Assembly: GCA_027492585.1 (NCBI GenBank)
Contig: JAPUEK010000034.1
Location: 1 to 64,000, forward strand
DNA from: Paracoccaceae bacterium
GTDB taxonomy: Bacteria > Pseudomonadota > Alphaproteobacteria > Rhodobacterales > Rhodobacteraceae
Direction of reading: 5' to 3'
DNA length: 64,000 nucleotides
Shown here: one piece after another, positions 1 through 64,000 of the stretch
Layout: the number at the start of each line of letters is the position of its first letter
Numbering within the stretch: position 1 is the first letter of the stretch
Translations under genes and position numbers: made by a program
Notes under the pieces: model-generated
The model's input: the letters and a program-made list of their open reading frames with translations, nothing else
What the model was told of the DNA's origin: nothing
The model's database searches: none

Positions 1-58
1 AGGGGTTTTGCACCCCTCCGGACCACCCCGCAGGATATTTATGCACAGGGGATGAGGG
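1..58 (-). repeat. Dispersed intergenic hairpin element, copy A (cut by window start)
   Basis: On the minus strand this is a conserved arm (GTGCATAAATATCCTGC) followed by CCGGAGGGG, TGCAAAA and the start of the closing arm, which runs off the window edge. It matches copies near 10.25 kb and 62.4 kb almost base for base. It lies directly downstream of the siderophore ABC operon, so it may end or protect that transcript. No T-run is visible. Confidence 0.75.
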
Positions 59-90
59 GAGCGGATTCCGATCTGAAAAGACGATCCGCC

Positions 91-846
91 CTAAAGGTGG
101 TGAAGCACCAGCGGTTTGCCATCGACCTCGGCCACGCGCAGATCCATTCCGTAGATCCGGCCCAGAACCTCTGCCGTGCAGACCCCTGCCGGGGGGCCTT
201 CCGCCGCGATCCGGCCATCCTTCATCGCCACGACATGATCCGCCCAGACCGCCGCGTAATTGATGTCATGCAGCACCACGACCACACTGCGCCCCGCGTC
301 CCGCAGCGCCGACAGCCGGGCCATCACCGCGCGGGCATGGGCCATGTCGAGCGCAGCCAGCGGCTCATCGAGCAAGAGCCAGTCCGCGCCCTGGGCGAAA
401 CACATGGCGATGAAGGCGCGCTGGCGCTGGCCGCCCGAAAGCTCCTCCAGAAAGCGGTCGGCGAGGGGGGTGAGGTCCAGCGTCTCCAGCGCTTCGGCCA
501 CGAGCGCTGCATCCTGCCGGCCGGGGCGGCCCTGATGGTGCGGCCAGCGTCCGAAGGCGACCAGTTCGCGCACCCGCAGGCGGCTTCCGGTCGGGTTGGA
601 TTGCGACAGGATCGCCATGCGCCGCGCCAGATCGCGTGTCGGCGTGCGGGCCACATCGGCGCCGTCCACCTCCACCCGCCCGGATTGCAGCGGTGCGAGA
701 CGCCCGACCATCGACAGCAGCGTCGATTTCCCCGCCCCGTTCGGCCCGATGAGCGCCGTCACCTTGCCCTTGGGCAGGGTCAGGTCGATCCCTTCCAGTA
801 TCGACACCCCGCCGATCCGGTGGCTCACCCCCTCGATACGGATCAT
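91..846 (-). CDS. Ferric-siderophore ABC transporter ATP-binding protein
   Basis: ATPase of an iron(III)-siderophore importer, acting on the cytoplasmic face of the inner membrane. The 251-residue protein has Walker A GPNGAGKST (about residues 34-42), signature LSGGQ (136-140), Walker B WLLLDEP (156-162), a D-loop LAALD and the switch histidine in VLHD (about 193). Length and spacing are those of the FepC/FhuC/FatE group. It is the last gene of a four-gene minus-strand operon (binding protein, permease, permease, ATPase), and its start overlaps the stop of the upstream permease by 4 bases, suggesting translational coupling. The actual siderophore (catecholate or other) cannot be read from sequence. 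A dispersed hairpin element follows the stop. Confidence 0.9.
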   Translation of the reverse strand: MIRIEGVSHRIGGVSILEGIDLTLPKGKVTALIGPNGAGKSTLLSMVGRLAPLQSGRVEVDGADVARTPTRDLARRMAILSQSNPTGSRLRVRELVAFGRWPHHQGRPGRQDAALVAEALETLDLTPLADRFLEELSGGQRQRAFIAMCFAQGADWLLLDEPLAALDMAHARAVMARLSALRDAGRSVVVVLHDINYAAVWADHVVAMKDGRIAAEGPPAGVCTAEVLGRIYGMDLRVAEVDGKPLVLHHL

Positions 847-1787
847 CGCGCGCGCCCTTTCAACAGAAGCCAGAGGAAGAACAGCCCGCCGAGAAATTCG
901 ATCACCACCGACAGGGTGGATTGCAGGCCAAGGAGCCGCTCGAACAGGAACTGTCCGCAGACGAGCACCAGCCCCGCCACCAGCATCGCCATCGGCAGGC
1001 TGCGGGCATGGCGCGCGGTTCCGGCCAGCTCATAGCCCAGCCCGGCGACGATCAGCCCGAGAAAGGCCACCGGCCCGACAAGCGCCGTCGAGACGGAGAC
1101 GAGGACCGCCACGAGGATCAGCGCCCCGATCACCAGCCGGTCATGCGCCAGCCCGAGCGAAACGGCCAGCGGCCGGCCGAGCGCCAGCACATCCAGCTTG
1201 GGCGCGAGCACAAGGGCAAGGCCCGCGCCGCCAAGGCACAAGGCCCCTGCCAGGGGCAGCAGCGCCACGTCGATCTTGGTGAAGCTCGCAAAGCTCGCCG
1301 CCTGCACGATCGCATAGGCATTCGGGTCCATGATCCGCGCCAGAAACCCGGAGGCGGAGCGGAACAGCACGCCGAGGATCACCCCGGTCAGGATCAGCCG
1401 CGGAATATCCTGCGAGGCGCGGCCCAGCAGCGTCCCGAAGAGGAGGAGGGCAGCCACCACCATCACCGCCGTTTCCACCGCGAATTTCACCGGGCCGAGC
1501 ACATCGACGAAGCCGCCGAGGCCAAGACTTGCGACAAGCGCAGTCTGCATGAGGACGTAAAGCGCATCGAAACCCATGATCTGCGGCGTCAGGATGCGGT
1601 TGCGGCTGACGGTCTGGAACAGCACCGTCGAAACAGCAACCGCAATGCCGACGATCAGCATCCCCGCCAGTTTTCCCGCCCGCAGCGGCAGGACGAAACC
1701 GATGGTCTTCGGGTCCAGCCCCCAGAAGAGATAGGCGGCCGATGCCAGCACCAGCCCCGCCGCCATGAAAACCATGCGCCTATCCAC
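843..1787 (-). CDS. Iron-siderophore ABC transporter permease (second subunit)
   Basis: FecCD-family inner-membrane permease that would pair with the permease encoded just upstream to form the translocation channel. The protein is almost wholly hydrophobic with many predicted membrane segments. The C-terminal half contains the ALVGPVAFLGLIVAGLG stretch typical of FecCD/BtuC permeases, which contacts the ATPase. I chose the GTG at 1787, giving MDRRMVFMAAG, because it overlaps the upstream stop. An in-frame ATG at 1775 is the alternative. The frame stays open to 1925, but that extension is Cys/Trp-rich and lies inside the neighbouring permease gene, so I excluded it. Length, about 314 residues, is normal for the family. 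Confidence 0.88.
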   Translation of the reverse strand: MDRRMVFMAAGLVLASAAYLFWGLDPKTIGFVLPLRAGKLAGMLIVGIAVAVSTVLFQTVSRNRILTPQIMGFDALYVLMQTALVASLGLGGFVDVLGPVKFAVETAVMVVAALLLFGTLLGRASQDIPRLILTGVILGVLFRSASGFLARIMDPNAYAIVQAASFASFTKIDVALLPLAGALCLGGAGLALVLAPKLDVLALGRPLAVSLGLAHDRLVIGALILVAVLVSVSTALVGPVAFLGLIVAGLGYELAGTARHARSLPMAMLVAGLVLVCGQFLFERLLGLQSTLSVVIEFLGGLFFLWLLLKGRAR

Positions 1788-2733
1788 GCCGTGGCTCCCG
1801 ATAGAGAAGCCAGAGGAACAGGCAGGAGCCGACGACCCCCAGAACCGTGCCGACCGGCACTTCGTAGGGATAGCGCACCAGCCGACCGGCAATGTCGCAG
1901 GCGAGCACCAGCACCGCACCGCCAAGCGCCGTCACCGGCAGCGTGGCGCGCAGATTGTCGCCCATGCGGCGCGCGACGATGTTCGGCACCACCAGCCCGA
2001 CGAAGGGGATCATGCCGACGGTCACGATGACCATGGCCGTCACCACCGAAACGACGACCAGCCCGATCCGCATCACCGCTTCGGGGCGCAGGCCAAGGCC
2101 GGTCGCCGTCTCCCGACCGAGACCGAGGATCGCAAAACGGTCCGCTGCGAACCAGGCGAGGGCGGCCATCAGCCCGGCGATCCACAAAAGCTCATAGCGG
2201 CCGGCGATCACACCGGAAAACTCCCCCGTCATCAGCCAGATGCCGATGAGCTGCAAAAGATCCGTCTGCCAGCCGATGAAGGTCACGACCGCGCCCAGCA
2301 CACCGGACAGCACGATGCCGACAAGCGGCACGAGCAGGACATCGCGCGGCGGCAAGGCGCGGATCAGCCGCAGGAACAGCGCGGTTCCGGCCATGGCGCC
2401 AAGGCTCGCCACGATCATCTTGACCCAGATCGGCGCAGAGGGCGCCAGAAGCGTCACCGCCAGCAGACCGAGTGCCGCGCTTTCGGCGGTTCCGGTGGTT
2501 CCCGGCTCGACGAAGCGGTTGCGGACCAGCTGCTGCATGACCACCCCGGCAATCGCCAGAGCCGCGCCGGTCAGGATGACGGCCACGGTGCGGGGCAGAC
2601 GGGAAACCGTCAGGATCAGCAGGATCTGCGGGTCGTTGCCCGCATCTGCAAAATTCACGCCGGCAGCCCCGATCAGCACGCTGGCCAAAGTCAGCGGCAC
2701 CAGCAGAAGCAGAAGGATCGGGGCCGGGCGCAT
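1780..2733 (-). CDS. Iron-siderophore ABC transporter permease (first subunit)
   Basis: FecCD-family permease of 317 residues and the partner of the next gene. It starts with a hydrophobic segment (MRPAPILLLLLVPLTLASVL). It carries the conserved SRLPRTVAVILTGAALAIAG motif early and a late GMIPFVGLVVPNIVARRM motif, both characteristic of FecCD/BtuC permeases such as FatD and CeuB. It follows the binding-protein gene after a 36-base gap that holds a GC-rich hairpin, and it overlaps the second permease by 8 bases. Specificity is expected to come from the binding protein, not from this subunit. Confidence 0.9.
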   Translation of the reverse strand: MRPAPILLLLLVPLTLASVLIGAAGVNFADAGNDPQILLILTVSRLPRTVAVILTGAALAIAGVVMQQLVRNRFVEPGTTGTAESAALGLLAVTLLAPSAPIWVKMIVASLGAMAGTALFLRLIRALPPRDVLLVPLVGIVLSGVLGAVVTFIGWQTDLLQLIGIWLMTGEFSGVIAGRYELLWIAGLMAALAWFAADRFAILGLGRETATGLGLRPEAVMRIGLVVVSVVTAMVIVTVGMIPFVGLVVPNIVARRMGDNLRATLPVTALGGAVLVLACDIAGRLVRYPYEVPVGTVLGVVGSCLFLWLLYREPRRG

Positions 2734-2742
2734 GGGGCGAAA

Positions 2743-2762
2743 GCGGGGGCCGAGGCCCCCGC
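2743..2762 (-). other. Intercistronic hairpin between binding-protein and permease genes
   Basis: A perfect 8-bp stem (GCGGGGGC / GCCCCCGC) with a 4-base loop fills the gap between the periplasmic-protein gene and the first permease gene. There is no T-run. In ABC operons such hairpins often protect the 3' end of the binding-protein message or reduce read-through. That role is inferred here. Confidence 0.6.
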
Positions 2763-2769
2763 AGATCCG

Positions 2770-3666
2770 TTACTTCGAGAAGGCGGCGGTCAGCTCGTCC
2801 AGCGTCTTGCCCATCGAGGTGAAGCCGCCGCCCGCGATGTAGACCGGCGCCGGGGAGAGGTAGACGATATGGCCGGTCTTGCCGGCGGTGGTCCCGGCCA
2901 CCAGCGGATTGTCGAGCGTTGCCTGCGCCGCGGCGCCTTCACCCACGGCAGCACCCCGGTCGATCACGATCAGCCAGTCGGGGTTCACTTCGGCGATGAA
3001 CTCGAAGGAAATGGAATCGCCATGGGTTTCCGGGTTCAGGTTCTCATGCGCTTCGGGCAGGTCGAGCGCGGTATGGAGCCAGCCGAACCGCGAGCCCTTG
3101 CCGAAGGCCGAAACCTTGGGGCCGTTGGTCTGGATGATGAGCGCATTGCCCTTGCCGGCCACCGCCGCCTTGGCCGCAGCAGTCTTGGCATCCAGCGTGG
3201 CGATCATCTCGGCGGCCTTGTCGGCCTTGCCGAAGAGCTTGCCATAGGCGTCGATCCGCGCACGGGCCTCGGTCGGCAGGTCTTCCCAGATGGTCATGTC
3301 GATGGTGGTGGCAACCGGCGCCAGCGCCTCCACCTGGCTGGCGGAGCGCCCGCCGGCAATGATCAGATCAGGGGCGAGACCGGCGAGCGTTTCGAGGTTC
3401 GGCTCGAAGAGGGTGCCGACCTTGGTGGCCGAAGCCGCCACACCGCCGAGGTAATCCACATAGAGATTGTCCGGCACGCCGACGAGGCTGACGCCGAGGG
3501 CGGTCAGGCTGTCGATCGCAGCCAGATCGAGTGCCACGACCTTCGCCGGAGAAGCGGGCAGGGTCACATCGCCTTTGGCGGTGGCGATCGTCACATCCTC
3601 GGCAAGAGCAGGCAGGGCGAGGGCAAAAGTCGCGGCCAGAAGGCCGGGAAAGCTCATGCGGATCAT
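2770..3666 (-). CDS. Periplasmic iron-siderophore binding protein
   Basis: Substrate-binding protein (298 residues) of the siderophore importer, first gene of the operon. An N-terminal Sec signal peptide is clear: a hydrophobic run ending ALPALA, then EDVTIAT. The mature part follows the FepB/FatB/CeuE cluster A-8 pattern: an early PASPAKVVALDLAAIDSL segment, the LAPDLIIAGGRSA strand and a C-terminal domain after a long connecting helix. It resembles the FatB/CeuE/YclQ subgroup more than FhuD. The gene diverges from a DUF2218 gene across a 122-bp spacer in which I could not identify a convincing Fur, Irr or RirA site. The ligand is unknown. Confidence 0.88.
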   Translation of the reverse strand: MIRMSFPGLLAATFALALPALAEDVTIATAKGDVTLPASPAKVVALDLAAIDSLTALGVSLVGVPDNLYVDYLGGVAASATKVGTLFEPNLETLAGLAPDLIIAGGRSASQVEALAPVATTIDMTIWEDLPTEARARIDAYGKLFGKADKAAEMIATLDAKTAAAKAAVAGKGNALIIQTNGPKVSAFGKGSRFGWLHTALDLPEAHENLNPETHGDSISFEFIAEVNPDWLIVIDRGAAVGEGAAAQATLDNPLVAGTTAGKTGHIVYLSPAPVYIAGGGFTSMGKTLDELTAAFSK

Positions 3667-3788
3667 CGGGGTCTCCTCAGGAAGGGAACGTGTGGCTGAT
3701 GATCTGGCTTCACGCGATGCGGGCCGAATACCGCCTTGTCCGGAAGAGGTCCAGAAGATATTCAGGGTAAAACTCTAAGGAATTCTCC

Positions 3789-4103
3789 ATGATCACCTCC
3801 ACCGCCCGGTTCGCCACCAAGCACGGTTCCAAGTATATCAGCCAGCTTTGCAAGCATTTCGCCCACAAGGTCGAAGTGGAATATGACGACACGCATGGCC
3901 GTGCCGCGCTGCCGTCAGGCCCGGCGGAACTGGTGGCCGATGCCGAAGGTCTGAACGTTCGGGTGACGGCGCCGGACCTCAAAGGGATCATCGGGGCGCG
4001 CTTCGTGATCGACAGCCATCTGGTGACTTTCGCCTATCGTGAGGATTTCTCGGGCTTCCAGTGGAATATCGAGCCGGGAAGCACCGTGGAACCCGAAGCC
4101 TAA
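3789..4103 (+). CDS. DUF2218 domain protein
   Basis: A 104-residue protein matching the DUF2218 family as I know it: an N-terminal TKHGSKYISQLCKHFAHK segment with conserved Lys/His residues, then a short beta-rich region and a FSGFQWNIEPG ending. No biochemical function is established. Family members are often found beside iron-siderophore transport genes, as here, where it diverges from the siderophore binding-protein gene. AAGGA lies seven bases before the ATG. The stop codon overlaps the stop of the convergent modC gene by three bases, so the two transcripts must share their ends. Confidence 0.8.
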   Translation: MITSTARFATKHGSKYISQLCKHFAHKVEVEYDDTHGRAALPSGPAELVADAEGLNVRVTAPDLKGIIGARFVIDSHLVTFAYREDFSGFQWNIEPGSTVEPEA

Positions 4104-5197
4104 GGCGTCACAACCTCCGGCCCGCCGATGCTTTCGGGGGCAACGGAAACTGCCTTCAGCACCGCAAAGACCGGCATCCCGGGCGCAAGGGCCAGACGCT
4201 CCGCCGAGCGGCGGGTGATGCGGGCGAGGATCGGCTCGCCCCCCGCTGCAAGCTGAACCATCACGCCGCCCTCTCCGGCACGCAGTTCGCGCACGGTGGC
4301 GGGCAGGATGTTGAGCGCGGAAATCCCCTCGGGACGGGTCAGGGCCAGCATCACATCCTGAGCCAGAATCCGCAGGCGGATTTCCGAACCGGCAGGCGCG
4401 GCAAGATGCGGCAGCCAGACCGGCCCGCTGGCGCAGTCGAGCCGTGTCAGGCCGTCTTCCTCCTGCGCGGCGACGCGGGCGCGCAGGATCGCGCCGGCCT
4501 CCCGCAGGCCGAAGCCGGGGGCGAGAGCGGGATCGGCCAGCACCTCTGCCACCGGGCCTGAGGCGGTGACACGGCCCGCCTCCAGAAGGACCACCGTGGT
4601 CGCCAGCCGGGCAATCTCGGCCATGGAATGACTGACATAAAGGATCGGCAGGCGCAGCTCGTCGCGCAGCCTTTCCAGATAGGGCAGGATCTCGGCCTTG
4701 CGGGCCTCATCGAGTGCGGCGAGCGGCTCATCCATCAGGAGAAGCCGGGGCCGCGACAGGATCGCCCGGCCAAGGGCGACGCGCTGCTTCTCCCCACCCG
4801 ACAGATGCGAGGGGCGCCGGTCAAGGAGCGATCCGATGCCGAGAAGCGTCACGATCCGGTCGAACTCCGCCCCATCGGCACCACGCGGCGCGAACCAGCC
4901 GCCATAGCGCAGGTTCTGGCGCACGGTCAGATGCGGAAAGAGCCGGCCTTCCTGAAAGACATAACCCATCCGCCGCCGATGGGGCGGCAGCGACAGGCGG
5001 GCGGCGGTATCCAGCAGCAGCTCACCGTCCAGCCCGATCCGGCCGCGATCCGGTTGCAACAGCCCCGCAACCGCATTGACCAGCGTGGTCTTGCCGGAGC
5101 CGGAGCGCCCGAAGAGCGCGGTCACGCCCGGCGGGGCCTCGAACCGCGCCGAAAGATGCAGGCCGGGAAAGCGATGCTCCAGATCGACCGACAGCAT
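4100..5197 (-). CDS. modC: Molybdate ABC transporter ATP-binding protein ModC
   Basis: ATPase of the molybdate importer, 365 residues. Walker A GRSGSGKTT is at about residues 30-38, followed by the LSGGEKQRVALGRA signature and LLLMDEPLAALD Walker B. A C-terminal extension of about 140 residues fits the regulatory TOBE/Mop domain (RLDCASGPVWLP, LNILPATVREL, ARITRRSAERLAL). The ATG at 5197 overlaps the modB stop in TGATG, so translation is probably coupled. The frame remains open upstream to 5869, but that part is the antisense-like shadow of modB. It is the last gene of modE-modA-modB-modC. Confidence 0.93.
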   Translation of the reverse strand: MLSVDLEHRFPGLHLSARFEAPPGVTALFGRSGSGKTTLVNAVAGLLQPDRGRIGLDGELLLDTAARLSLPPHRRRMGYVFQEGRLFPHLTVRQNLRYGGWFAPRGADGAEFDRIVTLLGIGSLLDRRPSHLSGGEKQRVALGRAILSRPRLLLMDEPLAALDEARKAEILPYLERLRDELRLPILYVSHSMAEIARLATTVVLLEAGRVTASGPVAEVLADPALAPGFGLREAGAILRARVAAQEEDGLTRLDCASGPVWLPHLAAPAGSEIRLRILAQDVMLALTRPEGISALNILPATVRELRAGEGGVMVQLAAGGEPILARITRRSAERLALAPGMPVFAVLKAVSVAPESIGGPEVVTP

Positions 5198-5895
5198 CAC
5201 GCCCCCCCGATCCAGCGGGCGACGGCGCGGCCTAACCATTCGGACAGGATCAGCGCCGCCATGGCGATCGTGACGGAGACCATGACGAGCCGCAGCGCCT
5301 GTCCATCGCCGCCCGGCACCTGAAGGAACGCATAGATGGCCGAGGGCAGGGTCTGCGTCTGGCCCGGAATGTTGGAAACGAAGGTGATCGTGGCCCCGAA
5401 TTCGCCCATGGCCTTGGCGAAGGCGAGGATGGCGCCCGCCACGATACCGGGCAGGATCAACGGCAGCGTCACGGTCAGAAACACCCAGATCCGCGGGGCG
5501 CCGAGGGTTGCGGCGGCGGCCTCCAGCTTCGGATCCACCGCCTCGATGGCGAGCCGGATGGCGCGCACCATCAGCGGAAAGGCCATGACGCCGGAGGCAA
5601 GTGCGGCCCCGGTCCAGCGGAAGGCGAAGACGAGGCCGAACCATTCGTCCAACACCTGCCCGACAGCTCCGCGCCGCCCGAAGGTCATCAGGAGCACATA
5701 GCCCGTCACCACCGGCGGCAGGATCAGCGGCAGATGCACCAGCCCGTTGAGCAGTTGCTTGCCCCAGAAAGACCAGCGCGCCAGCACATAGGCGACGAAG
5801 ATGCCGGGCGGCAGGCTCAGCACGGTGGCCCAAACGGAGACGCGCAGCGACAAGGCCACTGCGCGCCATTCGTCAGGGGTCAGCCAGTCGGTCAT
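5197..5895 (-). CDS. modB: Molybdate ABC transporter permease ModB
   Basis: Single-type inner-membrane permease of 232 residues with about five hydrophobic segments. It contains the binding-protein-dependent transport motif EAAAATLGAPRIWVFLTVTLP (EAA loop), which docks onto ModC, and the AKAMGEFGATITF stretch typical of ModB/CysT. It starts six bases after the modA stop and overlaps modC by three bases. The gene set modA-modB-modC in this order leaves little doubt. Confidence 0.93.
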   Translation of the reverse strand: MTDWLTPDEWRAVALSLRVSVWATVLSLPPGIFVAYVLARWSFWGKQLLNGLVHLPLILPPVVTGYVLLMTFGRRGAVGQVLDEWFGLVFAFRWTGAALASGVMAFPLMVRAIRLAIEAVDPKLEAAAATLGAPRIWVFLTVTLPLILPGIVAGAILAFAKAMGEFGATITFVSNIPGQTQTLPSAIYAFLQVPGGDGQALRLVMVSVTIAMAALILSEWLGRAVARWIGGA

Positions 5896-5901
5896 CGTCC
5901 C

Positions 5902-6681
5902 TCAATGCAGGACGGTGAAGCCCTGTCCGGTGAAATCGGCATCCGCCGCGTCGGAGCTGAGCGCTTCGAGGAAGGCCTTGTCCGCCGGGTCCGCGGCGCC
6001 TTTCAGCAGCGCCGCCGGATAGACGATAGCCGGGTGGCTGTCGTTCGGGAAGGTGCCGACCACGGTGACATTCTCATCCGCGACGGCATCGGAGGCATAG
6101 ACGATGCCGTAGGGTGCTTCCCCGGAAGACACCAGCGCCAGCGCCGCCCGGACGTTCTCGGCCTGCGCGACCGAAGGTTCCACCGCGCCCCAGATGCCGA
6201 GCGCTTCGAGCGAGGCTTTGCCGTATTGGCCGGCCGGAACGGAATCGACCATCGCCATGGCCAGTTTGCCATCGCCCAGAAGACCCTTCAGATCGAAGTC
6301 CTTGCCGATCTCGACCTTGGCGTCATCCTTGCCATGGGCGACGAGAACCAGCGTATTGCCCAGAAGGTCGGTGCGCGTGCCATCGACGACCAGCCCGGCC
6401 TTCTCGACCTCATCCATCCAGTTCACGGCGGCGGAGATGAAGATATCCGCCGGAGCGCCCTCGATGATCTGCTTGGCCAGCGCGTTGGAGCCCGCATAGG
6501 AAATCGTCACCGTGTTGCCGGTGGCGGTCTGGAAATCGGCGGCCACCGCATCCAGCGCGTTCTTCAGCGAGGCGGCGGCGAAAACCACGACCTCTTCGGC
6601 GCTCGCCTGCATCGGCAGGGCAAGGGTGGCGGTGGCCACCGAGGCGAGGATCGCACGGCGGATCGGGGAAAGGGGGGACAT
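5902..6681 (-). CDS. modA: Periplasmic molybdate-binding protein ModA
   Basis: Binding protein of the molybdate importer. The ATG at 6681 is preceded by GGAG at good spacing and gives a Sec signal peptide (basic SPIRR, hydrophobic core, cleavage after ASA). The mature protein begins EEVVVFAAASLKNALDAVAADF, and it contains GSNALAKQIIEGAPADIFISA and VPAGQYGKASLEALG, all hallmark ModA segments that form the oxyanion pocket. Length (about 259 residues) is typical. A further 19 upstream codons are open but would run through the ModE-box palindrome, so I rejected them. The operator just 12 bases ahead of the start codon implies repression when molybdate is plentiful. Confidence 0.93.
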   Translation of the reverse strand: MSPLSPIRRAILASVATATLALPMQASAEEVVVFAAASLKNALDAVAADFQTATGNTVTISYAGSNALAKQIIEGAPADIFISAAVNWMDEVEKAGLVVDGTRTDLLGNTLVLVAHGKDDAKVEIGKDFDLKGLLGDGKLAMAMVDSVPAGQYGKASLEALGIWGAVEPSVAQAENVRAALALVSSGEAPYGIVYASDAVADENVTVVGTFPNDSHPAIVYPAALLKGAADPADKAFLEALSSDAADADFTGQGFTVLH

Positions 6682-6692
6682 GGCGGCTCCAG

Positions 6693-6715
6693 CGTTATGT
6701 TTCGGCGAACATAAC
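6693..6715 (-). promoter_or_regulatory. ModE-box-like operator upstream of modA
   Basis: GTTATGTT-TCGGCG-AACATAAC is a perfect 8-bp inverted repeat with a 6-base spacer, between modE and modA. Layout and half-sites resemble the E. coli ModE box (CGTTATAT, spacer, ATAACG). A modE gene is adjacent, so autogenous control of molybdate uptake is the natural reading. It lies only 12 bases from the modA start, so binding could also mask the 5' end of the message. Confidence 0.75.
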
Positions 6716-6741
6716 ATCAGAGCCGGGGAGGGCTGCAAGCG

Positions 6742-7131
6742 CTATTTCCCGTCAGACACATCCGACACCGCGGAGGAGCGCAGCATGGCCTGCAGGGCGG
6801 AGACATCCTCGACGGTGGCGGCACGGAGGGCGGCCTCTGCGGCACGGTAGCGCCGCAGGACCTCTTCGCCCGCCTCGGTCAGATGCGCGCCGCCGCCGCC
6901 GGACCCGCCGCGGGCGCTGCTGACCACCGGCTGGGTGAAGGCCTTGTTCATCTCCTCCACCAGCATCCAGGCGCGCTTGTAGCTCATGTCCATCTGCCGC
7001 CCGGCGGCCGAGATGGAGCCGGTATCGCGGATCCGCTCCAGCAGTTCGGCCTTGCCGGGGCCAAGCATGAAATCCGCCTCGAAATAGATGCGGAGACGAA
7101 GGCGCGGGGGTTTGGGGTCTGGCTTGGGCAT
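6742..7131 (-). CDS. modE: ModE-type molybdate-responsive HTH regulator, single domain
   Basis: A 129-residue regulator with the ModE N-terminal winged helix: FEADFMLGPGKAELLERIRDTGSISAAGRQMDMSYKRAWMLVEEMN is the family motif for recognition helix and dimer contacts. A Gly-rich wing segment (ARGGSGGGGAHLTEAGEE) follows. The C-terminal Mop/TOBE pair that binds molybdate in E. coli ModE is missing, so this is the short form found in many alphaproteobacteria. How it senses molybdate without that domain is not visible here. It is first in the modEABC cluster, with the presumed operator just behind its stop. Confidence 0.85.
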   Translation of the reverse strand: MPKPDPKPPRLRLRIYFEADFMLGPGKAELLERIRDTGSISAAGRQMDMSYKRAWMLVEEMNKAFTQPVVSSARGGSGGGGAHLTEAGEEVLRRYRAAEAALRAATVEDVSALQAMLRSSAVSDVSDGK

Positions 7132-7184
7132 GGCGGATCATCCCCCGAAGGGCGGGGACGGTTCAAGCGGGATGTTGCGGTCTT

Positions 7185-8075
7185 TCAGCCAAGGTAGTGG
7201 CCGATCGCCTTCAACGGCGGCGGCGGCTCCTGCCCCAGATGCGGGGCAAGGCTGATTTCCGCCGTCCGGCAGATCGCATCCAGCGGAAGACCGTTCTGGC
7301 TGACGGCGAAGGGATGGCTCAGCTCCTCCGTCACTTCGGCGAGGCCGAGGAACATATAGGCCACGACAGCGACGAAGAAGGGGGTCAGCCAGCCCGTCGT
7401 CTGGTTCAGGGCAAGCGGCAACATCAGGCAGTAAAGGTAGATCGTGCGGTAGATGAGCAGCGAATAGACATAGGGAAGCGGGCTGGTGGCGATCCGCTCG
7501 CAGGCGGCCTGTTGAAGGGCGATGCTCGACATGCGGCCGGTCAGGCTGCGGGCGCCGAAGCCGTCCATGCGTCCGTCGCGCTCACATTCGGCCAGCAGCG
7601 CCGTCATGCGGTCGAGGGCGGCACAGGGCGGGTGGGCGGAGCCTGCCAGCGCGGCGACACCCGGAGGCGTCTCCGCATCGACCGGCAGCTTGCGGAGATT
7701 CATGCGATGGGCATGGAGGAAGTCCAGCGATTGTCGCAGCAGGTCCTGCCGGGTCGGGCGATCGGCAAGAAAGACCTCCGCCTCCCGCGCGAGGCTGCGA
7801 AGGTCGGCCAGCAGCCCGCCCCAGAGTTTGCGCGCCTCCCACCAGCGGTCATAGGCGGCGTTGTTGCGAAAGCCGAGGAACAGCGACAGGCCGATCCCGA
7901 AAACGGTATAGGCCGAGCCGTCGATCCGCGGCAGCAGGCCCGTCAGATGATCCACCGTCACCAGCACCAGCGAAACCGCAGCGAGGAACAGCACCGGACC
8001 GATGATCTGCGGGACGATGGAGCCACGCATCGCGGTCAGCAGTTGCAGGCTGTCAGGCTTGTCGCGGACGATCAT
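7185..8075 (-). CDS. Bestrophin-like / UPF0187 membrane protein
   Basis: A 296-residue membrane protein of the bacterial bestrophin (YneE/UPF0187) family, whose characterised members form pentameric ion channels. The diagnostic pattern is FLGFRNNAAYDRWWEARKLWG after two hydrophobic segments near the N terminus. Two further hydrophobic segments occur at about residues 200-245, followed by ELSHPFAVSQNGLPLDAICR, another family signature. The gene stands alone between modE and the TonB receptor, and no partner suggests a substrate. Confidence 0.88.
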   Translation of the reverse strand: MIVRDKPDSLQLLTAMRGSIVPQIIGPVLFLAAVSLVLVTVDHLTGLLPRIDGSAYTVFGIGLSLFLGFRNNAAYDRWWEARKLWGGLLADLRSLAREAEVFLADRPTRQDLLRQSLDFLHAHRMNLRKLPVDAETPPGVAALAGSAHPPCAALDRMTALLAECERDGRMDGFGARSLTGRMSSIALQQAACERIATSPLPYVYSLLIYRTIYLYCLMLPLALNQTTGWLTPFFVAVVAYMFLGLAEVTEELSHPFAVSQNGLPLDAICRTAEISLAPHLGQEPPPPLKAIGHYLG

Positions 8076-8195
8076 GCGCCTCTCTCCGATAGGTCGCGCA
8101 AGAGCAATCAGCTTTTTCCGGGCTGGGCAAGGCCCCTCCTCTGGCGGTTGTCAGGCAAGGAGGACACGGTTTCCGGGAGGAATGGGGCGGCGCTC

Positions 8196-8213
8196 AACAT
8201 GCACTTGCATGTT
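8196..8213. promoter_or_regulatory. Palindrome upstream of the TonB-dependent receptor
   Basis: AACATGCA-CT-TGCATGTT is a perfect 8-bp inverted repeat with a 2-base spacer, 79 bases upstream of the receptor start. Perfect symmetry and placement fit a transcription-factor operator controlling receptor expression. The TGCA halves recall alphaproteobacterial Fur/Mur sites (TGCAAAT-type), but the match is partial and the factor is unknown. Confidence 0.5.
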
Positions 8214-8291
8214 TTGGAAATCGGCGCTAACGGGAACCAAACGCGAAGCCATGGTCCTGCCTCAGCCACGCCTGTCCCAGACGGAGGCTCC

Positions 8292-10235
8292 ATGATCCGC
8301 ATCCTTTCCCAGACCCCGACCCTGCGCGCCGCCCTTCTGTGCGGTGCCGCCCTTGTCCTTGCCGCCCCCGCCGCGGCACAGATCATCAGCCTTGATCCGA
8401 TCATCGTCGAGGAACGTGACGAGCGGTCGGGAGCGGCGGACCGTGCGACCACGCAATATGTCTCCGATGCGGAGCTGGAACGGGCGCGGACCGGCAACCT
8501 CAAGGATCTCTTTTCCGGCATCGCCTCGGTTGCCGTGGGAGGTGCCGTGCCGGTGGCGCAAAAGATCTTCGTGAACGGGGTGGATATGCTGAACCTCGCC
8601 GTCACCATCGACGGGGTGGGCCAGAACAACCGCGCCTTCCACCACGTCAGCGCCAATGCGATTGATCCGGGCCTGCTGAAGGCGGTGCGCGCCGATGCCG
8701 GCGCCGCCCCCGCCGATGCCGGGCCGCAGGCGCTGGCCGGCTCGGTGGTTTTCGAGACGGTGGATGCCGGGGATATTCTGGAGGAGGGCCGCAATTTCGG
8801 CGGCGATCTGCGGCTGTCCTACGGCGACAACGGCAAGACCTTCACCCGCGCGCTGACCCTTGCCGGACGGCAGGCGGGGTTTGAATTCCTCGGCTATCTG
8901 AAATCCGCCACCGGCAAGGATTACGCCACCGGCGCCGGCAATGTCATTTCCGGCACGGCGGCGGATTTGCAGAGCGGGCTTCTGAAACTCGCCTATGAGG
9001 CACCCGAAGGCCACCGCATCGAACTGTCGGCGATGGAATTGCGCGATGATGCGCTGCGTCGCTGGCGGGCGAATATCGGGCAGGTCTCCGGCGGGCGTCC
9101 GGTGCCGGAACTGCGCCGCTATGACACGACGCGGCGCAACTATGCGCTGTCTTATGAGAATACCTCCGGCGGGGGAATGTGGGACCCGAAGCTCGTGCTC
9201 GGCTTCTCCGAGAGCCTGGTCAACATTCCGCAGACGGAGATGAGCGAAGGCACCACCAACAGCCTGAACGGCACGGCGCAGAACACCTTCCACCTGTCGG
9301 ACAAGGATACGGTGGTCGCGGGCGTCGATTTCTATGACCGCGCGGGGATCTACGACGATACCGATGAGCATTACCGCGAGGATGCCCGCAACATCGGCCT
9401 GTTCGTTCAGGCGCGTCTGGAGCCGGTGGAGCGGCTGAAACTCTCCTTCGGCCTGCGCTCCGACTGGCAGAGCTTTGATGGCGAGCGGGGCTTCAGCGGC
9501 TCCTATCAGGGGCTGAGCGGCAATACCTCCGTCTCCTATGGCGTCACCGAAGAGCTGGCCCTGCGCGCCGGCTATTCCAACGTTTTCGGCGGGTTGGCCA
9601 TCGAGGACAATTATGAGTTCTGGCGCAGCGGGGGCTGGAACTACGCCGGCCTGCGCCCGTCGCGGGCGGAGAATTTCACCCTCGGCGCGGATTATGCAGC
9701 CGGCGATCTGCGGCTGGGCGGCGAGATGTTCCTGACGCAGGTGACCGACGCGCGGTCCTGGGGCGGAAATTTCGATTTTGAAAGCAAGGGATTCAACCTC
9801 GGCGCCACCTATGGCTGGGAAGGGGGTTTTGCCCGGCTGACCTATTCCAACAGCAAGGTGAAGGTGAACGGCACAGTCTCCAACAGCTATGATGCGGTGG
9901 ATTTCGGCGCGCCGCTCGGTCAGGTGCTGGCGCTGGAGATGCGGCAGGCGCTGGGCGACAGCGGCTGGACGCTCGGCGGCAGCCTTGATCTGGCGCTCGA
10001 CTACGACGAGGTTCCGGCAGGGGCGCAACTGCCGATCAAGGGCTATGAAGTCGTCAGCCTCTTTGCCGAATACGTCCCGCCGAGCCGCCCGAACCTGCGG
10101 CTTCGGGCCGAGGTGCAGAACCTCTTCGATCAGGACTATGCGGACCGCGCCACCTACGGGGCCGATTTCTCGACCATCACACCGCTGAAGGAACCGGGCC
10201 GCCTGATCAGCCTGTCGCTGGTGGCGAAGTTCTGA
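8292..10235 (+). CDS. TonB-dependent outer membrane receptor (haem/siderophore type)
   Basis: Outer-membrane beta-barrel receptor of 647 residues, energised by TonB-ExbBD. The ATG at 8292 follows ACGGAGG and opens a signal peptide ending APAAAQ. A TonB box (DPIIVEE) lies at about residues 35-41. The plug domain includes FVNGVDMLNLAVTIDGVGQNN and the barrel ends in an aromatic terminal strand (LISLSLVAKF), the outer-membrane insertion signal. The plug looks closest to haem or siderophore receptors, but the ligand cannot be decided. A longer open frame reaches back to 7197 but crosses the bestrophin gene and is not real. A palindromic operator candidate is upstream. The siderophore operon at 0-3.7 kb may receive its cargo. 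Confidence 0.88.
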   Translation: MIRILSQTPTLRAALLCGAALVLAAPAAAQIISLDPIIVEERDERSGAADRATTQYVSDAELERARTGNLKDLFSGIASVAVGGAVPVAQKIFVNGVDMLNLAVTIDGVGQNNRAFHHVSANAIDPGLLKAVRADAGAAPADAGPQALAGSVVFETVDAGDILEEGRNFGGDLRLSYGDNGKTFTRALTLAGRQAGFEFLGYLKSATGKDYATGAGNVISGTAADLQSGLLKLAYEAPEGHRIELSAMELRDDALRRWRANIGQVSGGRPVPELRRYDTTRRNYALSYENTSGGGMWDPKLVLGFSESLVNIPQTEMSEGTTNSLNGTAQNTFHLSDKDTVVAGVDFYDRAGIYDDTDEHYREDARNIGLFVQARLEPVERLKLSFGLRSDWQSFDGERGFSGSYQGLSGNTSVSYGVTEELALRAGYSNVFGGLAIEDNYEFWRSGGWNYAGLRPSRAENFTLGADYAAGDLRLGGEMFLTQVTDARSWGGNFDFESKGFNLGATYGWEGGFARLTYSNSKVKVNGTVSNSYDAVDFGAPLGQVLALEMRQALGDSGWTLGGSLDLALDYDEVPAGAQLPIKGYEVVSLFAEYVPPSRPNLRLRAEVQNLFDQDYADRATYGADFSTITPLKEPGRLISLSLVAKF

Positions 10236-10247
10236 GCAGACTCACTC

Positions 10248-10312
10248 CTTCATCCACTGTGCATAAATATCCTGCAGGGAGGTCCGGAGGGGTGCAAAAC
10301 CCCTCCGGCGCC
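10248..10312 (+). repeat. Dispersed intergenic hairpin element, copy B
   Basis: Arm CTTCATCCACTGTGCATAAA and TATCCTGCAGGGAGGT, then a 9-bp perfect hairpin CCGGAGGGG-TGCAAAA-CCCCTCCGG (10284-10308). It starts 12 bases after the TonB receptor stop, in the same orientation relative to the gene as copies A and D. It may act as a transcript end, although there is no T-tract. Confidence 0.8.
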
Positions 10313-10346
10313 AGAGCAGGGCGCAACGCCCGCCAAATGTCATCCG

Positions 10347-10940
10347 CTAGCGGCGGCGCAGATAGACGTAATAGGCCCCCGCGCCACCATGCCGAAGATG
10401 CGCCTCGGTCACTTGCAGCACGGCGGGGCCGAGCGGGGCGAGCCGCAGCCATTGCGGCACCTGATGGCGCAGGGCGCCGACGCGATGCGGGATCGGGCCG
10501 ATATCGGGGCCGCGCTTGCCCTTTCCGGTGATCACCAGCACCAGCCGCAGCCCCGCGCTCTGGGCGTTGAGGAGGAAGCGGATCAGTTCGGGATGCGCTT
10601 CGGCAAGGGTCATGCCATGCAGGTCGATGCGCGCCTCGGGCAGGATCTTGCCGCGCGTCATCTTGCCATGGGTCTTGGCATCCATCTGCAAGGGGGCGGA
10701 GGCGAGGCTTTCGGCAAGGCTCGGCGCGATGTGATGGGCGGTCTCGTGCCGGGCGCGCTCCCCCATCATGAAAGCGGGAAGGCGCGGGCGGGGGGCAGGG
10801 TCGGCGGGTTTCACCACCACGGGCGCGGGAGGCACCTCCGGCAGCGCGAGCCGGCAGCGCCCCTTGAATGGCCGGGTGCTGCGGGCAACGGCGTGCCACA
10901 GCTCCTCTTCCTCCGGGCGCAGGGTGCGGCGGCGGGCCAT
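10347..10940 (-). CDS. Smr-domain (MutS2 C-terminal-like) protein
   Basis: A 197-residue protein with a C-terminal Smr domain: ARIDLHGMTLAEAH (the LDLHG motif) about two thirds along, then VLVITGKGKRG, the HGxGxG-like turn, and a terminal GAGAYYVYLRR strand. Smr domains are nucleases or nucleic-acid-binding modules. The N-terminal 80 residues are Pro/Arg-rich and likely disordered. The ATG at 10940 sits immediately after the mltA stop, giving tight coupling in the order timA-like, mltA, smr. The cellular role of stand-alone Smr proteins in alphaproteobacteria is unsettled. Confidence 0.85.
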   Translation of the reverse strand: MARRRTLRPEEEELWHAVARSTRPFKGRCRLALPEVPPAPVVVKPADPAPRPRLPAFMMGERARHETAHHIAPSLAESLASAPLQMDAKTHGKMTRGKILPEARIDLHGMTLAEAHPELIRFLLNAQSAGLRLVLVITGKGKRGPDIGPIPHRVGALRHQVPQWLRLAPLGPAVLQVTEAHLRHGGAGAYYVYLRRR

Positions 10941-10941
10941 C

Positions 10942-11964
10942 TCAGCCCTCCGGCAGCAGGGCGTAGGCGCGGTCGATGGGCAGAAGGACAATCATCCGGC
11001 CGCCATCCTTGATCGTTCCGGCGGCCTCACCGGCGGCATTGCCGGTCCCGTAGAAGATGTCGGCACGCTGCGGCCCCTTGATCGCCCCGCCGGTATCCTG
11101 CGCCACCATCAGGGCGCGGATCGGATCGTCGCCCTCCTTCTCGATCCAGACCGGCGCGCCGAGCGGGGTGAAATCCGGGTCGATGGCGATGGAGCGCAGC
11201 GTCGTGATCGACCGGCCCATGGCCCCGATCGGGCCGCGATCGGCAGGCAGATCCTCCAGCTTGCGGAAGAAGACATAGGAGGGGTTGAAGTTCAGCATGT
11301 CGCTGCCGGCCTGACCGGAGCGCTTCACCCAGGCGCGGATCTCCTGGGCGGAGACCTGATCGGGCGTATGGGTGCCGCGCCGGATCATCTCCTTGCCGAC
11401 GGAGCGATAGGCATGGCCATTGCGCCCGGCATAGCCGACGCGCATCACATGACCATCGGGCATCCTGATCCGGCCGGACCCCTGGACATGGAGGAAGTAA
11501 ACCTCCACCGGGTCTTCGAGCCAGGCGAGTTCCAGCCCGCGGCCCCGGATCGCCCCACCCTCGATGGCGGCGCGGTCGTAATAGACCTGACCATCGGTCA
11601 GCTCCGGCGGGCGGCGGTAGATCGGCCAGGCGAAGCGCGGTGTCCGGACGGGAGAGCCGTTCAGCTCCGGCTCGTAATAGCCGGTGAAAAGGGCAGGCGG
11701 GTTGCCGATCAGCACCGGCTTGAAGAACAGCTCGAAGAAATCGCGGGCGGCGGCATCGCTGGCCGTCGCCTCCGGTGCGAAACGGCAGATCGGCGTCCAG
11801 TCCGGGCTGTCGAGCCGGTCGCAGGTGGCAAGGAAGCTCGTCAGGGCGGCGCGGTGGTCATCCGCCTCCCAGCCATCGAGTTCCTCGAAGGACAGGATCT
11901 GCGCGGAAACGGGGCTCGCGGCCATGGTCAGCACCAGCAGGCTGAGACGGAGAAGACCCCGCAT
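10942..11964 (-). CDS. mltA: Membrane-bound lytic murein transglycosylase A
   Basis: Peptidoglycan-cleaving lytic transglycosylase (340 residues) acting in the periplasm and leaving 1,6-anhydro-muropeptides. A signal peptide starts at the ATG at 11964 (MRGLLRLSLLVLTMAASPVSA), with no lipobox cysteine visible, so it may be soluble. MltA motifs present are LFTGYYEPELNGS, VYFLHVQGSGRI, AYRSVGKEMI and the 3D-domain VAQDTGGAIKGPQRADIFYG, whose aspartate corresponds to the catalytic Asp of the family. It lies between a Tim44-like gene (10-base gap) and smr (1-base gap) on one transcript. This trio beside fxsA and secB is a typical origin-proximal alphaproteobacterial arrangement. Confidence 0.92.
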   Translation of the reverse strand: MRGLLRLSLLVLTMAASPVSAQILSFEELDGWEADDHRAALTSFLATCDRLDSPDWTPICRFAPEATASDAAARDFFELFFKPVLIGNPPALFTGYYEPELNGSPVRTPRFAWPIYRRPPELTDGQVYYDRAAIEGGAIRGRGLELAWLEDPVEVYFLHVQGSGRIRMPDGHVMRVGYAGRNGHAYRSVGKEMIRRGTHTPDQVSAQEIRAWVKRSGQAGSDMLNFNPSYVFFRKLEDLPADRGPIGAMGRSITTLRSIAIDPDFTPLGAPVWIEKEGDDPIRALMVAQDTGGAIKGPQRADIFYGTGNAAGEAAGTIKDGGRMIVLLPIDRAYALLPEG

Positions 11965-11974
11965 CGCCAGCCCA

Positions 11975-12634
11975 TCAGTCCCCGGTGGCCACGAGCTGCC
12001 AGTTCGGGTCCGAAACCCCCATCCGGCGCGAGAAGGTCCAGCTGTCGCGCTGGCGCTTGATGTCGGTGGCGGAGCCGTCGACGACTTCACCGGCCTTGTT
12101 GCGGACGACGGAAGTCAGTTCACCAAGGAAGCGCACCGTGATTTCCGCGGTGCGGGTGTCACGGTCGAATTCCGCATCGGCGAGCGTCAGCTCGCGCACC
12201 CCGACGAAATCGGCCTGAACCGTCAGGCCTTCGCGTTCGCGGGCGTTGATCGCCTGGGCGAAGGTTGCCTCCACCTCGTCGGACAGGAAGGGGCGGATGC
12301 TGTCGAGATCGCCGCGCTCGAAGGCGATGAGGATCATCTCATAGGCGCCGCGCGCGCCCTTGAGGAAATCGGCCACGGAAAAGCCCGGCTCGGCCAGCTT
12401 CATCGCACCGAGCGCCTTGGCGGCATCGGAGCCTTCGGGAACCTGGTCGATGATGTCGCGGTCCGGCCCGCCTTCGATGACCTCGAAGGGGCGCTTGGCG
12501 CGCGGTGTCACATCCTCCAGCGGCACGGTAGGTTTCTCGAAGCCGTCGCGGGTGCCGAGGACGGAACGCAGTTTCAGCACCAGAAAGACCGCGATACCGG
12601 CGAGAACGAGAAGCTGGATCAGGGAAGAATTCAT
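11975..12634 (-). CDS. Tim44/TimA-like membrane-anchored protein
   Basis: A 219-residue protein with one N-terminal transmembrane anchor (SSLIQLLVLAGIAVFLVLKL) followed by a soluble Tim44-like domain: FLKGARGAYEMILIAFERGDLDSIRPFLSDEV is the conserved entry helix set. Mitochondrial Tim44 tethers Hsp70 to the import pore. The alphaproteobacterial counterparts are membrane-bound and of less certain function, sometimes linked to secretion or envelope quality control. The position next to secB and fxsA is conserved in this class. Neighbouring mltA follows after 10 bases. Confidence 0.85.
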   Translation of the reverse strand: MNSSLIQLLVLAGIAVFLVLKLRSVLGTRDGFEKPTVPLEDVTPRAKRPFEVIEGGPDRDIIDQVPEGSDAAKALGAMKLAEPGFSVADFLKGARGAYEMILIAFERGDLDSIRPFLSDEVEATFAQAINAREREGLTVQADFVGVRELTLADAEFDRDTRTAEITVRFLGELTSVVRNKAGEVVDGSATDIKRQRDSWTFSRRMGVSDPNWQLVATGD

Positions 12635-12755
12635 CAGTGCCTCATCGGTCCGGGGGGAAGGAGGGGTTGGTGATCCGGACCATTGCGCCCTATGTAGGGG
12701 CTGGGTCCGCGCAAGTCTATCCTGCGGGCCGATATTGGGGCTTCAGGAGGCGGTG

Positions 12756-13226
12756 ATGCGGCTTTACGGGCTGTTTCTGGTGTGGACTCTGGCAGAAATC
12801 GCCGCATTTGTCGTGGTCGGCGGCTGGATCGGCGTCTGGGGCGTGCTGGCTTTGGTGCTGGGAACGGCGGTCGGCGGAGCTTTGCTGATCCGCGGGCAGG
12901 GGATGGCAGCCCTTCAGGCGATGCCCCGCGGGCGGGTTGCCATGGTGCAGTCGCTGGAGCCTCTGGCCCATGGCGGGATGATCGCCCTTGCCGGAGTGCT
13001 GCTGATCCTGCCGGGTCTGATCGGGGATGCGCTTGGCCTTCTGCTGCTGATCCCGCCGGTGCGGAGCGGCCTTTTGCGGCTGCTGTCGCGGATGCTTCCG
13101 CAGGGCGATCCGCGTGCCGCCTGGCGGGCGGAGGCCGGGGGCGGTGATGTGCTCGATGGCGAATATACCGAAATCCGCACCGATCAGGACCGAATCCACC
13201 CGCCTTCGGGCTGGACGCGGCATTGA
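12756..13226 (+). CDS. fxsA: FxsA family membrane protein
   Basis: A 156-residue protein with AGGAGG six bases before the ATG at 12756. Three or four hydrophobic segments occupy the first 110 residues. The family pattern is visible: AEIAAFVVVGGWIGVWGVLALVLGTAVGG, QGMAALQ, then GVLLILPGLIGDALGLLLLIPPVR, and a charged tail (DVLDGEYTEI). E. coli FxsA suppresses F-plasmid exclusion of phage T7; its normal role is unknown. The gene is divergent from the Tim44-like gene and precedes secB with a 58-base gap. Open sequence upstream to 12360 is antisense to the Tim44-like gene and was not included. Confidence 0.88.
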   Translation: MRLYGLFLVWTLAEIAAFVVVGGWIGVWGVLALVLGTAVGGALLIRGQGMAALQAMPRGRVAMVQSLEPLAHGGMIALAGVLLILPGLIGDALGLLLLIPPVRSGLLRLLSRMLPQGDPRAAWRAEAGGGDVLDGEYTEIRTDQDRIHPPSGWTRH

Positions 13227-13284
13227 GAGCGCCTCGCCTTCCTGCTAGGAACGGCGCAACCCGATGTCATGAGGAGTGAGTGGG

Positions 13285-13770
13285 ATGGCCGAGGAAAACG
13301 GCGCGGCACCGCAGGTTCGGATGCAGGTGCTGGCACAATTCGTGCGCGACATGTCCTTCGAGAATGTGGTGGCGCAAAAAGGTCTGTCCGGGGCCGATGT
13401 GCAGCCGGACATTCAGGTGGCCGTCAGCCTCGATGCGCGCAAGCGCGCGGTGGACAGCCAGTATGACGTGATCACCAAGTTCAAGGTGACCTCGAAGAAC
13501 AAGGCGACCGGCGAGACCCTTTTCCTGCTGGAGGTCGATTACGGCGGGATCTTCCTGGTGGAGGGCGTGCCGGAAGAGCAGCTCCACCCCTTCCTGCTGA
13601 TCGAATGTCCGCGGATGCTGTTCCCCTTCGTGCGGCGGATCATCTCGGATGTGACCCGCGACGGTGGCTTCCCGCCGCTGAACATCGACACGGTGGACTT
13701 CCTGGCGCTTTACCGTCAGGAGCTGGCCCGCCGCGCGCAGGCTCAGGCCGCACAGGCGCAGCCGAACTGA
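13285..13770 (+). CDS. secB: Protein-export chaperone SecB
   Basis: Tetrameric cytosolic chaperone that holds preproteins unfolded and delivers them to SecA. The 161-residue protein shows RMQVLAQFVRDMSFENV at the N terminus, LEVDYGGIFLVEGVPEEQLHPFLLIECPRMLFPFVRRIISDVTRDGGFPPL as the highly conserved centre (signature residues around CPRMLFPF), and an Ala/Gln-rich tail. I prefer the ATG at 13285, eight bases after AGGAG, over the in-frame GTG at 13276. An intrinsic terminator follows directly. Confidence 0.96.
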   Translation: MAEENGAAPQVRMQVLAQFVRDMSFENVVAQKGLSGADVQPDIQVAVSLDARKRAVDSQYDVITKFKVTSKNKATGETLFLLEVDYGGIFLVEGVPEEQLHPFLLIECPRMLFPFVRRIISDVTRDGGFPPLNIDTVDFLALYRQELARRAQAQAAQAQPN

Positions 13771-13788
13771 TCGGTCAGAATTTGCGGG

Positions 13789-13814
13789 GGCCGGTCCTTC
13801 GGGGCCGGCTTTTT
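13789..13814 (+). terminator. Rho-independent terminator after secB
   Basis: GCCGGTCC paired with GGGCCGGC around a TTCG-containing loop, followed by TTTTT. One G-T pair is present in the stem. It ends the secB transcript 20-40 bases after the stop, just before the convergent dnaQ stop at 13819, and is the clearest intrinsic terminator in the window. Confidence 0.85.
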
Positions 13815-13818
13815 GCTG

Positions 13819-14520
13819 TCAGCCGCGCTTCTTCCAGATGGAGCCATCGCCGAGCTTGGCGATGAAGGCGGCGTGGGCGGCGGCTTCGGCCTCTGTCAAA
13901 CGGGGCGGCAACGGGGTCTGGCGCGGACGCGGGCGCCAGTCGGAAGGGGCTGTGGTCTGGCCTTGCGCCGGGCGTTGGTCGGGCGCCGGGGAAAGGACCA
14001 GATCCGGCTGGCGGCCGCCGATCAGCTCCAGGTAGACCTCGGCAAGGATTTCGCTGTCCAAGAGCGCGCCGTGCTTTTCGCGCTTGGAATTGTCCACTCC
14101 GAAGCGGCGGCAGAGCGCATCGAGTGAGGCCGGGGAGCCGGGAAACTTCGAGCGGGCGATGGCCAGCGTATCGGTGGCGCGCGCCCAGGGAATGGTGGGC
14201 AGGCCGATGGTCTTCAACTCATGGTTCAGGAATTTCATGTCGAAGGCGGCATTGTGGATCACAAGCTGGCCGTCGCCGATGAAATCGAGAAAGGCCTGCC
14301 CCACGGCGCGGAAGACCGGCTTGTCACGCAGGAAATCATCGCCGAGGCCGTGGACCTCGAAAGCCTCCTTCGGCATCGGGCGCTCGGGGTTGATATATTG
14401 GTGATAGGTGCGGCCGGTGGGCAGGTGGTTGAACAGTTCCACCGCGCCGATCTCGACGATGCGGTCGCCTTCGGCGGGTTCGAAGCCGGTGGTTTCGGTG
14501 TCGAGGACGATCTCACGCAT
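13819..14520 (-). CDS. dnaQ: DNA polymerase III epsilon subunit (3'-5' exonuclease)
   Basis: Proofreading subunit of the replicative polymerase, 233 residues. DEDDh exonuclease motifs are all present: ExoI IVLDTETTGFEP near the N terminus, ExoII VIHNAAFDMKFLNHEL, and ExoIII HGALLDSEILAEVYLEL with its histidine. The C-terminal tail after about residue 175 is Pro/Arg-rich and ends AAHAAFIAKLGDGSIW, probably the clamp and alpha-binding part. I took the ATG at 14520 (MREIVLD); the frame extends upstream into coaE without coding character. It is the last gene of the maf-aroE-coaE-dnaQ run and is six bases from coaE. Confidence 0.95.
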   Translation of the reverse strand: MREIVLDTETTGFEPAEGDRIVEIGAVELFNHLPTGRTYHQYINPERPMPKEAFEVHGLGDDFLRDKPVFRAVGQAFLDFIGDGQLVIHNAAFDMKFLNHELKTIGLPTIPWARATDTLAIARSKFPGSPASLDALCRRFGVDNSKREKHGALLDSEILAEVYLELIGGRQPDLVLSPAPDQRPAQGQTTAPSDWRPRPRQTPLPPRLTEAEAAAHAAFIAKLGDGSIWKKRG

Positions 14521-14525
14521 TGGGT

Positions 14526-15119
14526 TCACGCATCGGGATGGCTTTCCTTGATTTCCGCAAGGATGCGGCGGACGGAGGCGCGGGCGCCCTCCAGCGTCAG
14601 GGTTTCGATAACCCAGGTGGCGCGGGTGCGCTTTTCGGCATCGGGCATCTGGCGGGAGAGGATGAGTTCCAGCTCTTCCGGGGTCATGGTGCCGCGGGCG
14701 AGGAGACGCTCGCGCTGGATCTCGGGCGGGACGGTGACGGTGACGGTGGCATCGCAAAGCGCATCAGCTCCGGTCTCGAAGAGAAGCGGGATGTCGAGGA
14801 GGAGGATGCCTTTCGGATGGGCGGAAAGGAAGGCGTTGCGGTCGGCGGCAGTAAGGGGGTGGACCACGGCCTGCACCCTGTCGAGCACACCGGGATCGGC
14901 GGCGATGAGTGCGCGGAGACGGGGGCGGGAGATGGCCCCGTCCTCAATGGCCTCGGGGAAGAGCGGTTGCAGGGCGAGGGTGGCAGCGCCGCCGGGGCCA
15001 TAGAGGCGGTGGACGGTGGCATCGGCGTCCCAGACCGGCACGCCCTCGGCCGCGAAAAGCGCGGCGGTGGTGCTTTTGCCCATGCCCATGGAGCCGGTGA
15101 GGCCGAGAATGAAGCTCAT
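14526..15119 (-). CDS. coaE: Dephospho-CoA kinase
   Basis: Catalyses the last step of CoA synthesis, ATP-dependent phosphorylation of dephospho-CoA. The 197-residue protein has the P-loop GLTGSMGMGKST at about residues 6-17, WDADATVHRLY (the CoaE DAD motif), and IPLLFETG, a conserved substrate-lid segment. The ATG at 15119 overlaps the aroE stop in ATGA, showing coupling. Size and motif spacing are normal. Confidence 0.95.
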   Translation of the reverse strand: MSFILGLTGSMGMGKSTTAALFAAEGVPVWDADATVHRLYGPGGAATLALQPLFPEAIEDGAISRPRLRALIAADPGVLDRVQAVVHPLTAADRNAFLSAHPKGILLLDIPLLFETGADALCDATVTVTVPPEIQRERLLARGTMTPEELELILSRQMPDAEKRTRATWVIETLTLEGARASVRRILAEIKESHPDA

Positions 15120-15955
15120 GGCCCAAGCACGGCGGCGCGGGTGGCATCGTCCACCTCGGGGCGATGGCCGAACCAACGCTCAAAGCCCGGAACAGCTTGA
15201 TGGAGGAGCATTCCGAGGCCGTCCACGGTGGTGCAGCCCCTGGCTTCCGCTTCCAGAAGAAATTGGGTTTTCAAGGGGTTGTAGACAAGATCGGTGACAA
15301 GCGCGCCGGGCTCCAGAGCATCGAGGGGGACGCGGAATTCGGGCTTGCCGGCCATGCCGAGGGAGGTGGTGTTGACCACGGTGGTCGCCCCTTCGAGCAT
15401 GTTCGGGGCCTGCACCCAATCCACGGCCACGATCTTTGCGCCGAAATCGGAGCGGAGCGCCTCTGTCCGCGGGCGGCTGCGGTTGGCGATGCGGATTTCG
15501 GGGACGCCGACTTCGATCAGGGCGGCGATGACAGCACGGGAGGCGCCGCCTGCGCCGAAGACCGCGGCAGGGCCGGTCGCCGGATTCCAGTCCGGCGCAT
15601 GTTGGCGGAGGTTCGCCATGAAGCCGGAACCATCGGTGTTGTCGGCATGGATGCGCCCATCCTTGCGGAAGATCAGCGTGTTGGCCGCCCCGATCAGCGC
15701 CGCGCGGTCGGTGACGATATCGGCGAGTTTCAGCACCTCTTCCTTGTGGGGAAGGGTAACGTTGATGCCGACGAAACCGAGCTTCGGCAGCATTTCCAGC
15801 GCCTGTTTCAGATCCTGCGGAGCGATGTCCATGGGGATGTAATGGCCGCGGATGCCGTAGCGGCGCAGCCAGTAGCCATGCAGCGCCGGAGAGCGGCTAT
15901 GGGCGATCGGGTGGCCGATCACACCGGCAAGGGGGATGCGGGGCAGGTCTGTCAT
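15116..15955 (-). CDS. aroE: Shikimate dehydrogenase (NADP+)
   Basis: Fourth step of the shikimate pathway, reduction of 3-dehydroshikimate. The 279-residue protein shows the substrate site [19 protein letters not shown] with the Ser-x-Ser pair, NVTLPHKE carrying the catalytic lysine, ADNTDGSGF with the catalytic aspartate, the Rossmann motif [11 protein letters not shown], and the NRSRPRT NADP-specificity loop. Its start overlaps the maf stop by four bases and its stop overlaps the coaE start by four bases, so three enzymes are translationally chained. Confidence 0.96.
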
Positions 15956-16557
15956 GTCTCGATGAAGCCTCTGAGGCCAAGGTAGGAGAGGAGCGGAAGG
16001 AGCGGTAGCCCGAGAATGGTGAAGTAGTCGCCCTCGATGGCGGAAAACAGCCGGACGCCTTCGGCTTCGAGCATATAGGCGCCGACGCAAGCGGAGACGG
16101 CGGGCCAGTTCCGGTCAAGGTAGCCGTCGAGCCAGGCATCGGAGAAAGGATGCATGGTCAGGCGGGCTTCGGAGATATGGCGCCAGATCGGTTTGCCCTG
16201 ATCATAGAGGACGAGGGCGGAGAGGAGTTTGTGGGTCTGGCCGCGGAGGGTCTGGAGATGCTGACGCGCCTCCTCCCGGCTTTCGGGCTTGGCGAAGATC
16301 TGCTGTTTGAACGCGAGGATCTGGTCACAGCCGAGAACGAGAGCCTCGGGATGCTTGTCGGCAAGCTTGCGGGCCTTCATCTCGGCCAAAGCGTCGGCCA
16401 CGTCGCGGGGGGTGGCGGCTTCTTCGGTGAGGCTGGCACGGATCGCCTCCTCGTCGATGCGGGCGGGGAGAGCGGTGACGGAGAGCCCCGCAGAGCACAG
16501 GAGCTGCAGACGGATTTCGGAGGCGGAGGCCAGGAGAAGCGGGCGGGCGGCGGGCAT
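15952..16557 (-). CDS. Maf family nucleotide pyrophosphatase
   Basis: A 201-residue Maf/HAM1-superfamily enzyme; family members hydrolyse non-canonical or modified NTPs to monophosphates (house cleaning). [14 protein letters not shown] is the N-terminal phosphate-binding signature, followed by [19 protein letters not shown] (with the metal-binding Asp) and [32 protein letters not shown]. The arginine of the common SxSxxR stretch is retained as SEIR. It is the first gene of the maf-aroE-coaE-dnaQ operon. Its start codon is five bases from a perfect DnaA box, so it forms the left boundary of the origin. Confidence 0.9.
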
Positions 16558-16955
16558 CGGCTGTGGATAATCTCTTTATGTTCCGCAGGGCTCTTGAGGG
16601 GCGGTTTGGGCGGCAGAATGGCATCACGCGCGCCCTGTGGAAAGGGCCAGCTTTCTGAACAGGACCCGCCCGAGATGCCCACAAGTGGACAAGGCTCTGG
16701 CGCCCTTGGGGAAGGAGGAGTTTTCCACAAACTGTGGGAAAACGATGGAAAGCTCTGTATTCTTCATCTATATGAATAGATTACATAATTTCTTATCCGA
16801 AGGGGGTTTTCCCGGCTTTTCATCTGCTTATCCCGTGCTTTCCCTTTGGGGAAAACTCTGGGGGAGGCTGCGACAATCCTGTTATCCGCAGGGCCTACAT
16901 CCTCCTTTATCTTTCTTTCTCTTTGTCTTTAAGAAGAAGAAAGGGAGGGCTCAGA
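16558..16955. other. Probable chromosomal replication origin (oriC)
   Basis: A 398-bp gene-free gap between maf (leftward) and hemJ (rightward). A perfect DnaA box (TTATCCACA, minus strand) is at 16562-16570. Near matches are TTTTCCACA at 16721-16729, TTTCCCACA on minus at 16733-16741, CTTTCCACA on minus at 16636-16644, TTATCCGAA at 16793-16801, TTATCCCGT at 16828-16836 and TTATCCGCA at 16882-16890. An unusually AT-rich stretch (about 16757-16797) lies among them, a natural unwinding element. In Caulobacter the origin lies in the matching gene order, near maf-aroE-coaE-dnaQ-secB on one side and rho-mnmE-mnmG-rsmG-parAB on the other. Gene direction also switches here, leftward on the left and rightward on the right. 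No function was tested. Confidence 0.8.
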
Positions 16956-17405
16956 ATGGGCGATTTTCTCGGGACATGGTATTTCTGGATCAAGGCTTTG
17001 CATGTGATCTCGGTGATCGCCTGGATGGCGGGCTTGTTCTATCTGCCCCGGCTTTACGTCTATCATGCGGAGCAGGTGCAGAAAGGGTCGGAGACGGAGG
17101 CGATGTTCTTCGTCATGGAACGGCGGCTTCTGAAGGCGATCATCAACCCTGCGAGTGTGGCGACCTGGGTTTTCGGACTCTGTCTGGTCTTCACGCCGGG
17201 GATCGTCGATTGGGGAATGGCCTGGCCATGGGTCAAGGCGGGCTGTGTCCTTGGAATGACATGGTTCCATCACTGGCTCGGCTGGCGACGGAAGGATTTT
17301 CTCGAAGGCCGCAATGTGCTGAGCGGGCGAACCTACCGGATGATGAACGAAGTGCCGACGCTGCTGATGATTGTCATCGTCATCTCGGTGATGGTGAAGT
17401 TCTGA
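16956..17405 (+). CDS. hemJ: Protoporphyrinogen oxidase HemJ
   Basis: A 149-residue membrane protein that oxidises protoporphyrinogen IX in haem and bacteriochlorophyll synthesis where HemG/HemY are absent. Four hydrophobic helices are visible. The family signature is FWIKALHVISVIAWMAGLFYLPRLYVYH, with the conserved haem-ligand histidine in helix 1, and later MVVFGLCL-like and WFHHWLGWRR segments. The start at 16956 follows GGGAGGG. It is the first gene rightward from the origin. The hemE gene that often sits here in relatives is not present in this window. Confidence 0.92.
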   Translation: MGDFLGTWYFWIKALHVISVIAWMAGLFYLPRLYVYHAEQVQKGSETEAMFFVMERRLLKAIINPASVATWVFGLCLVFTPGIVDWGMAWPWVKAGCVLGMTWFHHWLGWRRKDFLEGRNVLSGRTYRMMNEVPTLLMIVIVISVMVKF

Positions 17406-17527
17406 AACTTGACTCCGCGGCGGGGGGGCCTTAGGTGCAGGGCAGCGGGGGCCGTCCGGCCCGCACCGCTTTCCTGACCTCTTGTTGATCTGGCTGCCCG
17501 GATGGGCGCCGCGAGGATATCTTTCCC

Positions 17528-18799
17528 ATGACAACCGAACATTTGAATCTTGCCGATCTGAAAGCCAAGACGCCGGCGGAGCTGCTGGCCATGGCCGAGG
17601 AATGGGAGATCGAAAACGCGCCTTCGATGCGGAAGGGCGAGATGATGTTCTCGATCCTGAAGGAACATGCGGAAGAGGGCTGGGAGATCGGTGGCGACGG
17701 GGTTCTGGAGGTCCTGCAGGACGGGTTCGGGTTTCTGCGCTCGACCTCGGCCAATTATCTGCCGGGGCCGGATGATATCTATGTGAGCCCGGAGATGATC
17801 CGGCAGTTCAGCCTGCGGACGGGCGATACGATCGAGGGCCTGATCCAGGCGCCGCGGGAAAATGAGCGCTATTTCAGCCTGACCAAGGCGACGAAGATCA
17901 ATTTCGACGATCCGGAAAAGGCACGGCACAAGGTTCACTTCGACAACCTGACGCCGCTTTATCCTGATGAGCGGCTGAAGATGGAGGTCGAGGACCCGAC
18001 GATCAAGGATCGCTCGGCTCGGATCATCGACCTGGTTTGTCCCATCGGGAAAGGGCAGCGGGGCTTGATCGTGGCGCCGCCGCGGACCGGGAAAACCGTG
18101 CTTTTGCAGAATATTGCCCATTCCATCGCAACCAATCATCCGGAGTGCTATCTGATCGTTCTGCTGATCGACGAGCGGCCGGAAGAGGTCACGGACATGC
18201 AGCGGTCCGTGAAGGGCGAGGTCGTGTCCTCGACCTTCGACGAGCCGGCGACGCGGCATGTTGCCGTGGCGGAAATGGTGATCGAGAAGGCGAAGCGGCT
18301 GGTTGAGCACAAGCGGGACGTGGTGATCCTGCTCGATTCGATCACGCGGCTGGGTCGGGCGTTCAATACGGTGGTTCCGTCCTCGGGCAAGGTGCTGACC
18401 GGGGGTGTGGATGCCAACGCGCTGCAACGGCCGAAGCGGTTCTTCGGCGCGGCGCGGAATATCGAAGAGGGCGGGTCTCTGACCATCATCGCAACGGCGC
18501 TGATTGATACCGGCAGCCGGATGGACGAGGTGATCTTTGAAGAATTCAAGGGAACCGGCAACAGTGAGATCGTGCTGGACCGGAAGGTTGCGGACAAGCG
18601 CGTGTTCCCGGCGATCGACATTCTGAAATCCGGGACGCGGAAGGAAGATCTGCTGGTCGAGAAGACCGATCTGCAGAAGACCTATGTGTTGCGGCGGATT
18701 CTGAATCCGATGGGGACGACGGATGCCATCGAGTTCCTGATCTCCAAGCTGAAGCAGACCAAGAGCAACAGCGAGTTTTTCGATTCGATGAACGCCTGA
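17528..18799 (+). CDS. rho: Transcription termination factor Rho
   Basis: Hexameric RNA-dependent ATPase that ends transcription at rut sites. The 423-residue protein is standard length. The N-terminal RNA-binding OSB domain includes [15 protein letters not shown], with [24 protein letters not shown]. Walker A APPRTGKT is at about residues 183-190, then [15 protein letters not shown] (Walker B) and [27 protein letters not shown] (the Q/R-loop region). A 122-bp leader separates it from hemJ and could hold its own promoter; Rho usually attenuates its own leader, though I see no specific site. mnmE follows after 30 bases. Confidence 0.97.
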
Positions 18800-18829
18800 G
18801 GTCAGTGGGTTTTCTGAAGCGAGGGTCAG

Positions 18830-20113
18830 ATGGATGTGATTTTTGCCCTGGCGAGCGCCAGAGGCAAGGCGGGCGTCTCTGTCTTGCGGCTTTCGGGAGA
18901 GGGATCTCATGCGGCAGTGGCGCGACTTTGCGCTTTGCCGTCCTTGCGGCGGGCGGCCTTGCGGCGGCTCGTCTGGCAGGGCGAAGTGCTGGATGACGCG
19001 CTGGTTCTGATCTTTGCCAAAGGTGCGAGTTTTACCGGGGAGGAAAGTGCGGAGCTCCACCTTCACGGGAGCTCAGCGGTAGTGGCAGCAGTTTTGCGGG
19101 TTCTGGGAGGGATGGAAGGGCTGCGCCCGGCGGAAGCAGGTGAGTTCACCAGACGTGCTCTGGAGAATGGCTGTCTTGATCTGACGCAGGTTGAAGGCCT
19201 GGCGGATCTGATCGATGCGGAGACGGAGGCGCAGCGGCGGCAAGCATTCCGGGTCTTGTCGGGAGCGGTCGGGGAGCGCGTAGAAGTTTGGCGCCGCGAT
19301 CTGGTTCGCGCGGCGGCTTTGATTGAAGCGACCATAGATTTTGCCGATGAAGAAGTGCCGATTGATGTGCGGCCCGAAGTCGGCGAAATCATCGCGCGAT
19401 TGCTGGAAAATCTGGAGCGCGAGCTGCGGGGCTCGGCGGTGTCGGAGCGAATCCGGGACGGATTCGAAGTGGCAATCGTCGGGGCTCCCAATGCAGGAAA
19501 ATCCACACTTCTCAATGCCTTGGCAGGGCGTGAGGCGGCAATCACCTCTGATATCGCCGGAACGACGCGGGATGTGATCGAGGTTCGCATGGATCTGGGG
19601 GGGCTGCCGGTAACGGTGCTCGATACGGCAGGTCTGCGCGATTCGGAGGATCGGATCGAGCGGATCGGCGTTGAGCGGGCATTGCTGCGAGCGGCTGCTG
19701 CCGATTTGCGGGTGTTTCTTCTGCAAGAGCCTGGCGAGGCGTTGATGCTGGAGCCGATGCCACAAGACATCGTGATGCTTGGCAAGGCGGATGAGCGACA
19801 AAATGCGGAAGGGGCCGTGTCAGGTCGGACGGGTTATGGTATTGAGGCGCTGATTGACGGGATCAGGCAGCGACTCTCTGAAAGGGCGGCTTCCGCCGGG
19901 CTTCTGATCCGCGAACGGCAGCGGGTTGCGCTTGAGAAAGCGGTTGTGGCGTTGAAGACGGGCGAATCGAGGCTGCAACAGGCGATCGTGTTGCCTGAAC
20001 TGGTTGCGGTGGAGTTGCGCTCCGCGATGCGGGCTTTGGAGGCGCTTCTGGGGCGTGTCGATGTGGAATCCTTGCTGGATGAGATTTTCTCCAGCTTTTG
20101 TATCGGGAAGTAG
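18830..20113 (+). CDS. mnmE: tRNA modification GTPase MnmE (TrmE)
   Basis: Works with MnmG to install the (carboxymethyl)aminomethyl group at C5 of the wobble uridine in certain tRNAs. The 427-residue protein has the N-terminal formyl-THF-binding domain ([22 protein letters not shown]), the G-domain with P-loop GAPNAGKST (about 218-226), DIAGTTRD (G2), DTAGLRDS (G3) and GKAD-like G4, and the C-terminal CIGK motif whose cysteine is functionally required. The stop at 20113 overlaps the ribosome-binding site of mnmG. Third codon positions are noticeably less GC-rich than in flanking operons. Confidence 0.97.
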
Positions 20114-20116
20114 GAG

Positions 20117-20132
20117 TGTTTCACGTGAAACA
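20117..20132. promoter_or_regulatory. parS: parS centromere site 1
   Basis: TGTTTCACGTGAAACA, a perfect 16-bp palindrome identical to the bacterial parS consensus. It spans the 5' end of mnmG, overlapping the codons around its start. It is about 3.4 kb from the proposed origin and would load the ParB encoded at 23430-24332. Confidence 0.95.
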
Positions 20133-21990
20133 TTTTGATGTCATCATCGTGGGTGGAGGTCATGCCGGCTGTGAGGCGGCGGCGGCTTCGGCGCGCATGG
20201 GTGTCCGAACGGCATTGGTGACGCTTCGCAAAGACGCTATCGGAACCATGTCCTGTAATCCTGCAATTGGCGGGTTGGGGAAGGGGCATCTCGTTCGGGA
20301 GATTGATGCGCTCGATGGCATCATGGGCCGGGCCGCAGACCGTGCAGGAATTCAGTTTCGATTGCTGAACCGCCGGAAGGGGCCGGCAGTTCAGGGTCCA
20401 CGCGCTCAGGCGGATCGGAGACTGTATCGTCAGGCGATCCAGGAGCTTCTGGCGCAGGAAGACAATCTGGTGATTCTGGAAGCCGAAGTTACGCGGCTGG
20501 TCGTTGAAGGTGGGCATGTGTCAGGTGTTGATCTGGGGTCAGGCGAGCGTCTGACAAGTCATGCTGTTGTTTTGACTGCGGGAACTTTTCTGAATGGGCT
20601 GATCCATGTTGGTGACCAACGGCGACCTGGCGGACGAGTTGGGGATCAACCTTCCATTTTGCTGGCGGAGCAATTGGCGGAGCTTTCGCTGGGGCGAGGT
20701 CGGCTGAAGACAGGGACGCCACCGCGGCTAGACGGCCGGACGATACGATGGGATCTTCTGGAAACGCAGCCTGGCGATGACGAGCCGGTGATGTTCTCGT
20801 TTCTGAACCGGAAGCCTGTTGTTCGGCAGATTTCTTGTGGCGTGACCCATACGAATGAGCGGACGCATGATTTGGTCCGGAGCAACCTTGATCGTTCGGC
20901 GATGTATGGCGGACATATCGAAGGGGTAGGGCCGCGATACTGCCCCTCCATTGAAGACAAGGTGGTTCGCTTCGCGGACAAGACCTCCCATCAGATCTTT
21001 CTGGAACCGGAAGGGCTTGATGACGATACAGTATACCCCAACGGCATTTCGACATCCCTGCCCGCGGACGTTCAGGAAGCCTATGTCCGGACGATCCATG
21101 GGCTAGAGAATGTAACCATCACGCAATCGGGTTATGCGATCGAGTATGACTATTTTGACCCTCGCGGGCTTCGCAGTTCGCTTGAGGTCAAGGCGCTGCC
21201 CGGTCTGTATTTTGCGGGGCAGATCAACGGCACGACGGGTTATGAGGAGGCTGCCGCCCAAGGTCTGGTTGCGGGATTGAGCGCGGCAGCCTTGATCAAA
21301 GGTAAGGATGCGCCGTCGTTTTCCCGGAGCGGAAGCTATATCGGGGTGATGGTCGATGATCTGACATCCCGAGGGGTGACGGAACCGTATCGCATGTTCA
21401 CATCACGCGCGGAGTTTCGCCTGACGCTTCGGGCGGACAATGCGGATCAGCGATTGACTCCAATGGGGATTGATCTTGGATGTGTGCGTAGTGACCGCGT
21501 TGAAGCCTTCGGCGCGAAGATGGAAAAAATCTGCCTGATGAAGGCGGAGCTTGGCGGGATCCAGGTTTCCGGGCGACAGTTGGCGGAAGCCGGCGTTGTT
21601 ACGTCTCCTGATGGGCCCCGCAGGACCGTTCTGGAAATCATGGCTTTTGCGGGTGTTGAGGATTCGCACCTTGATGCGCTTGTCCCCGACTATTTGTCCC
21701 GAGAGGCGGAGATACGGGTACAGGTGCAACGCGACGCGATTTATGCTCAGTATCTTGATCGCCAAAGCCATGAAATAGAGGCTTTGCGTCGTGAAGAGGC
21801 GGCAATACTGCCGGAAGATATTGATTATGGCTCTCTCGCAGGTCTTTCGACCGAACTGGCTCGTAAACTGGCAATTGCTCAACCTGCCAGCCTGGGGCAT
21901 GCTGCGCGCATTGAGGGGATGACTCCGGCGGCGTTGACAATCCTTCTTGCCCATATTCGAAAAGGGCGCAGGGAAGTCGCGGCGAAATGA
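20125..21990 (+). CDS. mnmG: tRNA uridine-5-carboxymethylaminomethyl modification enzyme MnmG (GidA)
   Basis: FAD-dependent partner of MnmE, about 621 residues. The FAD-binding motif [14 protein letters not shown] is at the start, then [23 protein letters not shown], both family hallmarks. [21 protein letters not shown] and [17 protein letters not shown] follow in the usual order. Start choice matters: GTG at 20116 (MFHVKHFD) touches the AGGAG, whereas GTG at 20125 (MKHFDVII) lies eight bases after it, so I chose 20125. Either start falls in or abuts a parS palindrome, so ParB binding overlaps the translation-initiation region. The stop overlaps rsmG by four bases. Confidence 0.96.
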
Positions 21991-22613
21991 AGGATTCCCG
22001 GTTCGCCGTTCCTTCATGGCTGGATGTTTCACGTGAAACACTCGATCGACTTCAGGCCTTCGTCGAGATGACGGTCGCCTGGAACAAGTCTATCAATCTG
22101 GTCGCAAACGCTGATCCAGATCTGCTTTGGTCTCGGCATATCCTTGATTCTGCACAGATCTTTGATCTTCTTCCGGGCCGGACTCAATCTTGGGCGGATC
22201 TTGGCAGCGGGGGCGGCTTCCCGGGTCTCGTTCTCGCCATTCTTGCGACTGAGAAATCTCCCGCCCTTTCCTTCACACTTGTGGAATCTGACAAGCGCAA
22301 AGCCGTATTCCTTTCGGAGGTGAGCCGGCGGCTGGATCTGAGGGCAATCGCTTTACCGAAGAGGATAGAAAGCATACCTCCTTTGAACGCGGATGTTGTT
22401 TCTGCAAGAGCACTTGCCCCGCTTTCAACTCTTCTGGACTATGGACAGCGCCATATGTCTGCCGGTGGCAAGCTCATCTTTCCGAAGGGCGCGAGGGCTG
22501 TCGAAGAGATCCAGGCTGTGCGACAGAAATGGCAGTTCAGTCTCTTTGAGCACGCCAGTCGAACGGATGAGAATGCGGTCATTCTAGAAATCACGGAGCT
22601 TCGCCATGCTTGA
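21987..22613 (+). CDS. rsmG: 16S rRNA (guanine527-N7)-methyltransferase RsmG (GidB)
   Basis: S-adenosylmethionine-dependent methyltransferase that modifies G527 of 16S rRNA; loss gives low-level streptomycin resistance in other bacteria. The 208-residue protein has [20 protein letters not shown], the SAM-binding [14 protein letters not shown] and a late [15 protein letters not shown] segment, all RsmG signatures. It is coupled to mnmG by ATGA at 21987-21990 and overlaps parA by eight bases. Codons 14-18 (VSRET) are contributed by a parS site. Confidence 0.96.
22025..22040. promoter_or_regulatory. parS: parS centromere site 2
   Basis: A second exact TGTTTCACGTGAAACA, inside the rsmG coding region near its 5' end. 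It is 1.9 kb from parS site 1 and just upstream of parA, so spreading ParB would cover the parAB genes. Confidence 0.95.
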
Positions 22614-23433
22614 TCTCAGCGCCGCCCCTCGGCCCCATATCATGGCGATCGCCAATCAGAAAGGTGGGGTCGGCAAGACGACAACCGCCATTAATCTCGC
22701 GGCGGGCCTTGTTGAAAAAGGTGCGCGCGCCCTTCTCGTTGATCTTGATCCCCAGGGAAATGCTTCGACGGGACTGGGCCTCGCGCCTGGAGACCGCAAG
22801 GCAACCAGCTACGATCTTCTGATGGATGAGGTTCCTGCGACCGAGATCATTGTCGAAACCACAACGCCTGGCCTTTTCCTCTGCCCGGCAACGGCCGATC
22901 TCGCATCTGCGGACATTGATCTTGTCGCGAATGAAAAGCGCAGCTTTCTTCTTCACGATGCGCTGAGGGAGCCCGGGCTCTCTCAGCTCGACTTCGACTT
23001 CATTCTGATCGACTGTCCGCCTTCGCTCAATCTCCTGACGGTGAATGCGCTTGTCGCAGCCCATTCCATTCTTGTCCCGCTTCAGACGGAGTTCTTTGCG
23101 CTTGAGGGCCTTTCCCAGCTGATGCTGACGATTCGCCAGATCAGAAAAACCGCCAACCCGACTCTGCGGATTGAGGGGGTTGTGCTCACCATGCATGACA
23201 GCCGCAATCGCCTCTCCCAACAGGTCGAGCATGATGCGCGCCGCACCTTGGGTGAGCTTGTCTTTGAGACGATTATCCCGCGAAATGTGAGGGTCGGTGA
23301 GGCGCCATCCTATTCGCTGCCAGTTCTTTCCTATGATACGAATTCCAAGGGTGCCGAAGCCTACAGAGCTTTGACACAAGAAATTCTGAACCGGCACCCG
23401 ATGAAGTTGCCCATGGAAGGAGCCGATCAATGA
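22606..23433 (+). CDS. parA: Chromosome partitioning ATPase ParA (Soj)
   Basis: Deviant-Walker ATPase that binds DNA non-specifically and moves ParB-parS complexes, separating newly copied origins. The 275-residue protein has KGGVGKTT at about residues 19-26 (signature lysine present), VDLDPQGNAST, FDFILIDCPPSLNLLTVNAL, and a VPLQTEFFALEGLSQL helix. No N-terminal HTH is present, so it is the chromosomal short form. The start at 22606 overlaps rsmG; a nearby ATG at 22642 is possible. It overlaps parB in ATGA. Confidence 0.96.
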   Translation: MLDLSAAPRPHIMAIANQKGGVGKTTTAINLAAGLVEKGARALLVDLDPQGNASTGLGLAPGDRKATSYDLLMDEVPATEIIVETTTPGLFLCPATADLASADIDLVANEKRSFLLHDALREPGLSQLDFDFILIDCPPSLNLLTVNALVAAHSILVPLQTEFFALEGLSQLMLTIRQIRKTANPTLRIEGVVLTMHDSRNRLSQQVEHDARRTLGELVFETIIPRNVRVGEAPSYSLPVLSYDTNSKGAEAYRALTQEILNRHPMKLPMEGADQ

Positions 23434-24332
23434 GTGAGCGCAAGGTGGAACGGCGGGGCTTGGGTCGGGGCCTTTCTGCGCTCATGGCTGACATCAACAT
23501 GGATGAGGGCAACCCGACCGCACCAGTCCGCCCGGATCGCATGGTTCCGGTGGGGCATATCTTTCCGAATCCCAATCAGCCCAGGCGCAGCTTTCAGCCT
23601 GAGGCCCTGAAGGATCTCGCGGATTCCATTCGGCAGCACGGCATCATTCAACCATTGATCGTTCGTGCGGGCTCCCAACCCGACACATTTGAAATCGTAG
23701 CGGGTGAGCGGCGCTGGCGTGCCGCACAAATCGCACAGATTCACGAACTGCCGGTAATTGTGCGGGAGTTTAGCGATTCCGAAGTTCTGGAAGTTGCAAT
23801 CATCGAGAATATTCAGCGGGCGGAACTCAATGCTGTGGATGAGGCGCTTGCCTACCGCCAGCTGATGGATCGCTTCGGTCATACCCAGGAGAAGATTGCC
23901 GAAGCGCTTTCGCGCAGCCGCAGCCATGTCGCCAATCTGCTGCGGCTGCTGGTTTTGCCCGAGCCCGTCCAGCAAATGGTTGTCAGCGGAACCCTTTCCG
24001 CCGGCCATGCGAGAGCCCTGATAACGACGCCGAATCCGCTGGAACTGGCGAAGACTGTTGTCGGGAAAGGTCTTTCTGTGCGGGCAACCGAAGAGCTCGT
24101 TCGTAAAAACGATGCGGTTCGGACGCGGCGGCAAGGGAAGCCGATTGAAAAAGATGCCGATACCCGGATGATTGAAGGCGATTTGTCCGCCAATCTGAAA
24201 ATGCTCGTTCAGATCAATCATGAGCCTGGAGGGGAGGGCGGAAAGCTCAGCATAACCTATCGCAATCTCGACCAACTGGAGAGGCTTTGCCAGATTTTGT
24301 CCATGATCCCAAGGGACACGGAGTTCAGCTGA
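23430..24332 (+). CDS. parB: Chromosome partitioning protein ParB (Spo0J)
   Basis: CTP-dependent DNA clamp loaded at parS. The 300-residue protein starts with RRGLGRGLSALM, the ParA-stimulating arginine-rich motif. Next come the ParB/sulfiredoxin-like CTP-binding motifs IVAGERRWRAAQ and VAIIENIQRAELN, then the HTH region (LSRSRSHVANLLRLLVLPEPVQQMV) that reads parS, and a short C-terminal dimer domain. Four matching parS sites are in this window. It is the last gene of the rightward origin operon and is convergent with hemW 21 bases away. Confidence 0.96.
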   Translation: MSERKVERRGLGRGLSALMADINMDEGNPTAPVRPDRMVPVGHIFPNPNQPRRSFQPEALKDLADSIRQHGIIQPLIVRAGSQPDTFEIVAGERRWRAAQIAQIHELPVIVREFSDSEVLEVAIIENIQRAELNAVDEALAYRQLMDRFGHTQEKIAEALSRSRSHVANLLRLLVLPEPVQQMVVSGTLSAGHARALITTPNPLELAKTVVGKGLSVRATEELVRKNDAVRTRRQGKPIEKDADTRMIEGDLSANLKMLVQINHEPGGEGGKLSITYRNLDQLERLCQILSMIPRDTEFS

Positions 24333-24353
24333 GGCATGGCCGAAGCCGGCCTG

Positions 24354-25520
24354 TCAAAGGACCAGCTGTGCAACCTGTCGGATGACTTCATTCAACAAAA
24401 GGCGACCGTTCTGCGTTGCCCTTAGCTTGCCCTGATGAACCATGGCCAGATTGCTTTCTGCAAGGCTATAAAATGTCGAAACGGGCAGCTCCTTGCCCAG
24501 CAGGTTTGCAAGGCGCGGAATGTCGAGCCCTTCGCTAAGCCGCAGGGACATAAGCAGATACTCTTCGGCATGTTCTTCCGGACTCAAATTGGCCCGTGGG
24601 TCTTCGCCAGCGATGCCTCGCTCGACCAGGTCCAACCATTTGCCGGGCGCCCTCGGGGCCTCTCTCGCCCAGCGGATACCGTCGATCGTGAGGCGGCCGT
24701 GTGCTCCCGGTCCTATGCCCAGATAATCGCCACCACGCCAGTAAATCAGGTTATGGCGCGATTCCGAGCCTTCTCTGGCGTGATTTGAAATCTCGTAGGA
24801 GGGAAACCCGGCAGCTCCGCAAACCTCCTGTGTCATCAGATACATATCGGCAGCCAGATCTTCATCGGGCAGATCCCGCAGCCGACCGCGCGCAAACCTG
24901 TCTCCGAAGGCCGTGCCGGGCTCGATGGTTAACTGATAGAGGGACAGGTGGTCCACCGCGAGAGACAGAGCCTGCTCCAACTCGATTTCCCAATCGCTCA
25001 GCGTCTGGCCTTGTCTGGCGTAGATCAAGTCGAAACTGACACGTTCGAAGTTGCTCCTGGCAATGTCGAAAGCATGCCGAGCCTCATCCGCTGTGTGGAG
25101 CCTGCCCAGCCGCCTGAGGTCGGCGTCGTTCATGGCCTGCATCCCCATGGAAACCCGCGATACACCGGCCTGCCGATAGGCTTTGAACCTGCCGGCTTCG
25201 ATCGACCCGGGATTGGCTTCCAGTGTGATCTCAGGATCGTTTGTCATCCGCCAGCTTCGCCGAATGGCGGAGATGATCTCCGCCACGATTTCAGGTTGCA
25301 TCAGCGACGGGGTTCCACCGCCAAAGAACACGGTGTCCAGAGTTCGGCCCGTGGTTTCCTGCGCGCTGCGCTCGATCTCTGCGAGATAGGCTGCCAACCA
25401 CCGCTTCTGGTCGATCTGCCCTGCAACATGGCTGTTGAAGTCGCAATACGGGCATTTCGACTGACAGAACGGCCAGTGCAGATACAGGCCGAAGCCGCCG
25501 TGCCGCCAGTCCTCCATCAC
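24354..25520 (-). CDS. hemW: Radical SAM haem chaperone HemW
   Basis: A 388-residue radical SAM protein of the HemW group, long annotated as oxygen-independent coproporphyrinogen oxidase but now regarded as a haem chaperone. The cluster motif is CxxxCxxC at Cys19, Cys23 and Cys26, followed by DF. The HemN-specific fourth cysteine pattern is absent, which separates it from true HemN. TVFFGGGTPSLM, ANPGSIEAGRF, SMGMQAM and SFDLIYARQGQT are in family order. It forms a minus-strand run with rid, rdgB and rph; the rid stop abuts the hemW start. Confidence 0.94.
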   Translation of the reverse strand: MMEDWRHGGFGLYLHWPFCQSKCPYCDFNSHVAGQIDQKRWLAAYLAEIERSAQETTGRTLDTVFFGGGTPSLMQPEIVAEIISAIRRSWRMTNDPEITLEANPGSIEAGRFKAYRQAGVSRVSMGMQAMNDADLRRLGRLHTADEARHAFDIARSNFERVSFDLIYARQGQTLSDWEIELEQALSLAVDHLSLYQLTIEPGTAFGDRFARGRLRDLPDEDLAADMYLMTQEVCGAAGFPSYEISNHAREGSESRHNLIYWRGGDYLGIGPGAHGRLTIDGIRWAREAPRAPGKWLDLVERGIAGEDPRANLSPEEHAEEYLLMSLRLSEGLDIPRLANLLGKELPVSTFYSLAESNLAMVHQGKLRATQNGRLLLNEVIRQVAQLVL

Positions 25521-25904
25521 TCAGCCCTTGAACGCCGTAACCTCGATCTCGATCTTCATTTCCGGCCGGATCAACCCCGCGATCACCATGGTTGCAGCAG
25601 GCCTGATCTCCGAAAGCGCAGCACCAAGGACCGGCGCGATGTGCTCCGCCAGCCCGGCATCGGTCACGGTATACTGTACGCGCACAATATCGCTCATCGA
25701 GAAGCCCGCCTCTTTGAGTACGGAGCGGATCGTCTCGAAACAATTCCCCGCCTGCGCCGCAGCGTCTTCGGGAATCTGCATGGTGCTGTAATCATAGCCG
25801 GTAACGCCGGAGACAAAGCACCATCCGCCTTTCACGACGGCCCTGCTATAGCCCATGGTTTTCTCGAACGGCGACCCGGTGGAGATGTGTTTCACGTGAA
25901 ACAT
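25521..25904 (-). CDS. Rid family (RidA/YjgF-like) deaminase
   Basis: A 127-residue Rid-superfamily protein. Characterised RidA hydrolyses reactive enamines and imines made by PLP enzymes. GFSMSDIVRVQYTVTD and EIRPAATMVIAGLI, including the conserved arginine of the RPAxxxV segment, are visible, as is the terminal EIEVTAFKG strand. The first codons (MFHVKH) are the parS palindrome, so start-site sequence and centromere overlap. It overlaps rdgB by 13 bases and abuts hemW. Which Rid subgroup it belongs to is unclear. Confidence 0.88.
   Translation of the reverse strand: MFHVKHISTGSPFEKTMGYSRAVVKGGWCFVSGVTGYDYSTMQIPEDAAAQAGNCFETIRSVLKEAGFSMSDIVRVQYTVTDAGLAEHIAPVLGAALSEIRPAATMVIAGLIRPEMKIEIEVTAFKG
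25888..25903. promoter_or_regulatory. parS: parS centromere site 3
   Basis: A third exact TGTTTCACGTGAAACA, placed in the overlap between the end of rdgB and the start of the Rid gene. Both reading frames on the minus strand accommodate it (rdgB ends VKGCFT; rid begins FHVKH). Confidence 0.95.
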
Positions 25905-26503
25905 CCTTTTACGAAGTTGCGGAAAGCATCAGCCCGATGGCTGATCCGGTTCTTTTCCCAACGATCCATTTCCCCGAAAGTAATCCCGTAGCCATTCGGC
26001 TGAAAGATCGGATCAAAGCCATGACCCTGATCGCCCCGCATCGGCCAGACAATTTGCCCGCTCATGCCACCCTCGAAAACCTCGTCATGCCCGTCGGGCC
26101 AGGCCAGAACAAGAGTGCAGCGGAACTCCGCGCGTCGCGGCATCGGCGCCGAAATCGCCTCCAGCTCGTCATTCACGCGCTTCATCGCCATAACGAAGTC
26201 CCGACCCGAAGGCGTTTCCGCCCAGTCCGCGGTATAAACACCCGGCGCGCCGCCTAGTGCCTCCACACACAGACCGGAATCATCGGCCAATGCAGGCAGA
26301 CCCGAGGCTTTTGCTGCGGCATGTGCCTTCAGTCGCGCATTTCCGACAAAGCTCGTTTCGGTTTCGACAGGCTCCGCCAATCCCAGCGACGCGGCGGAGA
26401 TCACCTCGACGCCGAACTCCTCAAGCAGCGCCGAAATTTCTTCCAGCTTCCCCTTGTTGTGGGTCGCCACCAGCAGTTTCGAGCCATCAAAGCGCCGCGT
26501 CAT
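25892..26503 (-). CDS. rdgB: XTP/dITP diphosphatase RdgB
   Basis: HAM1-family enzyme that removes non-canonical purine triphosphates. The 203-residue protein has [14 protein letters not shown] (phosphate-binding SHNKGK-type motif), [57 protein letters not shown] and [11 protein letters not shown], every family motif. Its start overlaps the rph stop in ATGA. Its last codons run through parS site 3 and into rid. Confidence 0.96.
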
Positions 26504-27216
26504 CCCGCCAAAGCCGCCTTCTGCGCGGCAACCAGAGCCTTCAGCCCCACATCCGCCAGGTCCAGAAGCTCTCCCATCTCCGACCGCGAAAAGGTCGCCC
26601 CTTCCGCAGACATCTGAACTTCGATCAACCGCCCGCGCCCGGTCAGGACGAAATTCCCATCCGTCCCCGCCGAGGAATCCTCCGCATAATCCAGATCGAG
26701 CACCGGCTGTCCCGCATAGATCCCGCAGGAGACCGCCGCCACATGGTCAATGATCGGATCGCTCACGATCAGCCCCGCCTTCAGCAGCCGGTTCACTGCC
26801 AACCGCAACGCGACCCAACCTCCGGTGATCGAGGCGCAGCGCGTCCCGCCATCGGCCTGGATAACATCGCAATCGACAACGATCTGCCGTTCCCCAAGCG
26901 CCGAGCGGTCCACTCCGGCCCGCAGAGACCTACCGATAAGCCGTTGAATCTCTTGTGTTCTACCGGATTGCTTGCCCGAAGCGGCTTCCCGTTTCGTTCG
27001 GCTGTTCGTCGCCCGCGGCAACATCCCGTATTCCGCCGTCACCCAGCCGAGCCCGGTATTCTTCAGAAACGGCGGCGCCTTCTCTTCAAGGCTCGCCGTG
27101 CAGAGCACATGCGTATCGCCCATGCGGATCAGGCAGGAGCCCTCCGCGTGTTTCGTTACCCCGACCTCGATCGACACCGACCGCAACTCATCCAATTTCC
27201 TGCCCGAGGGACGCAT
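26500..27216 (-). CDS. rph: Ribonuclease PH
   Basis: Phosphorolytic 3'-5' exoribonuclease that trims tRNA 3' ends. The 238-residue protein begins [17 protein letters not shown], then [40 protein letters not shown], and a late [17 protein letters not shown] segment, all typical. The ATG at 27216 was chosen because this sequence is the canonical Rph N terminus; upstream open sequence lacks coding signals. It diverges from hrcA over a 107-bp spacer. Confidence 0.96.
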
Positions 27217-27277
27217 GACCTGATCCTTTTCCGCTTTGTTCCAGATAGTCCTGCGCCCGACAGCGTTGCAAGCCCGA

Positions 27278-27306
27278 TTGACGCTCCACCCCCCGCTCCT
27301 TACCTT
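27278..27306 (+). promoter_or_regulatory. Possible promoter upstream of hrcA
   Basis: TTGACG and TACCTT separated by 17 bases lie just before the hrcA start, in the spacer shared with rph. The -35 is good and the -10 weak, and the implied leader is only about ten bases. No CIRCE inverted repeat is present, so HrcA does not obviously repress itself here. Confidence 0.3.
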
Positions 27307-27323
27307 TACCGGCGGAGCACAGC

Positions 27324-28394
27324 ATGTCAGACGGCGCAAAGATCCTCTCCGAACTGAACGACCGCTCACGCGAGGTCTTTCGCCGTGTCGTCGAAGGCTA
27401 TCTTGCCTCCGGCGATCCTGTCGGCTCCCGCACCCTCACCCGCAGCATGAGCGAGCGCCTCTCTGCTGCAACGATCCGCAATGTCATGCAGGATCTGGAA
27501 TTCCTCGGCCTTCTCGACAGCCCGCATATCTCCGCAGGGCGCATCCCGACGCATCTGGGCCTCCGCATGTTCGTCGATGGCCTGCTGGAGGTCGGCACCG
27601 TCGGCACCGAAGACCGCGCCGCCATGGATGCCGCCCTCACATCCGGCGATCAGGATGTGACGGCACTTCTCGATCACGTCGGCACCACGCTCTCGGGCAT
27701 CACCCGTGGCGCCTCCGTTGTCCTTGCCCCGAAGCAGGAAGCGCCGATCCGCCACATCGAATTCGTCAGCCTCGCGCCCGATCGCGCGCTGGTGGTCCTC
27801 GTTTTTGCCGATGGCCAGGTCGAAAACCGCATCTTCACCCCGCCAACCGGCCAGACGCCGTCTTCCATGCGCGAGGCGGCGAATTTCCTCAACGCGCTCG
27901 CCGAGGGCAAAACGCTTTCCGACCTGCGCCGCTCCATCGGCAAGGAAATCGCCCTGCGCCGTCAGGAAATCGATTCGCTCGCCCGCGAACTCGTCGAAAG
28001 CGGCCTCGCGCTCTGGGAGAATCCCGGCGAGCAGGCCGAACGCCTCCTCGTCCGGGGCCGCGCCAATCTCATCGAGGAGGAGGGCGCCGCCAAGGATATC
28101 GAGCGTATCCGCAGCCTCTTCGATGATCTGGAACGCAAGCGCGACATCGCAAGCTTCCTCGATCTCACCGAATCCGGCGAGGGTGTCCGCATTTTTATTG
28201 GCTCCGAGAACAAGCTTTTCTCACTTTCGGGTTCCTCTCTGGTCGTCTCTCCCTATATGAACGCGGATCGTAAGATCATCGGCGCAATCGGCGTGATCGG
28301 TCCGACCCGGCTCAACTATGGCCGTATCGTTCCGATCGTCGATTACACCGCGCAGCTGGTCGGAAAGCTCCTGTCGGACCGCGGCAAGGGCTGA
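27324..28394 (+). CDS. hrcA: Heat-inducible transcription repressor HrcA
   Basis: Repressor of class I heat-shock genes (groESL) through CIRCE elements. The 356-residue protein has an N-terminal winged helix ([48 protein letters not shown]), the inserted GAF-like dimer domain, and the C-terminal [25 protein letters not shown] signature. It precedes grpE with a 27-bp gap, a common pairing. There is no CIRCE in its own upstream region, so its target is presumably elsewhere. Confidence 0.95.
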
Positions 28395-28421
28395 ACCTGA
28401 GGAAGAGGCAAGGAAGACGAC

Positions 28422-28991
28422 ATGGCCCAGGACAAGAAACGCCCCCCGGAAACCGATCCGGCGGTGGAGCCGCTCACCGAGGCGGGGATCGAACTGGAAG
28501 AATTCGAGGAATTCATCGAAGCCGAAGAACTCGACGCGCTCCGGGCAGAGCGGGATGAGCTGCGCGACCGCTTCATGCGCGCCCTCGCCGATGCCGAAAA
28601 TTCCCGCAAGCGCGCCGAGCGTGACCGGCGCGAGGCCGAGCAATATGGCGGTACCCGTCTCGCCCGTGATCTGCTCCCGGTCTATGACAACCTGAAGCGT
28701 GCGCTCGATGCCGCCAGCGACGATACCCGCAGTCAGGCCGCCGCTCTGATCGAGGGGGTGGAGCTGACCCTGCGCGAGTTGACCAACGTGATGAGCAAAC
28801 ATGGCGTCAAGGCGATTGCCCCGGCCATCGGCGAAGTCTTCGATCCGCAGCTCCATCAGGCGATGTTCGAAGCCCCTCTGCCCGGCACCAAGGCCGGCCA
28901 GATCATTCAGGTCATGTCCGAGGGTTTCCTGCTGCATGACCGCCTCCTTCGCCCGGCGCAGGTCGGCGTGTCCTCGAACACCCAGGGCTGA
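28422..28991 (+). CDS. grpE: Nucleotide exchange factor GrpE
   Basis: DnaK co-chaperone that releases ADP. The 189-residue protein has a long acidic N-terminal helix (EEFEEFIEAEELDALRAERDELRDRFMRALADAENSRKRAERDRREAEQYG), LARDLLPVYDNLKRAL, and the beta-wing signature with FDPQLHQAMFEAP and GFLLHDRLLRPAQVGVS. It follows hrcA in one transcript. Its stop is six bases from the convergent mutS stop, leaving no room for a separate terminator. Confidence 0.95.
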   Translation: MAQDKKRPPETDPAVEPLTEAGIELEEFEEFIEAEELDALRAERDELRDRFMRALADAENSRKRAERDRREAEQYGGTRLARDLLPVYDNLKRALDAASDDTRSQAAALIEGVELTLRELTNVMSKHGVKAIAPAIGEVFDPQLHQAMFEAPLPGTKAGQIIQVMSEGFLLHDRLLRPAQVGVSSNTQG

Positions 28992-28997
28992 GTCCGC

Positions 28998-31640
28998 TCA
29001 GCCTTCCATCGCGGATTTCATCTCGTAGATCAGCCGCAGGGCCTCTATCGGGGTCAGCTCATCCGGGCTGACCCCGCGCAGGCGCGCTTCCACCGCAGAT
29101 TCCTTCACCACCTGCCGGGGCGGCGGGGCAACAGGGGCGGCCCGGAACAGCGGCAGATCGTCGATCAGCGCCGACTGTCGCCCGCCCCCCTGCCTTTCCC
29201 CGGATTCGAGCGCTTCCAGCACCACTTTCGCCCGGTCCACCACCACCTGCGGCAGCCCGGCAAGCCGCGCCACCTGCACCCCATAGGACCGGTCCGCCGC
29301 CCCTTCCCGCACTTCATGCAGGAAGATGACCTCGCCCTCCCATTCCTTCACCCGCACCGTGGCATTGCGGACGCCTTCCAGCTTTCCGGCCAAGGCCGTC
29401 ATCTCGTGGTAATGGGTGGCAAACAGCGCCCGGCAGCGGTTCACGCCCTGCAGATGCTCCAGCGTCGCCCAGGCGATGGACAGACCGTCATAGGTCGCCG
29501 TCCCCCGCCCGATCTCGTCAAGAATGACCAGCGCACGATCCTCGGCCTGATTGAGGATCGCTGCCGTTTCCACCATCTCGACCATGAAGGTCGAGCGCCC
29601 CCGCGCCAGGTCGTCCGAGGCGCCGACCCGCGAAAAGATCTGCCCCACCAGCCCGATCCGCGCCGAGGCGGCCGGCACGAAGCTCCCCGCCTGCGCCAAC
29701 AGGGCAATCAGCGCATTCTGCCTCAGGAACGTCGATTTCCCCGCCATGTTCGGCCCGGTCAGCAACCAGATCGCCGGCGTCCCGCCCTCGGTCAGCAGGC
29801 AATCATTGGCCACGAATGGTCCGGCTCCCTGCCGGCGCAAAGCCCGCTCCACCACCGGATGCCGCCCGCCCCGCACCTCGAAGGCATGGCTCTCGTCAAC
29901 CACTGGCTCCGCCCAGGCCTCCACCACCGCCAGATCGGCCAGAGCCGCCGCAAGGTCGATCTCGGCCAGGGCTCGCGCCGCCTCGCCGATCCTGCCCGCG
30001 TCCTCCAGCACCGAAGCCCGCAGTGCCGCGAAATGCCGCAATTCGATCTCCAGCGCGTGATTGCCGGCATTGAGGATCTTCGTCTCCAGCGCGCTCAGCT
30101 CCACCGTGGTAAAGCGCACCTGCCCGGCGGTGGTCTGCCGATGGATGAAGCGTTCGTTCAACGGCGCGGAAAGCATCCGCTCCGCATGGGTGGATGTCAC
30201 CTCGATGAAATAGCCCAAGACATTGTTATGCTTGATCTTCAGGCTCTGGATGCCGATCTCTGCGGCGTAATCCGCCTGCATCCGCGCCACCACCCCGCGC
30301 CCCTCGTCGCGCAGGTCGCGGGCCTCGTCCAGCGCCCCGTCATATCCCGCGGCGATAAAGCCGCCATCCCGCGCCAGCAGCGGCAGTTCCTCGCGCAGCG
30401 CCTGGGTCAGCAGCCCGATCATCTGCCCATGTCCAACCAGCGCCCGTGCCGCATCCCCCAGAAGCCCCTCCGTTCCGGAAAGCCGCCCTGCCACCTCCGC
30501 CGCCTGTGTCAGCCCCGCCCGGATTGCGGCCAGATCGCGCGGCCCGCCACGGTCCAGCGCCAGCCGTGACAGGGCGCGGTCCATATCCGGCACGCGCCGC
30601 AAGGCTTCCCGCAAAGCCTCCCGCAGCGCTGCCGTCTCCACCAGCCCCCGCACCGAAGCGAGCCGCCCATGGATCACCGCGAGATCGCGCGACGGCGCCG
30701 AAATCCGCCGCTCCAGAAGCCGCGCGCCCGCCGCCGTCACCGTCCGGTCCACCGCCGACAGAAGCGAGCCTTCGCGCCCCCCCGACAGGGCCTGCGTCAG
30801 CTCCAGATTCCGCCGCGTCGCCGCGTCGATCTGCACCGAACCGCCCGCCGCTTCCCGCACCGGGGCGCGCAGCAGGGGCAGCTTGCCGCGTTGCGTCAGT
30901 TCCAGATACTCGACCAGCGCCCCCATGGCCGAAAGCTCGGCCCGGTCGAAGGTCCCGAAGCCTTCCAGCGAGCTGACCCCGAACAGCGCGCAAAGCCGCC
31001 GCTCCGCGCCCGCGCTGTCGAAACTCCCCCGCGCCAGCGACGTCACCGCAGCCCCGGCCTCCCCGATCAGCCCGGCCAGCTCCTGCTCCCGCGCCTCCGA
31101 TACCAGAACCTCCCGCGGGGCGAGCCGCGCCAGTTCCGGCCCGAGCCGCACCAGAGGGCAGGCCGCGACCCGGAACTCCCCCGTCGAGATATCGGCCCAG
31201 GCCAGCGCCGCTTCCTCCCGCACTTCGGCAAAGGCCAGCAGGAAGTTGTGGCGCCGCGCCTCTAGCAGCGAATCCTCGGTCAGCGTGCCGGGCGTCACCA
31301 GCCGCACCACATCCCTCTTCACAACCGATTTGGAGCCGCGTTTCTTCGCCTCCGCCGGGTCCTCCATCTGCTCGGCAATCGCCACGCGGAAGCCCTTGCG
31401 GATCAGCGTCAGCAGATAGCCCTCCGCCGCATGGACCGGCACGCCGCACATGGCGATCGGTTCGCCCAGATGAAAGCCGCGCTTGGTCAGGGCAATGTCC
31501 AGTGCCTCGGAGGCCGCGAGCGCATCCTCGAAGAACATCTCGTAGAAATCGCCCATCCGGTAGAACAGAAGCGCACCGGGATTGCGCCCCTTGATCTCCA
31601 GATACTGCGCCATCATCGGCGTCACGCTGTCATCGGTCAC
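28998..31640 (-). CDS. mutS: DNA mismatch repair protein MutS
   Basis: Mismatch-recognition ATPase, 880 residues. The N-terminal mismatch-binding domain carries ALLFYRMGDFYEMFFEDA with the Phe-x-Glu wedge motif. The connector, lever and clamp regions follow, and the ATPase domain has LLTGPNMAGKSTFLRQ, VETAAILNQAED, LVILDEIGRGTATYDGLSIAW and ALFATHYHEM. I chose the GTG at 31640 (VTDDSVTPMMAQYLEIKGR), preceded by AAGGGGGG; the frame stays open to 31781 but without coding character. The clamp-binding C-terminal tail is Pro-rich then ends TPIEALRLIYEMK. It diverges from maeB over 121 bp. Confidence 0.95.
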   Translation of the reverse strand: MTDDSVTPMMAQYLEIKGRNPGALLFYRMGDFYEMFFEDALAASEALDIALTKRGFHLGEPIAMCGVPVHAAEGYLLTLIRKGFRVAIAEQMEDPAEAKKRGSKSVVKRDVVRLVTPGTLTEDSLLEARRHNFLLAFAEVREEAALAWADISTGEFRVAACPLVRLGPELARLAPREVLVSEAREQELAGLIGEAGAAVTSLARGSFDSAGAERRLCALFGVSSLEGFGTFDRAELSAMGALVEYLELTQRGKLPLLRAPVREAAGGSVQIDAATRRNLELTQALSGGREGSLLSAVDRTVTAAGARLLERRISAPSRDLAVIHGRLASVRGLVETAALREALREALRRVPDMDRALSRLALDRGGPRDLAAIRAGLTQAAEVAGRLSGTEGLLGDAARALVGHGQMIGLLTQALREELPLLARDGGFIAAGYDGALDEARDLRDEGRGVVARMQADYAAEIGIQSLKIKHNNVLGYFIEVTSTHAERMLSAPLNERFIHRQTTAGQVRFTTVELSALETKILNAGNHALEIELRHFAALRASVLEDAGRIGEAARALAEIDLAAALADLAVVEAWAEPVVDESHAFEVRGGRHPVVERALRRQGAGPFVANDCLLTEGGTPAIWLLTGPNMAGKSTFLRQNALIALLAQAGSFVPAASARIGLVGQIFSRVGASDDLARGRSTFMVEMVETAAILNQAEDRALVILDEIGRGTATYDGLSIAWATLEHLQGVNRCRALFATHYHEMTALAGKLEGVRNATVRVKEWEGEVIFLHEVREGAADRSYGVQVARLAGLPQVVVDRAKVVLEALESGERQGGGRQSALIDDLPLFRAAPVAPPPRQVVKESAVEARLRGVSPDELTPIEALRLIYEMKSAMEG

Positions 31641-31761
31641 GAAGCCCCCCTTGGTCACCGCCGACCCTACAAAAGCCGCGCCGCGCCGAAAAGACACTAT
31701 CCTCCGGACCCGCTTGGGGGATATGACCCGAAGGCTTGCAGATAAACAGGATGGCCCCCTG

Positions 31762-34017
31762 ATGACGAAAACCAAGATCACCCCGGAGGAGGCGCTCGCC
31801 TACCATCTGGAACCGCGTCCCGGCAAATATGACATCGTGCCTTCGACCCCGATGGCGACGCAGCGGGACCTCAGCCTCGCCTATTCGCCCGGCGTTGCGG
31901 TTCCGGTTCTGGCCATCGCCGACCGGCCCGAGACCGCCTATGACTACACGGTCAAGGGCAACATGGTCGCGGTCATCTCCAACGGCACGGCGATCCTCGG
32001 GCTTGGCAATCTCGGCGCGCTTGCGTCGAAGCCGGTGATGGAGGGCAAGGCGGTGCTCTTCAAGCGCTTCGCCGATGTGAATGCCATCGACATAGAGCTT
32101 GCGACCGAGGACGCGGAGGAGATCATCAAGGCCGTCTCCCTGATGGGACCGACCTTCGGCGGCATCAACCTTGAGGATATCAAGGCTCCGGAATGTTTCA
32201 TCATCGAGCAGCGGCTCAAGGAAATCATGGACATCCCGGTGTTCCACGATGACCAGCACGGGACGGCGGTGATCTGTGCGGCGGGGCTGATCAACGCGCT
32301 GGAGATTTCCGGCAAGAAGATCGCCGATGTGAAGATCGTGCTGAACGGGGCAGGGGCGGCGGGCATCGCCTGTCTGGAGCTTCTGAAAAGCATGGGCGCC
32401 AGGCATGACAATTGCATCATGTGCGACACCAAGGGCGTGATCTGGCAGGGCCGCACCGAAGGCATGAACCAGTGGAAATCCGCCCATGCCGCCAATACCC
32501 CGCACCGCACGCTGGAAGAGGCGATGGTCGGCGCGGATGTCTTCCTCGGCGTTTCCGCCAAGGGGGCCGTGACGCCCGAAATGGTTGCCTCCATGGCCGA
32601 CAATCCGGTGATCTTCGCCATGGCCAACCCCGACCCGGAGATCACCCCGGAAGAGGCCCATGCCGTCCGCGCCGATGCCATCGTCGCCACGGGGCGCTCG
32701 GATTATCCCAATCAGGTCAACAACGTCCTCGGCTTCCCCTATCTCTTCCGGGGTGCTTTGGACATTCACGCGCGCGCCATCAACGACGAGATGAAGATCG
32801 CCTGCGCCAAGGCCCTTGCCGCCCTTGCGCGCGAGGATGTGCCGGATGAGGTCGCCATGGCCTATGGCCGCAAGCTTTCCTTCGGGCGCGACTACATCAT
32901 CCCGACGCCCTTCGATCCCCGGCTCATCCATGTGATCCCGCCGGCGGTTGCCAAGGCCGGGATGGATACCGGCGTCGCCCGTCGCCCGATCATCGACCTG
33001 CGCGCCTATGAGGCGGCGCTCAAGGCCCGGATGGACCCGACCGCCTCGATCCTGCAAGGCATCCATGCCCGCGCGCGGCAAGCACAGGCCCGGATGATCT
33101 TTGCCGAGGGCGACGATCCGCGTGTCCTGCGCGCCGCCGTCGCCTATCAGCGCGCCGGTCTCGGCAAGGCGCTGGTCGTCGGCCGCGAACAGGATGTGCG
33201 GGAAAAGCTCGATTCCGTTGGTCTTTCCGATGCGGTCCGCGAGCTGGAGGTGGTCAATGCCGCCAATTCGCGGCATCTCGACCAGTACAAGGACTTCCTC
33301 TACCAGCGCCTGCAACGTCAGGGCTTCGACCGTCATGACATCCACCGCCTTGCGGCGCGGGACCGGCATGTGTTCTCGGCGCTGATGCTCCAGCATGGGC
33401 ATGGCGACGGGCTGATCACCGGAGCCACCCGCAAATCCGCCCATGTGCTGAGCCTGATCAACCATGTCTTCGACGCCAAGGCCTCGGATGGGGCGGTGGG
33501 GGTGACGGCGCTGCTGCACAAGGGGCGGATCGTCCTCATCGCCGACACGCTGGTTCACGAATGGCCGGAGGAGCAGGATCTGGCCACCATCGCCATCCGT
33601 GCCGCCGGGGTGGCGCGCAGCCTCGGGATGGAGCCGCGCGTGGCCTTCGTGTCCTTCTCGACCTTCGGCTATCCGGTCAGCGAGCGCGCCATCAAGATGC
33701 ACCGCGCCCCGGCGGTCCTTGACGGGCTCAAGGTCGATTTCGAGTATGAAGGCGAAATGACCGTGGATGTGGCGCTGAACCCGGATGTGATGGCGCAATA
33801 TCCGTTCTGCCGCCTCTCCGGCCCGGCCAACATCCTCGTGGTTCCGGCCCGGCACTCCGCCTCGATCTCGGTGAAGCTGATGCAGGAAATGGCGGGGGCG
33901 ACGGTGATCGGCCCGATTCTGACCGGGGTGAAGAAGCCCATCCAGATCTGTTCCACCAATTCCACGGTGAACGACATTCTGAACATGGCGGTGATGGCGG
34001 CCTGCAAGGTCGGATGA
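31762..34017 (+). CDS. maeB: NADP-dependent malic enzyme with C-terminal phosphotransacetylase-like domain
   Basis: Oxidative decarboxylation of malate to pyruvate. The 751-residue protein is the long hybrid form: a malic enzyme domain (about residues 1-430; SLAYSPGVAVPVLAIAD, GLGNLGALASKPVMEGKAVLFKRFADVNAIDIEL, FHDDQHGTAVICAAG, VLNGAGAAGIAC) followed by a phosphate acetyltransferase-like domain (about 440-750; RMIFAEGDDPRVLRAA, HGHGDGLITGATRKSAH). In studied hybrids the second domain is regulatory rather than catalytic. The ATG at 31762 gives the standard N terminus (MTKTKITPEEALAYH). Confidence 0.94.
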   Translation: MTKTKITPEEALAYHLEPRPGKYDIVPSTPMATQRDLSLAYSPGVAVPVLAIADRPETAYDYTVKGNMVAVISNGTAILGLGNLGALASKPVMEGKAVLFKRFADVNAIDIELATEDAEEIIKAVSLMGPTFGGINLEDIKAPECFIIEQRLKEIMDIPVFHDDQHGTAVICAAGLINALEISGKKIADVKIVLNGAGAAGIACLELLKSMGARHDNCIMCDTKGVIWQGRTEGMNQWKSAHAANTPHRTLEEAMVGADVFLGVSAKGAVTPEMVASMADNPVIFAMANPDPEITPEEAHAVRADAIVATGRSDYPNQVNNVLGFPYLFRGALDIHARAINDEMKIACAKALAALAREDVPDEVAMAYGRKLSFGRDYIIPTPFDPRLIHVIPPAVAKAGMDTGVARRPIIDLRAYEAALKARMDPTASILQGIHARARQAQARMIFAEGDDPRVLRAAVAYQRAGLGKALVVGREQDVREKLDSVGLSDAVRELEVVNAANSRHLDQYKDFLYQRLQRQGFDRHDIHRLAARDRHVFSALMLQHGHGDGLITGATRKSAHVLSLINHVFDAKASDGAVGVTALLHKGRIVLIADTLVHEWPEEQDLATIAIRAAGVARSLGMEPRVAFVSFSTFGYPVSERAIKMHRAPAVLDGLKVDFEYEGEMTVDVALNPDVMAQYPFCRLSGPANILVVPARHSASISVKLMQEMAGATVIGPILTGVKKPIQICSTNSTVNDILNMAVMAACKVG

Positions 34018-34050
34018 CGATTCGGGTGGGGTCGAAAGGCTCCGCCCGTC

Positions 34051-34710
34051 TCAGCGCAGGGCCATCAGCGTCACGCAATCCTCTGCGGTCAGACGAAACC
34101 GCGCCTCAAGGCTTTCGCCCGCGAAGTCGAGCGCCAGCCGGTCTTCCCGGATTCCGGTCAGCCTGACCTCCAGAAAGCCGGGAATATGGGCGAGACGCGG
34201 AGACAGCGCCTTGTAGAGCGTTTCCTTGGCCGAAAACACCAGTGTCACGAAGGTTGCGAAGGGCAGGGTGCTGGGGCGCAGGGTCAGCTCTTCCGCCGTC
34301 AGAATCTCCGTATGCAGCGCTTCTGCGCGGGTCAGCGGCATGATCTCTTCGCAATCGACACCCAGACCGGAGTGATGGCGCGAAATCACCGCGATCGCCC
34401 GGCTGTCGCTGTGGCTGATCGCGCCCACGATCCCCGCCGGCCAGACCGGAGCACGTCCCTTGCGCCCGACCTCCTGCGGCAGTCCGGCGGCCCGCAGCGC
34501 CAGCGCCGCGCAAAGCCGACCGGCCAGAAACTCGCTCCGCCGCTTGGCAACCGCCCCGGCCAGATCTGCCGGCAATGTGACACTGACACGGCCCGGAGGC
34601 TCTTCTTCCGTCGCCATCTCCTGCCGGTCTTCGGGACGAAAGCGCAGCTCCCGCCAGAGGAGACCCGGCTCGGGAAAAGGCGAATGGGTGCGAAGCGAGC
34701 CGGAAATCAT
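34051..34710 (-). CDS. 4'-phosphopantetheinyl transferase (EntD/Sfp-like)
   Basis: Transfers phosphopantetheine from CoA to carrier-protein serines. The 219-residue protein has the EntD-type core: KGRAPVWPAGIVGAISHSDS, GLGVDCEEIMPL with metal-binding Asp/Glu, and VFSAKETLYKAL, the W/FSxKEaxxK motif. It stands alone between maeB and the peptide transporter. No NRPS, PKS or siderophore synthesis gene is nearby, so its partner carrier protein must be elsewhere. A link to the siderophore uptake genes at 0-3.7 kb is possible but only inferred. Confidence 0.88.
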   Translation of the reverse strand: MISGSLRTHSPFPEPGLLWRELRFRPEDRQEMATEEEPPGRVSVTLPADLAGAVAKRRSEFLAGRLCAALALRAAGLPQEVGRKGRAPVWPAGIVGAISHSDSRAIAVISRHHSGLGVDCEEIMPLTRAEALHTEILTAEELTLRPSTLPFATFVTLVFSAKETLYKALSPRLAHIPGFLEVRLTGIREDRLALDFAGESLEARFRLTAEDCVTLMALR

Positions 34711-34758
34711 GCCGCCACCAGACAGGGGAAGCCCCGCCGCGTCAACAGCGGGCCACTG

Positions 34759-35604
34759 TCAGACCGGATGCGCCAGCCGTGCCGCCTTGCGTCGCGCCAC
34801 CCTTGCGCGGATCGCTTCGACATCGGTAATGGGCGTTGCCGCGAAAAGCTGCCGTGTGTAGGGATGCTGCGGATCGGCGAACAGCGCCTCGCGGCTGCCC
34901 TGTTCCACCGCGACACCCTCGGAGATCACCATCACCTCATCGGCGATATAGCGGACCACCGACAGGTCGTGGCTGATGAAGACATAGGTCAGGTTGAACT
35001 CTTCCTGAAGATCGGCGAGCAGGTTCAGCACCTGCGCCTGAACCGAAAGATCGAGAGCGGAGACCGGCTCATCCAGCACCAGCAGCGCCGGATTCAGCAT
35101 CAGCGCGCGGGCGATGGCGATCCGCTGGCGCTGCCCGCCCGAGAACATGTGCGGATAGCGGTTGAAGTGATCCGGGTTCAGCCCGACACGGGCAAGCATC
35201 GCCTCCGCCCGCTCCCGCCGTTCGGCGGCGGGGATGGAGGTGTTGATCACCAGAGGCTCCATCAGCACATCGCCGACCTTCTGGCGCGGGTTGAGGCTGC
35301 CATAGGGGTTCTGGAACACCATCTGAACCTTGGACCGCAGCGCCGGCGCCGGGCGGCGGTTGGCGATGTTCACCACCTCCCCCTCGACCCGCAGCTCTCC
35401 GTCAGAGGCCGGGTCGATCAGCGCGATGATCCGGGCGAGGGTGGATTTGCCCGATCCGCTTTCCCCCACGATGGCGAGGGTCTTGCCGCGCTCCACGGTG
35501 AAATCGACGCCTTTCAGCGCCCGCACCAGCTTTGCCTTGCCGAACATCCCGGCGGGGACGTGGTAATCCTGGGTAATCCCCTTTCCTTGCAGAACGACGC
35601 TCAT
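34759..35604 (-). CDS. Oligo/dipeptide ABC transporter ATP-binding protein (DppF-like)
   Basis: Second ATPase of a peptide-type importer, 281 residues. [13 protein letters not shown] (Walker A), [20 protein letters not shown] (Q-loop region typical of OppF/DppF), [43 protein letters not shown] (signature, Walker B, D-loop) and [13 protein letters not shown] are in order. The C-terminal [12 protein letters not shown] segment is the OppD/F extension. It is the last gene of a five-gene transport operon, overlapping its partner ATPase in ATGA. Confidence 0.93.
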
Positions 35605-36437
35605 TGGCCAGCCTCCGCCATGAAATCGGCGACAGTGGGCAGACGGTCTCCGGTGGCATTTTCCGGAAGAGCGGCCAGCAGCGCGCGGGTATAGGGGTTA
35701 CGGGGCGCCTCGAAGAGGTCCAGCACGTCTGCTTCCTCCATCTTGCGGCCCTTGTATTGCACGATAACGCGGTCGGCGGTTTCGGCCACCACCCCCATGT
35801 CATGCGTGATGAGGATGAGCGCCATGCCGTAATCCTCCTGCAGTTTCATCAGCAGGTCGAGGATCTGCTTCTGGATCGTGACATCCAGCGCGGTCGTCGG
35901 CTCATCCGCGATCAGAAGGCGCGGGTTGGAGGCGATGGCCATGGCGATCATCACCCGCTGGCATTGCCCGCCCGACATCTGGTGCGGATAGGCATGGAGC
36001 TTTTCCTCCGGCGAGGGGATGCCGACGGCCCGGAACAGCTCCAGCGCACGGGCGTGGGATGCCGCGCGGCCAAGGCCGAGGTTGAGGCGGAGCACCTCCT
36101 CGATCTGGAAGCCCACGGTGAAGGAGGGGTTCAGCGAGGCGATCGGTTCCTGGAAGATCATGGTGATCTCCCGCCCGATCAGGCGGCGGCGCTCGGCGGC
36201 AGTCAGGTGCAGCAGGTCGATGCCGTCGAAGGTCATCTCATCGGCGGTGACGGTGGCCGTATCGCCAAGAAGGCCCATCACCCCCAGCATCGAGACGGAT
36301 TTGCCGGAACCGCTTTCGCCGACGATGGCCAGAACCTCGCCCTTGTCCACCGAAAGGTCGATGCCATCGACGGCGGTGAAGGTGCCGGCGGTCGTCGCAA
36401 AGCGGACGGTCAGGTTGCGGATGGTCAGAAGCGCCAT
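35601..36437 (-). CDS. Oligo/dipeptide ABC transporter ATP-binding protein (DppD-like)
   Basis: First ATPase of the importer, 278 residues. It has [18 protein letters not shown] (Walker A; DppD-like Ser-Val after the lysine), [62 protein letters not shown] and [19 protein letters not shown]. The [12 protein letters not shown] extension near the C terminus belongs to this family and usually carries [4Fe-4S]-type cysteines, which are not obvious here. It follows dppC after three bases. Confidence 0.93.
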
Positions 36438-36440
36438 GGG

Positions 36441-37346
36441 TCAGCTCCGCTTCAGTTTGGGATCGAGCGCGTCGCGCAGCCCGTCGCCCATCAGGTTGAT
36501 CGCCAGCACCGAGATCAGGATGGCAAGACCGGGCAGCGTCACCACCCACCAGGCGCGCAGGATGAACTCCCGCGCTTCGGCCAGCATGGTTCCCCATTCG
36601 GAGGCCGGCGGCTGCGCGCCCATGCCGAGAAAGCCCAGCGCGGCGGAATCGAGCACGGCGGAGGAGAAGGAGAGCGTGGCCTGCACGATCAGCGGCCCGA
36701 GGCAGTTGGGCAGGATGGTGCGGAACATGAGCCGCAGGTTGCCTGCGCCGGAAACGCGGGCGGCCATCACATAGTCGCGGCGCATCTCCCCCATCACCGA
36801 GGCGCGGGTGAGGCGGGCGAAATGCGGCTGGTAGACGATGGCGATGGCGATCATCGCATTGGTCAGGCCGGGGCCGAGAATGGCCACCAGAACGAGGGCG
36901 AGCAGCAGCGAGGGGAAGGCCAGAACCACATCCATCACCCGCATGATGACGGAATCGACCCAGCCGCCGAAGTATCCGGCGACAAGTCCGATGACGATGC
37001 CGCCGACCAGCGCGATGGAGACGACGACGATGCCGATGAACAGCGAATACTGCGCGCCGTAGATGAGACGGGACAGCATGTCGCGGCCGACGGCATCGGT
37101 GCCGAGCAGGAAGCCCGCGCGTCCGCCCTCCTGCCACACCGGCGGCACCAGCAGGGCGTCGCGGTATTGCATCGTCGGGTCATGCGGCGCGATGAGCGGT
37201 GCGAGAACGGCGACGAGGACCAGCAGGATGAAGACGGCAAGCCCGGCCACGGCGCCGCGGTTCTGGCGGAAATAGAACCAGAAATCGGCCAGCATCCGGC
37301 GGCGGATCGCGGCGTCGGAAAGTTTGACGGAGGTTGTATCGCTCAT
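36441..37346 (-). CDS. Dipeptide-type ABC transporter permease (DppC-like)
   Basis: Inner-membrane permease of about 301 residues. A short cytosolic N terminus is followed by a hydrophobic segment and HDPTMQYRDALLVPP, then FLLGTDAVGRDMLSRLIYGAQYSLFIG, the OppC/DppC hallmark. The EAA loop AARVSGAGNLRLMFRTILPN docks onto the ATPases. The ATG at 37346 overlaps the dppB stop in ATGA. Open sequence continues to 37970 through dppB but is not coding. Confidence 0.93.
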   Translation of the reverse strand: MSDTTSVKLSDAAIRRRMLADFWFYFRQNRGAVAGLAVFILLVLVAVLAPLIAPHDPTMQYRDALLVPPVWQEGGRAGFLLGTDAVGRDMLSRLIYGAQYSLFIGIVVVSIALVGGIVIGLVAGYFGGWVDSVIMRVMDVVLAFPSLLLALVLVAILGPGLTNAMIAIAIVYQPHFARLTRASVMGEMRRDYVMAARVSGAGNLRLMFRTILPNCLGPLIVQATLSFSSAVLDSAALGFLGMGAQPPASEWGTMLAEAREFILRAWWVVTLPGLAILISVLAINLMGDGLRDALDPKLKRS

Positions 37347-38350
37347 TTGTGGCGGATCCTCGGATTGATCAGGCCATAGGTCAGATCCACGAGGAGGTTG
37401 ACCAGCATGACGATGGCGGCGATCAGCAACAGACCGCTCTGCACCACCGGATAGTCGCGGCGGCTGATGGAATCGATCATCCATTTGCCGATACCGGGCC
37501 AGGAGAAGATCGTCTCGGTCAGGATCGCCCCGGCGAGAAGGACGCCGATCTGCAACCCGATGGTGGTGATCACCGGGATCATCGCATTCCGCAGGGCATG
37601 GACCCCCACGACGCGCGACGGCGGCATCCCCTTGGCGCGGGCGGTGCGGACGTAATCCTCCCCCAGCACCTCGAGCATGGCCGAACGGGTCTGCCGTGCG
37701 ATGACGGCCAGCGGGATCGTCGCAAGCACCACCGACGGCAGGATCAGGTGCGAGATCGCCGAAAGGAAGGCACCCTTCTGCCCGGAGATCAGGCTGTCGA
37801 TCAGCATGAACCCGGTGACCGAGGGGAAGAAATACATCAGCGAGATGCGCCCCGATACCGGGGTCCATTGCAGGATGCCGGAAAAGAGGATGATGAGCAG
37901 CAGGCCCCACCAGAAGATCGGCATGGAAAAGCCGATGAGGGCGGTGGTCATGGAGATCTGATCGAACCAAGAGCCGCGGCGGATCGCGGCGAGAACGCCG
38001 ACCGGCACCCCGACCAGCGTGGCGATGAGGATGGCGCAGAGCCCGAGCTCGACCGTCGCGGGGAAGAGCGACAGGAACTCGGTCAGCACCGGCTTTTTCG
38101 TCACGAGCGAATTGCCGAGATCGCCGTGCAGCAAGCGGTTGAGGAAATCGAAGTATTGCATCCAGATCGGCTTGTCGAAACCAAGCTGGGCGGCCACCTC
38201 GGCGTGACGTTCGGGCGTCATGCCGCGTTCGCCGGCCATCAGCAGCACGGGGTCGCCGGGCAGCACCCGGACGAAGCCGAAGGCGACGACAGTGATCCCG
38301 AGGAACGTCGGGATCAGGTAGAGCAGTTTTCCAAGGATGAAACGGATCAT
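37343..38350 (-). CDS. Dipeptide-type ABC transporter permease (DppB-like)
   Basis: Inner-membrane permease of 335 residues with six predicted helices. Family motifs are an N-terminal GITVVAFGFVRVLPGDPV, LGNSLVTKKPV, ARQTRSAMLEVLGEDYVRTARAKGMPPSRVVGVHALRNAMIPVIT (EAA loop), and LTETIFSWPGIGKW. It pairs with the following DppC-like subunit. The substrate may be di- or oligopeptides, nickel or another small solute; gene order and the binding protein favour peptides. Confidence 0.93.
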   Translation of the reverse strand: MIRFILGKLLYLIPTFLGITVVAFGFVRVLPGDPVLLMAGERGMTPERHAEVAAQLGFDKPIWMQYFDFLNRLLHGDLGNSLVTKKPVLTEFLSLFPATVELGLCAILIATLVGVPVGVLAAIRRGSWFDQISMTTALIGFSMPIFWWGLLLIILFSGILQWTPVSGRISLMYFFPSVTGFMLIDSLISGQKGAFLSAISHLILPSVVLATIPLAVIARQTRSAMLEVLGEDYVRTARAKGMPPSRVVGVHALRNAMIPVITTIGLQIGVLLAGAILTETIFSWPGIGKWMIDSISRRDYPVVQSGLLLIAAIVMLVNLLVDLTYGLINPRIRHK

Positions 38351-38368
38351 GGCACGTCCTGTGCAGGC

Positions 38369-38394
38369 GGGCGCGCGGGGCGAACCGCGCGCCC
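38369..38394 (-). other. Intercistronic hairpin between dppA-like and dppB-like genes
   Basis: A perfect 10-bp GC stem (GGGCGCGCGG / CCGCGCGCCC) with loop GGCGAA occupies the 56-bp gap after the binding-protein gene. There is no T-run. It probably stabilises the abundant binding-protein message or slows read-through into the permease genes. Confidence 0.65.
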
Positions 38395-38406
38395 GGATTT
38401 CAGGGC

Positions 38407-40014
38407 TTATTCGGCAACGTCAACGGTGTCGAAGGTGAAGTCGCCCAGCGGGCTCATCACGAAACCGGAGACCTTGGCCGACATCGGCACATATTGGGTC
38501 GAATGGTCCAGCGTCGCCCAGGGGGCCTGATCCTTGAAGATCACCTGAGCTTCTTCATAGAGCTTGGTGCGTTCGGCCACGTCCGAGGATTGCTTGGCCT
38601 TGGCCAGCAGCGCGGAGAAGTCCTCGTTGCACCAGAAGGCGCGGTTCGCCCCGCCTTCGCCGGCAGCAGCACAGGAGAGGAGAACGCCCATGAAGTTGTC
38701 CGGATCGCCGTTGTCGCCGGTCCAGCCGAGGATGACGGCGCCGTCACGGCCCGGTTCCATCGACTTCTTGAGGTATTCACCCCATTCGTAGCTGACGATC
38801 TCGACCTTGACGCCGACCTTGGCGAAATCTTCCTGGATCAGCTCGGCCGTGCGGCGGGCGTTCGGCATGTAGGGGCGCTGCACCGGCATCGCCCAGACCT
38901 TCATCGACAGATCCTTGACGCCGGCTTCTTCCAGCAGCTTCTTCGAAGCTTCCGGATCATAGGCATCGTCCTGAACCGCGTCGTTGTAGGACCACATGGT
39001 CGGCGGGATCGGGTTCTTGGCAACCTGACCGGCGCCTTGGAACACGGCGTCGATGATCGCCTGTTTGTTGATCGCCATGTTCAGCGCCTTGCGGACCTTC
39101 GGATTGTCGAAGGGCGCCATGGTGGTGTTGTAGGCGAGGTAGCCGATGTTGAGACCGGCCTGCTCATCCATCTTCAGGTTCGCGTCTTCCTTGATCGACG
39201 CGATATCGGCCGGGGCCGGATAGGGCATGAGCTGGCATTCGCCGGCTTTCAGCTTTTGCAGGCGTACGGCGGCATCCGGGGTGATCGCGAAGACCAGATC
39301 GTCGATCTTCGGAGCCTCGCCCCAATAGTCCGGGTTCTTGGCGTAACGGATCACGGCATCCTTCTGGTAGGCCACGAACTTGAACGGGCCGGTGCCGATC
39401 GGATTGTTGTTGAAGTCTTCCTTGGTGCCGGCCTTTTCGAGCGTATCGGCATATTCCTTCGAGACGATGGAAGCGAAGGGCATGGCGATGTCGGCCAGGA
39501 AGGGGGCTTCCGGGCGGGTCAGCACGAATTTGACGGTGTTGTCGTCGATCTTCTCGATGGATTTGATCAGCGACGGCAGTTCCATCGAGGTGTAGTATTC
39601 ATAGGTGATCCCGGCGATGTATTCGTGCCAGGGATTGTCCTTGTTTCCCTGACGGTCGTAGCTGAAGATCACGTCATCGGCGTTGAAATCGCGGGTCGGG
39701 GTGAAGGCGTCGTTGGACTGCCATTTCACGCCCTTGCGGAGATGGAAGGTATATTCCAGCCCGTCGGCCGAAACCTCCCAGGTTTCAGCAAGGCCCGGCT
39801 CGATTTCGGTCGTGCCTTTCTTGAATTCCACCAGACGGTTGAAGATCGGGTGGGCCGAAGCGTCGAAGGTCGTGCCGGCGGTATAGGGCGCCGGGTCGAA
39901 GCCTTCGGGGGACGCTTCGGAGCAATAGACGAAGGTCTTTGCGAAGGTCGGCAGGGCCGTGCTGCACAGCAGCAGGGTCGCGGCGCCCGCGATTGCGATT
40001 TTCTTCAGTAGCAT
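38407..40014 (-). CDS. Periplasmic dipeptide-type binding protein (DppA-like)
   Basis: Extracytoplasmic solute-binding protein family 5, 535 residues. A signal peptide ([22 protein letters not shown]) precedes [17 protein letters not shown], the DppA-like N terminus. The SBP_bac_5 signature appears as [24 protein letters not shown], with [16 protein letters not shown] later. It is the first gene of the transport operon and is followed by a stable hairpin. An XRE-cupin regulator gene ends 84 bases upstream on the same strand. True peptide specificity is unproven; family 5 proteins also bind haem, glutathione, nickel or opines. Confidence 0.92.
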
Positions 40015-40098
40015 GGGATACTCCTCACTGGTCTTTGTTGGTTCCGCCGATAGAGGTTCGGCGGTTTCGTCGGGGTCTGCCCTTGGTCGGGCCGGCCG

Positions 40099-40740
40099 TC
40101 AGTCCGAGGCCGCAGCCTCTGCCGGAACGGGGCGAGGCGGGGCCGCAGAACGCGGAATGGGCGGCGAAGACGTGGCGCCGTGCAACATTTTGCCGGTCCA
40201 CAGGATGCGCGCCGTCTGATCGGATGCATTGGCCCAGGAATGGGGATGCTGTCCGAGATAATGCATGCTGTCGCCGGCGCCCAGGAGGAAGTCCTGTCCG
40301 CCGACCGACTGCCGGATCGTGCCTTCGAGGATGAAGATGATCTCTTCGCCTTCGTGCTGAACGGTTTCCGAGACATAGCCGACCGGGACATTCAGGATGA
40401 AGGAGGTCAGCTCATGGCCCGGAAATTCCGCACCGATCTTTTCGTAGCTGATGGAACTGCCGGCGAGGGAAAATCTGATGCGCTCCGACGCGCGGGTCAG
40501 ACTGTCGGCCTGATGCGGGGTGGCGATGAAATAGTCGATGCCCACCTTGAGGGCCGCCGCGATTCCCGCGAGCGTTCCGAGAGTGGGAACGGCATTGTCG
40601 CGCTCGACCTGGCTCAGATACCCCACGGAGACACCACAGACATTACTCAACTCCTGCAACGTCAGCGACATCAGTTGCCGACGTTTCCGTATCCGACGAC
40701 CAAGCGCCATCGAAATGCCGTCTGCCTGCTTTCGTGTCAT
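40099..40740 (-). CDS. XRE-family regulator with C-terminal cupin domain
   Basis: A 213-residue regulator. The N-terminal HTH is RKRRQLMSLTLQELSNVCGVSVGYLSQVERDNAVPTLGTLAGIAAAL (about 18-65). The C-terminal cupin_2 barrel (about 110-185) includes HEGEEIIFILEGTIR and LLGAGDSMHYLGQHPHSWAN. This architecture (as in PuuR) usually senses a small metabolite. It lies upstream of and co-directional with the peptide-transport operon, so control of that operon is likely. An in-frame ATG at 40710 could be the real start. Confidence 0.87.
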   Translation of the reverse strand: MTRKQADGISMALGRRIRKRRQLMSLTLQELSNVCGVSVGYLSQVERDNAVPTLGTLAGIAAALKVGIDYFIATPHQADSLTRASERIRFSLAGSSISYEKIGAEFPGHELTSFILNVPVGYVSETVQHEGEEIIFILEGTIRQSVGGQDFLLGAGDSMHYLGQHPHSWANASDQTARILWTGKMLHGATSSPPIPRSAAPPRPVPAEAAASD

Positions 40741-40968
40741 TCAACCCCGGTATCGACGGCTCTCCTCTGGCGGGCATTTCAGCCCAAAAGGCAGGGAAGG
40801 ACAACAGGAATATCTGTCAGGGAAAAATAATTATTCTCGCCCCCGGATGCGGCGTTCTTTTCGCCAGCCGCTTGTCTGGGTGCCGGGCCGATGCAGGACG
40901 CTGCCAGCCTTGCTCTTGCATGGTTTTCCCGTTAATCGCGGGCGAAACCGTGAAGGAGCTTTTCCAAG

Positions 40969-42213
40969 ATGTCCGCTGCGAAATATGCGCCGAAGAAAGT
41001 CGTTCTCGCCTATTCGGGCGGGCTGGATACGTCGATCATCCTGAAGTGGCTTCAGACGGAATACGGGTGCGAGGTCGTGACCTTCACCGCCGATCTTGGT
41101 CAGGGGGAGGAGCTGGAGCCGGCGCGGCAGAAAGCGATCCTGATGGGGATCAAGCCGGAGAACATCCATATCGTCGACGTGCGCGAGGAATTCGTGCGGG
41201 ATTTCGTTTTCCCGATGTTCCGCGCCAATGCGCTTTACGAGGGGCTTTACCTGCTTGGCACTTCCATTGCGCGGCCGCTGATCTCGCAGCATCTGGTGCG
41301 GATCGCCCATGAGACCGGCGCGGATGCGGTGGCGCATGGGGCGACGGGCAAGGGCAACGATCAGGTGCGGTTCGAGTTGTCGGCCTATGCGCTCGACCCG
41401 TCGATCAAGGTCATCGCCCCGTGGCGGGAGTGGGATCTGACCTCGCGTACCAAGCTTCTGGAGTTTGCCGAAGCGAACCAGATTCCGATCGCCAAGGACA
41501 AGCGCGGCGAGGCGCCGTTCTCGGTCGATGCGAACCTGTTGCACACCTCTTCCGAGGGCAAGGTGCTGGAGAACCCGGCGGAGGAAGCGCCGGAATTCGT
41601 CTATCAGCGCGTGACCCCGGTGGAGAAGGCACCCGATACCCCGGAATATGTCGAGATCGGTTTCGAGAAGGGCGATGCGGTGTCGATCAACGGCGAGGCG
41701 CTGAGCCCGGCGACGATCCTGACCCGGCTGAACGAACTTGGCGGCAAGCATGGGGTCGGTCTGCTCGATCTGGTGGAAAACCGCTTTGTCGGGATGAAAT
41801 CGCGCGGCCTTTACGAAACCCCCGGCGGCACGATCCTGCTGGAGGCGCATCGCGGGATCGAGCAGATCACGCTCGATGCCGGGGCGGGTCATCTCAAGGA
41901 CAGCATCATGCCGCGCTATGCGGAGCTGATCTACAATGGCTTCTGGTTCAGCCCGGAGCGCGAGATGCTTCAGGCCCTGATCGACAAGAGCCAGGAGCAT
42001 GTGACCGGGACGGTGCGGGTCAAGCTTTACAAAGGCTCGGCGCGGACGGTGGCGCGCTGGTCGGATCACTCGCTCTATTCCGAAAAGCATGTGACCTTCG
42101 AGGAAGATGCCGGCGCCTATGACCAGAAGGACGCGGCGGGTTTCATCCGCCTGAACGCCCTGCGCCTGAAGCTGATTGCGACGCGCAATGCGCGGGTGGC
42201 GAAGAAGGGCTAG
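40969..42213 (+). CDS. argG: Argininosuccinate synthase
   Basis: Condenses citrulline and aspartate with ATP in arginine biosynthesis. The 414-residue protein has the PP-loop [12 protein letters not shown] near the N terminus, [37 protein letters not shown] (substrate site), PWREWDL and [19 protein letters not shown], all characteristic. It stands alone with a 228-bp upstream spacer that must carry its promoter and that of the divergent XRE gene. A parS site and an intrinsic terminator follow the stop. Confidence 0.97.
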
Positions 42214-42222
42214 TTCCCGCTT

Positions 42223-42238
42223 TGTTTCACGTGAAACA
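42223..42238. promoter_or_regulatory. parS: parS centromere site 4
   Basis: A fourth exact TGTTTCACGTGAAACA, ten bases after the argG stop, about 25 kb from the proposed origin. It is the only parS of the four that is not inside a gene. Confidence 0.94.
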
Positions 42239-42241
42239 GGG

Positions 42242-42267
42242 GGCCGCATCCTCGGGTGCGGCCTTTG
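42242..42267 (+). terminator. Intrinsic terminator after argG
   Basis: GGCCGCATCC paired with GGGTGCGGCC (one G-T pair) around a short loop, then TTTG. It directly follows parS site 4, so ParB bound at parS would sit beside the end of the argG transcript. Confidence 0.65.
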
Positions 42268-42343
42268 TCATTCGTGACGCTACGGCGCGGTTGCACCCCT
42301 TCCTGCCGCGGCTAGTCTGCGCCGCAAACAGGGGGAGGCCGGT

Positions 42344-42634
42344 TTGGCACTGGAAGACATCGCGAGTCGGTTGAGCAAAGCCCTTGAAACCCGGCCCTTT
42401 TCCGGCAGCCTCAAGTTCGACTGCGGCGAGGCGGGCGTGATCGTGATGGCGGATGGAGCCGCCAGCACGGCCGATCGGGAAACCGACTGCACGCTGCGTT
42501 TGAGCGAAGAGAATCTGGCGAATCTCCTGAAGGGCCAGCTCAATCCGATGATGGCGCTGGCCACGGGCAAGCTGAAGCTTTCCGGCAATCCCGCCGTCGC
42601 CATGGGGTTGGCAAAACTGCTATCCACCCGCTAA
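42344..42634 (+). CDS. SCP2-type sterol-carrier domain protein
   Basis: A 96-residue protein consisting of one SCP2 domain: GSLKFDCGEAGVIVMADG, CTLRLSEENLANLLKGQLNPMMALATGKLKLSGNPAVAMGL is the lipid-pocket signature. Such stand-alone domains are common in Rhodobacteraceae and are thought to bind acyl chains or other hydrophobic ligands, but the ligand is unknown. The start is TTG at 42344, after GGGGGAGG; no ATG or GTG fits better. Confidence 0.8.
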   Translation: MALEDIASRLSKALETRPFSGSLKFDCGEAGVIVMADGAASTADRETDCTLRLSEENLANLLKGQLNPMMALATGKLKLSGNPAVAMGLAKLLSTR

Positions 42635-42928
42635 ATCGACCCGAACCAAGGCAAGAGCAACGACGGTTGGGCCGGACCCGGTCGATTGCGTGAAATCAGC
42701 GGAATCCCGAGCCCATTCAGAACAGCCTGCCGGGATCATTCGGCGCAACCATACTTGGCGGAACCCCGTCAGGTCGTGCGTTCAGGGGCGAGGGCCGTGG
42801 CTTCCCTGCGGTCCGGAGCCCTGAGGGGCCGCAGACCGGGCAAGCAAGGAAACGGCATCAAGAGAAGCGGGCAAAGCCGCACCACGCCAGCAAAGCATGG
42901 TGCCGCCCGCCTTCCAGAAGAACCCGGT
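42635..42928. other. Gene-free spacer between SCP2-like and GNAT genes
   Basis: 294 bases with no convincing frame. One imperfect hairpin (CTGCGGTCC paired with GGGCCGCAG, 42806-42834) could end transcription from either side, though it lacks a T-run. Confidence 0.4.
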
Positions 42929-43606
42929 CTATCTTCGGTTCAGCGCCTTTGCAGTCAGGTCAGACAGCGCCACCTTCTGCTTGCCATCGGCATCGAAGTT
43001 CGACGGGTCAAACCACGTCTGATAGGCGGCTTTCAGCGCCGGCCATTCGCCATCAATGATCGAGAACCACGCGGTATCCCGGTTCCTGCCCTTGATGATG
43101 AAATGCTGACGGAACAATCCCTCGTAGGTGAAGCCGAATCGGCCCGCGGCCAGTTTCGAGGGCTCATTGCCATTGTCGCATTTCCACTCGAAGCGACGGT
43201 AGCCGAGCGTATCGAAGACATGCGCCATGAAGAGAAACAGCGCCTCGGTCGCCTTTGCGCTGCGGGCCATGGCCGGACCCCAGTAGATGTTGCCGATTTC
43301 TGCCACGCCATGCGTTGCGTCGATCCGCATCAGCGCCTGTCGCCCCACGGCCTTGCCGGTGGCTTTGTCGATGACCGCAAAGAACATCGGGTCGTCGCTC
43401 TGCTCGGCCTTGTCGGCCCAGGCACGGGCATCTTCGACCGTTTCGGGCGGCATGTCGGGCAGATAGCGATACTTCTCCTGCCGGTCCGGCACGGCGGCGG
43501 CAATGCGGAGTTCCTCGGCATGATCCTCGGCGCGCAGAGGCACGAGCTTGACGAAACGCCCTTCGATCACCTGCTTCTGCGGTTTGGGAAATCCGGTTTT
43601 CAGCAT
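42929..43606 (-). CDS. GNAT family N-acetyltransferase (RimJ/RimL-like)
   Basis: A 225-residue acetyltransferase. GRFVKLVPLRAEDHAEELRIAA is the usual RimL-like N terminus, MFFAVIDKATGKAVGRQALMRIDATHGVAEIGNIYWGP the central beta-sheet, and ATEALFLFMAHVFDTLGYRRFEWKCDNGNEPSKLAAGRFGFTYEGLFRQH the acetyl-CoA region and C-terminal half. The ATG at 43606 gives MLKTGFPKPQ. The target (ribosomal protein, other protein or small molecule) is not known. It is monocistronic. Confidence 0.88.
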   Translation of the reverse strand: MLKTGFPKPQKQVIEGRFVKLVPLRAEDHAEELRIAAAVPDRQEKYRYLPDMPPETVEDARAWADKAEQSDDPMFFAVIDKATGKAVGRQALMRIDATHGVAEIGNIYWGPAMARSAKATEALFLFMAHVFDTLGYRRFEWKCDNGNEPSKLAAGRFGFTYEGLFRQHFIIKGRNRDTAWFSIIDGEWPALKAAYQTWFDPSNFDADGKQKVALSDLTAKALNRR

Positions 43607-44045
43607 TTCAGCCCTCTTCGTTTCCGGCAAGCCCTCTGGACGCCGTGTTCTGCAACATCCCGCCCTGACCGGTGCGAACAAAGACGTAATGGACATTGCC
43701 GCCGCCTTCAAGAATCTCGCAGCAGTGGATCGGGTGGCGCGGGACGTAGGCGTAATCCCCGCCGGCAGGTCAAAGGACGTTTGCCGCCCTCCCCGCAGTC
43801 GATCCCGGATGCGGCCCGCTAGCAGGAGCCGCAGCGCCACTGGCCCGGCTTGCAGACAGCGGTGACGCGGCATCGCCCGACCCGGCCGGCGGTCCCCCAC
43901 TGACAGCGCCTTTCGGAGGTTCTGTCCGGGAGGGTGACGGAGCCGGGCTCCGGATTCCCGGCGCGGAAGTAGCTGATTTCCCTGAACGGAATGTCCGGCA
44001 TTGCGAGCCGGCATGTGAAAAGGGGGGCCGAAGCCCCCCGATCCC
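43607..44045. other. Spacer between GNAT and clpB genes
   Basis: 439 bases. The stretch 43819-44001 may encode a 60-residue Cys-rich protein (listed separately). The remaining 43607-43818 has no clear reading frame, promoter or repeat by eye. Confidence 0.4.
43819..44001 (-). CDS. Possible small Cys-rich protein (60 residues)
   Basis: ATG to TAG frame on minus encoding MPDIPFREISYFRAGNPEPG at the start and a Cys-rich end (five cysteines: RRCQW, GRCRV, AVCKP, RWRC-type, GSC). Third codon positions are overwhelmingly G or C, as in true genes nearby, which is why I list it. No good Shine-Dalgarno sequence precedes the ATG, and I recognise no family. It has no signal peptide and could be a small metal-binding or secreted-toxin-like protein, but nothing in the sequence decides this. 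Confidence 0.35.
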   Translation of the reverse strand: MPDIPFREISYFRAGNPEPGSVTLPDRTSERRCQWGTAGRVGRCRVTAVCKPGQWRCGSC

Positions 44046-46658
<2,613 letters not shown>

Positions 46659-46907
46659 CGGTTATTCTCCTTTTCCCAGCACCGCCTGCGAACGCCCTGA
46701 AAAGGCACGTCCGCTCCGGCCTTGCGGTGAATTTGGGGGGCGGAAGGCCGGGCCGCAAGACCATCCGCCCCGCCGGCCATCAATTTTCCGCCCATTCCCG
46801 TCCGCAACCTCGGCGGCATCGCGCCCGCAGGAGGAGAGTGCCTGTTCAAGCCGCTTGCGCGGCGCGGGAACGGCAGGCCTAAGAGAGAAAACGGGAGAGG
46901 GCAGCCC

Positions 46908-47297
46908 ATGAATGACAACCTGCAACCTTTGTTGCACAAGGCTCCGCTGCAGGGGCTGCGGGTGAACATCAACCGGGCCGGTCTGTGCATCGGCGATCCG
47001 GTGGAGCTGGTGCTGATGGAGGATGGGCAGGTCGGCATCTTCGCGCGGGTGCGGAAGCGGTTTCTGGGCATCATCCCGCATCAGGGGCAGGCGCAGCTCG
47101 GCGAGCTTGCCCCCCAGGCCGCACGGATGATCGCGCCGGCGCTGCATCACGGCCAGCATCTGCGTGTCCGCATCGTCGGGCTGACGCCGGAACATCTTTC
47201 CGACAGCGCCGGGCCGGAGGTGCATATCTCCGTCTGGGGCGACAAGGCGCGGCTGGCGGAGGCCTTCCCGCCTCAGTTCTCCTCGGGCGGGGCGTAA
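46908..47297 (+). CDS. Conserved hypothetical protein, possibly HIRAN-like
   Basis: A 129-residue protein I do not recognise. The centre (LCIGDPVELVLMEDGQVGIFARVRKRFLGIIPHQGQAQLGEL) has a rhythm similar to HIRAN domains, which bind DNA ends, with a G-x-P-V-E-L entry and LG-I-P turn, but the conserved Asn/Asp of HIRAN is not obvious. The rest is a basic region and VGLTPEHLSDSAGPEVHISVWG. It has no signal peptide or membrane segment. It diverges from clpB and its last 25 bases overlap the convergent propeller gene. It looks like a Rhodobacteraceae-specific family. Confidence 0.7.
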   Translation: MNDNLQPLLHKAPLQGLRVNINRAGLCIGDPVELVLMEDGQVGIFARVRKRFLGIIPHQGQAQLGELAPQAARMIAPALHHGQHLRVRIVGLTPEHLSDSAGPEVHISVWGDKARLAEAFPPQFSSGGA

Positions 47298-48109
47298 CGC
47301 ATATAGGCGAAGGCGCTTCCGTCGGGCGACCAGTTCGGCACGTTCATCGTGCCTTGCCCGCCGTTGAATTCCAGCACCCGCCGCCGGTTGCCGCCTTGCG
47401 GATCGCAAAGGACAAGCGCCACCGGCAGGTCGCGCGGATGGCCGAGCGTTCCGGGCGGATAGGCGAGATACAGAAGATGCCGTCCGTCCGGCGAGGGATG
47501 CGGGAACCAGTTCACATGGTCGTCGGCGAAAAGCCTGCGCTGGCCGCTGCCGTCCGGCGCCATGATCCAGATCTGGGCATGGCCGTCGCGGTCGCAATTG
47601 TAATAGATCGCGCGGCCGTCGGCCGCATAATCCGGCCCGTCGCAATGGCCTTCGCCGAAGGTCAGCCGGGTTTCCTCGCCGCCCTCCACCGCAATCGTGT
47701 AAACGTCGATCACCCGGCTGCCGCCGCGCGCCGCGACATAGGCGAGCCGCCTGCCATCCGGCGACCAGCCATGCCACCAGCTTGGCGCCTCGGGAGAGGC
47801 CAGTTTCGGCTCCCCCCCCTCGGCGGGCATGAGGAAGATCTCCGACCCGCGGTCGCGGTGATGGGACAGGACGATCCGCTTCCCGTCAGGGCTGATGCCG
47901 TGGTCATTGTTGCAGCGCGTGGCAAAGCCGCTCTCCACCGGCTCCAGTGCCGGCGCGTCAAGCGGTACGCGGAAAAGCCGCCCGTCGCCATTGACCAGAA
48001 GCGACCGCCCCGAAGGGTCCCAGTTCGGCGCTTCGATCAGCAGATCGGTCCGAAGCACCACCCGGACAGAGCCGGTGGCAAGGTCGTAGATCTCAAGCGC
48101 GCTTCGCAT
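47273..48109 (-). CDS. TolB-like beta-propeller (PD40 repeat) protein
   Basis: A 278-residue protein built from about six WD40-like PD40 blades: repeated SPDGxxI/L-type motifs (ISPDGKRIVLSHH, WSPDGRRLAYVAARG, AADGRAIYYNCDRDG, PSPDGRHLLYLAY, WSPDGSAFAYMRY). No signal peptide is visible, unlike TolB, so a cytosolic scaffold or hydrolase-associated role is possible. I saw no catalytic domain. The stop region overlaps the convergent hypothetical gene by 25 bases. Confidence 0.82.
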   Translation of the reverse strand: MRSALEIYDLATGSVRVVLRTDLLIEAPNWDPSGRSLLVNGDGRLFRVPLDAPALEPVESGFATRCNNDHGISPDGKRIVLSHHRDRGSEIFLMPAEGGEPKLASPEAPSWWHGWSPDGRRLAYVAARGGSRVIDVYTIAVEGGEETRLTFGEGHCDGPDYAADGRAIYYNCDRDGHAQIWIMAPDGSGQRRLFADDHVNWFPHPSPDGRHLLYLAYPPGTLGHPRDLPVALVLCDPQGGNRRRVLEFNGGQGTMNVPNWSPDGSAFAYMRYAPPEEN

Positions 48110-48171
48110 CAGAGTTCTCTCCTTGGTCCTGGGTCCTCGGCAATCGGCAAGTGTTGCGCCCGTTGGTGGCC

Positions 48172-48232
48172 GCGGAGGGGTTTGGCAACCCTCCGGACCT
48201 CTCCGCAGGATATTTTCAGATAGAAAATGGAG
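48172..48232 (-). repeat. Dispersed intergenic hairpin element, copy D (diverged)
   Basis: Stem CGGAGGG (48173-48179) with CCCTCCG (48189-48195), then GGACCTCTCCGCAGGATATTTT and an altered arm. It is the most diverged of the four copies but keeps the CGCAGGATATTT core. It lies between two minus-strand genes, downstream of the 48.3-kb gene. Confidence 0.65.
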
Positions 48233-48280
48233 AGGGGGGGAAGGCCCGATAAGTCGCCCAGCCAGGGGGCGGGCCGGCCC

Positions 48281-49054
48281 CTAGCCCCGCTCCTTCGGAG
48301 TCAGCAGCTTCTTCGGACGCATCGCCTCTGCCGCTTTGAACAGGCCGAAGGTCTGGTTGACGTAATTCACCACTCCGCCGATCTTCTCCATATAGGCAGA
48401 CAGTTCCGGCGTCCGTTCCGCTTCGACGACCTGAACGGAGCGGTCGGGGCCTTCGGCCTCGAACTGGCAGTAAAAGAGCGGCTCGCCGCGTTTCAGCACG
48501 ATGTCCCGCTCCGGCTCATGCCATTCGAAGGCCCACATCAGCGGGCGCGGCCAGATGTTCAGCGGAAAGCGCCCGCCGAAGATCGTGCCGGGCAGAGCCT
48601 CGCGCCGGTAGTGGAGGAAGGGCGAAAGCTGGGTCACATAGACCAGCTCATCGGCGATGAAGCAGTAGGGCAGCACCATCTGGATCGTCGGGCGGTCCGG
48701 ATAGCGCCATTCGGCCTCGTTCACCAGCGTCACGATCTCGCCGAGCTTGTTGGCGCGGATGGGGGAGGCGGCCCCGGCCCGGTTGACCAGATGCGCCTTG
48801 CCCTTGTCGTCGCGGCCAAAGCCCAGATGGATGTCGAAGGGGCATTTCACCATGAAATACCGGCTTTCGAGCTGGATCACCGCCGGGCAGCGGCTGGCGC
48901 TTTTGGAATGGGTCTTGGAGGTCTGCCGGCTGACCACCCGCTCCGGCGCGTCATAAAGGACGGCACCCTTGTCGGAGGTCAGAAACCAGCCCACCGAAAC
49001 CGGCCCGCTTTGCGGCCCGCCCTCGGGGCGGTCGAATGTCAGGTGAATATCCAC
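48281..49054 (-). CDS. Conserved hypothetical protein of unknown family
   Basis: A 257-residue soluble protein with no signal peptide, membrane helix or motif I can name. It is rich in Pro, Trp and aromatic residues. Notable segments are RYFMVKCPFDIHLGFGRDDKGK, WRYPDRPTIQMVLPYCFIADE, IWPRPLMWAFEWHEPERDIVLKRGEPLFYCQFE and a C-terminal KKLLTPKERG. Several Trp and Cys-rich strands suggest an all-beta fold. It is followed by a dispersed hairpin element and sits upstream of nothing in an operon. I do not assign a function. Confidence 0.72.
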   Translation of the reverse strand: MDIHLTFDRPEGGPQSGPVSVGWFLTSDKGAVLYDAPERVVSRQTSKTHSKSASRCPAVIQLESRYFMVKCPFDIHLGFGRDDKGKAHLVNRAGAASPIRANKLGEIVTLVNEAEWRYPDRPTIQMVLPYCFIADELVYVTQLSPFLHYRREALPGTIFGGRFPLNIWPRPLMWAFEWHEPERDIVLKRGEPLFYCQFEAEGPDRSVQVVEAERTPELSAYMEKIGGVVNYVNQTFGLFKAAEAMRPKKLLTPKERG

Positions 49055-49102
49055 GGCCTGCCCTTTCGTTTTGGTGCAGAGTCCACCCGGCTTTCCCGCC
49101 TG

Positions 49103-49816
49103 TCAATGCGCCAAAGCAGCCCGGAGCGCGGCAACCCGGCCCCGGTCGGTGCGTTTCTCCGCTCCGGACTGGAAGCCGAAGGAGAGGGCGAGCGGGTCGG
49201 TCGGCAGCGGGGTGGAGCAGGAGGCGTGGATTTCCCGCAGGGGCAGGCGGCGCAGGGCGGCAAGGCTTTCCACCGAAACCCCCGCCCCCGGCATGATCAC
49301 TGCCCGGTCGCCCGCCTGTTCCATCATGGTGGCGAGGGTTTCCACCCCTTCCGCCGCCGACCGCGCCCCGCCCGAGGAGAGGATGCGCCGGAAGCCGAGG
49401 GCAATGGCCTGCTCCACCCCCGCGCGCTTGTCGGGGCAGAGGTCGATGGCGCGGTGGAGCGTCAGATCCATCCCCGCCGCCTCGGCCACCAGAAGGCGCA
49501 ACACCGCCTCATCCAGCCGCCCATCCGGGCGGGAGGCGCCCAGCACCACGCCGGTCAGGCCGCAATCCCGCGCCGCGCGGATGTCGGCGCGCATGACCTC
49601 CACCTCGGCGGCGGCAAAGCGGAAATCCCCCGACCTCGGCCGGATGATCGGATAGCACGGCATCCCGCATCCCGCCGCCTGCCGCATCAGGCCGAGCGTG
49701 GGCGTCAGCCCGCCAAGGGCGAGTGCTGCACACAGCTCCACCCGGTCGGCCCCGCCGGCCACCGCCTCGGCAAGGCCGGGGGCATCGTCCACCGCCACTT
49801 CGAGAAGGATGGTCAT
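49103..49816 (-). CDS. cutC: CutC family protein
   Basis: A 237-residue TIM-barrel protein of the CutC family, once linked to copper homeostasis though that role is now doubtful. LEVAVDDAPGLAEAVAGGADRVELCAALALGGLTPTLGLM, YPIIRPRSGDFRF, GVVLGASRPDGRLD, LTLHRAIDLCPD and RILSSGGARSAAEG are the usual motifs. Its start overlaps the ROK gene stop in ATGA, so the two are translationally coupled. The pairing with a ROK kinase hints at sugar metabolism rather than copper. Confidence 0.9.
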   Translation of the reverse strand: MTILLEVAVDDAPGLAEAVAGGADRVELCAALALGGLTPTLGLMRQAAGCGMPCYPIIRPRSGDFRFAAAEVEVMRADIRAARDCGLTGVVLGASRPDGRLDEAVLRLLVAEAAGMDLTLHRAIDLCPDKRAGVEQAIALGFRRILSSGGARSAAEGVETLATMMEQAGDRAVIMPGAGVSVESLAALRRLPLREIHASCSTPLPTDPLALSFGFQSGAEKRTDRGRVAALRAALAH

Positions 49817-50697
49817 GGCGCACCTCCGAACCGTTCCAGCCCGGCTTCCGCCGCGCCCACAAGCCCGGCATCCGCCCCGATGATGGCCGGCTGCACCAAT
49901 GGCCCGGCGCTCCGGTGCAGGCAGCCGGCGCGGGTGGTCTCATCCAATGCGCGGATCAGCGCCGTGGCATTGGAAAGTCCGCCGCCGACCGGAATCGCGG
50001 TGACGCCCAGCAGGTTGACGAGCTGCGCCAGATGGCCGCCGATATGGCCGCGCCATTCGGCCACCGTGGCGGAGGCTTCCGCCTCCCCCACCAGCCAGCC
50101 CGACACGATCGCTTCCGCCCCCATGCCCGTGCCGTGCAGCGCCTGATGAAGCCGCTCCATCCCGCGTGCGCCTCCTATGGTGTCGAGGCATCCCACCTGC
50201 CCGCAGCCGCAGCGCAGGGCAAGCGGCCCCCGGATCACCGGCCCATGGCCCCATTCCCCGGAAATCCCGCCCGGCCCGCTGACCAGACGCCCGTCGAGCA
50301 GCAGCCCGCCGCCGACCCCCGTGCCAAGAATGATGCCCAGAACCGAACGATGTCCCCGCGCGACCCCGCGCCGGGCCTCGGCCAGAGCAAAGCAGTCGGC
50401 ATCGTTGAGGATCAGGACCGGCAGGCCCAGCCCCGTTTCCAGATCCGCGGCAAGGCGGCGACCGGCGAGGCAGGGCAGGTTGGCGATGGTGATCTGCCCC
50501 GTCGCCGGGTCCACACCGCCGGGGATGGAGAGGGTGATCCCCCGCTCCGTTCCCGCCAGAAACCGGCGCAGCGCGGCGAGGAAGGCCGGGAAATCCTCCG
50601 CCGGGGTCGGCGCTTCGCCCAAGGGCGTCAGATCGCCGGAAGCGGACGCTCTGGCGGCGCGAATCCGTGTGCCGCCGATCTCGAAAACAAGGATCAT
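49813..50697 (-). CDS. ROK family sugar kinase
   Basis: A 294-residue ROK protein. FEIGGTRIRAARAS is the phosphate-binding N-terminal motif, LNDADCFALAEARRG the sugar-binding region with the catalytic Asp, LGTGVGGGLLLDGRL the second ATP motif, and GHGPVIRGPLALRCGCGQVGCLDTIGG holds the zinc-binding CGCGxxGC cluster. There is no N-terminal HTH, so it is a kinase rather than a NagC/XylR repressor. Substrate (glucose, fructose, N-acetylglucosamine or similar) cannot be told. Confidence 0.88.
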   Translation of the reverse strand: MILVFEIGGTRIRAARASASGDLTPLGEAPTPAEDFPAFLAALRRFLAGTERGITLSIPGGVDPATGQITIANLPCLAGRRLAADLETGLGLPVLILNDADCFALAEARRGVARGHRSVLGIILGTGVGGGLLLDGRLVSGPGGISGEWGHGPVIRGPLALRCGCGQVGCLDTIGGARGMERLHQALHGTGMGAEAIVSGWLVGEAEASATVAEWRGHIGGHLAQLVNLLGVTAIPVGGGLSNATALIRALDETTRAGCLHRSAGPLVQPAIIGADAGLVGAAEAGLERFGGAP

Positions 50698-50795
50698 CGC
50701 TGCCCCCTTTGCCCCTTCCTAAGGCTTTGGCTTGACAGCCGCAACGCAGCCCCGCATGACCGCCCCGCCCCCACAGCCCGAACAGGAGCCTGCCG

Positions 50796-51488
50796 ATGTC
50801 CGATGATCGTCTGATCGTGGCGCTTGACGTGCCGAACGTGATCCAGGGTCTTGCCCTTGCCGACCGGCTCGGCGAGGCGGTGAGCTTTTACAAGATCGGC
50901 CTCGGGATGCTGACCGGCGGGGGTTTTGCCTTGGCGAATGAGTTGAAGCAGGAGCGCGGCAAGCGGGTTTTCCTCGACATGAAGCTCTTCGACATCGGCG
51001 CGACGGTGGAGGCGGCGGTGCGCGGCATCGCCCGGCATGACCTCGATTTCCTGACCGTCCATGGCGACCCGCAGGTGGTGCGGGCGGCGGCGGAGGGAAA
51101 GGCGGGCAAGGGGCTGAAAATCCTCGCGGTGACGGTGCTGACCTCGCTCGACCGGGCGGATCTTGATGCGAACCTGATCAAGCCCGGCGATATCCATGAA
51201 ATCACGCTGGAGCGCGCGGCGAGGGCGCTGGAGGCGGGGGCGGATGGGGTGATCGCCTCCCCGCAGGAGGCGGCGATGATCCGCGCGCTGCCGCAGGCGA
51301 AGGGCCGGCTGATCGTGACGCCGGGGGTGCGCCCGGCGGGGGCGGCAAGCGGCGACCAGAAGCGGATCGCCACGCCGGAACAGGCGATTGCCGACGGCGC
51401 CGATCATATCGTGGTCGGCCGCCCGATCTGGCAGGCAGCCGATCCGAAGGCGGCGGCAGAGGCGATCACGCAGGCGTTGCGGGGGTGA
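50796..51488 (+). CDS. pyrF: Orotidine 5'-phosphate decarboxylase
   Basis: Final step of UMP synthesis. The 230-residue barrel has LIVALDVPNV, FLDMKLFDIGATVEAAVRGIARHDLDFLTVHG (the catalytic DxKxxD motif), VTVLTSLDRADLD and TPGVRPAGA/DHIVVGRPIW (phosphate-binding). The ATG at 50796 follows AGGAG. It stands alone, diverging from the ROK gene and converging on the sugar cluster. Confidence 0.96.
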   Translation: MSDDRLIVALDVPNVIQGLALADRLGEAVSFYKIGLGMLTGGGFALANELKQERGKRVFLDMKLFDIGATVEAAVRGIARHDLDFLTVHGDPQVVRAAAEGKAGKGLKILAVTVLTSLDRADLDANLIKPGDIHEITLERAARALEAGADGVIASPQEAAMIRALPQAKGRLIVTPGVRPAGAASGDQKRIATPEQAIADGADHIVVGRPIWQAADPKAAAEAITQALRG

Positions 51489-51533
51489 TCGGGGGATGGG
51501 CATGATTGCCCATCCTGCTGCCAACCCGCGCGC

Positions 51534-52376
51534 TCAATCCGCGATCACGTCCTGGCGCTGCTGGCCCAGCCCGGCGATGCCCAGCTCGATCACATCTCCG
51601 GCCTTCAGATAGGTCGGCGGCTTCATCCCCATGCCCACGCCGGGCGGCGTGCCGGTGGAGATCACATCCCCCGGATGCAGCGTCATGAACTGCGACAGAT
51701 AGCTGACCACATGCGCCACCCCGTAGACCATCGTCTTGGTCGAGCCGTTCTGCATGGTCTTGCCGTTCACCGTCAGCCACATGGCCAGATCCTGCGGATC
51801 GGCCACCTCGTCGCGGGTCACCAGCCAGGGGCCGAGCTGGCCGAAGTTGTCGCAGCTCTTGCCTTTCGTCCACTGGCCGGCGCGCTCGGTCTGGAAGGCG
51901 CGCTCGCTCACGTCATTGGCGACGGCAAAGCCCGCAACATGGTTCAGCGCCTCGGCCTCGGAGACATATTTCGCCCTGGTGCCGATGATCACCGCCAGCT
52001 CCACCTCCCAGTCGGTCTTGACCGAGCCGCGCGGGATGATCACCGGATCGTTCGGGCCACAGATGGCCGAGGTGGCCTTCATGAAGATCACCGGCTCCGG
52101 CGGCACGGCCATGCCGCTTTCGGCGGCGTGATCGGCATAGTTGAGGCCGATGCAGATGAACTTGCCGGTCCCCGCGACGCAAGGACCAAGCCGCGCGGCG
52201 CCATCGACCACCGGCAGCAGCCCCGCGTCGATCCCGCGCAGCGCCGACAGCCCGGCGTCGGAGATCACCGCCCCGCCGATATCCGGGACGATCCCGGTCA
52301 GATCGCGGATCGTGCCGTCGCTGTGCAGAAGGCCCGGACGTTCGGCCCCGGCGGGACCATGGCGAAGAAGTTTCAT
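51534..52376 (-). CDS. FAH family hydrolase, likely 2,4-diketo-3-deoxy-L-fuconate hydrolase
   Basis: A 280-residue fumarylacetoacetate-hydrolase-fold protein. FICIGLNYADHAAESGMAVPPEPVIFMKATSAICGPND is the FAH signature, followed by DWEVELAVIIGTRA (metal Glu) and STGTPPGVGMGMKPP. In the L-fucose non-phosphorylating pathway an FAH enzyme of this type splits 2,4-diketo-3-deoxy-L-fuconate into pyruvate and L-lactate. That assignment rests on the KDF-dehydrogenase-like gene just upstream; other FAH substrates are possible. It is the last gene of the eight-gene operon running from 60.1 kb. Confidence 0.82.
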   Translation of the reverse strand: MKLLRHGPAGAERPGLLHSDGTIRDLTGIVPDIGGAVISDAGLSALRGIDAGLLPVVDGAARLGPCVAGTGKFICIGLNYADHAAESGMAVPPEPVIFMKATSAICGPNDPVIIPRGSVKTDWEVELAVIIGTRAKYVSEAEALNHVAGFAVANDVSERAFQTERAGQWTKGKSCDNFGQLGPWLVTRDEVADPQDLAMWLTVNGKTMQNGSTKTMVYGVAHVVSYLSQFMTLHPGDVISTGTPPGVGMGMKPPTYLKAGDVIELGIAGLGQQRQDVIAD

Positions 52377-52385
52377 CTTGTTTCC

Positions 52386-53126
52386 TCAGATATTGGACCA
52401 GCCGCCGTCGATCACATGGGCGACGCCGGTGGTATAGCTGCTTTCATCGGAGGCGAGATAGACCACAAGTGCCGCGATCTCCTCCGCCCTGGCGATCCGC
52501 CCGATCGGCTGGCGGGCGATGAAGGCGGCCCTGGCCGCCTCATAATTGCCGGTCGCATGGAGCCGCTGATCGAGCGAGGGGCTTTCCACCGTACCGGGGC
52601 AGATGGCGTTGCAGCGGATGCCACGGGTGACGAAATCGGCGGCGATGGCCTTGGTCAGCCCGATCACCCCGGCCTTGGTCGCGCCATAGACGAAGCGGTT
52701 CGGCGCGGCGATCACCGAAGAGGCGACGGAGGCCATGTTGATGATCGACCCGCCGCCGTTGTCCAGCATCGCGGGCAGAAAGGCTTTGCACATCCGATAC
52801 ATGGCGGTCATGTTCAGATCGAGGCTGAAGGCCCACTGATCTTCGTCGCAGTCGAGGATCGTGCCATTCGCCACGAATCCCGCGCAGTTGAAAAGCACGT
52901 CGAACGGCCCGCGCGCCGCGGCCGCAGCGATCGAGGCCGGGTCGCGGACGTTCAGATGCAGGGTTTCCAGCCCTTCCGCCCTCAGCGCCTCAAGGGCGGT
53001 GTCGTTCACGTCTGTCGCCAGAACCTTCGCGCCTTCGCGCGCCATGGCCAGCGCCGAAGCCCGCCCGATTCCCTGCCCGGCGGCCGTTACCAGCGCCGTC
53101 TTCCCTGCCAAACGTCCCATTTCCAA
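52386..53126 (-). CDS. SDR oxidoreductase, likely 2-keto-3-deoxy-L-fuconate dehydrogenase
   Basis: A 246-residue classical SDR. TAAGQGIGRASALA is the dinucleotide-binding motif, NCAGF the structural motif, and YGATKAG the YxxxK catalytic pair with Ser in NMASVASS before it. The overall sequence (GRLAGKTALVTAAGQGIGRA, ILDCDEDQWAFSLDLNM, GIRCNAICPGTVESPSL) is strikingly like human BDH2/DHRS6 and the bacterial 2-keto-3-deoxy-L-fuconate dehydrogenases in the same group. It should oxidise C4 of 2-keto-3-deoxy-L-fuconate to the 2,4-diketo acid used by the FAH gene nine bases downstream. Confidence 0.82.
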   Translation of the reverse strand: MEMGRLAGKTALVTAAGQGIGRASALAMAREGAKVLATDVNDTALEALRAEGLETLHLNVRDPASIAAAAARGPFDVLFNCAGFVANGTILDCDEDQWAFSLDLNMTAMYRMCKAFLPAMLDNGGGSIINMASVASSVIAAPNRFVYGATKAGVIGLTKAIAADFVTRGIRCNAICPGTVESPSLDQRLHATGNYEAARAAFIARQPIGRIARAEEIAALVVYLASDESSYTTGVAHVIDGGWSNI

Positions 53127-53163
53127 TTTCCCTGCGAAACAGTTTCAACCGATCTTCCGCCGC

Positions 53164-54672
53164 CTACATCACCGCGCCGATCTGCCATGGCACGAATTCC
53201 GCGCCTCCGAAACCGAGCCCTTCGGATTTGGTGATCTCCCCCGAGGCGACACGGATGAACAGTTCAAACATCTCGCGGCCCTTGGCTTCAAGAGTGACAC
53301 CGCTGTCGATGATGTCGCCGGTGTTGATGTCCATGTCTTCGGACATGTGGTTGTACATCTCGGAATTGGTGGCGACCTTGATGCAGGGGACGGGCTTGTA
53401 GCCGGAAACCGAGCCGCGCCCGGTGGTGAAGACGATCAGATTCGCGCCAGAGGCCACCTGGCCGGTGACCGAGCAGGGGTCGTAGCCGGGGCTGTCCATG
53501 AAGACGAAGCCCTTCCTGGTGATCGGCTCGGCAAAGAGGTAGACATCCTCCAGCGGGGCGGAGCCGCCCTTGGCCACCGCGCCCAGCGACTTTTCGAGGA
53601 TGGTCGAAAGCCCGCCGCGCTTGTTGCCGGGGGAGGGGTTGTTGTTCATCTCCCCCTTGTTGCGGGCGGTGTAGTCTTCCCACCAGCGGATGCGCTCGAT
53701 CAGCTTTTCACCGACTTCCGGCGTGACGGCGCGGCGGGTCAGCAGATGCTCGGCCCCGTAGATCTCCGAGGTTTCCGACAGGATCGTGGTGCCGCCATGC
53801 TGCACCAGAAGGTCCGAGGCGATGCCGAGCGCCGGATTGGCGGTGATGCCCGAATAGCCGTCGGAGCCGCCGCATTGCATCCCGATCACCAGTTCGGAAA
53901 CCGGGATCGGCTCTCGGGTGGCGGCTTCGGCAAGCTGCGCCATTTCACGCAGGGCCTCCACTCCGCGCTCCACCGTGCGGCGGGTGCCGCCGGTCTGCTG
54001 GATGGTCATGTGGCGGAAGTTGCCATCATCGCGCATCCGCGCCTTGCCGACCAGATCGGGGATCTGCATGACCTCGCAGCCGAGCCCGACCAGAAGGATG
54101 CCGCCGAAATTCGGGTTGCGGGCATAGCCCTGAAGCGTGCGGAAGAGCGTATGGTAGCCCTCATTGTCGCCCGCCATTCCGCAGCCGGAGGAATGGGCGA
54201 TCGGCACGATGCCATCGACATTCTTCAGGGCCTTGAACCAGTCGGTCTTTTCCGCCTCCTCGGCGATGAAGCGGGCGACGGAGCCGGAGCAGTTCACCGA
54301 GGTCAGCACGCCAAGGTAATTGCGCGTGCCGGCCTTGCCGTCGCTGCGCCGGTAGCCCTGAAAGGTCCGCTCTTCCGTCGCGGCGGGAAGGGGCCGCGCC
54401 TCGGAGGCATAGGCGTAGTCGTGGCTGTGATCCGACATGGCGAGGTTCTGCACATGCACATGCGCGCCTGCCGGGATGTCCTGGGTCGCCCCGCCGATGA
54501 TCTGGCCATAACGCCGCACCAGCTCGCCCTTGGCAATCGGCTGGTTGGCGATCTTGTGGCCGCGTTTCACCGGCTCGATCAGGGTGATGTTCAGCGCATG
54601 TGCTCCGGTCGGCAGATCGGCGAGCGCGATATCCACATTGTCATCGGGGTGCAGGCGGATCGTCGTATTCAT
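53164..54672 (-). CDS. UxaA/GarD-family sugar-acid dehydratase
   Basis: A 502-residue altronate-dehydratase-family protein with an N-terminal SAF domain (about 1-90, DDNVDIALADLPTG, HVHVQNLAMSD) and a C-terminal catalytic domain (GYRRSDGKAGTRNY, ITANPALGIASDLLV, GNKRGGLSTILEKSLGA, DSPGYDPCSVTGQVASGANLIVFTTGRGS). Cysteines in VNCSG, SSGCG and MQCGG may hold the metal. Family members dehydrate D-altronate, galactarate or related acids. In this operon the expected substrate is L-fuconate, but a UxaB-like gene nearby leaves D-altronate possible. Confidence 0.85.
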   Translation of the reverse strand: MNTTIRLHPDDNVDIALADLPTGAHALNITLIEPVKRGHKIANQPIAKGELVRRYGQIIGGATQDIPAGAHVHVQNLAMSDHSHDYAYASEARPLPAATEERTFQGYRRSDGKAGTRNYLGVLTSVNCSGSVARFIAEEAEKTDWFKALKNVDGIVPIAHSSGCGMAGDNEGYHTLFRTLQGYARNPNFGGILLVGLGCEVMQIPDLVGKARMRDDGNFRHMTIQQTGGTRRTVERGVEALREMAQLAEAATREPIPVSELVIGMQCGGSDGYSGITANPALGIASDLLVQHGGTTILSETSEIYGAEHLLTRRAVTPEVGEKLIERIRWWEDYTARNKGEMNNNPSPGNKRGGLSTILEKSLGAVAKGGSAPLEDVYLFAEPITRKGFVFMDSPGYDPCSVTGQVASGANLIVFTTGRGSVSGYKPVPCIKVATNSEMYNHMSEDMDINTGDIIDSGVTLEAKGREMFELFIRVASGEITKSEGLGFGGAEFVPWQIGAVM

Positions 54673-54681
54673 GGCTGGGCC

Positions 54682-55560
<879 letters not shown>

Positions 55561-56508
55561 TCAGTCGTAAAGAACCGCAGCGATCTCCGGGGAGTCGATG
55601 TTGGTCTTGTCATACCAGTAGAAGCCGGTGTCGATGTTCTTCTCGACAGCTTCGCCCTTGGCGGCGGCGACGGCGGCTTTCACCGTTTCATAGCCGATAC
55701 CGACCGGGTTCTGGGTGATGGCGCCGGCCATGGAGCCATCCATGATCGCCGCTTTCTGCACGGCGCCGGAATCGTAGCCGATGACGATCACGCCCTTGGT
55801 GCCGGTTTCCTTGATCGCGTTCAGAACGCCGATGGCGGAGCCTTCGTTCGCGCCGAAGATGCCCTTGATATCGGGATGTGCGGTCAGGATCGCCTTGGTG
55901 ATCTCGGTCGACTGAAGCTGGTCGCCCGCGCCATACTGGATATCGACGATCTCGATGTTCGGGTATTTCGCGGCCACTTCGTTCACGAAGCCGTCGCGGC
56001 GGTCGATGCCGGTGCGCGAGGTCTGGTCATGGACGACGAGCGCGACCTTGCCCGCCCCACCGATCAGCTCTGCCATCTTGTCGGCGGCCAGAGCGGCAGC
56101 GGCAACGTTGTCGGTCGCGGCGGTCGCCACCGGAATGTCGCTGTCAACGCCGGAGTCGAAGGCGATGACCGGGATGCCGGCTTCCTGCGCCTGTTTCAGC
56201 AGCGGAATGGCGGCCTGGCTGTCCAGCGCGGCAAAGCCGATGGCGGCAGGCTTCTTTGCCAGGGCGGCGGCCAGCATGTCCATCTGCTTGTCGACCTGGG
56301 CTTCGGTGTCCGGGCCTTCGAAGGTCACGTCCACGCCGAATTCCGCACCGGCCTTGTCGGCGCCGGCCTTCACGGCCTGCCAGAACTGGTGCTGGAACCC
56401 CTTGGAGATCAGCGGGATATACAGCTTGTCCTGGGCCGAGGCGACGCCGGCGCTGGCGACGAGCGCCGCGGCGCTGACTGCCGCAAAGAGGGTCCGTCTG
56501 GTAATCAT
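55561..56508 (-). CDS. Periplasmic sugar-binding protein (RbsB-like)
   Basis: A 315-residue family-2 (periplasmic binding protein I) sugar-binding protein. The N terminus (MITRRTLFAAVSAAALVASAGVASA) is a signal peptide with a twin-arginine-like RR. The mature protein shows YIPLISKGFQHQFWQAVKAGADKAG, GFAALDSQAAIPLLKQAQEAGIPVIAFDSGVDSD and GIFGANEGSAIGVLNAI, typical of RbsB/XylF. It lies after the ATPase and permease genes, an RbsA-RbsC-RbsB order. The ligand is inferred to be L-fucose, L-galactose or a similar sugar from the downstream enzymes. Confidence 0.9.
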   Translation of the reverse strand: MITRRTLFAAVSAAALVASAGVASAQDKLYIPLISKGFQHQFWQAVKAGADKAGAEFGVDVTFEGPDTEAQVDKQMDMLAAALAKKPAAIGFAALDSQAAIPLLKQAQEAGIPVIAFDSGVDSDIPVATAATDNVAAAALAADKMAELIGGAGKVALVVHDQTSRTGIDRRDGFVNEVAAKYPNIEIVDIQYGAGDQLQSTEITKAILTAHPDIKGIFGANEGSAIGVLNAIKETGTKGVIVIGYDSGAVQKAAIMDGSMAGAITQNPVGIGYETVKAAVAAAKGEAVEKNIDTGFYWYDKTNIDSPEIAAVLYD

Positions 56509-56574
56509 GGTCTCACTCCCATTAGTAGGTGAACGGTTGTTTGTTTTCGGAACGTTTCTCGTTCTCTTGGTGTC

Positions 56575-57579
56575 TTATCCCATGCGGCGGCGGCGCATCA
56601 TGTCCGCATAGACCGCCGCGATGATGATGAGGCCGGTCACGACCGTCTGCCATTCCTGTGCCACCGACATGATGCGGAGGCCGTTGAGCAGCACGGACAT
56701 GATCAGCGCCCCGATGATCGTGCCGAGCACCGAGCCTCGCCCTCCGGCCAGCGAGGTGCCGCCGATCACCACCGCCGCGATGGCGTCCAGTTCGTAGCCG
56801 AGGCCGAGCGCCGGCTGCGCCGAGTTGAGCCGGGAAGAGATGATCAGCCCCGCCAGCCCGCAGATCCCGCCGGCAAGGGCGTAGATCGCCATCTTCCAGC
56901 CGTCGGTGTTCACGCCGGAAAGCCGCACCGCCTCTTCGTTGGAGCCGAGCGCGAAGCAATAGCGGCCAAGTACGGTGCGGTTCAGCACATAGCCGATGAC
57001 AAGGGCGAGGATGAACAGGATCAGCACGCCGTTCGGAATGGGCAGCGCAGGAATGATCGTTCCGATCAGCGAGCCGGTCGAAATCTCGGGGTAGGAGGGG
57101 GTATCGTTGAAATAGATCGGCTTGGTGCCGGAGATGACCAGCGACAGGCCCTTGAGGATCAGCATCATGCCGAGCGTGGCGATGAAGGGCGGGATCTTCA
57201 TCTTGGCGATGAGCGTGCCGGAGATGAGGCCGCAGGCGGTCCCGGCCGCGATGGCGCCAAGGATGCCGAACGGCAGCGGCATCCCGAGGAAGGTCAGCAC
57301 CACCCCGGAGATCACCGCGCAGAAGGTCATCAGCGTGCCGACCGACAGGTCGATGCCCCCGGTGATGATCACCAGCGTCGCGGCGATGGCCAGTACCCCG
57401 TTCACCGAGGTCGCCTGAAGGATGGCGATGATGTTCGCCGTCTGCAGGAAATTCGGGGAGGCCAGCGAGAAGAAGACCAGCAGCACGATCAGGCTGGCGA
57501 AGGCCAGGAGCTTCTGCTGCGCGCCGGAAGCCTTGCGGTCCTTCGCCGGGGTGGCGGTGACGGCTGGGGTCGAGGTCAT
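56575..57579 (-). CDS. Sugar ABC transporter permease (RbsC-like)
   Basis: A 334-residue permease of the RbsC/XylH family with about nine hydrophobic segments. [15 protein letters not shown] and [29 protein letters not shown] are the family signatures, with [50 protein letters not shown] late. The ATG at 57579 overlaps the ATPase stop by 3 bases. It pairs with the RbsA-like ATPase for sugar uptake. Confidence 0.92.
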
Positions 57580-59096
57580 GCGGTTGCTCCTTCCATGGCG
57601 TCCGAGCGCAGGGTGGCCAGACGCATGATGTCTTCCTGGGTGGTGGCCTGCCCGCCGGGCAGGATGCCGGTGAGGCGGCCTTCGCACATCACCGCGATGC
57701 GGTGGGAAAGGCGCATGACCTCCGGCAGTTCGGAGGAGATGACGATCACCGCCTTGCCCTCGGCGGCGAGGGTTTGCAGGAGGCGGTAGATCTCCGCCTT
57801 GGCGCCCACGTCGATGCCGCGGGTCGGCTCGTCGAAGATCAGGATGTCGCAGTCGCGCAGCAGCCATTTGGCGATGACCACTTTCTGCTGGTTGCCGCCG
57901 GAGAGGAGCCGCACTTCCTGCCGGTCCGACGGGGTGCGGATGGCGAGGGTGGAGATATAGTCCTTCGCCACCTGTGCCAGGGCATTCTCGTTCACCACGC
58001 CCATGCCGTTGCGGAAGCGGAACATGCTCGCCAATCCGACGTTGGCCCGCACGTCGAGGCCGAGGGCGAGGCCGAAATGCTTGCGGTCCTCCGACAGATA
58101 GCCGATGCCGGCCGCCACCGCATCCGAAGGGGTGCGGATCGGGCGGATCTTGCCGTGGACGTGGATTTCCCCCGCCTCACGCGCATCGGCGCCGAAGACG
58201 GCGCGGGCGACCTCGGTGCGCCCCGCTCCCATCAGCCCGGCAAAGCCGAGGATCTCGCCGCGCTTCAGCGTGAAGCTGACATCGCGGATGGCGCGGCCAC
58301 GGCGCAGGCCCTTGACTTCGAGCGCCACCGGAGCCGCGGAAAGATCGGGGATTTCCACATGGGTCTGGTCCAGTTCCCGGCCGACCATCATGGAGATGAT
58401 GGTGGCAATCGGGGTCTCGGCCGCCTCCACCGTGCCGACATAGGCGCCGTCGCGCATCACCGTCACCCGGTCCGAGATGCGCTTGATCTCGTCCATCTTG
58501 TGACTGATGTAGACCACCCCCACCCCTTCGGATTTCAGGCGGCGGATGATGGCGAACAGCTCGTTCGTCTCGGCATCGTTCAGGGCGGCGGTCGGTTCGT
58601 CCATGATCAGGATGCGGGAGCGGTGCGACAGGGCCTTGGCGATCTCCACCATCTGCTGACGCGCGACGGAAAGGGAGCGGACCTCGGCCCGCGGGTCCAT
58701 CGCCACGTTCATGCCCTTGAAGATCGCCTCGGCATTGCGGTTGAGCGCCGCCTCGTCCAGGCGCCCGAAAGACAGGCGCGGTTCGCGGCCGATGAAGATG
58801 TTCTGCGCCACTGTCAGGTCGTTCATCAGGGCCAGTTCCTGATGGATGATCCCGATGCCGAGCGCCTGCGCGGCGCGGGGGCCGTTGATGGTGACGGGCT
58901 TGCCCTCCACCTCCATCCGCCCCTCGTCGGGCTGGTAGATGCCGGAGAGGATCTTCATCAGCGTGGATTTGCCGGCGCCGTTCTCGCCCATCAGGGCATG
59001 AACCTCACCCGCGCGCAGATCGAAGCGGGCGGCTCGCAGGGCGTGGACGCCGGGGAAGCGTTTCTCGATCCCCTCCATCTTTACCAGATCAGTCAT
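57576..59096 (-). CDS. Sugar ABC transporter ATP-binding protein (RbsA-like, two ATPase domains)
   Basis: A 506-residue tandem-NBD ATPase. The first domain has [19 protein letters not shown] and [26 protein letters not shown]; the second has [19 protein letters not shown] (degenerate Walker A) and [17 protein letters not shown] with [17 protein letters not shown]. This unequal pair is the hallmark of RbsA/MglA. It starts overlapping the zinc-dehydrogenase stop and ends overlapping the permease start. Confidence 0.94.
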
Positions 59097-60136
59097 GCCG
59101 CTCCCCCCTCGAAATCGACAATGACCTTGATGAGAGCGCCGCGATCCGCCGCAAGCGCAGCCATCCGTCCGGGCAGATCTTCGGGTTTCAGCACCTCTGA
59201 TTCAAGCGCCTTGCTGTCGATCCGGCCCTCGCGGAGCGCGGCCATGACCTGCTCGAAATCCTCTCGCAGGGCATTGCGGGAGCCGATCAGGCGCATCTCG
59301 CGTTTGTGGAACTCGGGGTCGGAGAAGATGATCTCGTCGCGCACGACGCTGACCAGAACATAGGTGCCGCCATGGGCGACATGGGCGAAGCCTGCGGTGA
59401 TGGCGCGGGTGTTGCCGGTGGCGTCGAAGACCACATCGAAGCCGTCGGCCAGATCGCCGGTCAGCAGCGGCGCATCGGTGCCGTGGGTCGCGGCAAAGCC
59501 GAAGCGGTCGCGGGCGGCGGCAAGGCGTTCCGGGCTGGCATCGAGGAGATGCACCTCCGCTCCGGTCAGCCGGGCAAAAAGCGCCGTGCCAAGCCCGATC
59601 GGGCCGGCGCCCGTCACCAGCACCCGGTCCCCCTTGCCCACGCCGGAGCGGCGGACGGCATGGGCGCCGATGGCCAGAAACTCCACCATCGCGGCCTGAC
59701 GCGGGGTCAGGCCTTCGGCGGAATAGAGATTGCCCGCCGGCACGGCAAAGCGCGCGCACATGCCGCCGTCGCGGTGGACGCCCAGAACGCCGATGGACAT
59801 GCAGCAATTCGGCTTGCCCCGGCGGCAGGCGTGGCAGGTGCCACAGGAAACATAGGGGTTCACGACAACCAAGGCACCCGCCTGCCACCCCCCGGCATCT
59901 TTGGCCACGCGACCGCTCAGTTCGTGGCCGATCACGCGGGGATATTCGAGGAACGGATGCTTGCCCTCGAAGATATGGTAATCGGTGCCGCAGATGCCGA
60001 CAGCGCAGGTATCGACGAGCACCCAGCCTTCAGGAGCGGATTGCGGCAGCGGTCGCGGGATCAGGGCAAAGTCACCGGGGGCGACGCAGGTGCCGGCCAA
60101 CATGGTCGCGCCCTTCATGGGGCCGTCATCCAACAT
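59093..60136 (-). CDS. Zinc-dependent medium-chain dehydrogenase (RspB/LgoD-like)
   Basis: A 347-residue medium-chain alcohol dehydrogenase. [15 protein letters not shown] with [10 protein letters not shown] gives the catalytic zinc site, [15 protein letters not shown] the structural zinc site, and [13 protein letters not shown] the NAD-binding motif. It resembles RspB/LgoD, which include L-galactonate 5-dehydrogenase. The ATG at 60136 is preceded by GGGAGGG seven bases away. It is the first gene of the eight-gene operon and diverges from gntR across a 122-bp spacer that holds an operator candidate. Confidence 0.82.
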
Positions 60137-60167
60137 CTCACAGCCCTCCCCTGCCGCAGAATCGGAA

Positions 60168-60184
60168 CTTTATCATTAAAGACA
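60168..60184. promoter_or_regulatory. Candidate operator in the divergent spacer of the sugar cluster
   Basis: CTTTATCATTAAAGACA lies between the dehydrogenase and gntR genes. The same TTTAT(C/G)ATTAAAGACA recurs at 62301-62316, in front of the UxaB-like gene. It is AT-rich against a GC-rich background and near-palindromic. The adjacent GntR protein is the obvious candidate ligand. Confidence 0.55.
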
Positions 60185-60258
60185 TTTAACCCGGCGATTC
60201 TGGGCTTGCCAACTGTTTTTAATTATTTCTAACCATAAGACAGAAACCGGAGGTTCCC

Positions 60259-61161
60259 ATGGCCCGCACCGACGCCCGTTTCCGCGCCGCCTATGACCAG
60301 TCGCTCGACCTGTTGCAGGGGCAGGAGCCCGGCTCGGCGCTGCCTTCCGAGACGGTGATCGCGGCGGAGCTGAAGGTCAGCCGGACGGTGGTGCGATCGG
60401 TCCTTTCCGGCTTGCAGGCGGCGGGGATCATCCTCTGGGACGGACGGGACAAACGCCTTCTCCGCGCGCCGGTGGCGGCGGATCGCCTGCCCGCCCGCGA
60501 TGACTATATCAGTCTGGAAGAGCTGGAGGGCCGCTTCCTCGACTGGGTGCTGCGGTTCGATGTGCCGGCGGATACGCCGCTCAATGTTGCCCAGCTTGCC
60601 AAGCAGTTTTCGGTGCCGCCCCATTCTCTTCAGGAATTCCTCTCGGGTCTCAGCCATTTCGGGCTGGTGGAACGGCGTCCGCGCGGCGGCTGGCGGCTGC
60701 TGGGCTTCACGGCGGATTATGCGGTGGAGCTGACGGAGTTCCGCATGGTGCTGGAAATGAACGCGATCCGGGTGCTGGCGGGCCTGCCGGAAAGCCATCC
60801 GGTCTGGGGCCAGCTCCGCGATCTGGAGGCGCAGCACCTCTCGCTGCTGGAGCGGATCGAGGTCGATTTCCACGATTTCTCCAAGCTCGATGAACGATTC
60901 CACGCGGCGGTGAATTCGGTGGTGAGCAACCGCTTCGTGGTGGAGTTCCAGAAGGTGATCTCGCTGATCTTCCACTACCATTATCAATGGGACAAAAGGA
61001 TGGAGCGGCACAGGAACGAGACTGCGATCCGCGAGCATCTGCGGGTGATCGACGCCCTCAGGAGCCGGGATGCGGTGGCAGCGGAAGCGGCGGCACGGGC
61101 GCATCTGGCGACCTCGAAGGAGACGCTTCTGGGCTCGTTGCGGGTCAACAAGCTGGTGTGA
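60259..61161 (+). CDS. GntR-family regulator with FCD domain and apparent second winged helix
   Basis: A 300-residue regulator. The first winged helix (about 15-75) has GSALPSETVIAAELKVSRTVVRSVLSGLQAAGIILWDGRDKRLL. A second helix-turn-helix-like segment follows (about 100-155): LNVAQLAKQFSVPPHSLQEFLSGLSHFGLVERRPRGGWRLLG. The C-terminal FCD ligand-binding domain (about 165-290) has the metal-binding DERFHAAV, SNRFVVEF and REHLRVIDALRSRDAVAAEAAARAHL histidine pattern. Usual FadR-type proteins have one winged helix and about 240 residues. It diverges from the sugar operon and likely controls it. Confidence 0.85.
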   Translation: MARTDARFRAAYDQSLDLLQGQEPGSALPSETVIAAELKVSRTVVRSVLSGLQAAGIILWDGRDKRLLRAPVAADRLPARDDYISLEELEGRFLDWVLRFDVPADTPLNVAQLAKQFSVPPHSLQEFLSGLSHFGLVERRPRGGWRLLGFTADYAVELTEFRMVLEMNAIRVLAGLPESHPVWGQLRDLEAQHLSLLERIEVDFHDFSKLDERFHAAVNSVVSNRFVVEFQKVISLIFHYHYQWDKRMERHRNETAIREHLRVIDALRSRDAVAAEAAARAHLATSKETLLGSLRVNKLV

Positions 61162-61173
61162 TGGCGAGGGGCC

Positions 61174-62277
61174 TCAGCCCGCCGCGATCCCGCGCAGGAC
61201 CGGCTTCGCGCCGCGATCCCCCGCCGCCTCCGCCCAATGCAGGAAGGCGCGGATGCGCCGCCCGATCTTCTGGGCGTGGTTCTGGGCGATGTCGGAAATC
61301 CGGTGGTCGAGGAAGGGATTGGCGAAACGCTCCAACGTCGTCGCCACATAGGCCTGCGCCTCCGCCCCGAAGCCCGCGGCGGCGAAACCGGGCAGGACCT
61401 CGGTCACATAGATTTCCCGCAGCCGGGCCGAAAGTGCCGCATCGGCCAGCCAGTCGCGGACCAGAAGCGGCACCGCCTCCGGCGCTTTCAGCCAGCTTTC
61501 GGCCATCACCGTATGGCCGAGGTTGAGGATGAACAGCTTCAGCGCCTCCACCCGCGCAAGATCCTCGACGATCTGCACGGCAGGGTGCAGGCAGGGTGCC
61601 ACCAGCCCCGGCTGACGGGCGATGGCCCAGAGCGCATAGGGCTCCGACACCGCCCCCGCCGGCTCCAGCGGTTCTGAGACGATGCGGTCCACCAGCGAAT
61701 TGCCCCAGATCACCCCGCCCCGCAGCCAGTCGCGGAAGGCGGCGCTCCGCCCCTCGGCCAGCACCAGCACCCGGTCGCGCAACACCTCGCCATTGGCAGA
61801 GACAAGCTCCGTCGGCAGGATCTGCAATGACCGGCCCCCGGCGGCATGGCGCGCTTCCAGCAGGGTCAGGAGCTTGGCCGGATAGGACATGGCCGGATCA
61901 AACGGCCCGGAATCGGCGGGTTGCGGCTGAAACCCCGTGTCTCCGGTGTTGGAAAGCAGGATCTCCGCCTCTTCCGCCGCGATGCGCGTGACCTCCGCCC
62001 AGTCGGCGACCGACAGCGTGCGGCGGATGGAGGTGACGCGCACCTCCCGGTCGATCAGCGCCCCGCCCGACAGCCCCCGAATCCGCACCGGAAAGCCCTC
62101 CGGCGCCGAAAGCGCGGCAAGCCGGCGGGCGCGGGCCGCATCGCGCGTGGTCTGCACCACCGTCACCGGGCCACAGTCCTGCCCCGCCTCCCGCGCTTCG
62201 GAGAAGAAGAGATCGGCATGGGCCTGCAGGAACCGGCTGGTTCCGAATTGCAGGATAGGCGTGACGGTTGCGGGCAT
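61174..62277 (-). CDS. Mannitol dehydrogenase family oxidoreductase (UxaB-like, short)
   Basis: A 367-residue polyol/uronate dehydrogenase. FGTSRFLQAHADLFFSEARE is the N-terminal dinucleotide-binding region, NTGDTGFQP follows, and NSLVDRIVSEP and LFILNLGHTVMAESWLK are family motifs. It is shorter than UxaB/UxuB (about 480 residues), missing part of the C-terminal helical domain. It could reduce tagaturonate to altronate or act on another sugar acid. It is convergent with gntR (12-bp gap), and an operator candidate lies just ahead of its start. Confidence 0.8.
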   Translation of the reverse strand: MPATVTPILQFGTSRFLQAHADLFFSEAREAGQDCGPVTVVQTTRDAARARRLAALSAPEGFPVRIRGLSGGALIDREVRVTSIRRTLSVADWAEVTRIAAEEAEILLSNTGDTGFQPQPADSGPFDPAMSYPAKLLTLLEARHAAGGRSLQILPTELVSANGEVLRDRVLVLAEGRSAAFRDWLRGGVIWGNSLVDRIVSEPLEPAGAVSEPYALWAIARQPGLVAPCLHPAVQIVEDLARVEALKLFILNLGHTVMAESWLKAPEAVPLLVRDWLADAALSARLREIYVTEVLPGFAAAGFGAEAQAYVATTLERFANPFLDHRISDIAQNHAQKIGRRIRAFLHWAEAAGDRGAKPVLRGIAAG

Positions 62278-62298
62278 GGCCTCCCCCTCGGATACTGC

Positions 62299-62316
62299 CT
62301 TTTATGATTAAAGACA
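62299..62316. promoter_or_regulatory. Candidate operator in front of the UxaB-like gene
   Basis: CTTTTATGATTAAAGACA, sharing TTTAT(C/G)ATTAAAGACA with 60168-60184. It is 22 bases upstream of the start codon, a repressor-like position. Confidence 0.55.
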
Positions 62317-62400
62317 AAACCGGAAAGCGTCAACGGAGAGGCAGCGCCCCAGATCGGATCAGCCCTCAGACGGGCCATTGCGCCCGGTCTTCCCCTTGCC

Positions 62401-62465
62401 CTTCATCCCCTGTGCATAAGTATCCTGCGGGGAGGTCCGGAGGGGTGCAAAACCCCTCCGGCGCC
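62401..62465 (+). repeat. Dispersed intergenic hairpin element, copy C
   Basis: CTTCATCCCCTGTGCATAAG, TATCCTGCGGGGAGGT and hairpin CCGGAGGGG-TGCAAAA-CCCCTCCGG (62437-62461). Almost identical to copies A and B. It lies downstream of the oxidoreductase gene, in the opposite orientation to it. Confidence 0.8.
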
Positions 62466-62495
62466 TGACCAGAACGCGCGGCAGCAGGCAGGCGC

Positions 62496-64000
62496 TCAGA
62501 TCACCCGTACCAGCCGCAGGGCATCGTAGATCGCCGCATGGATGTTGCGCGCTTCCACCGCGTCGCCGATACGGAAAAGCCGGAAGCCCTCCGGCCCTCC
62601 GCTCAGCCCCTGCGGCGCGCCTTCGATCAGCGCCTCGTAATCCACGGCGCCGAGGTTCTGCGACTGCGGTTTCAGGTCGAAGTAGATGTCGGCCAGCGGC
62701 TGGGTGCCATGGTTGACGACGATCTGGTCATAGTGGGCGGTCTTGCCCAAAGCCATGTAGTCGCTGTCCACCGTGGTCTTGAGCCGGTTGCCGTCCCGCT
62801 CCACCCCGGTCAGGCGGTAGGTGACGGTGAAGGTCACCTCCTTGTCCTGCAAGGCGCGCATGTAAGGCACGAGGTTCATCGCCATCACATCCGGGGCGAA
62901 GGTGCGGTCGGGGGTCATCACCTCCACCCTCGCCCCCGCCTCGGCGAGCGCCTGAGCTGCCTGGAGCGCGGTATGATCGCCCGCGTCGTCGTAGAGAAGG
63001 ACGTTGCTCCCCGGTTTGACATCGCCCGACAGGATATCCCAGGCGGAGACGGTCAGATCGTTCCCGAAGGCGAGGATATCCTTGTCCGGCAGGCCCCCCG
63101 TGGCGATGATCACCACATCGGGGTGCAGGGCCAGCACATCCGCCGCCTCTGCCCAGGTGTTGAAGCGGAACTCCACCCCCATCGCCGCGCATTGCGCCAT
63201 GCGCCAGTCGATGATGCCGATCAGCTCGGCCCGGCGTTTGGTCTGCGCGGTCAGGCGGACCTGCCCCCCCGCATCGGCGGCAACCTCGAAGACCGTCACC
63301 TGATGGCCGCGGACCGCGGCCACCCGCGCCGCCTCCAGTCCCGCGGGGCCGGCCCCGACGACGACCACGCGGCGCTTCACTTCGGCCGGGGCAATGTCAT
63401 GCGGCTGGCTCTCCTCCCGCCCGGTGGAGGGGTTGTGGATGCAAAGCGCCATACCGCCCTGATAGATCCGGTCGAGACAATAGGTGGCGCCGACACAGGG
63501 GCGGATATCCTCCTCGCGCCCCTCGACGATCTTCCGCACCACATGGGGGTCGGCCATATGGGCGCGGGTCATGCCCACCATGTCGAGCTGCCCGGACTGC
63601 ACCGCATAGCGCGCGGTCGCCACATCCGGGATGCGCGCGGCATGGAAGGTCGGCAGCCCGACCTCGGCCCGGACCCGCCCGGCGAAGTCGAGATGGGGGG
63701 CCGACTTCATGCCGTGGATCGGGATCACGTCGGTCATGGCGGGGTCGGTATGGATGCGGCCGCGGATGATGTTCAGAAAATCCACCAGCCCGGAATCACG
63801 GAACATCTTCCCGATGGCGATGCCTTCCTCGGCGTCGATGCCGCCGGGCTCCACCTCATCCGCCGTATAGCGCACCCCGAGCAGGAAATTTTCTCCGACC
63901 CGTTTGCGGCAGGCCGCCAGCACCTCCATCGAGAAACGTGCGCGGTTTTCCAGACTGCCGCCATAGGGCGCGGCAAGGCTGTTGGTGAAGGGCGACATGA
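62496..64000 (-). CDS. NADH:flavin oxidoreductase / N-methylproline demethylase-like, partial
   Basis: C-terminal 500 or more residues of a protein of the trimethylamine-dehydrogenase/2,4-dienoyl-CoA-reductase family; the N terminus lies beyond the window edge. It has the end of the Old Yellow Enzyme barrel (TNSLAAPYGGSLENRARF; LDMVGMTRAHMADPHVV), a cysteine cluster (C168, C174, C186 of the visible part), a GAGPAGLEAARVAAVRGH dinucleotide-binding motif, and an FAD/NAD domain to the end. The sequence recalls stachydrine/N-methylproline demethylases. The second cysteine of the normal four-cysteine cluster is Ala. Substrate is not certain. Confidence 0.85.
   Translation of the reverse strand, partial: MSPFTNSLAAPYGGSLENRARFSMEVLAACRKRVGENFLLGVRYTADEVEPGGIDAEEGIAIGKMFRDSGLVDFLNIIRGRIHTDPAMTDVIPIHGMKSAPHLDFAGRVRAEVGLPTFHAARIPDVATARYAVQSGQLDMVGMTRAHMADPHVVRKIVEGREEDIRPCVGATYCLDRIYQGGMALCIHNPSTGREESQPHDIAPAEVKRRVVVVGAGPAGLEAARVAAVRGHQVTVFEVAADAGGQVRLTAQTKRRAELIGIIDWRMAQCAAMGVEFRFNTWAEAADVLALHPDVVIIATGGLPDKDILAFGNDLTVSAWDILSGDVKPGSNVLLYDDAGDHTALQAAQALAEAGARVEVMTPDRTFAPDVMAMNLVPYMRALQDKEVTFTVTYRLTGVERDGNRLKTTVDSDYMALGKTAHYDQIVVNHGTQPLADIYFDLKPQSQNLGAVDYEALIEGAPQGLSGGPEGFRLFRIGDAVEARNIHAAIYDALRLVRVI

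Follow-up and report, generated by a model that had tools for sequence, protein, structure and literature searches.

A very likely chromosomal replication origin between maf and hemJ in Rhodobacteraceae, and a possible variant DnaA-trio code beside it

Introduction

The replication origin (oriC) adjoins dnaA in many bacteria, and dnaA is a common anchor for chromosome numbering. Where would the main chromosome start to replicate in a family whose dnaA lies far off, and which DNA code would the initiator DnaA read to open the strands at that place? Both questions are raised by the 64 kb at the start of contig C34 (98,996 bp), subsequently designated the window, from a draft genome of 4.14 Mb and 100 contigs. 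The HemJ protein encoded in the window has its best named matches in Rhodobacteraceae, including Gemmobacter, Rhodobacter and Tabrizicola, at identities of 69-81%. A first-pass annotation of this DNA had assigned a probable chromosome replication origin to the gap between maf and hemJ. Here, we follow up this assignment by comparison with relatives and with other families of the Alphaproteobacteria.

Results

A gap with clustered DnaA boxes separates two divergent gene blocks

The annotated gap between maf and hemJ proved to be 398 bp in length and is surrounded by the following genes:

15952-16557, minus strand: maf (best NCBIfam score just under the curated cut-off, E-value 4e-64)
16558-16955, no strand: maf-hemJ intergenic gap, proposed oriC, 398 bp
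16956-17405, plus strand: hemJ (best NCBIfam score just under the curated cut-off, E-value 4e-40)
22606-23433, plus strand: parA
23430-24332, plus strand: parB

Genes dnaQ, coaE, aroE and maf occupy the minus strand left of the gap; to its right, hemJ, rho, mnmE, mnmG, rsmG, parA and parB are all encoded by the plus strand. This is the outward gene polarity that had been described previously, and the plus-strand genes said to interrupt the left-hand block, encoding a TonB receptor, FxsA and SecB, were found as well. The gap has a GC content of 51%. Of note, GC content is lowered to ~56-61% throughout positions 16000-26000, i.e. from the gap to beyond parB, most of the window having ~65%.

Two general marks of a bacterial oriC, a DnaA-box cluster above chance and an AT-rich unwinding element, are both found in the gap. 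It contains one perfect DnaA box accompanied by two sites with one mismatch and five with two mismatches, in line with the single perfect box and several near matches of the first-pass annotation. These eight box-like sites per 400 bp represent the top density of the 64-kb window. The draft genome carries nine perfect DnaA boxes including the one in the gap; around the other perfect boxes that were examined, the DNA holds at most four sites per 400 bp. The AT-rich core was also borne out: the AT-richest 50 bp of the window begin at position 16749, and its least stable 30 bp likewise lie inside the gap. The elements of the gap are arranged as follows:

16562-16570, minus strand: perfect DnaA box TTATCCACA at the maf end of the gap (the consensus of the relatives reads ctgtGGa.aa here)
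16721-16729, plus strand: DnaA box TTTTCCACA, one mismatch
16733-16741, minus strand: DnaA-box-like site TTTCCCACA, two mismatches, forming an inverted pair with 16721-16729
16749-16798, no strand: central AT-rich core, candidate unwinding element 1, 74% AT, weakest 30 bp at 16766-16795
16845-16928, plus strand: conserved right-hand block (model R1), 84 positions
16882-16890, plus strand: DnaA box TTATCCGCA, one mismatch, adjoining the candidate trio array
16891-16894: GGGC spacer between box 16882-16890 and the trio array
16895-16906, minus strand: candidate trio array (plus strand CTA CAT CCT CCT; minus strand 3'-GAT GTA GGA GGA-5'), recognised via alignment to relatives
16905-16934, no strand: T-rich low-stability stretch past the trios, candidate unwinding element 2, third among the weakest 30-bp stretches of the window

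The genome has four perfect parS sites, all of them in the window, 3-25 kb right of the gap:

20118-20131, no strand: perfect parS GTTTCACGTGAAAC
22026-22039, no strand: perfect parS
25889-25902, no strand: perfect parS
42224-42237, no strand: perfect parS

A fifth parS with one mismatch is present on contig C89. Two perfect parS sites also lie near hemJ in each of four sampled relatives (G003, G034, G013 and G035). Beside the distant parS at 42224, five DnaA-box-like sites with at most two mismatches fall into a 400-bp bin within 41600-42000.

The CtrA site motif TTAA-N7-TTAA does not occur in the 64-kb window, and the strict IHF consensus is absent from the gap of the window and present in 16 of 99 gaps of the family.

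The right-hand block of the gap is conserved independently of hemJ and maf

We collected 109 loci of relatives, 80 of them from named contigs; in 103 of the 109, the fetched DNA contains maf and hemJ in divergent orientation. Both genes are separated by 337-474 bp in 102 of these 103 cases. The gap is 1205 bp in the remaining one (G015; loci L020 and L271), where the conserved block remains on the hemJ side. The 98 distinct gaps of at most 600 bp contain 265 sites that deviate from the DnaA box by at most one mismatch, as compared to 7.8 in single-letter shuffles, and only two of the 98 gaps are devoid of such a site.

When the last 170 bp of 99 gaps (these 98 and the window) were aligned with a raised gap cost, a conserved block emerged, the consensus of which begins with CnTGTGGAnAAnTCnGnGGAnAAnnnnnTAATCCACAnTATCCACAGGCCCTACATCATCATCATCTTTT (53 gaps). 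An HMM built without the window detected the block at 16847-16921 with E = 3.5e-11, the next best match in the window having E = 2.8. Model R1, whose 53 training blocks comprised that of the window and those of some searched genomes, matched in 35 of 61 genomes, i.e. in 31 of 37 members of the family (own genome included) and in four of 24 genomes from other families, three of these four matches being weak. In a larger draw, the block was found in 199 of 248 family genomes, training genomes among them; four of these had two matches, and under strict filters no R1 match was obtained in 49 of the 248. Inspection of the surroundings revealed that 29 of 30 matches adjoin rho together with maf, aroE or hemJ. 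The block resides between maf and rho in four relatives which lack hemJ at this place (G009, G011, G020 and G025), and between aroE and hemJ in G023, which has no maf in the fetched 3 kb. As the block is kept where hemJ or maf is missing, it is independent of either gene. Outside the family, G049 has a strong R1 match at two places, the inspected one (L270) being no origin neighbourhood, and G055 has a weak match (E = 0.008) ~360 bp from COG1806, the canonical origin place.

KOPS polarity switches at the gap in most sampled relatives

A sign switch of full-genome GC skew at the gap had been proposed as a check of the origin, and within the window this check fails: the skew is positive in all 15 one-kb bins of 7,001-22,000, on both sides of the gap. 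Local GC skew is therefore no origin marker here, as the plus strand is G-rich on either side. Over 7000-32000, the plus strand is G-rich at 7-22 kb across the gap and mostly C-rich at ~25-32 kb. KOPS-like motifs left of the gap (eight on the plus strand, none on the minus strand) are contrary to the expected sense, and both local markers were discarded as uninformative or contrary.

Since the genome of the window is a draft of 100 contigs, genome-wide skew was addressed in relatives only. We sampled 20-kb stretches from four relatives whose chromosome is a single contig (G003 and G034, 40 each; G013 and G035, 20 each), assuming circular contigs and an opposite terminus. Within sampling, the best single-origin split of KOPS polarity coincided with the gap in three of the four, namely G034, G013 and G035; in G003 it is located 107-137 kb from the gap, with a score of 111 vs 85 at the gap. 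Mean GC skew left and right of the gap is -0.023/+0.020 in G003, -0.023/+0.024 in G013, -0.009/+0.011 in G035 and -0.001/+0.018 in G034, i.e. its sign changes in all four, the left mean of G034 being close to zero. Individual stretches are noisy in each of these relatives. If the contigs are circular, dnaA is ~82 kb away from the gap in G003, ~633 kb in G034, ~216 kb in G013 and ~89 kb in G035.

Could the signals at the gap have another explanation than an origin? One is that the conserved block comprises only the promoter and leader of hemJ, or divergent maf/hemJ promoters, the origin being elsewhere in the parS region. In those relatives in which the array was located, it does precede hemJ by ~40-110 bp, as this explanation would have it. 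However, the block contains DnaA-box-like sites and persists between maf and rho in the four relatives mentioned above, and in other families of the class a related array adjoins hemE rather than hemJ. In addition, a search for sigma-70-like promoters in 16300-17100 (other promoter types were outside its scope) and an Rfam search of 16000-17500 returned no match. A hemJ promoter or a structured RNA was therefore rejected as reading of the block, and we regard this explanation as very improbable. A coding leader peptide at the array is unlikely too, because the distance to hemJ varies and the variable letter of the array would alter a residue in every frame. The other explanation, an origin at dnaA or at a different DnaA-box site of the genome, draws on the common vicinity of oriC and dnaA, on the contigs of the chromosomes of G034 and G003, which begin at dnaA, and on two perfect boxes in the same orientation 703 bp apart on contig C72 (L039). 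Our scan for clusters of imperfect boxes outside the window covered the surroundings of dnaA, hemE, C72 and the other examined perfect boxes. Within the 3.5-4 kb inspected at dnaA (L205) and at hemE (L204), no site comes within one mismatch of the DnaA box; the 3 kb at the C72 pair hold at most two sites per 400 bp, and KOPS polarity of G034 splits at the hemJ gap despite the large distance of dnaA. Origins at dnaA, hemE or the C72 pair were rejected because boxes are lacking in the DNA examined, and we give this second explanation hardly any credit.

The gap and the place of the Caulobacter origin

In Caulobacter, the origin Cori is flanked by hemE and COG1806, according to the description of this locus in PMC1914354. 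The flanking gene order had been noted to match the Caulobacter neighbourhood, which is true only in part: hemE and COG1806 do not flank the gap. COG1806/PF03618 yielded no match in the genome of the window, and hemE is on another contig. In contrast, five genomes from other families of the class (G037, G045, G048, G050 and G052) have COG1806 and hemJ in divergent orientation, 1.4-2.8 kb apart, with hemE beside the gap. As other families keep COG1806, hemE and hemJ together, the gap probably corresponds to the same ancestral place as Cori after both flanking genes had left.

A trinucleotide array follows the boxes of the conserved block

The conserved block is composed of boxes, a short GC-rich spacer and a trinucleotide array, in this order. 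In the window alone, the array does not rise above chance: the best run reaches three of five triplets (shuffle mean 2.5), and two of five with boxes masked. The columns of the 99-gap alignment read, on the trio strand, 3'-G-(A/T)-T followed by repeated 3'-G-T-(A/T)-5', in which bases 1 and 2 are conserved and base 3 is free. At the first trio, 3'-GAT-5' is the commonest reading (92, 75 and 86% for its three letters), whereas later trios are mostly 3'-GTA-5' and 3'-GTT-5'. The 3-base period is nearly gap-free across the 99 sequences, with a single rare insertion column (7/99).

The conserved middle adenine that characterizes the trios of the Bacillus subtilis basal unwinding system (BUS) is not seen in the register set by the box, where the second letter on the trio strand is mostly T. 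When the register is shifted by one base, the middle letter becomes A or T; at least three consecutive 3'-NAN-5' trios then occur in 41 of the 99 gaps, all four in 28 of them, and these 41 gaps consequently need no new code. A loose B. subtilis rule in our own version, requiring at least three 3'-NAN-5' within 16 bp of a box, was passed by the window and by 53 of the 99 gaps, but also by 37% of shuffles with planted boxes.

To compare families, we counted C-first triplets in runs of five. Among the 28 COG1806-hemE gaps of other families (30 COG1806 loci read, 28 used), the best run averaged 3.71 as compared to 2.54 in dinucleotide shuffles. The rule was devised once the alignment of the family and the 30 initial COG1806 loci had been seen, and hence the counts from the 99 and 28 gaps are not independent of it. 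Independence applies to 33 further origins that were fetched after the rule had been fixed (40 stretches fetched, of which seven were dropped; stretches were kept where hemE is on the expected side): the mean was 3.67 and at least four of five triplets were C-first in 19 of 33, against 2.56 and 6.6% in shuffles. Without masking, this threshold was reached in 78 of 99 gaps of the family, 17 of 28 in the first other-family set and the said 19 of 33 in the later one. As some of these best runs overlapped DnaA boxes, which contain CCACAG, the count was repeated with DnaA-box-like letters masked, giving 63 of 99, 17 of 28 and 18 of 33, respectively. The opposite strand of the same stretches gave no run of this kind, and shuffles gave 4.6-5.6%. 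The commonest triplets in the 33 origins are CTA (the textbook 3'-GAT-5'), CAA and CAT.

DnaA of the class differs from that of B. subtilis at positions 187 and 202

Adjacent DnaA protomers of B. subtilis capture bases 1 and 2 of a trio (3'-G-A) between them, but not base 3; an amino group is needed on the middle base, which contacts Asn187, and thymine at this position slowed opening (PMC10721633, in the parts dealing with trio recognition). DnaA of the genome of the window has Tyr at the position of B. subtilis Asn187 and Lys at the position of Arg202. We aligned 50 alphaproteobacterial DnaA proteins, representing 50 of 59 genomes with a DnaA match. The 187 position is occupied by Tyr in 46, Phe in two, Leu in one, Arg in one and Asn in none of them, and the 202 position by Lys in all 50. 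E. coli DnaA has Gln and Lys, respectively. Because Asn187 is absent in every aligned genome, the change in the protein cannot be correlated with the change in the trios inside the class.

Discussion

We conclude that the maf-hemJ gap is very likely the oriC of the main chromosome, an origin of known kind, and put the probability of this reading, including a DnaA filament that crosses the GC spacer onto the adjacent trio array and segregation of the copies by parAB/parS, at about 0.88. The initial claim of a probable chromosome replication origin is thus supported by the enrichment of box-like sites, the conserved block, clustering of parS and the KOPS switch in three of four relatives. Comparison of genomes speaks for the place of this origin, its conservation, its persistence without hemJ or maf and the polarity switch in most sampled relatives, while binding of DnaA and strand opening at the gap are predictions from sequence. 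In the proposed sequence of events, DnaA would bind the predicted boxes at either end of the gap and in its centre. A filament starting from the boxes at 16847-16890 would cross the short GC-rich spacer onto one strand of the array, presumably the minus strand, on which trios would be read 3' to 5' away from the box. The T-rich DNA toward hemJ would then melt, allowing helicase loading; the central AT-rich core may melt too. Finally, the adjoining parAB and parS would segregate the new copies.

How DnaA would read the array is a separate matter. We tentatively propose, at somewhat less than even odds, that origins of Alphaproteobacteria, most clearly those of Rhodobacteraceae, are opened through a variant trio code with 3'-G first, T second or third and no fixed middle A (3'-GTA, GTT, GAT, GGT-5'), which would be read by a DnaA carrying Asn187->Tyr and Arg202->Lys. 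Reading of 3'-G-T-(A/T)-5' trios by a DnaA with Tyr in place of Asn187 is likewise a prediction. The odds of the variant code are slightly lowered by the best runs that overlapped DnaA boxes and by the textbook register shifted by one base. Pelliciari et al., in the sections that treat trio definition, describe trios as 3'-NAN-5' and suspected that trios without the middle adenine exist, termed 'deviant DnaA-trio' (PMC8287927); if real, the variant code may, with the same reservation, be this deviant form. In passages of PMC10225481, PMC6727663 and PMC10797057, which belong to the open-access literature on DnaA-trios together with Caulobacter, we found no description of an alphaproteobacterial trio, although a report elsewhere is possible.

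Three other interpretations of strand opening at the gap have to be weighed. The array could be a textbook DnaA-trio array (3'-TAG-5', middle A) in the register shifted by one base, needing no new code. This would fit the published 3'-NAN-5' definition and the 41 gaps that display it, but the shifted array is missing in the other 58, and its would-be middle A is precisely the letter that is free to be A or T, the two neighbouring letters being the conserved ones; we consider this unlikely. Alternatively, the array might be a plain T-rich or pyrimidine-rich unwinding element that owes its 3-base period to slippage of simple repeats and carries no DnaA code. CAT and CAA repeats do count as simple repeats, and stability is low in this stretch, yet the period remains almost free of gaps while single letters vary, and the array is confined to one strand both in the family and in the 33 origins of other families, rendering this interpretation rather unlikely. 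Lastly, the main opening site may be the central AT-rich core instead of the hemJ-side array. The core includes the least stable 30 bp of the window and is less stable than the hemJ-side stretch in 53 of the 99 gaps; strongest sequence conservation and the order of box, spacer and trios are, however, features of the hemJ side. We deem a central opening site possible, with doubt prevailing.

For a family whose dnaA lies far off, the gap provides a precise candidate origin. The variant trio code is the part that deserves specialist attention, the origin itself being of known kind: whether trios free of a middle adenine exist becomes directly testable, as the sequence and the protein change are both defined and an assay has been published.

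Among known systems, Cori of Caulobacter crescentus resembles the gap in its length (404 bp, i.e. ~400 bp), its DnaA boxes and its AT-rich stretch, but has CtrA and IHF sites in addition to the hemE and COG1806 flanks, as far as described in the passages on Cori architecture (PMC1914354). The gap studied here is flanked by maf and hemJ instead and has no full CtrA site and no strict IHF site, so that the Cori-type flanks, CtrA sites and IHF site are not found. Within the family, Ori-Finder predicted oriC in 101 Rhodobacteraceae chromosomes with parAB proximity as one criterion (PMC6699656), and OriC1 of R. sphaeroides was placed by cumulative skew (PMC6315104). These predictions share parAB proximity, a local GC minimum and DnaA boxes with the gap; in the passages presenting them, neither report mentions the gap, its neighbouring genes, a conserved block or trios. 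Marker frequency has been measured in Cereibacter and Paracoccus (PMC13342612), the relevant passages giving no position at gene level. In the unwinding element of E. coli oriC, single-strand contacts need 5'-TTGT-3' and 5'-TTATT-3', as stated in the sections of PMC5742627 on these contacts. The former contains 3'-GTT-5', one of the trios seen here, but E. coli uses 13-mer repeats rather than a long array, and its DnaA has Gln187. The BUS of B. subtilis, in the accounts given in parts of PMC8287927 and PMC10721633, consists of boxes, a GC-rich spacer and 3'-GAT-5' trios. The gap has the same order and its first trio is mostly 3'-GAT-5' as well; it differs in the later trios, which are mostly 3'-GTA-5' and 3'-GTT-5', and in the reader of the middle A, Asn187, in place of which DnaA has Tyr.
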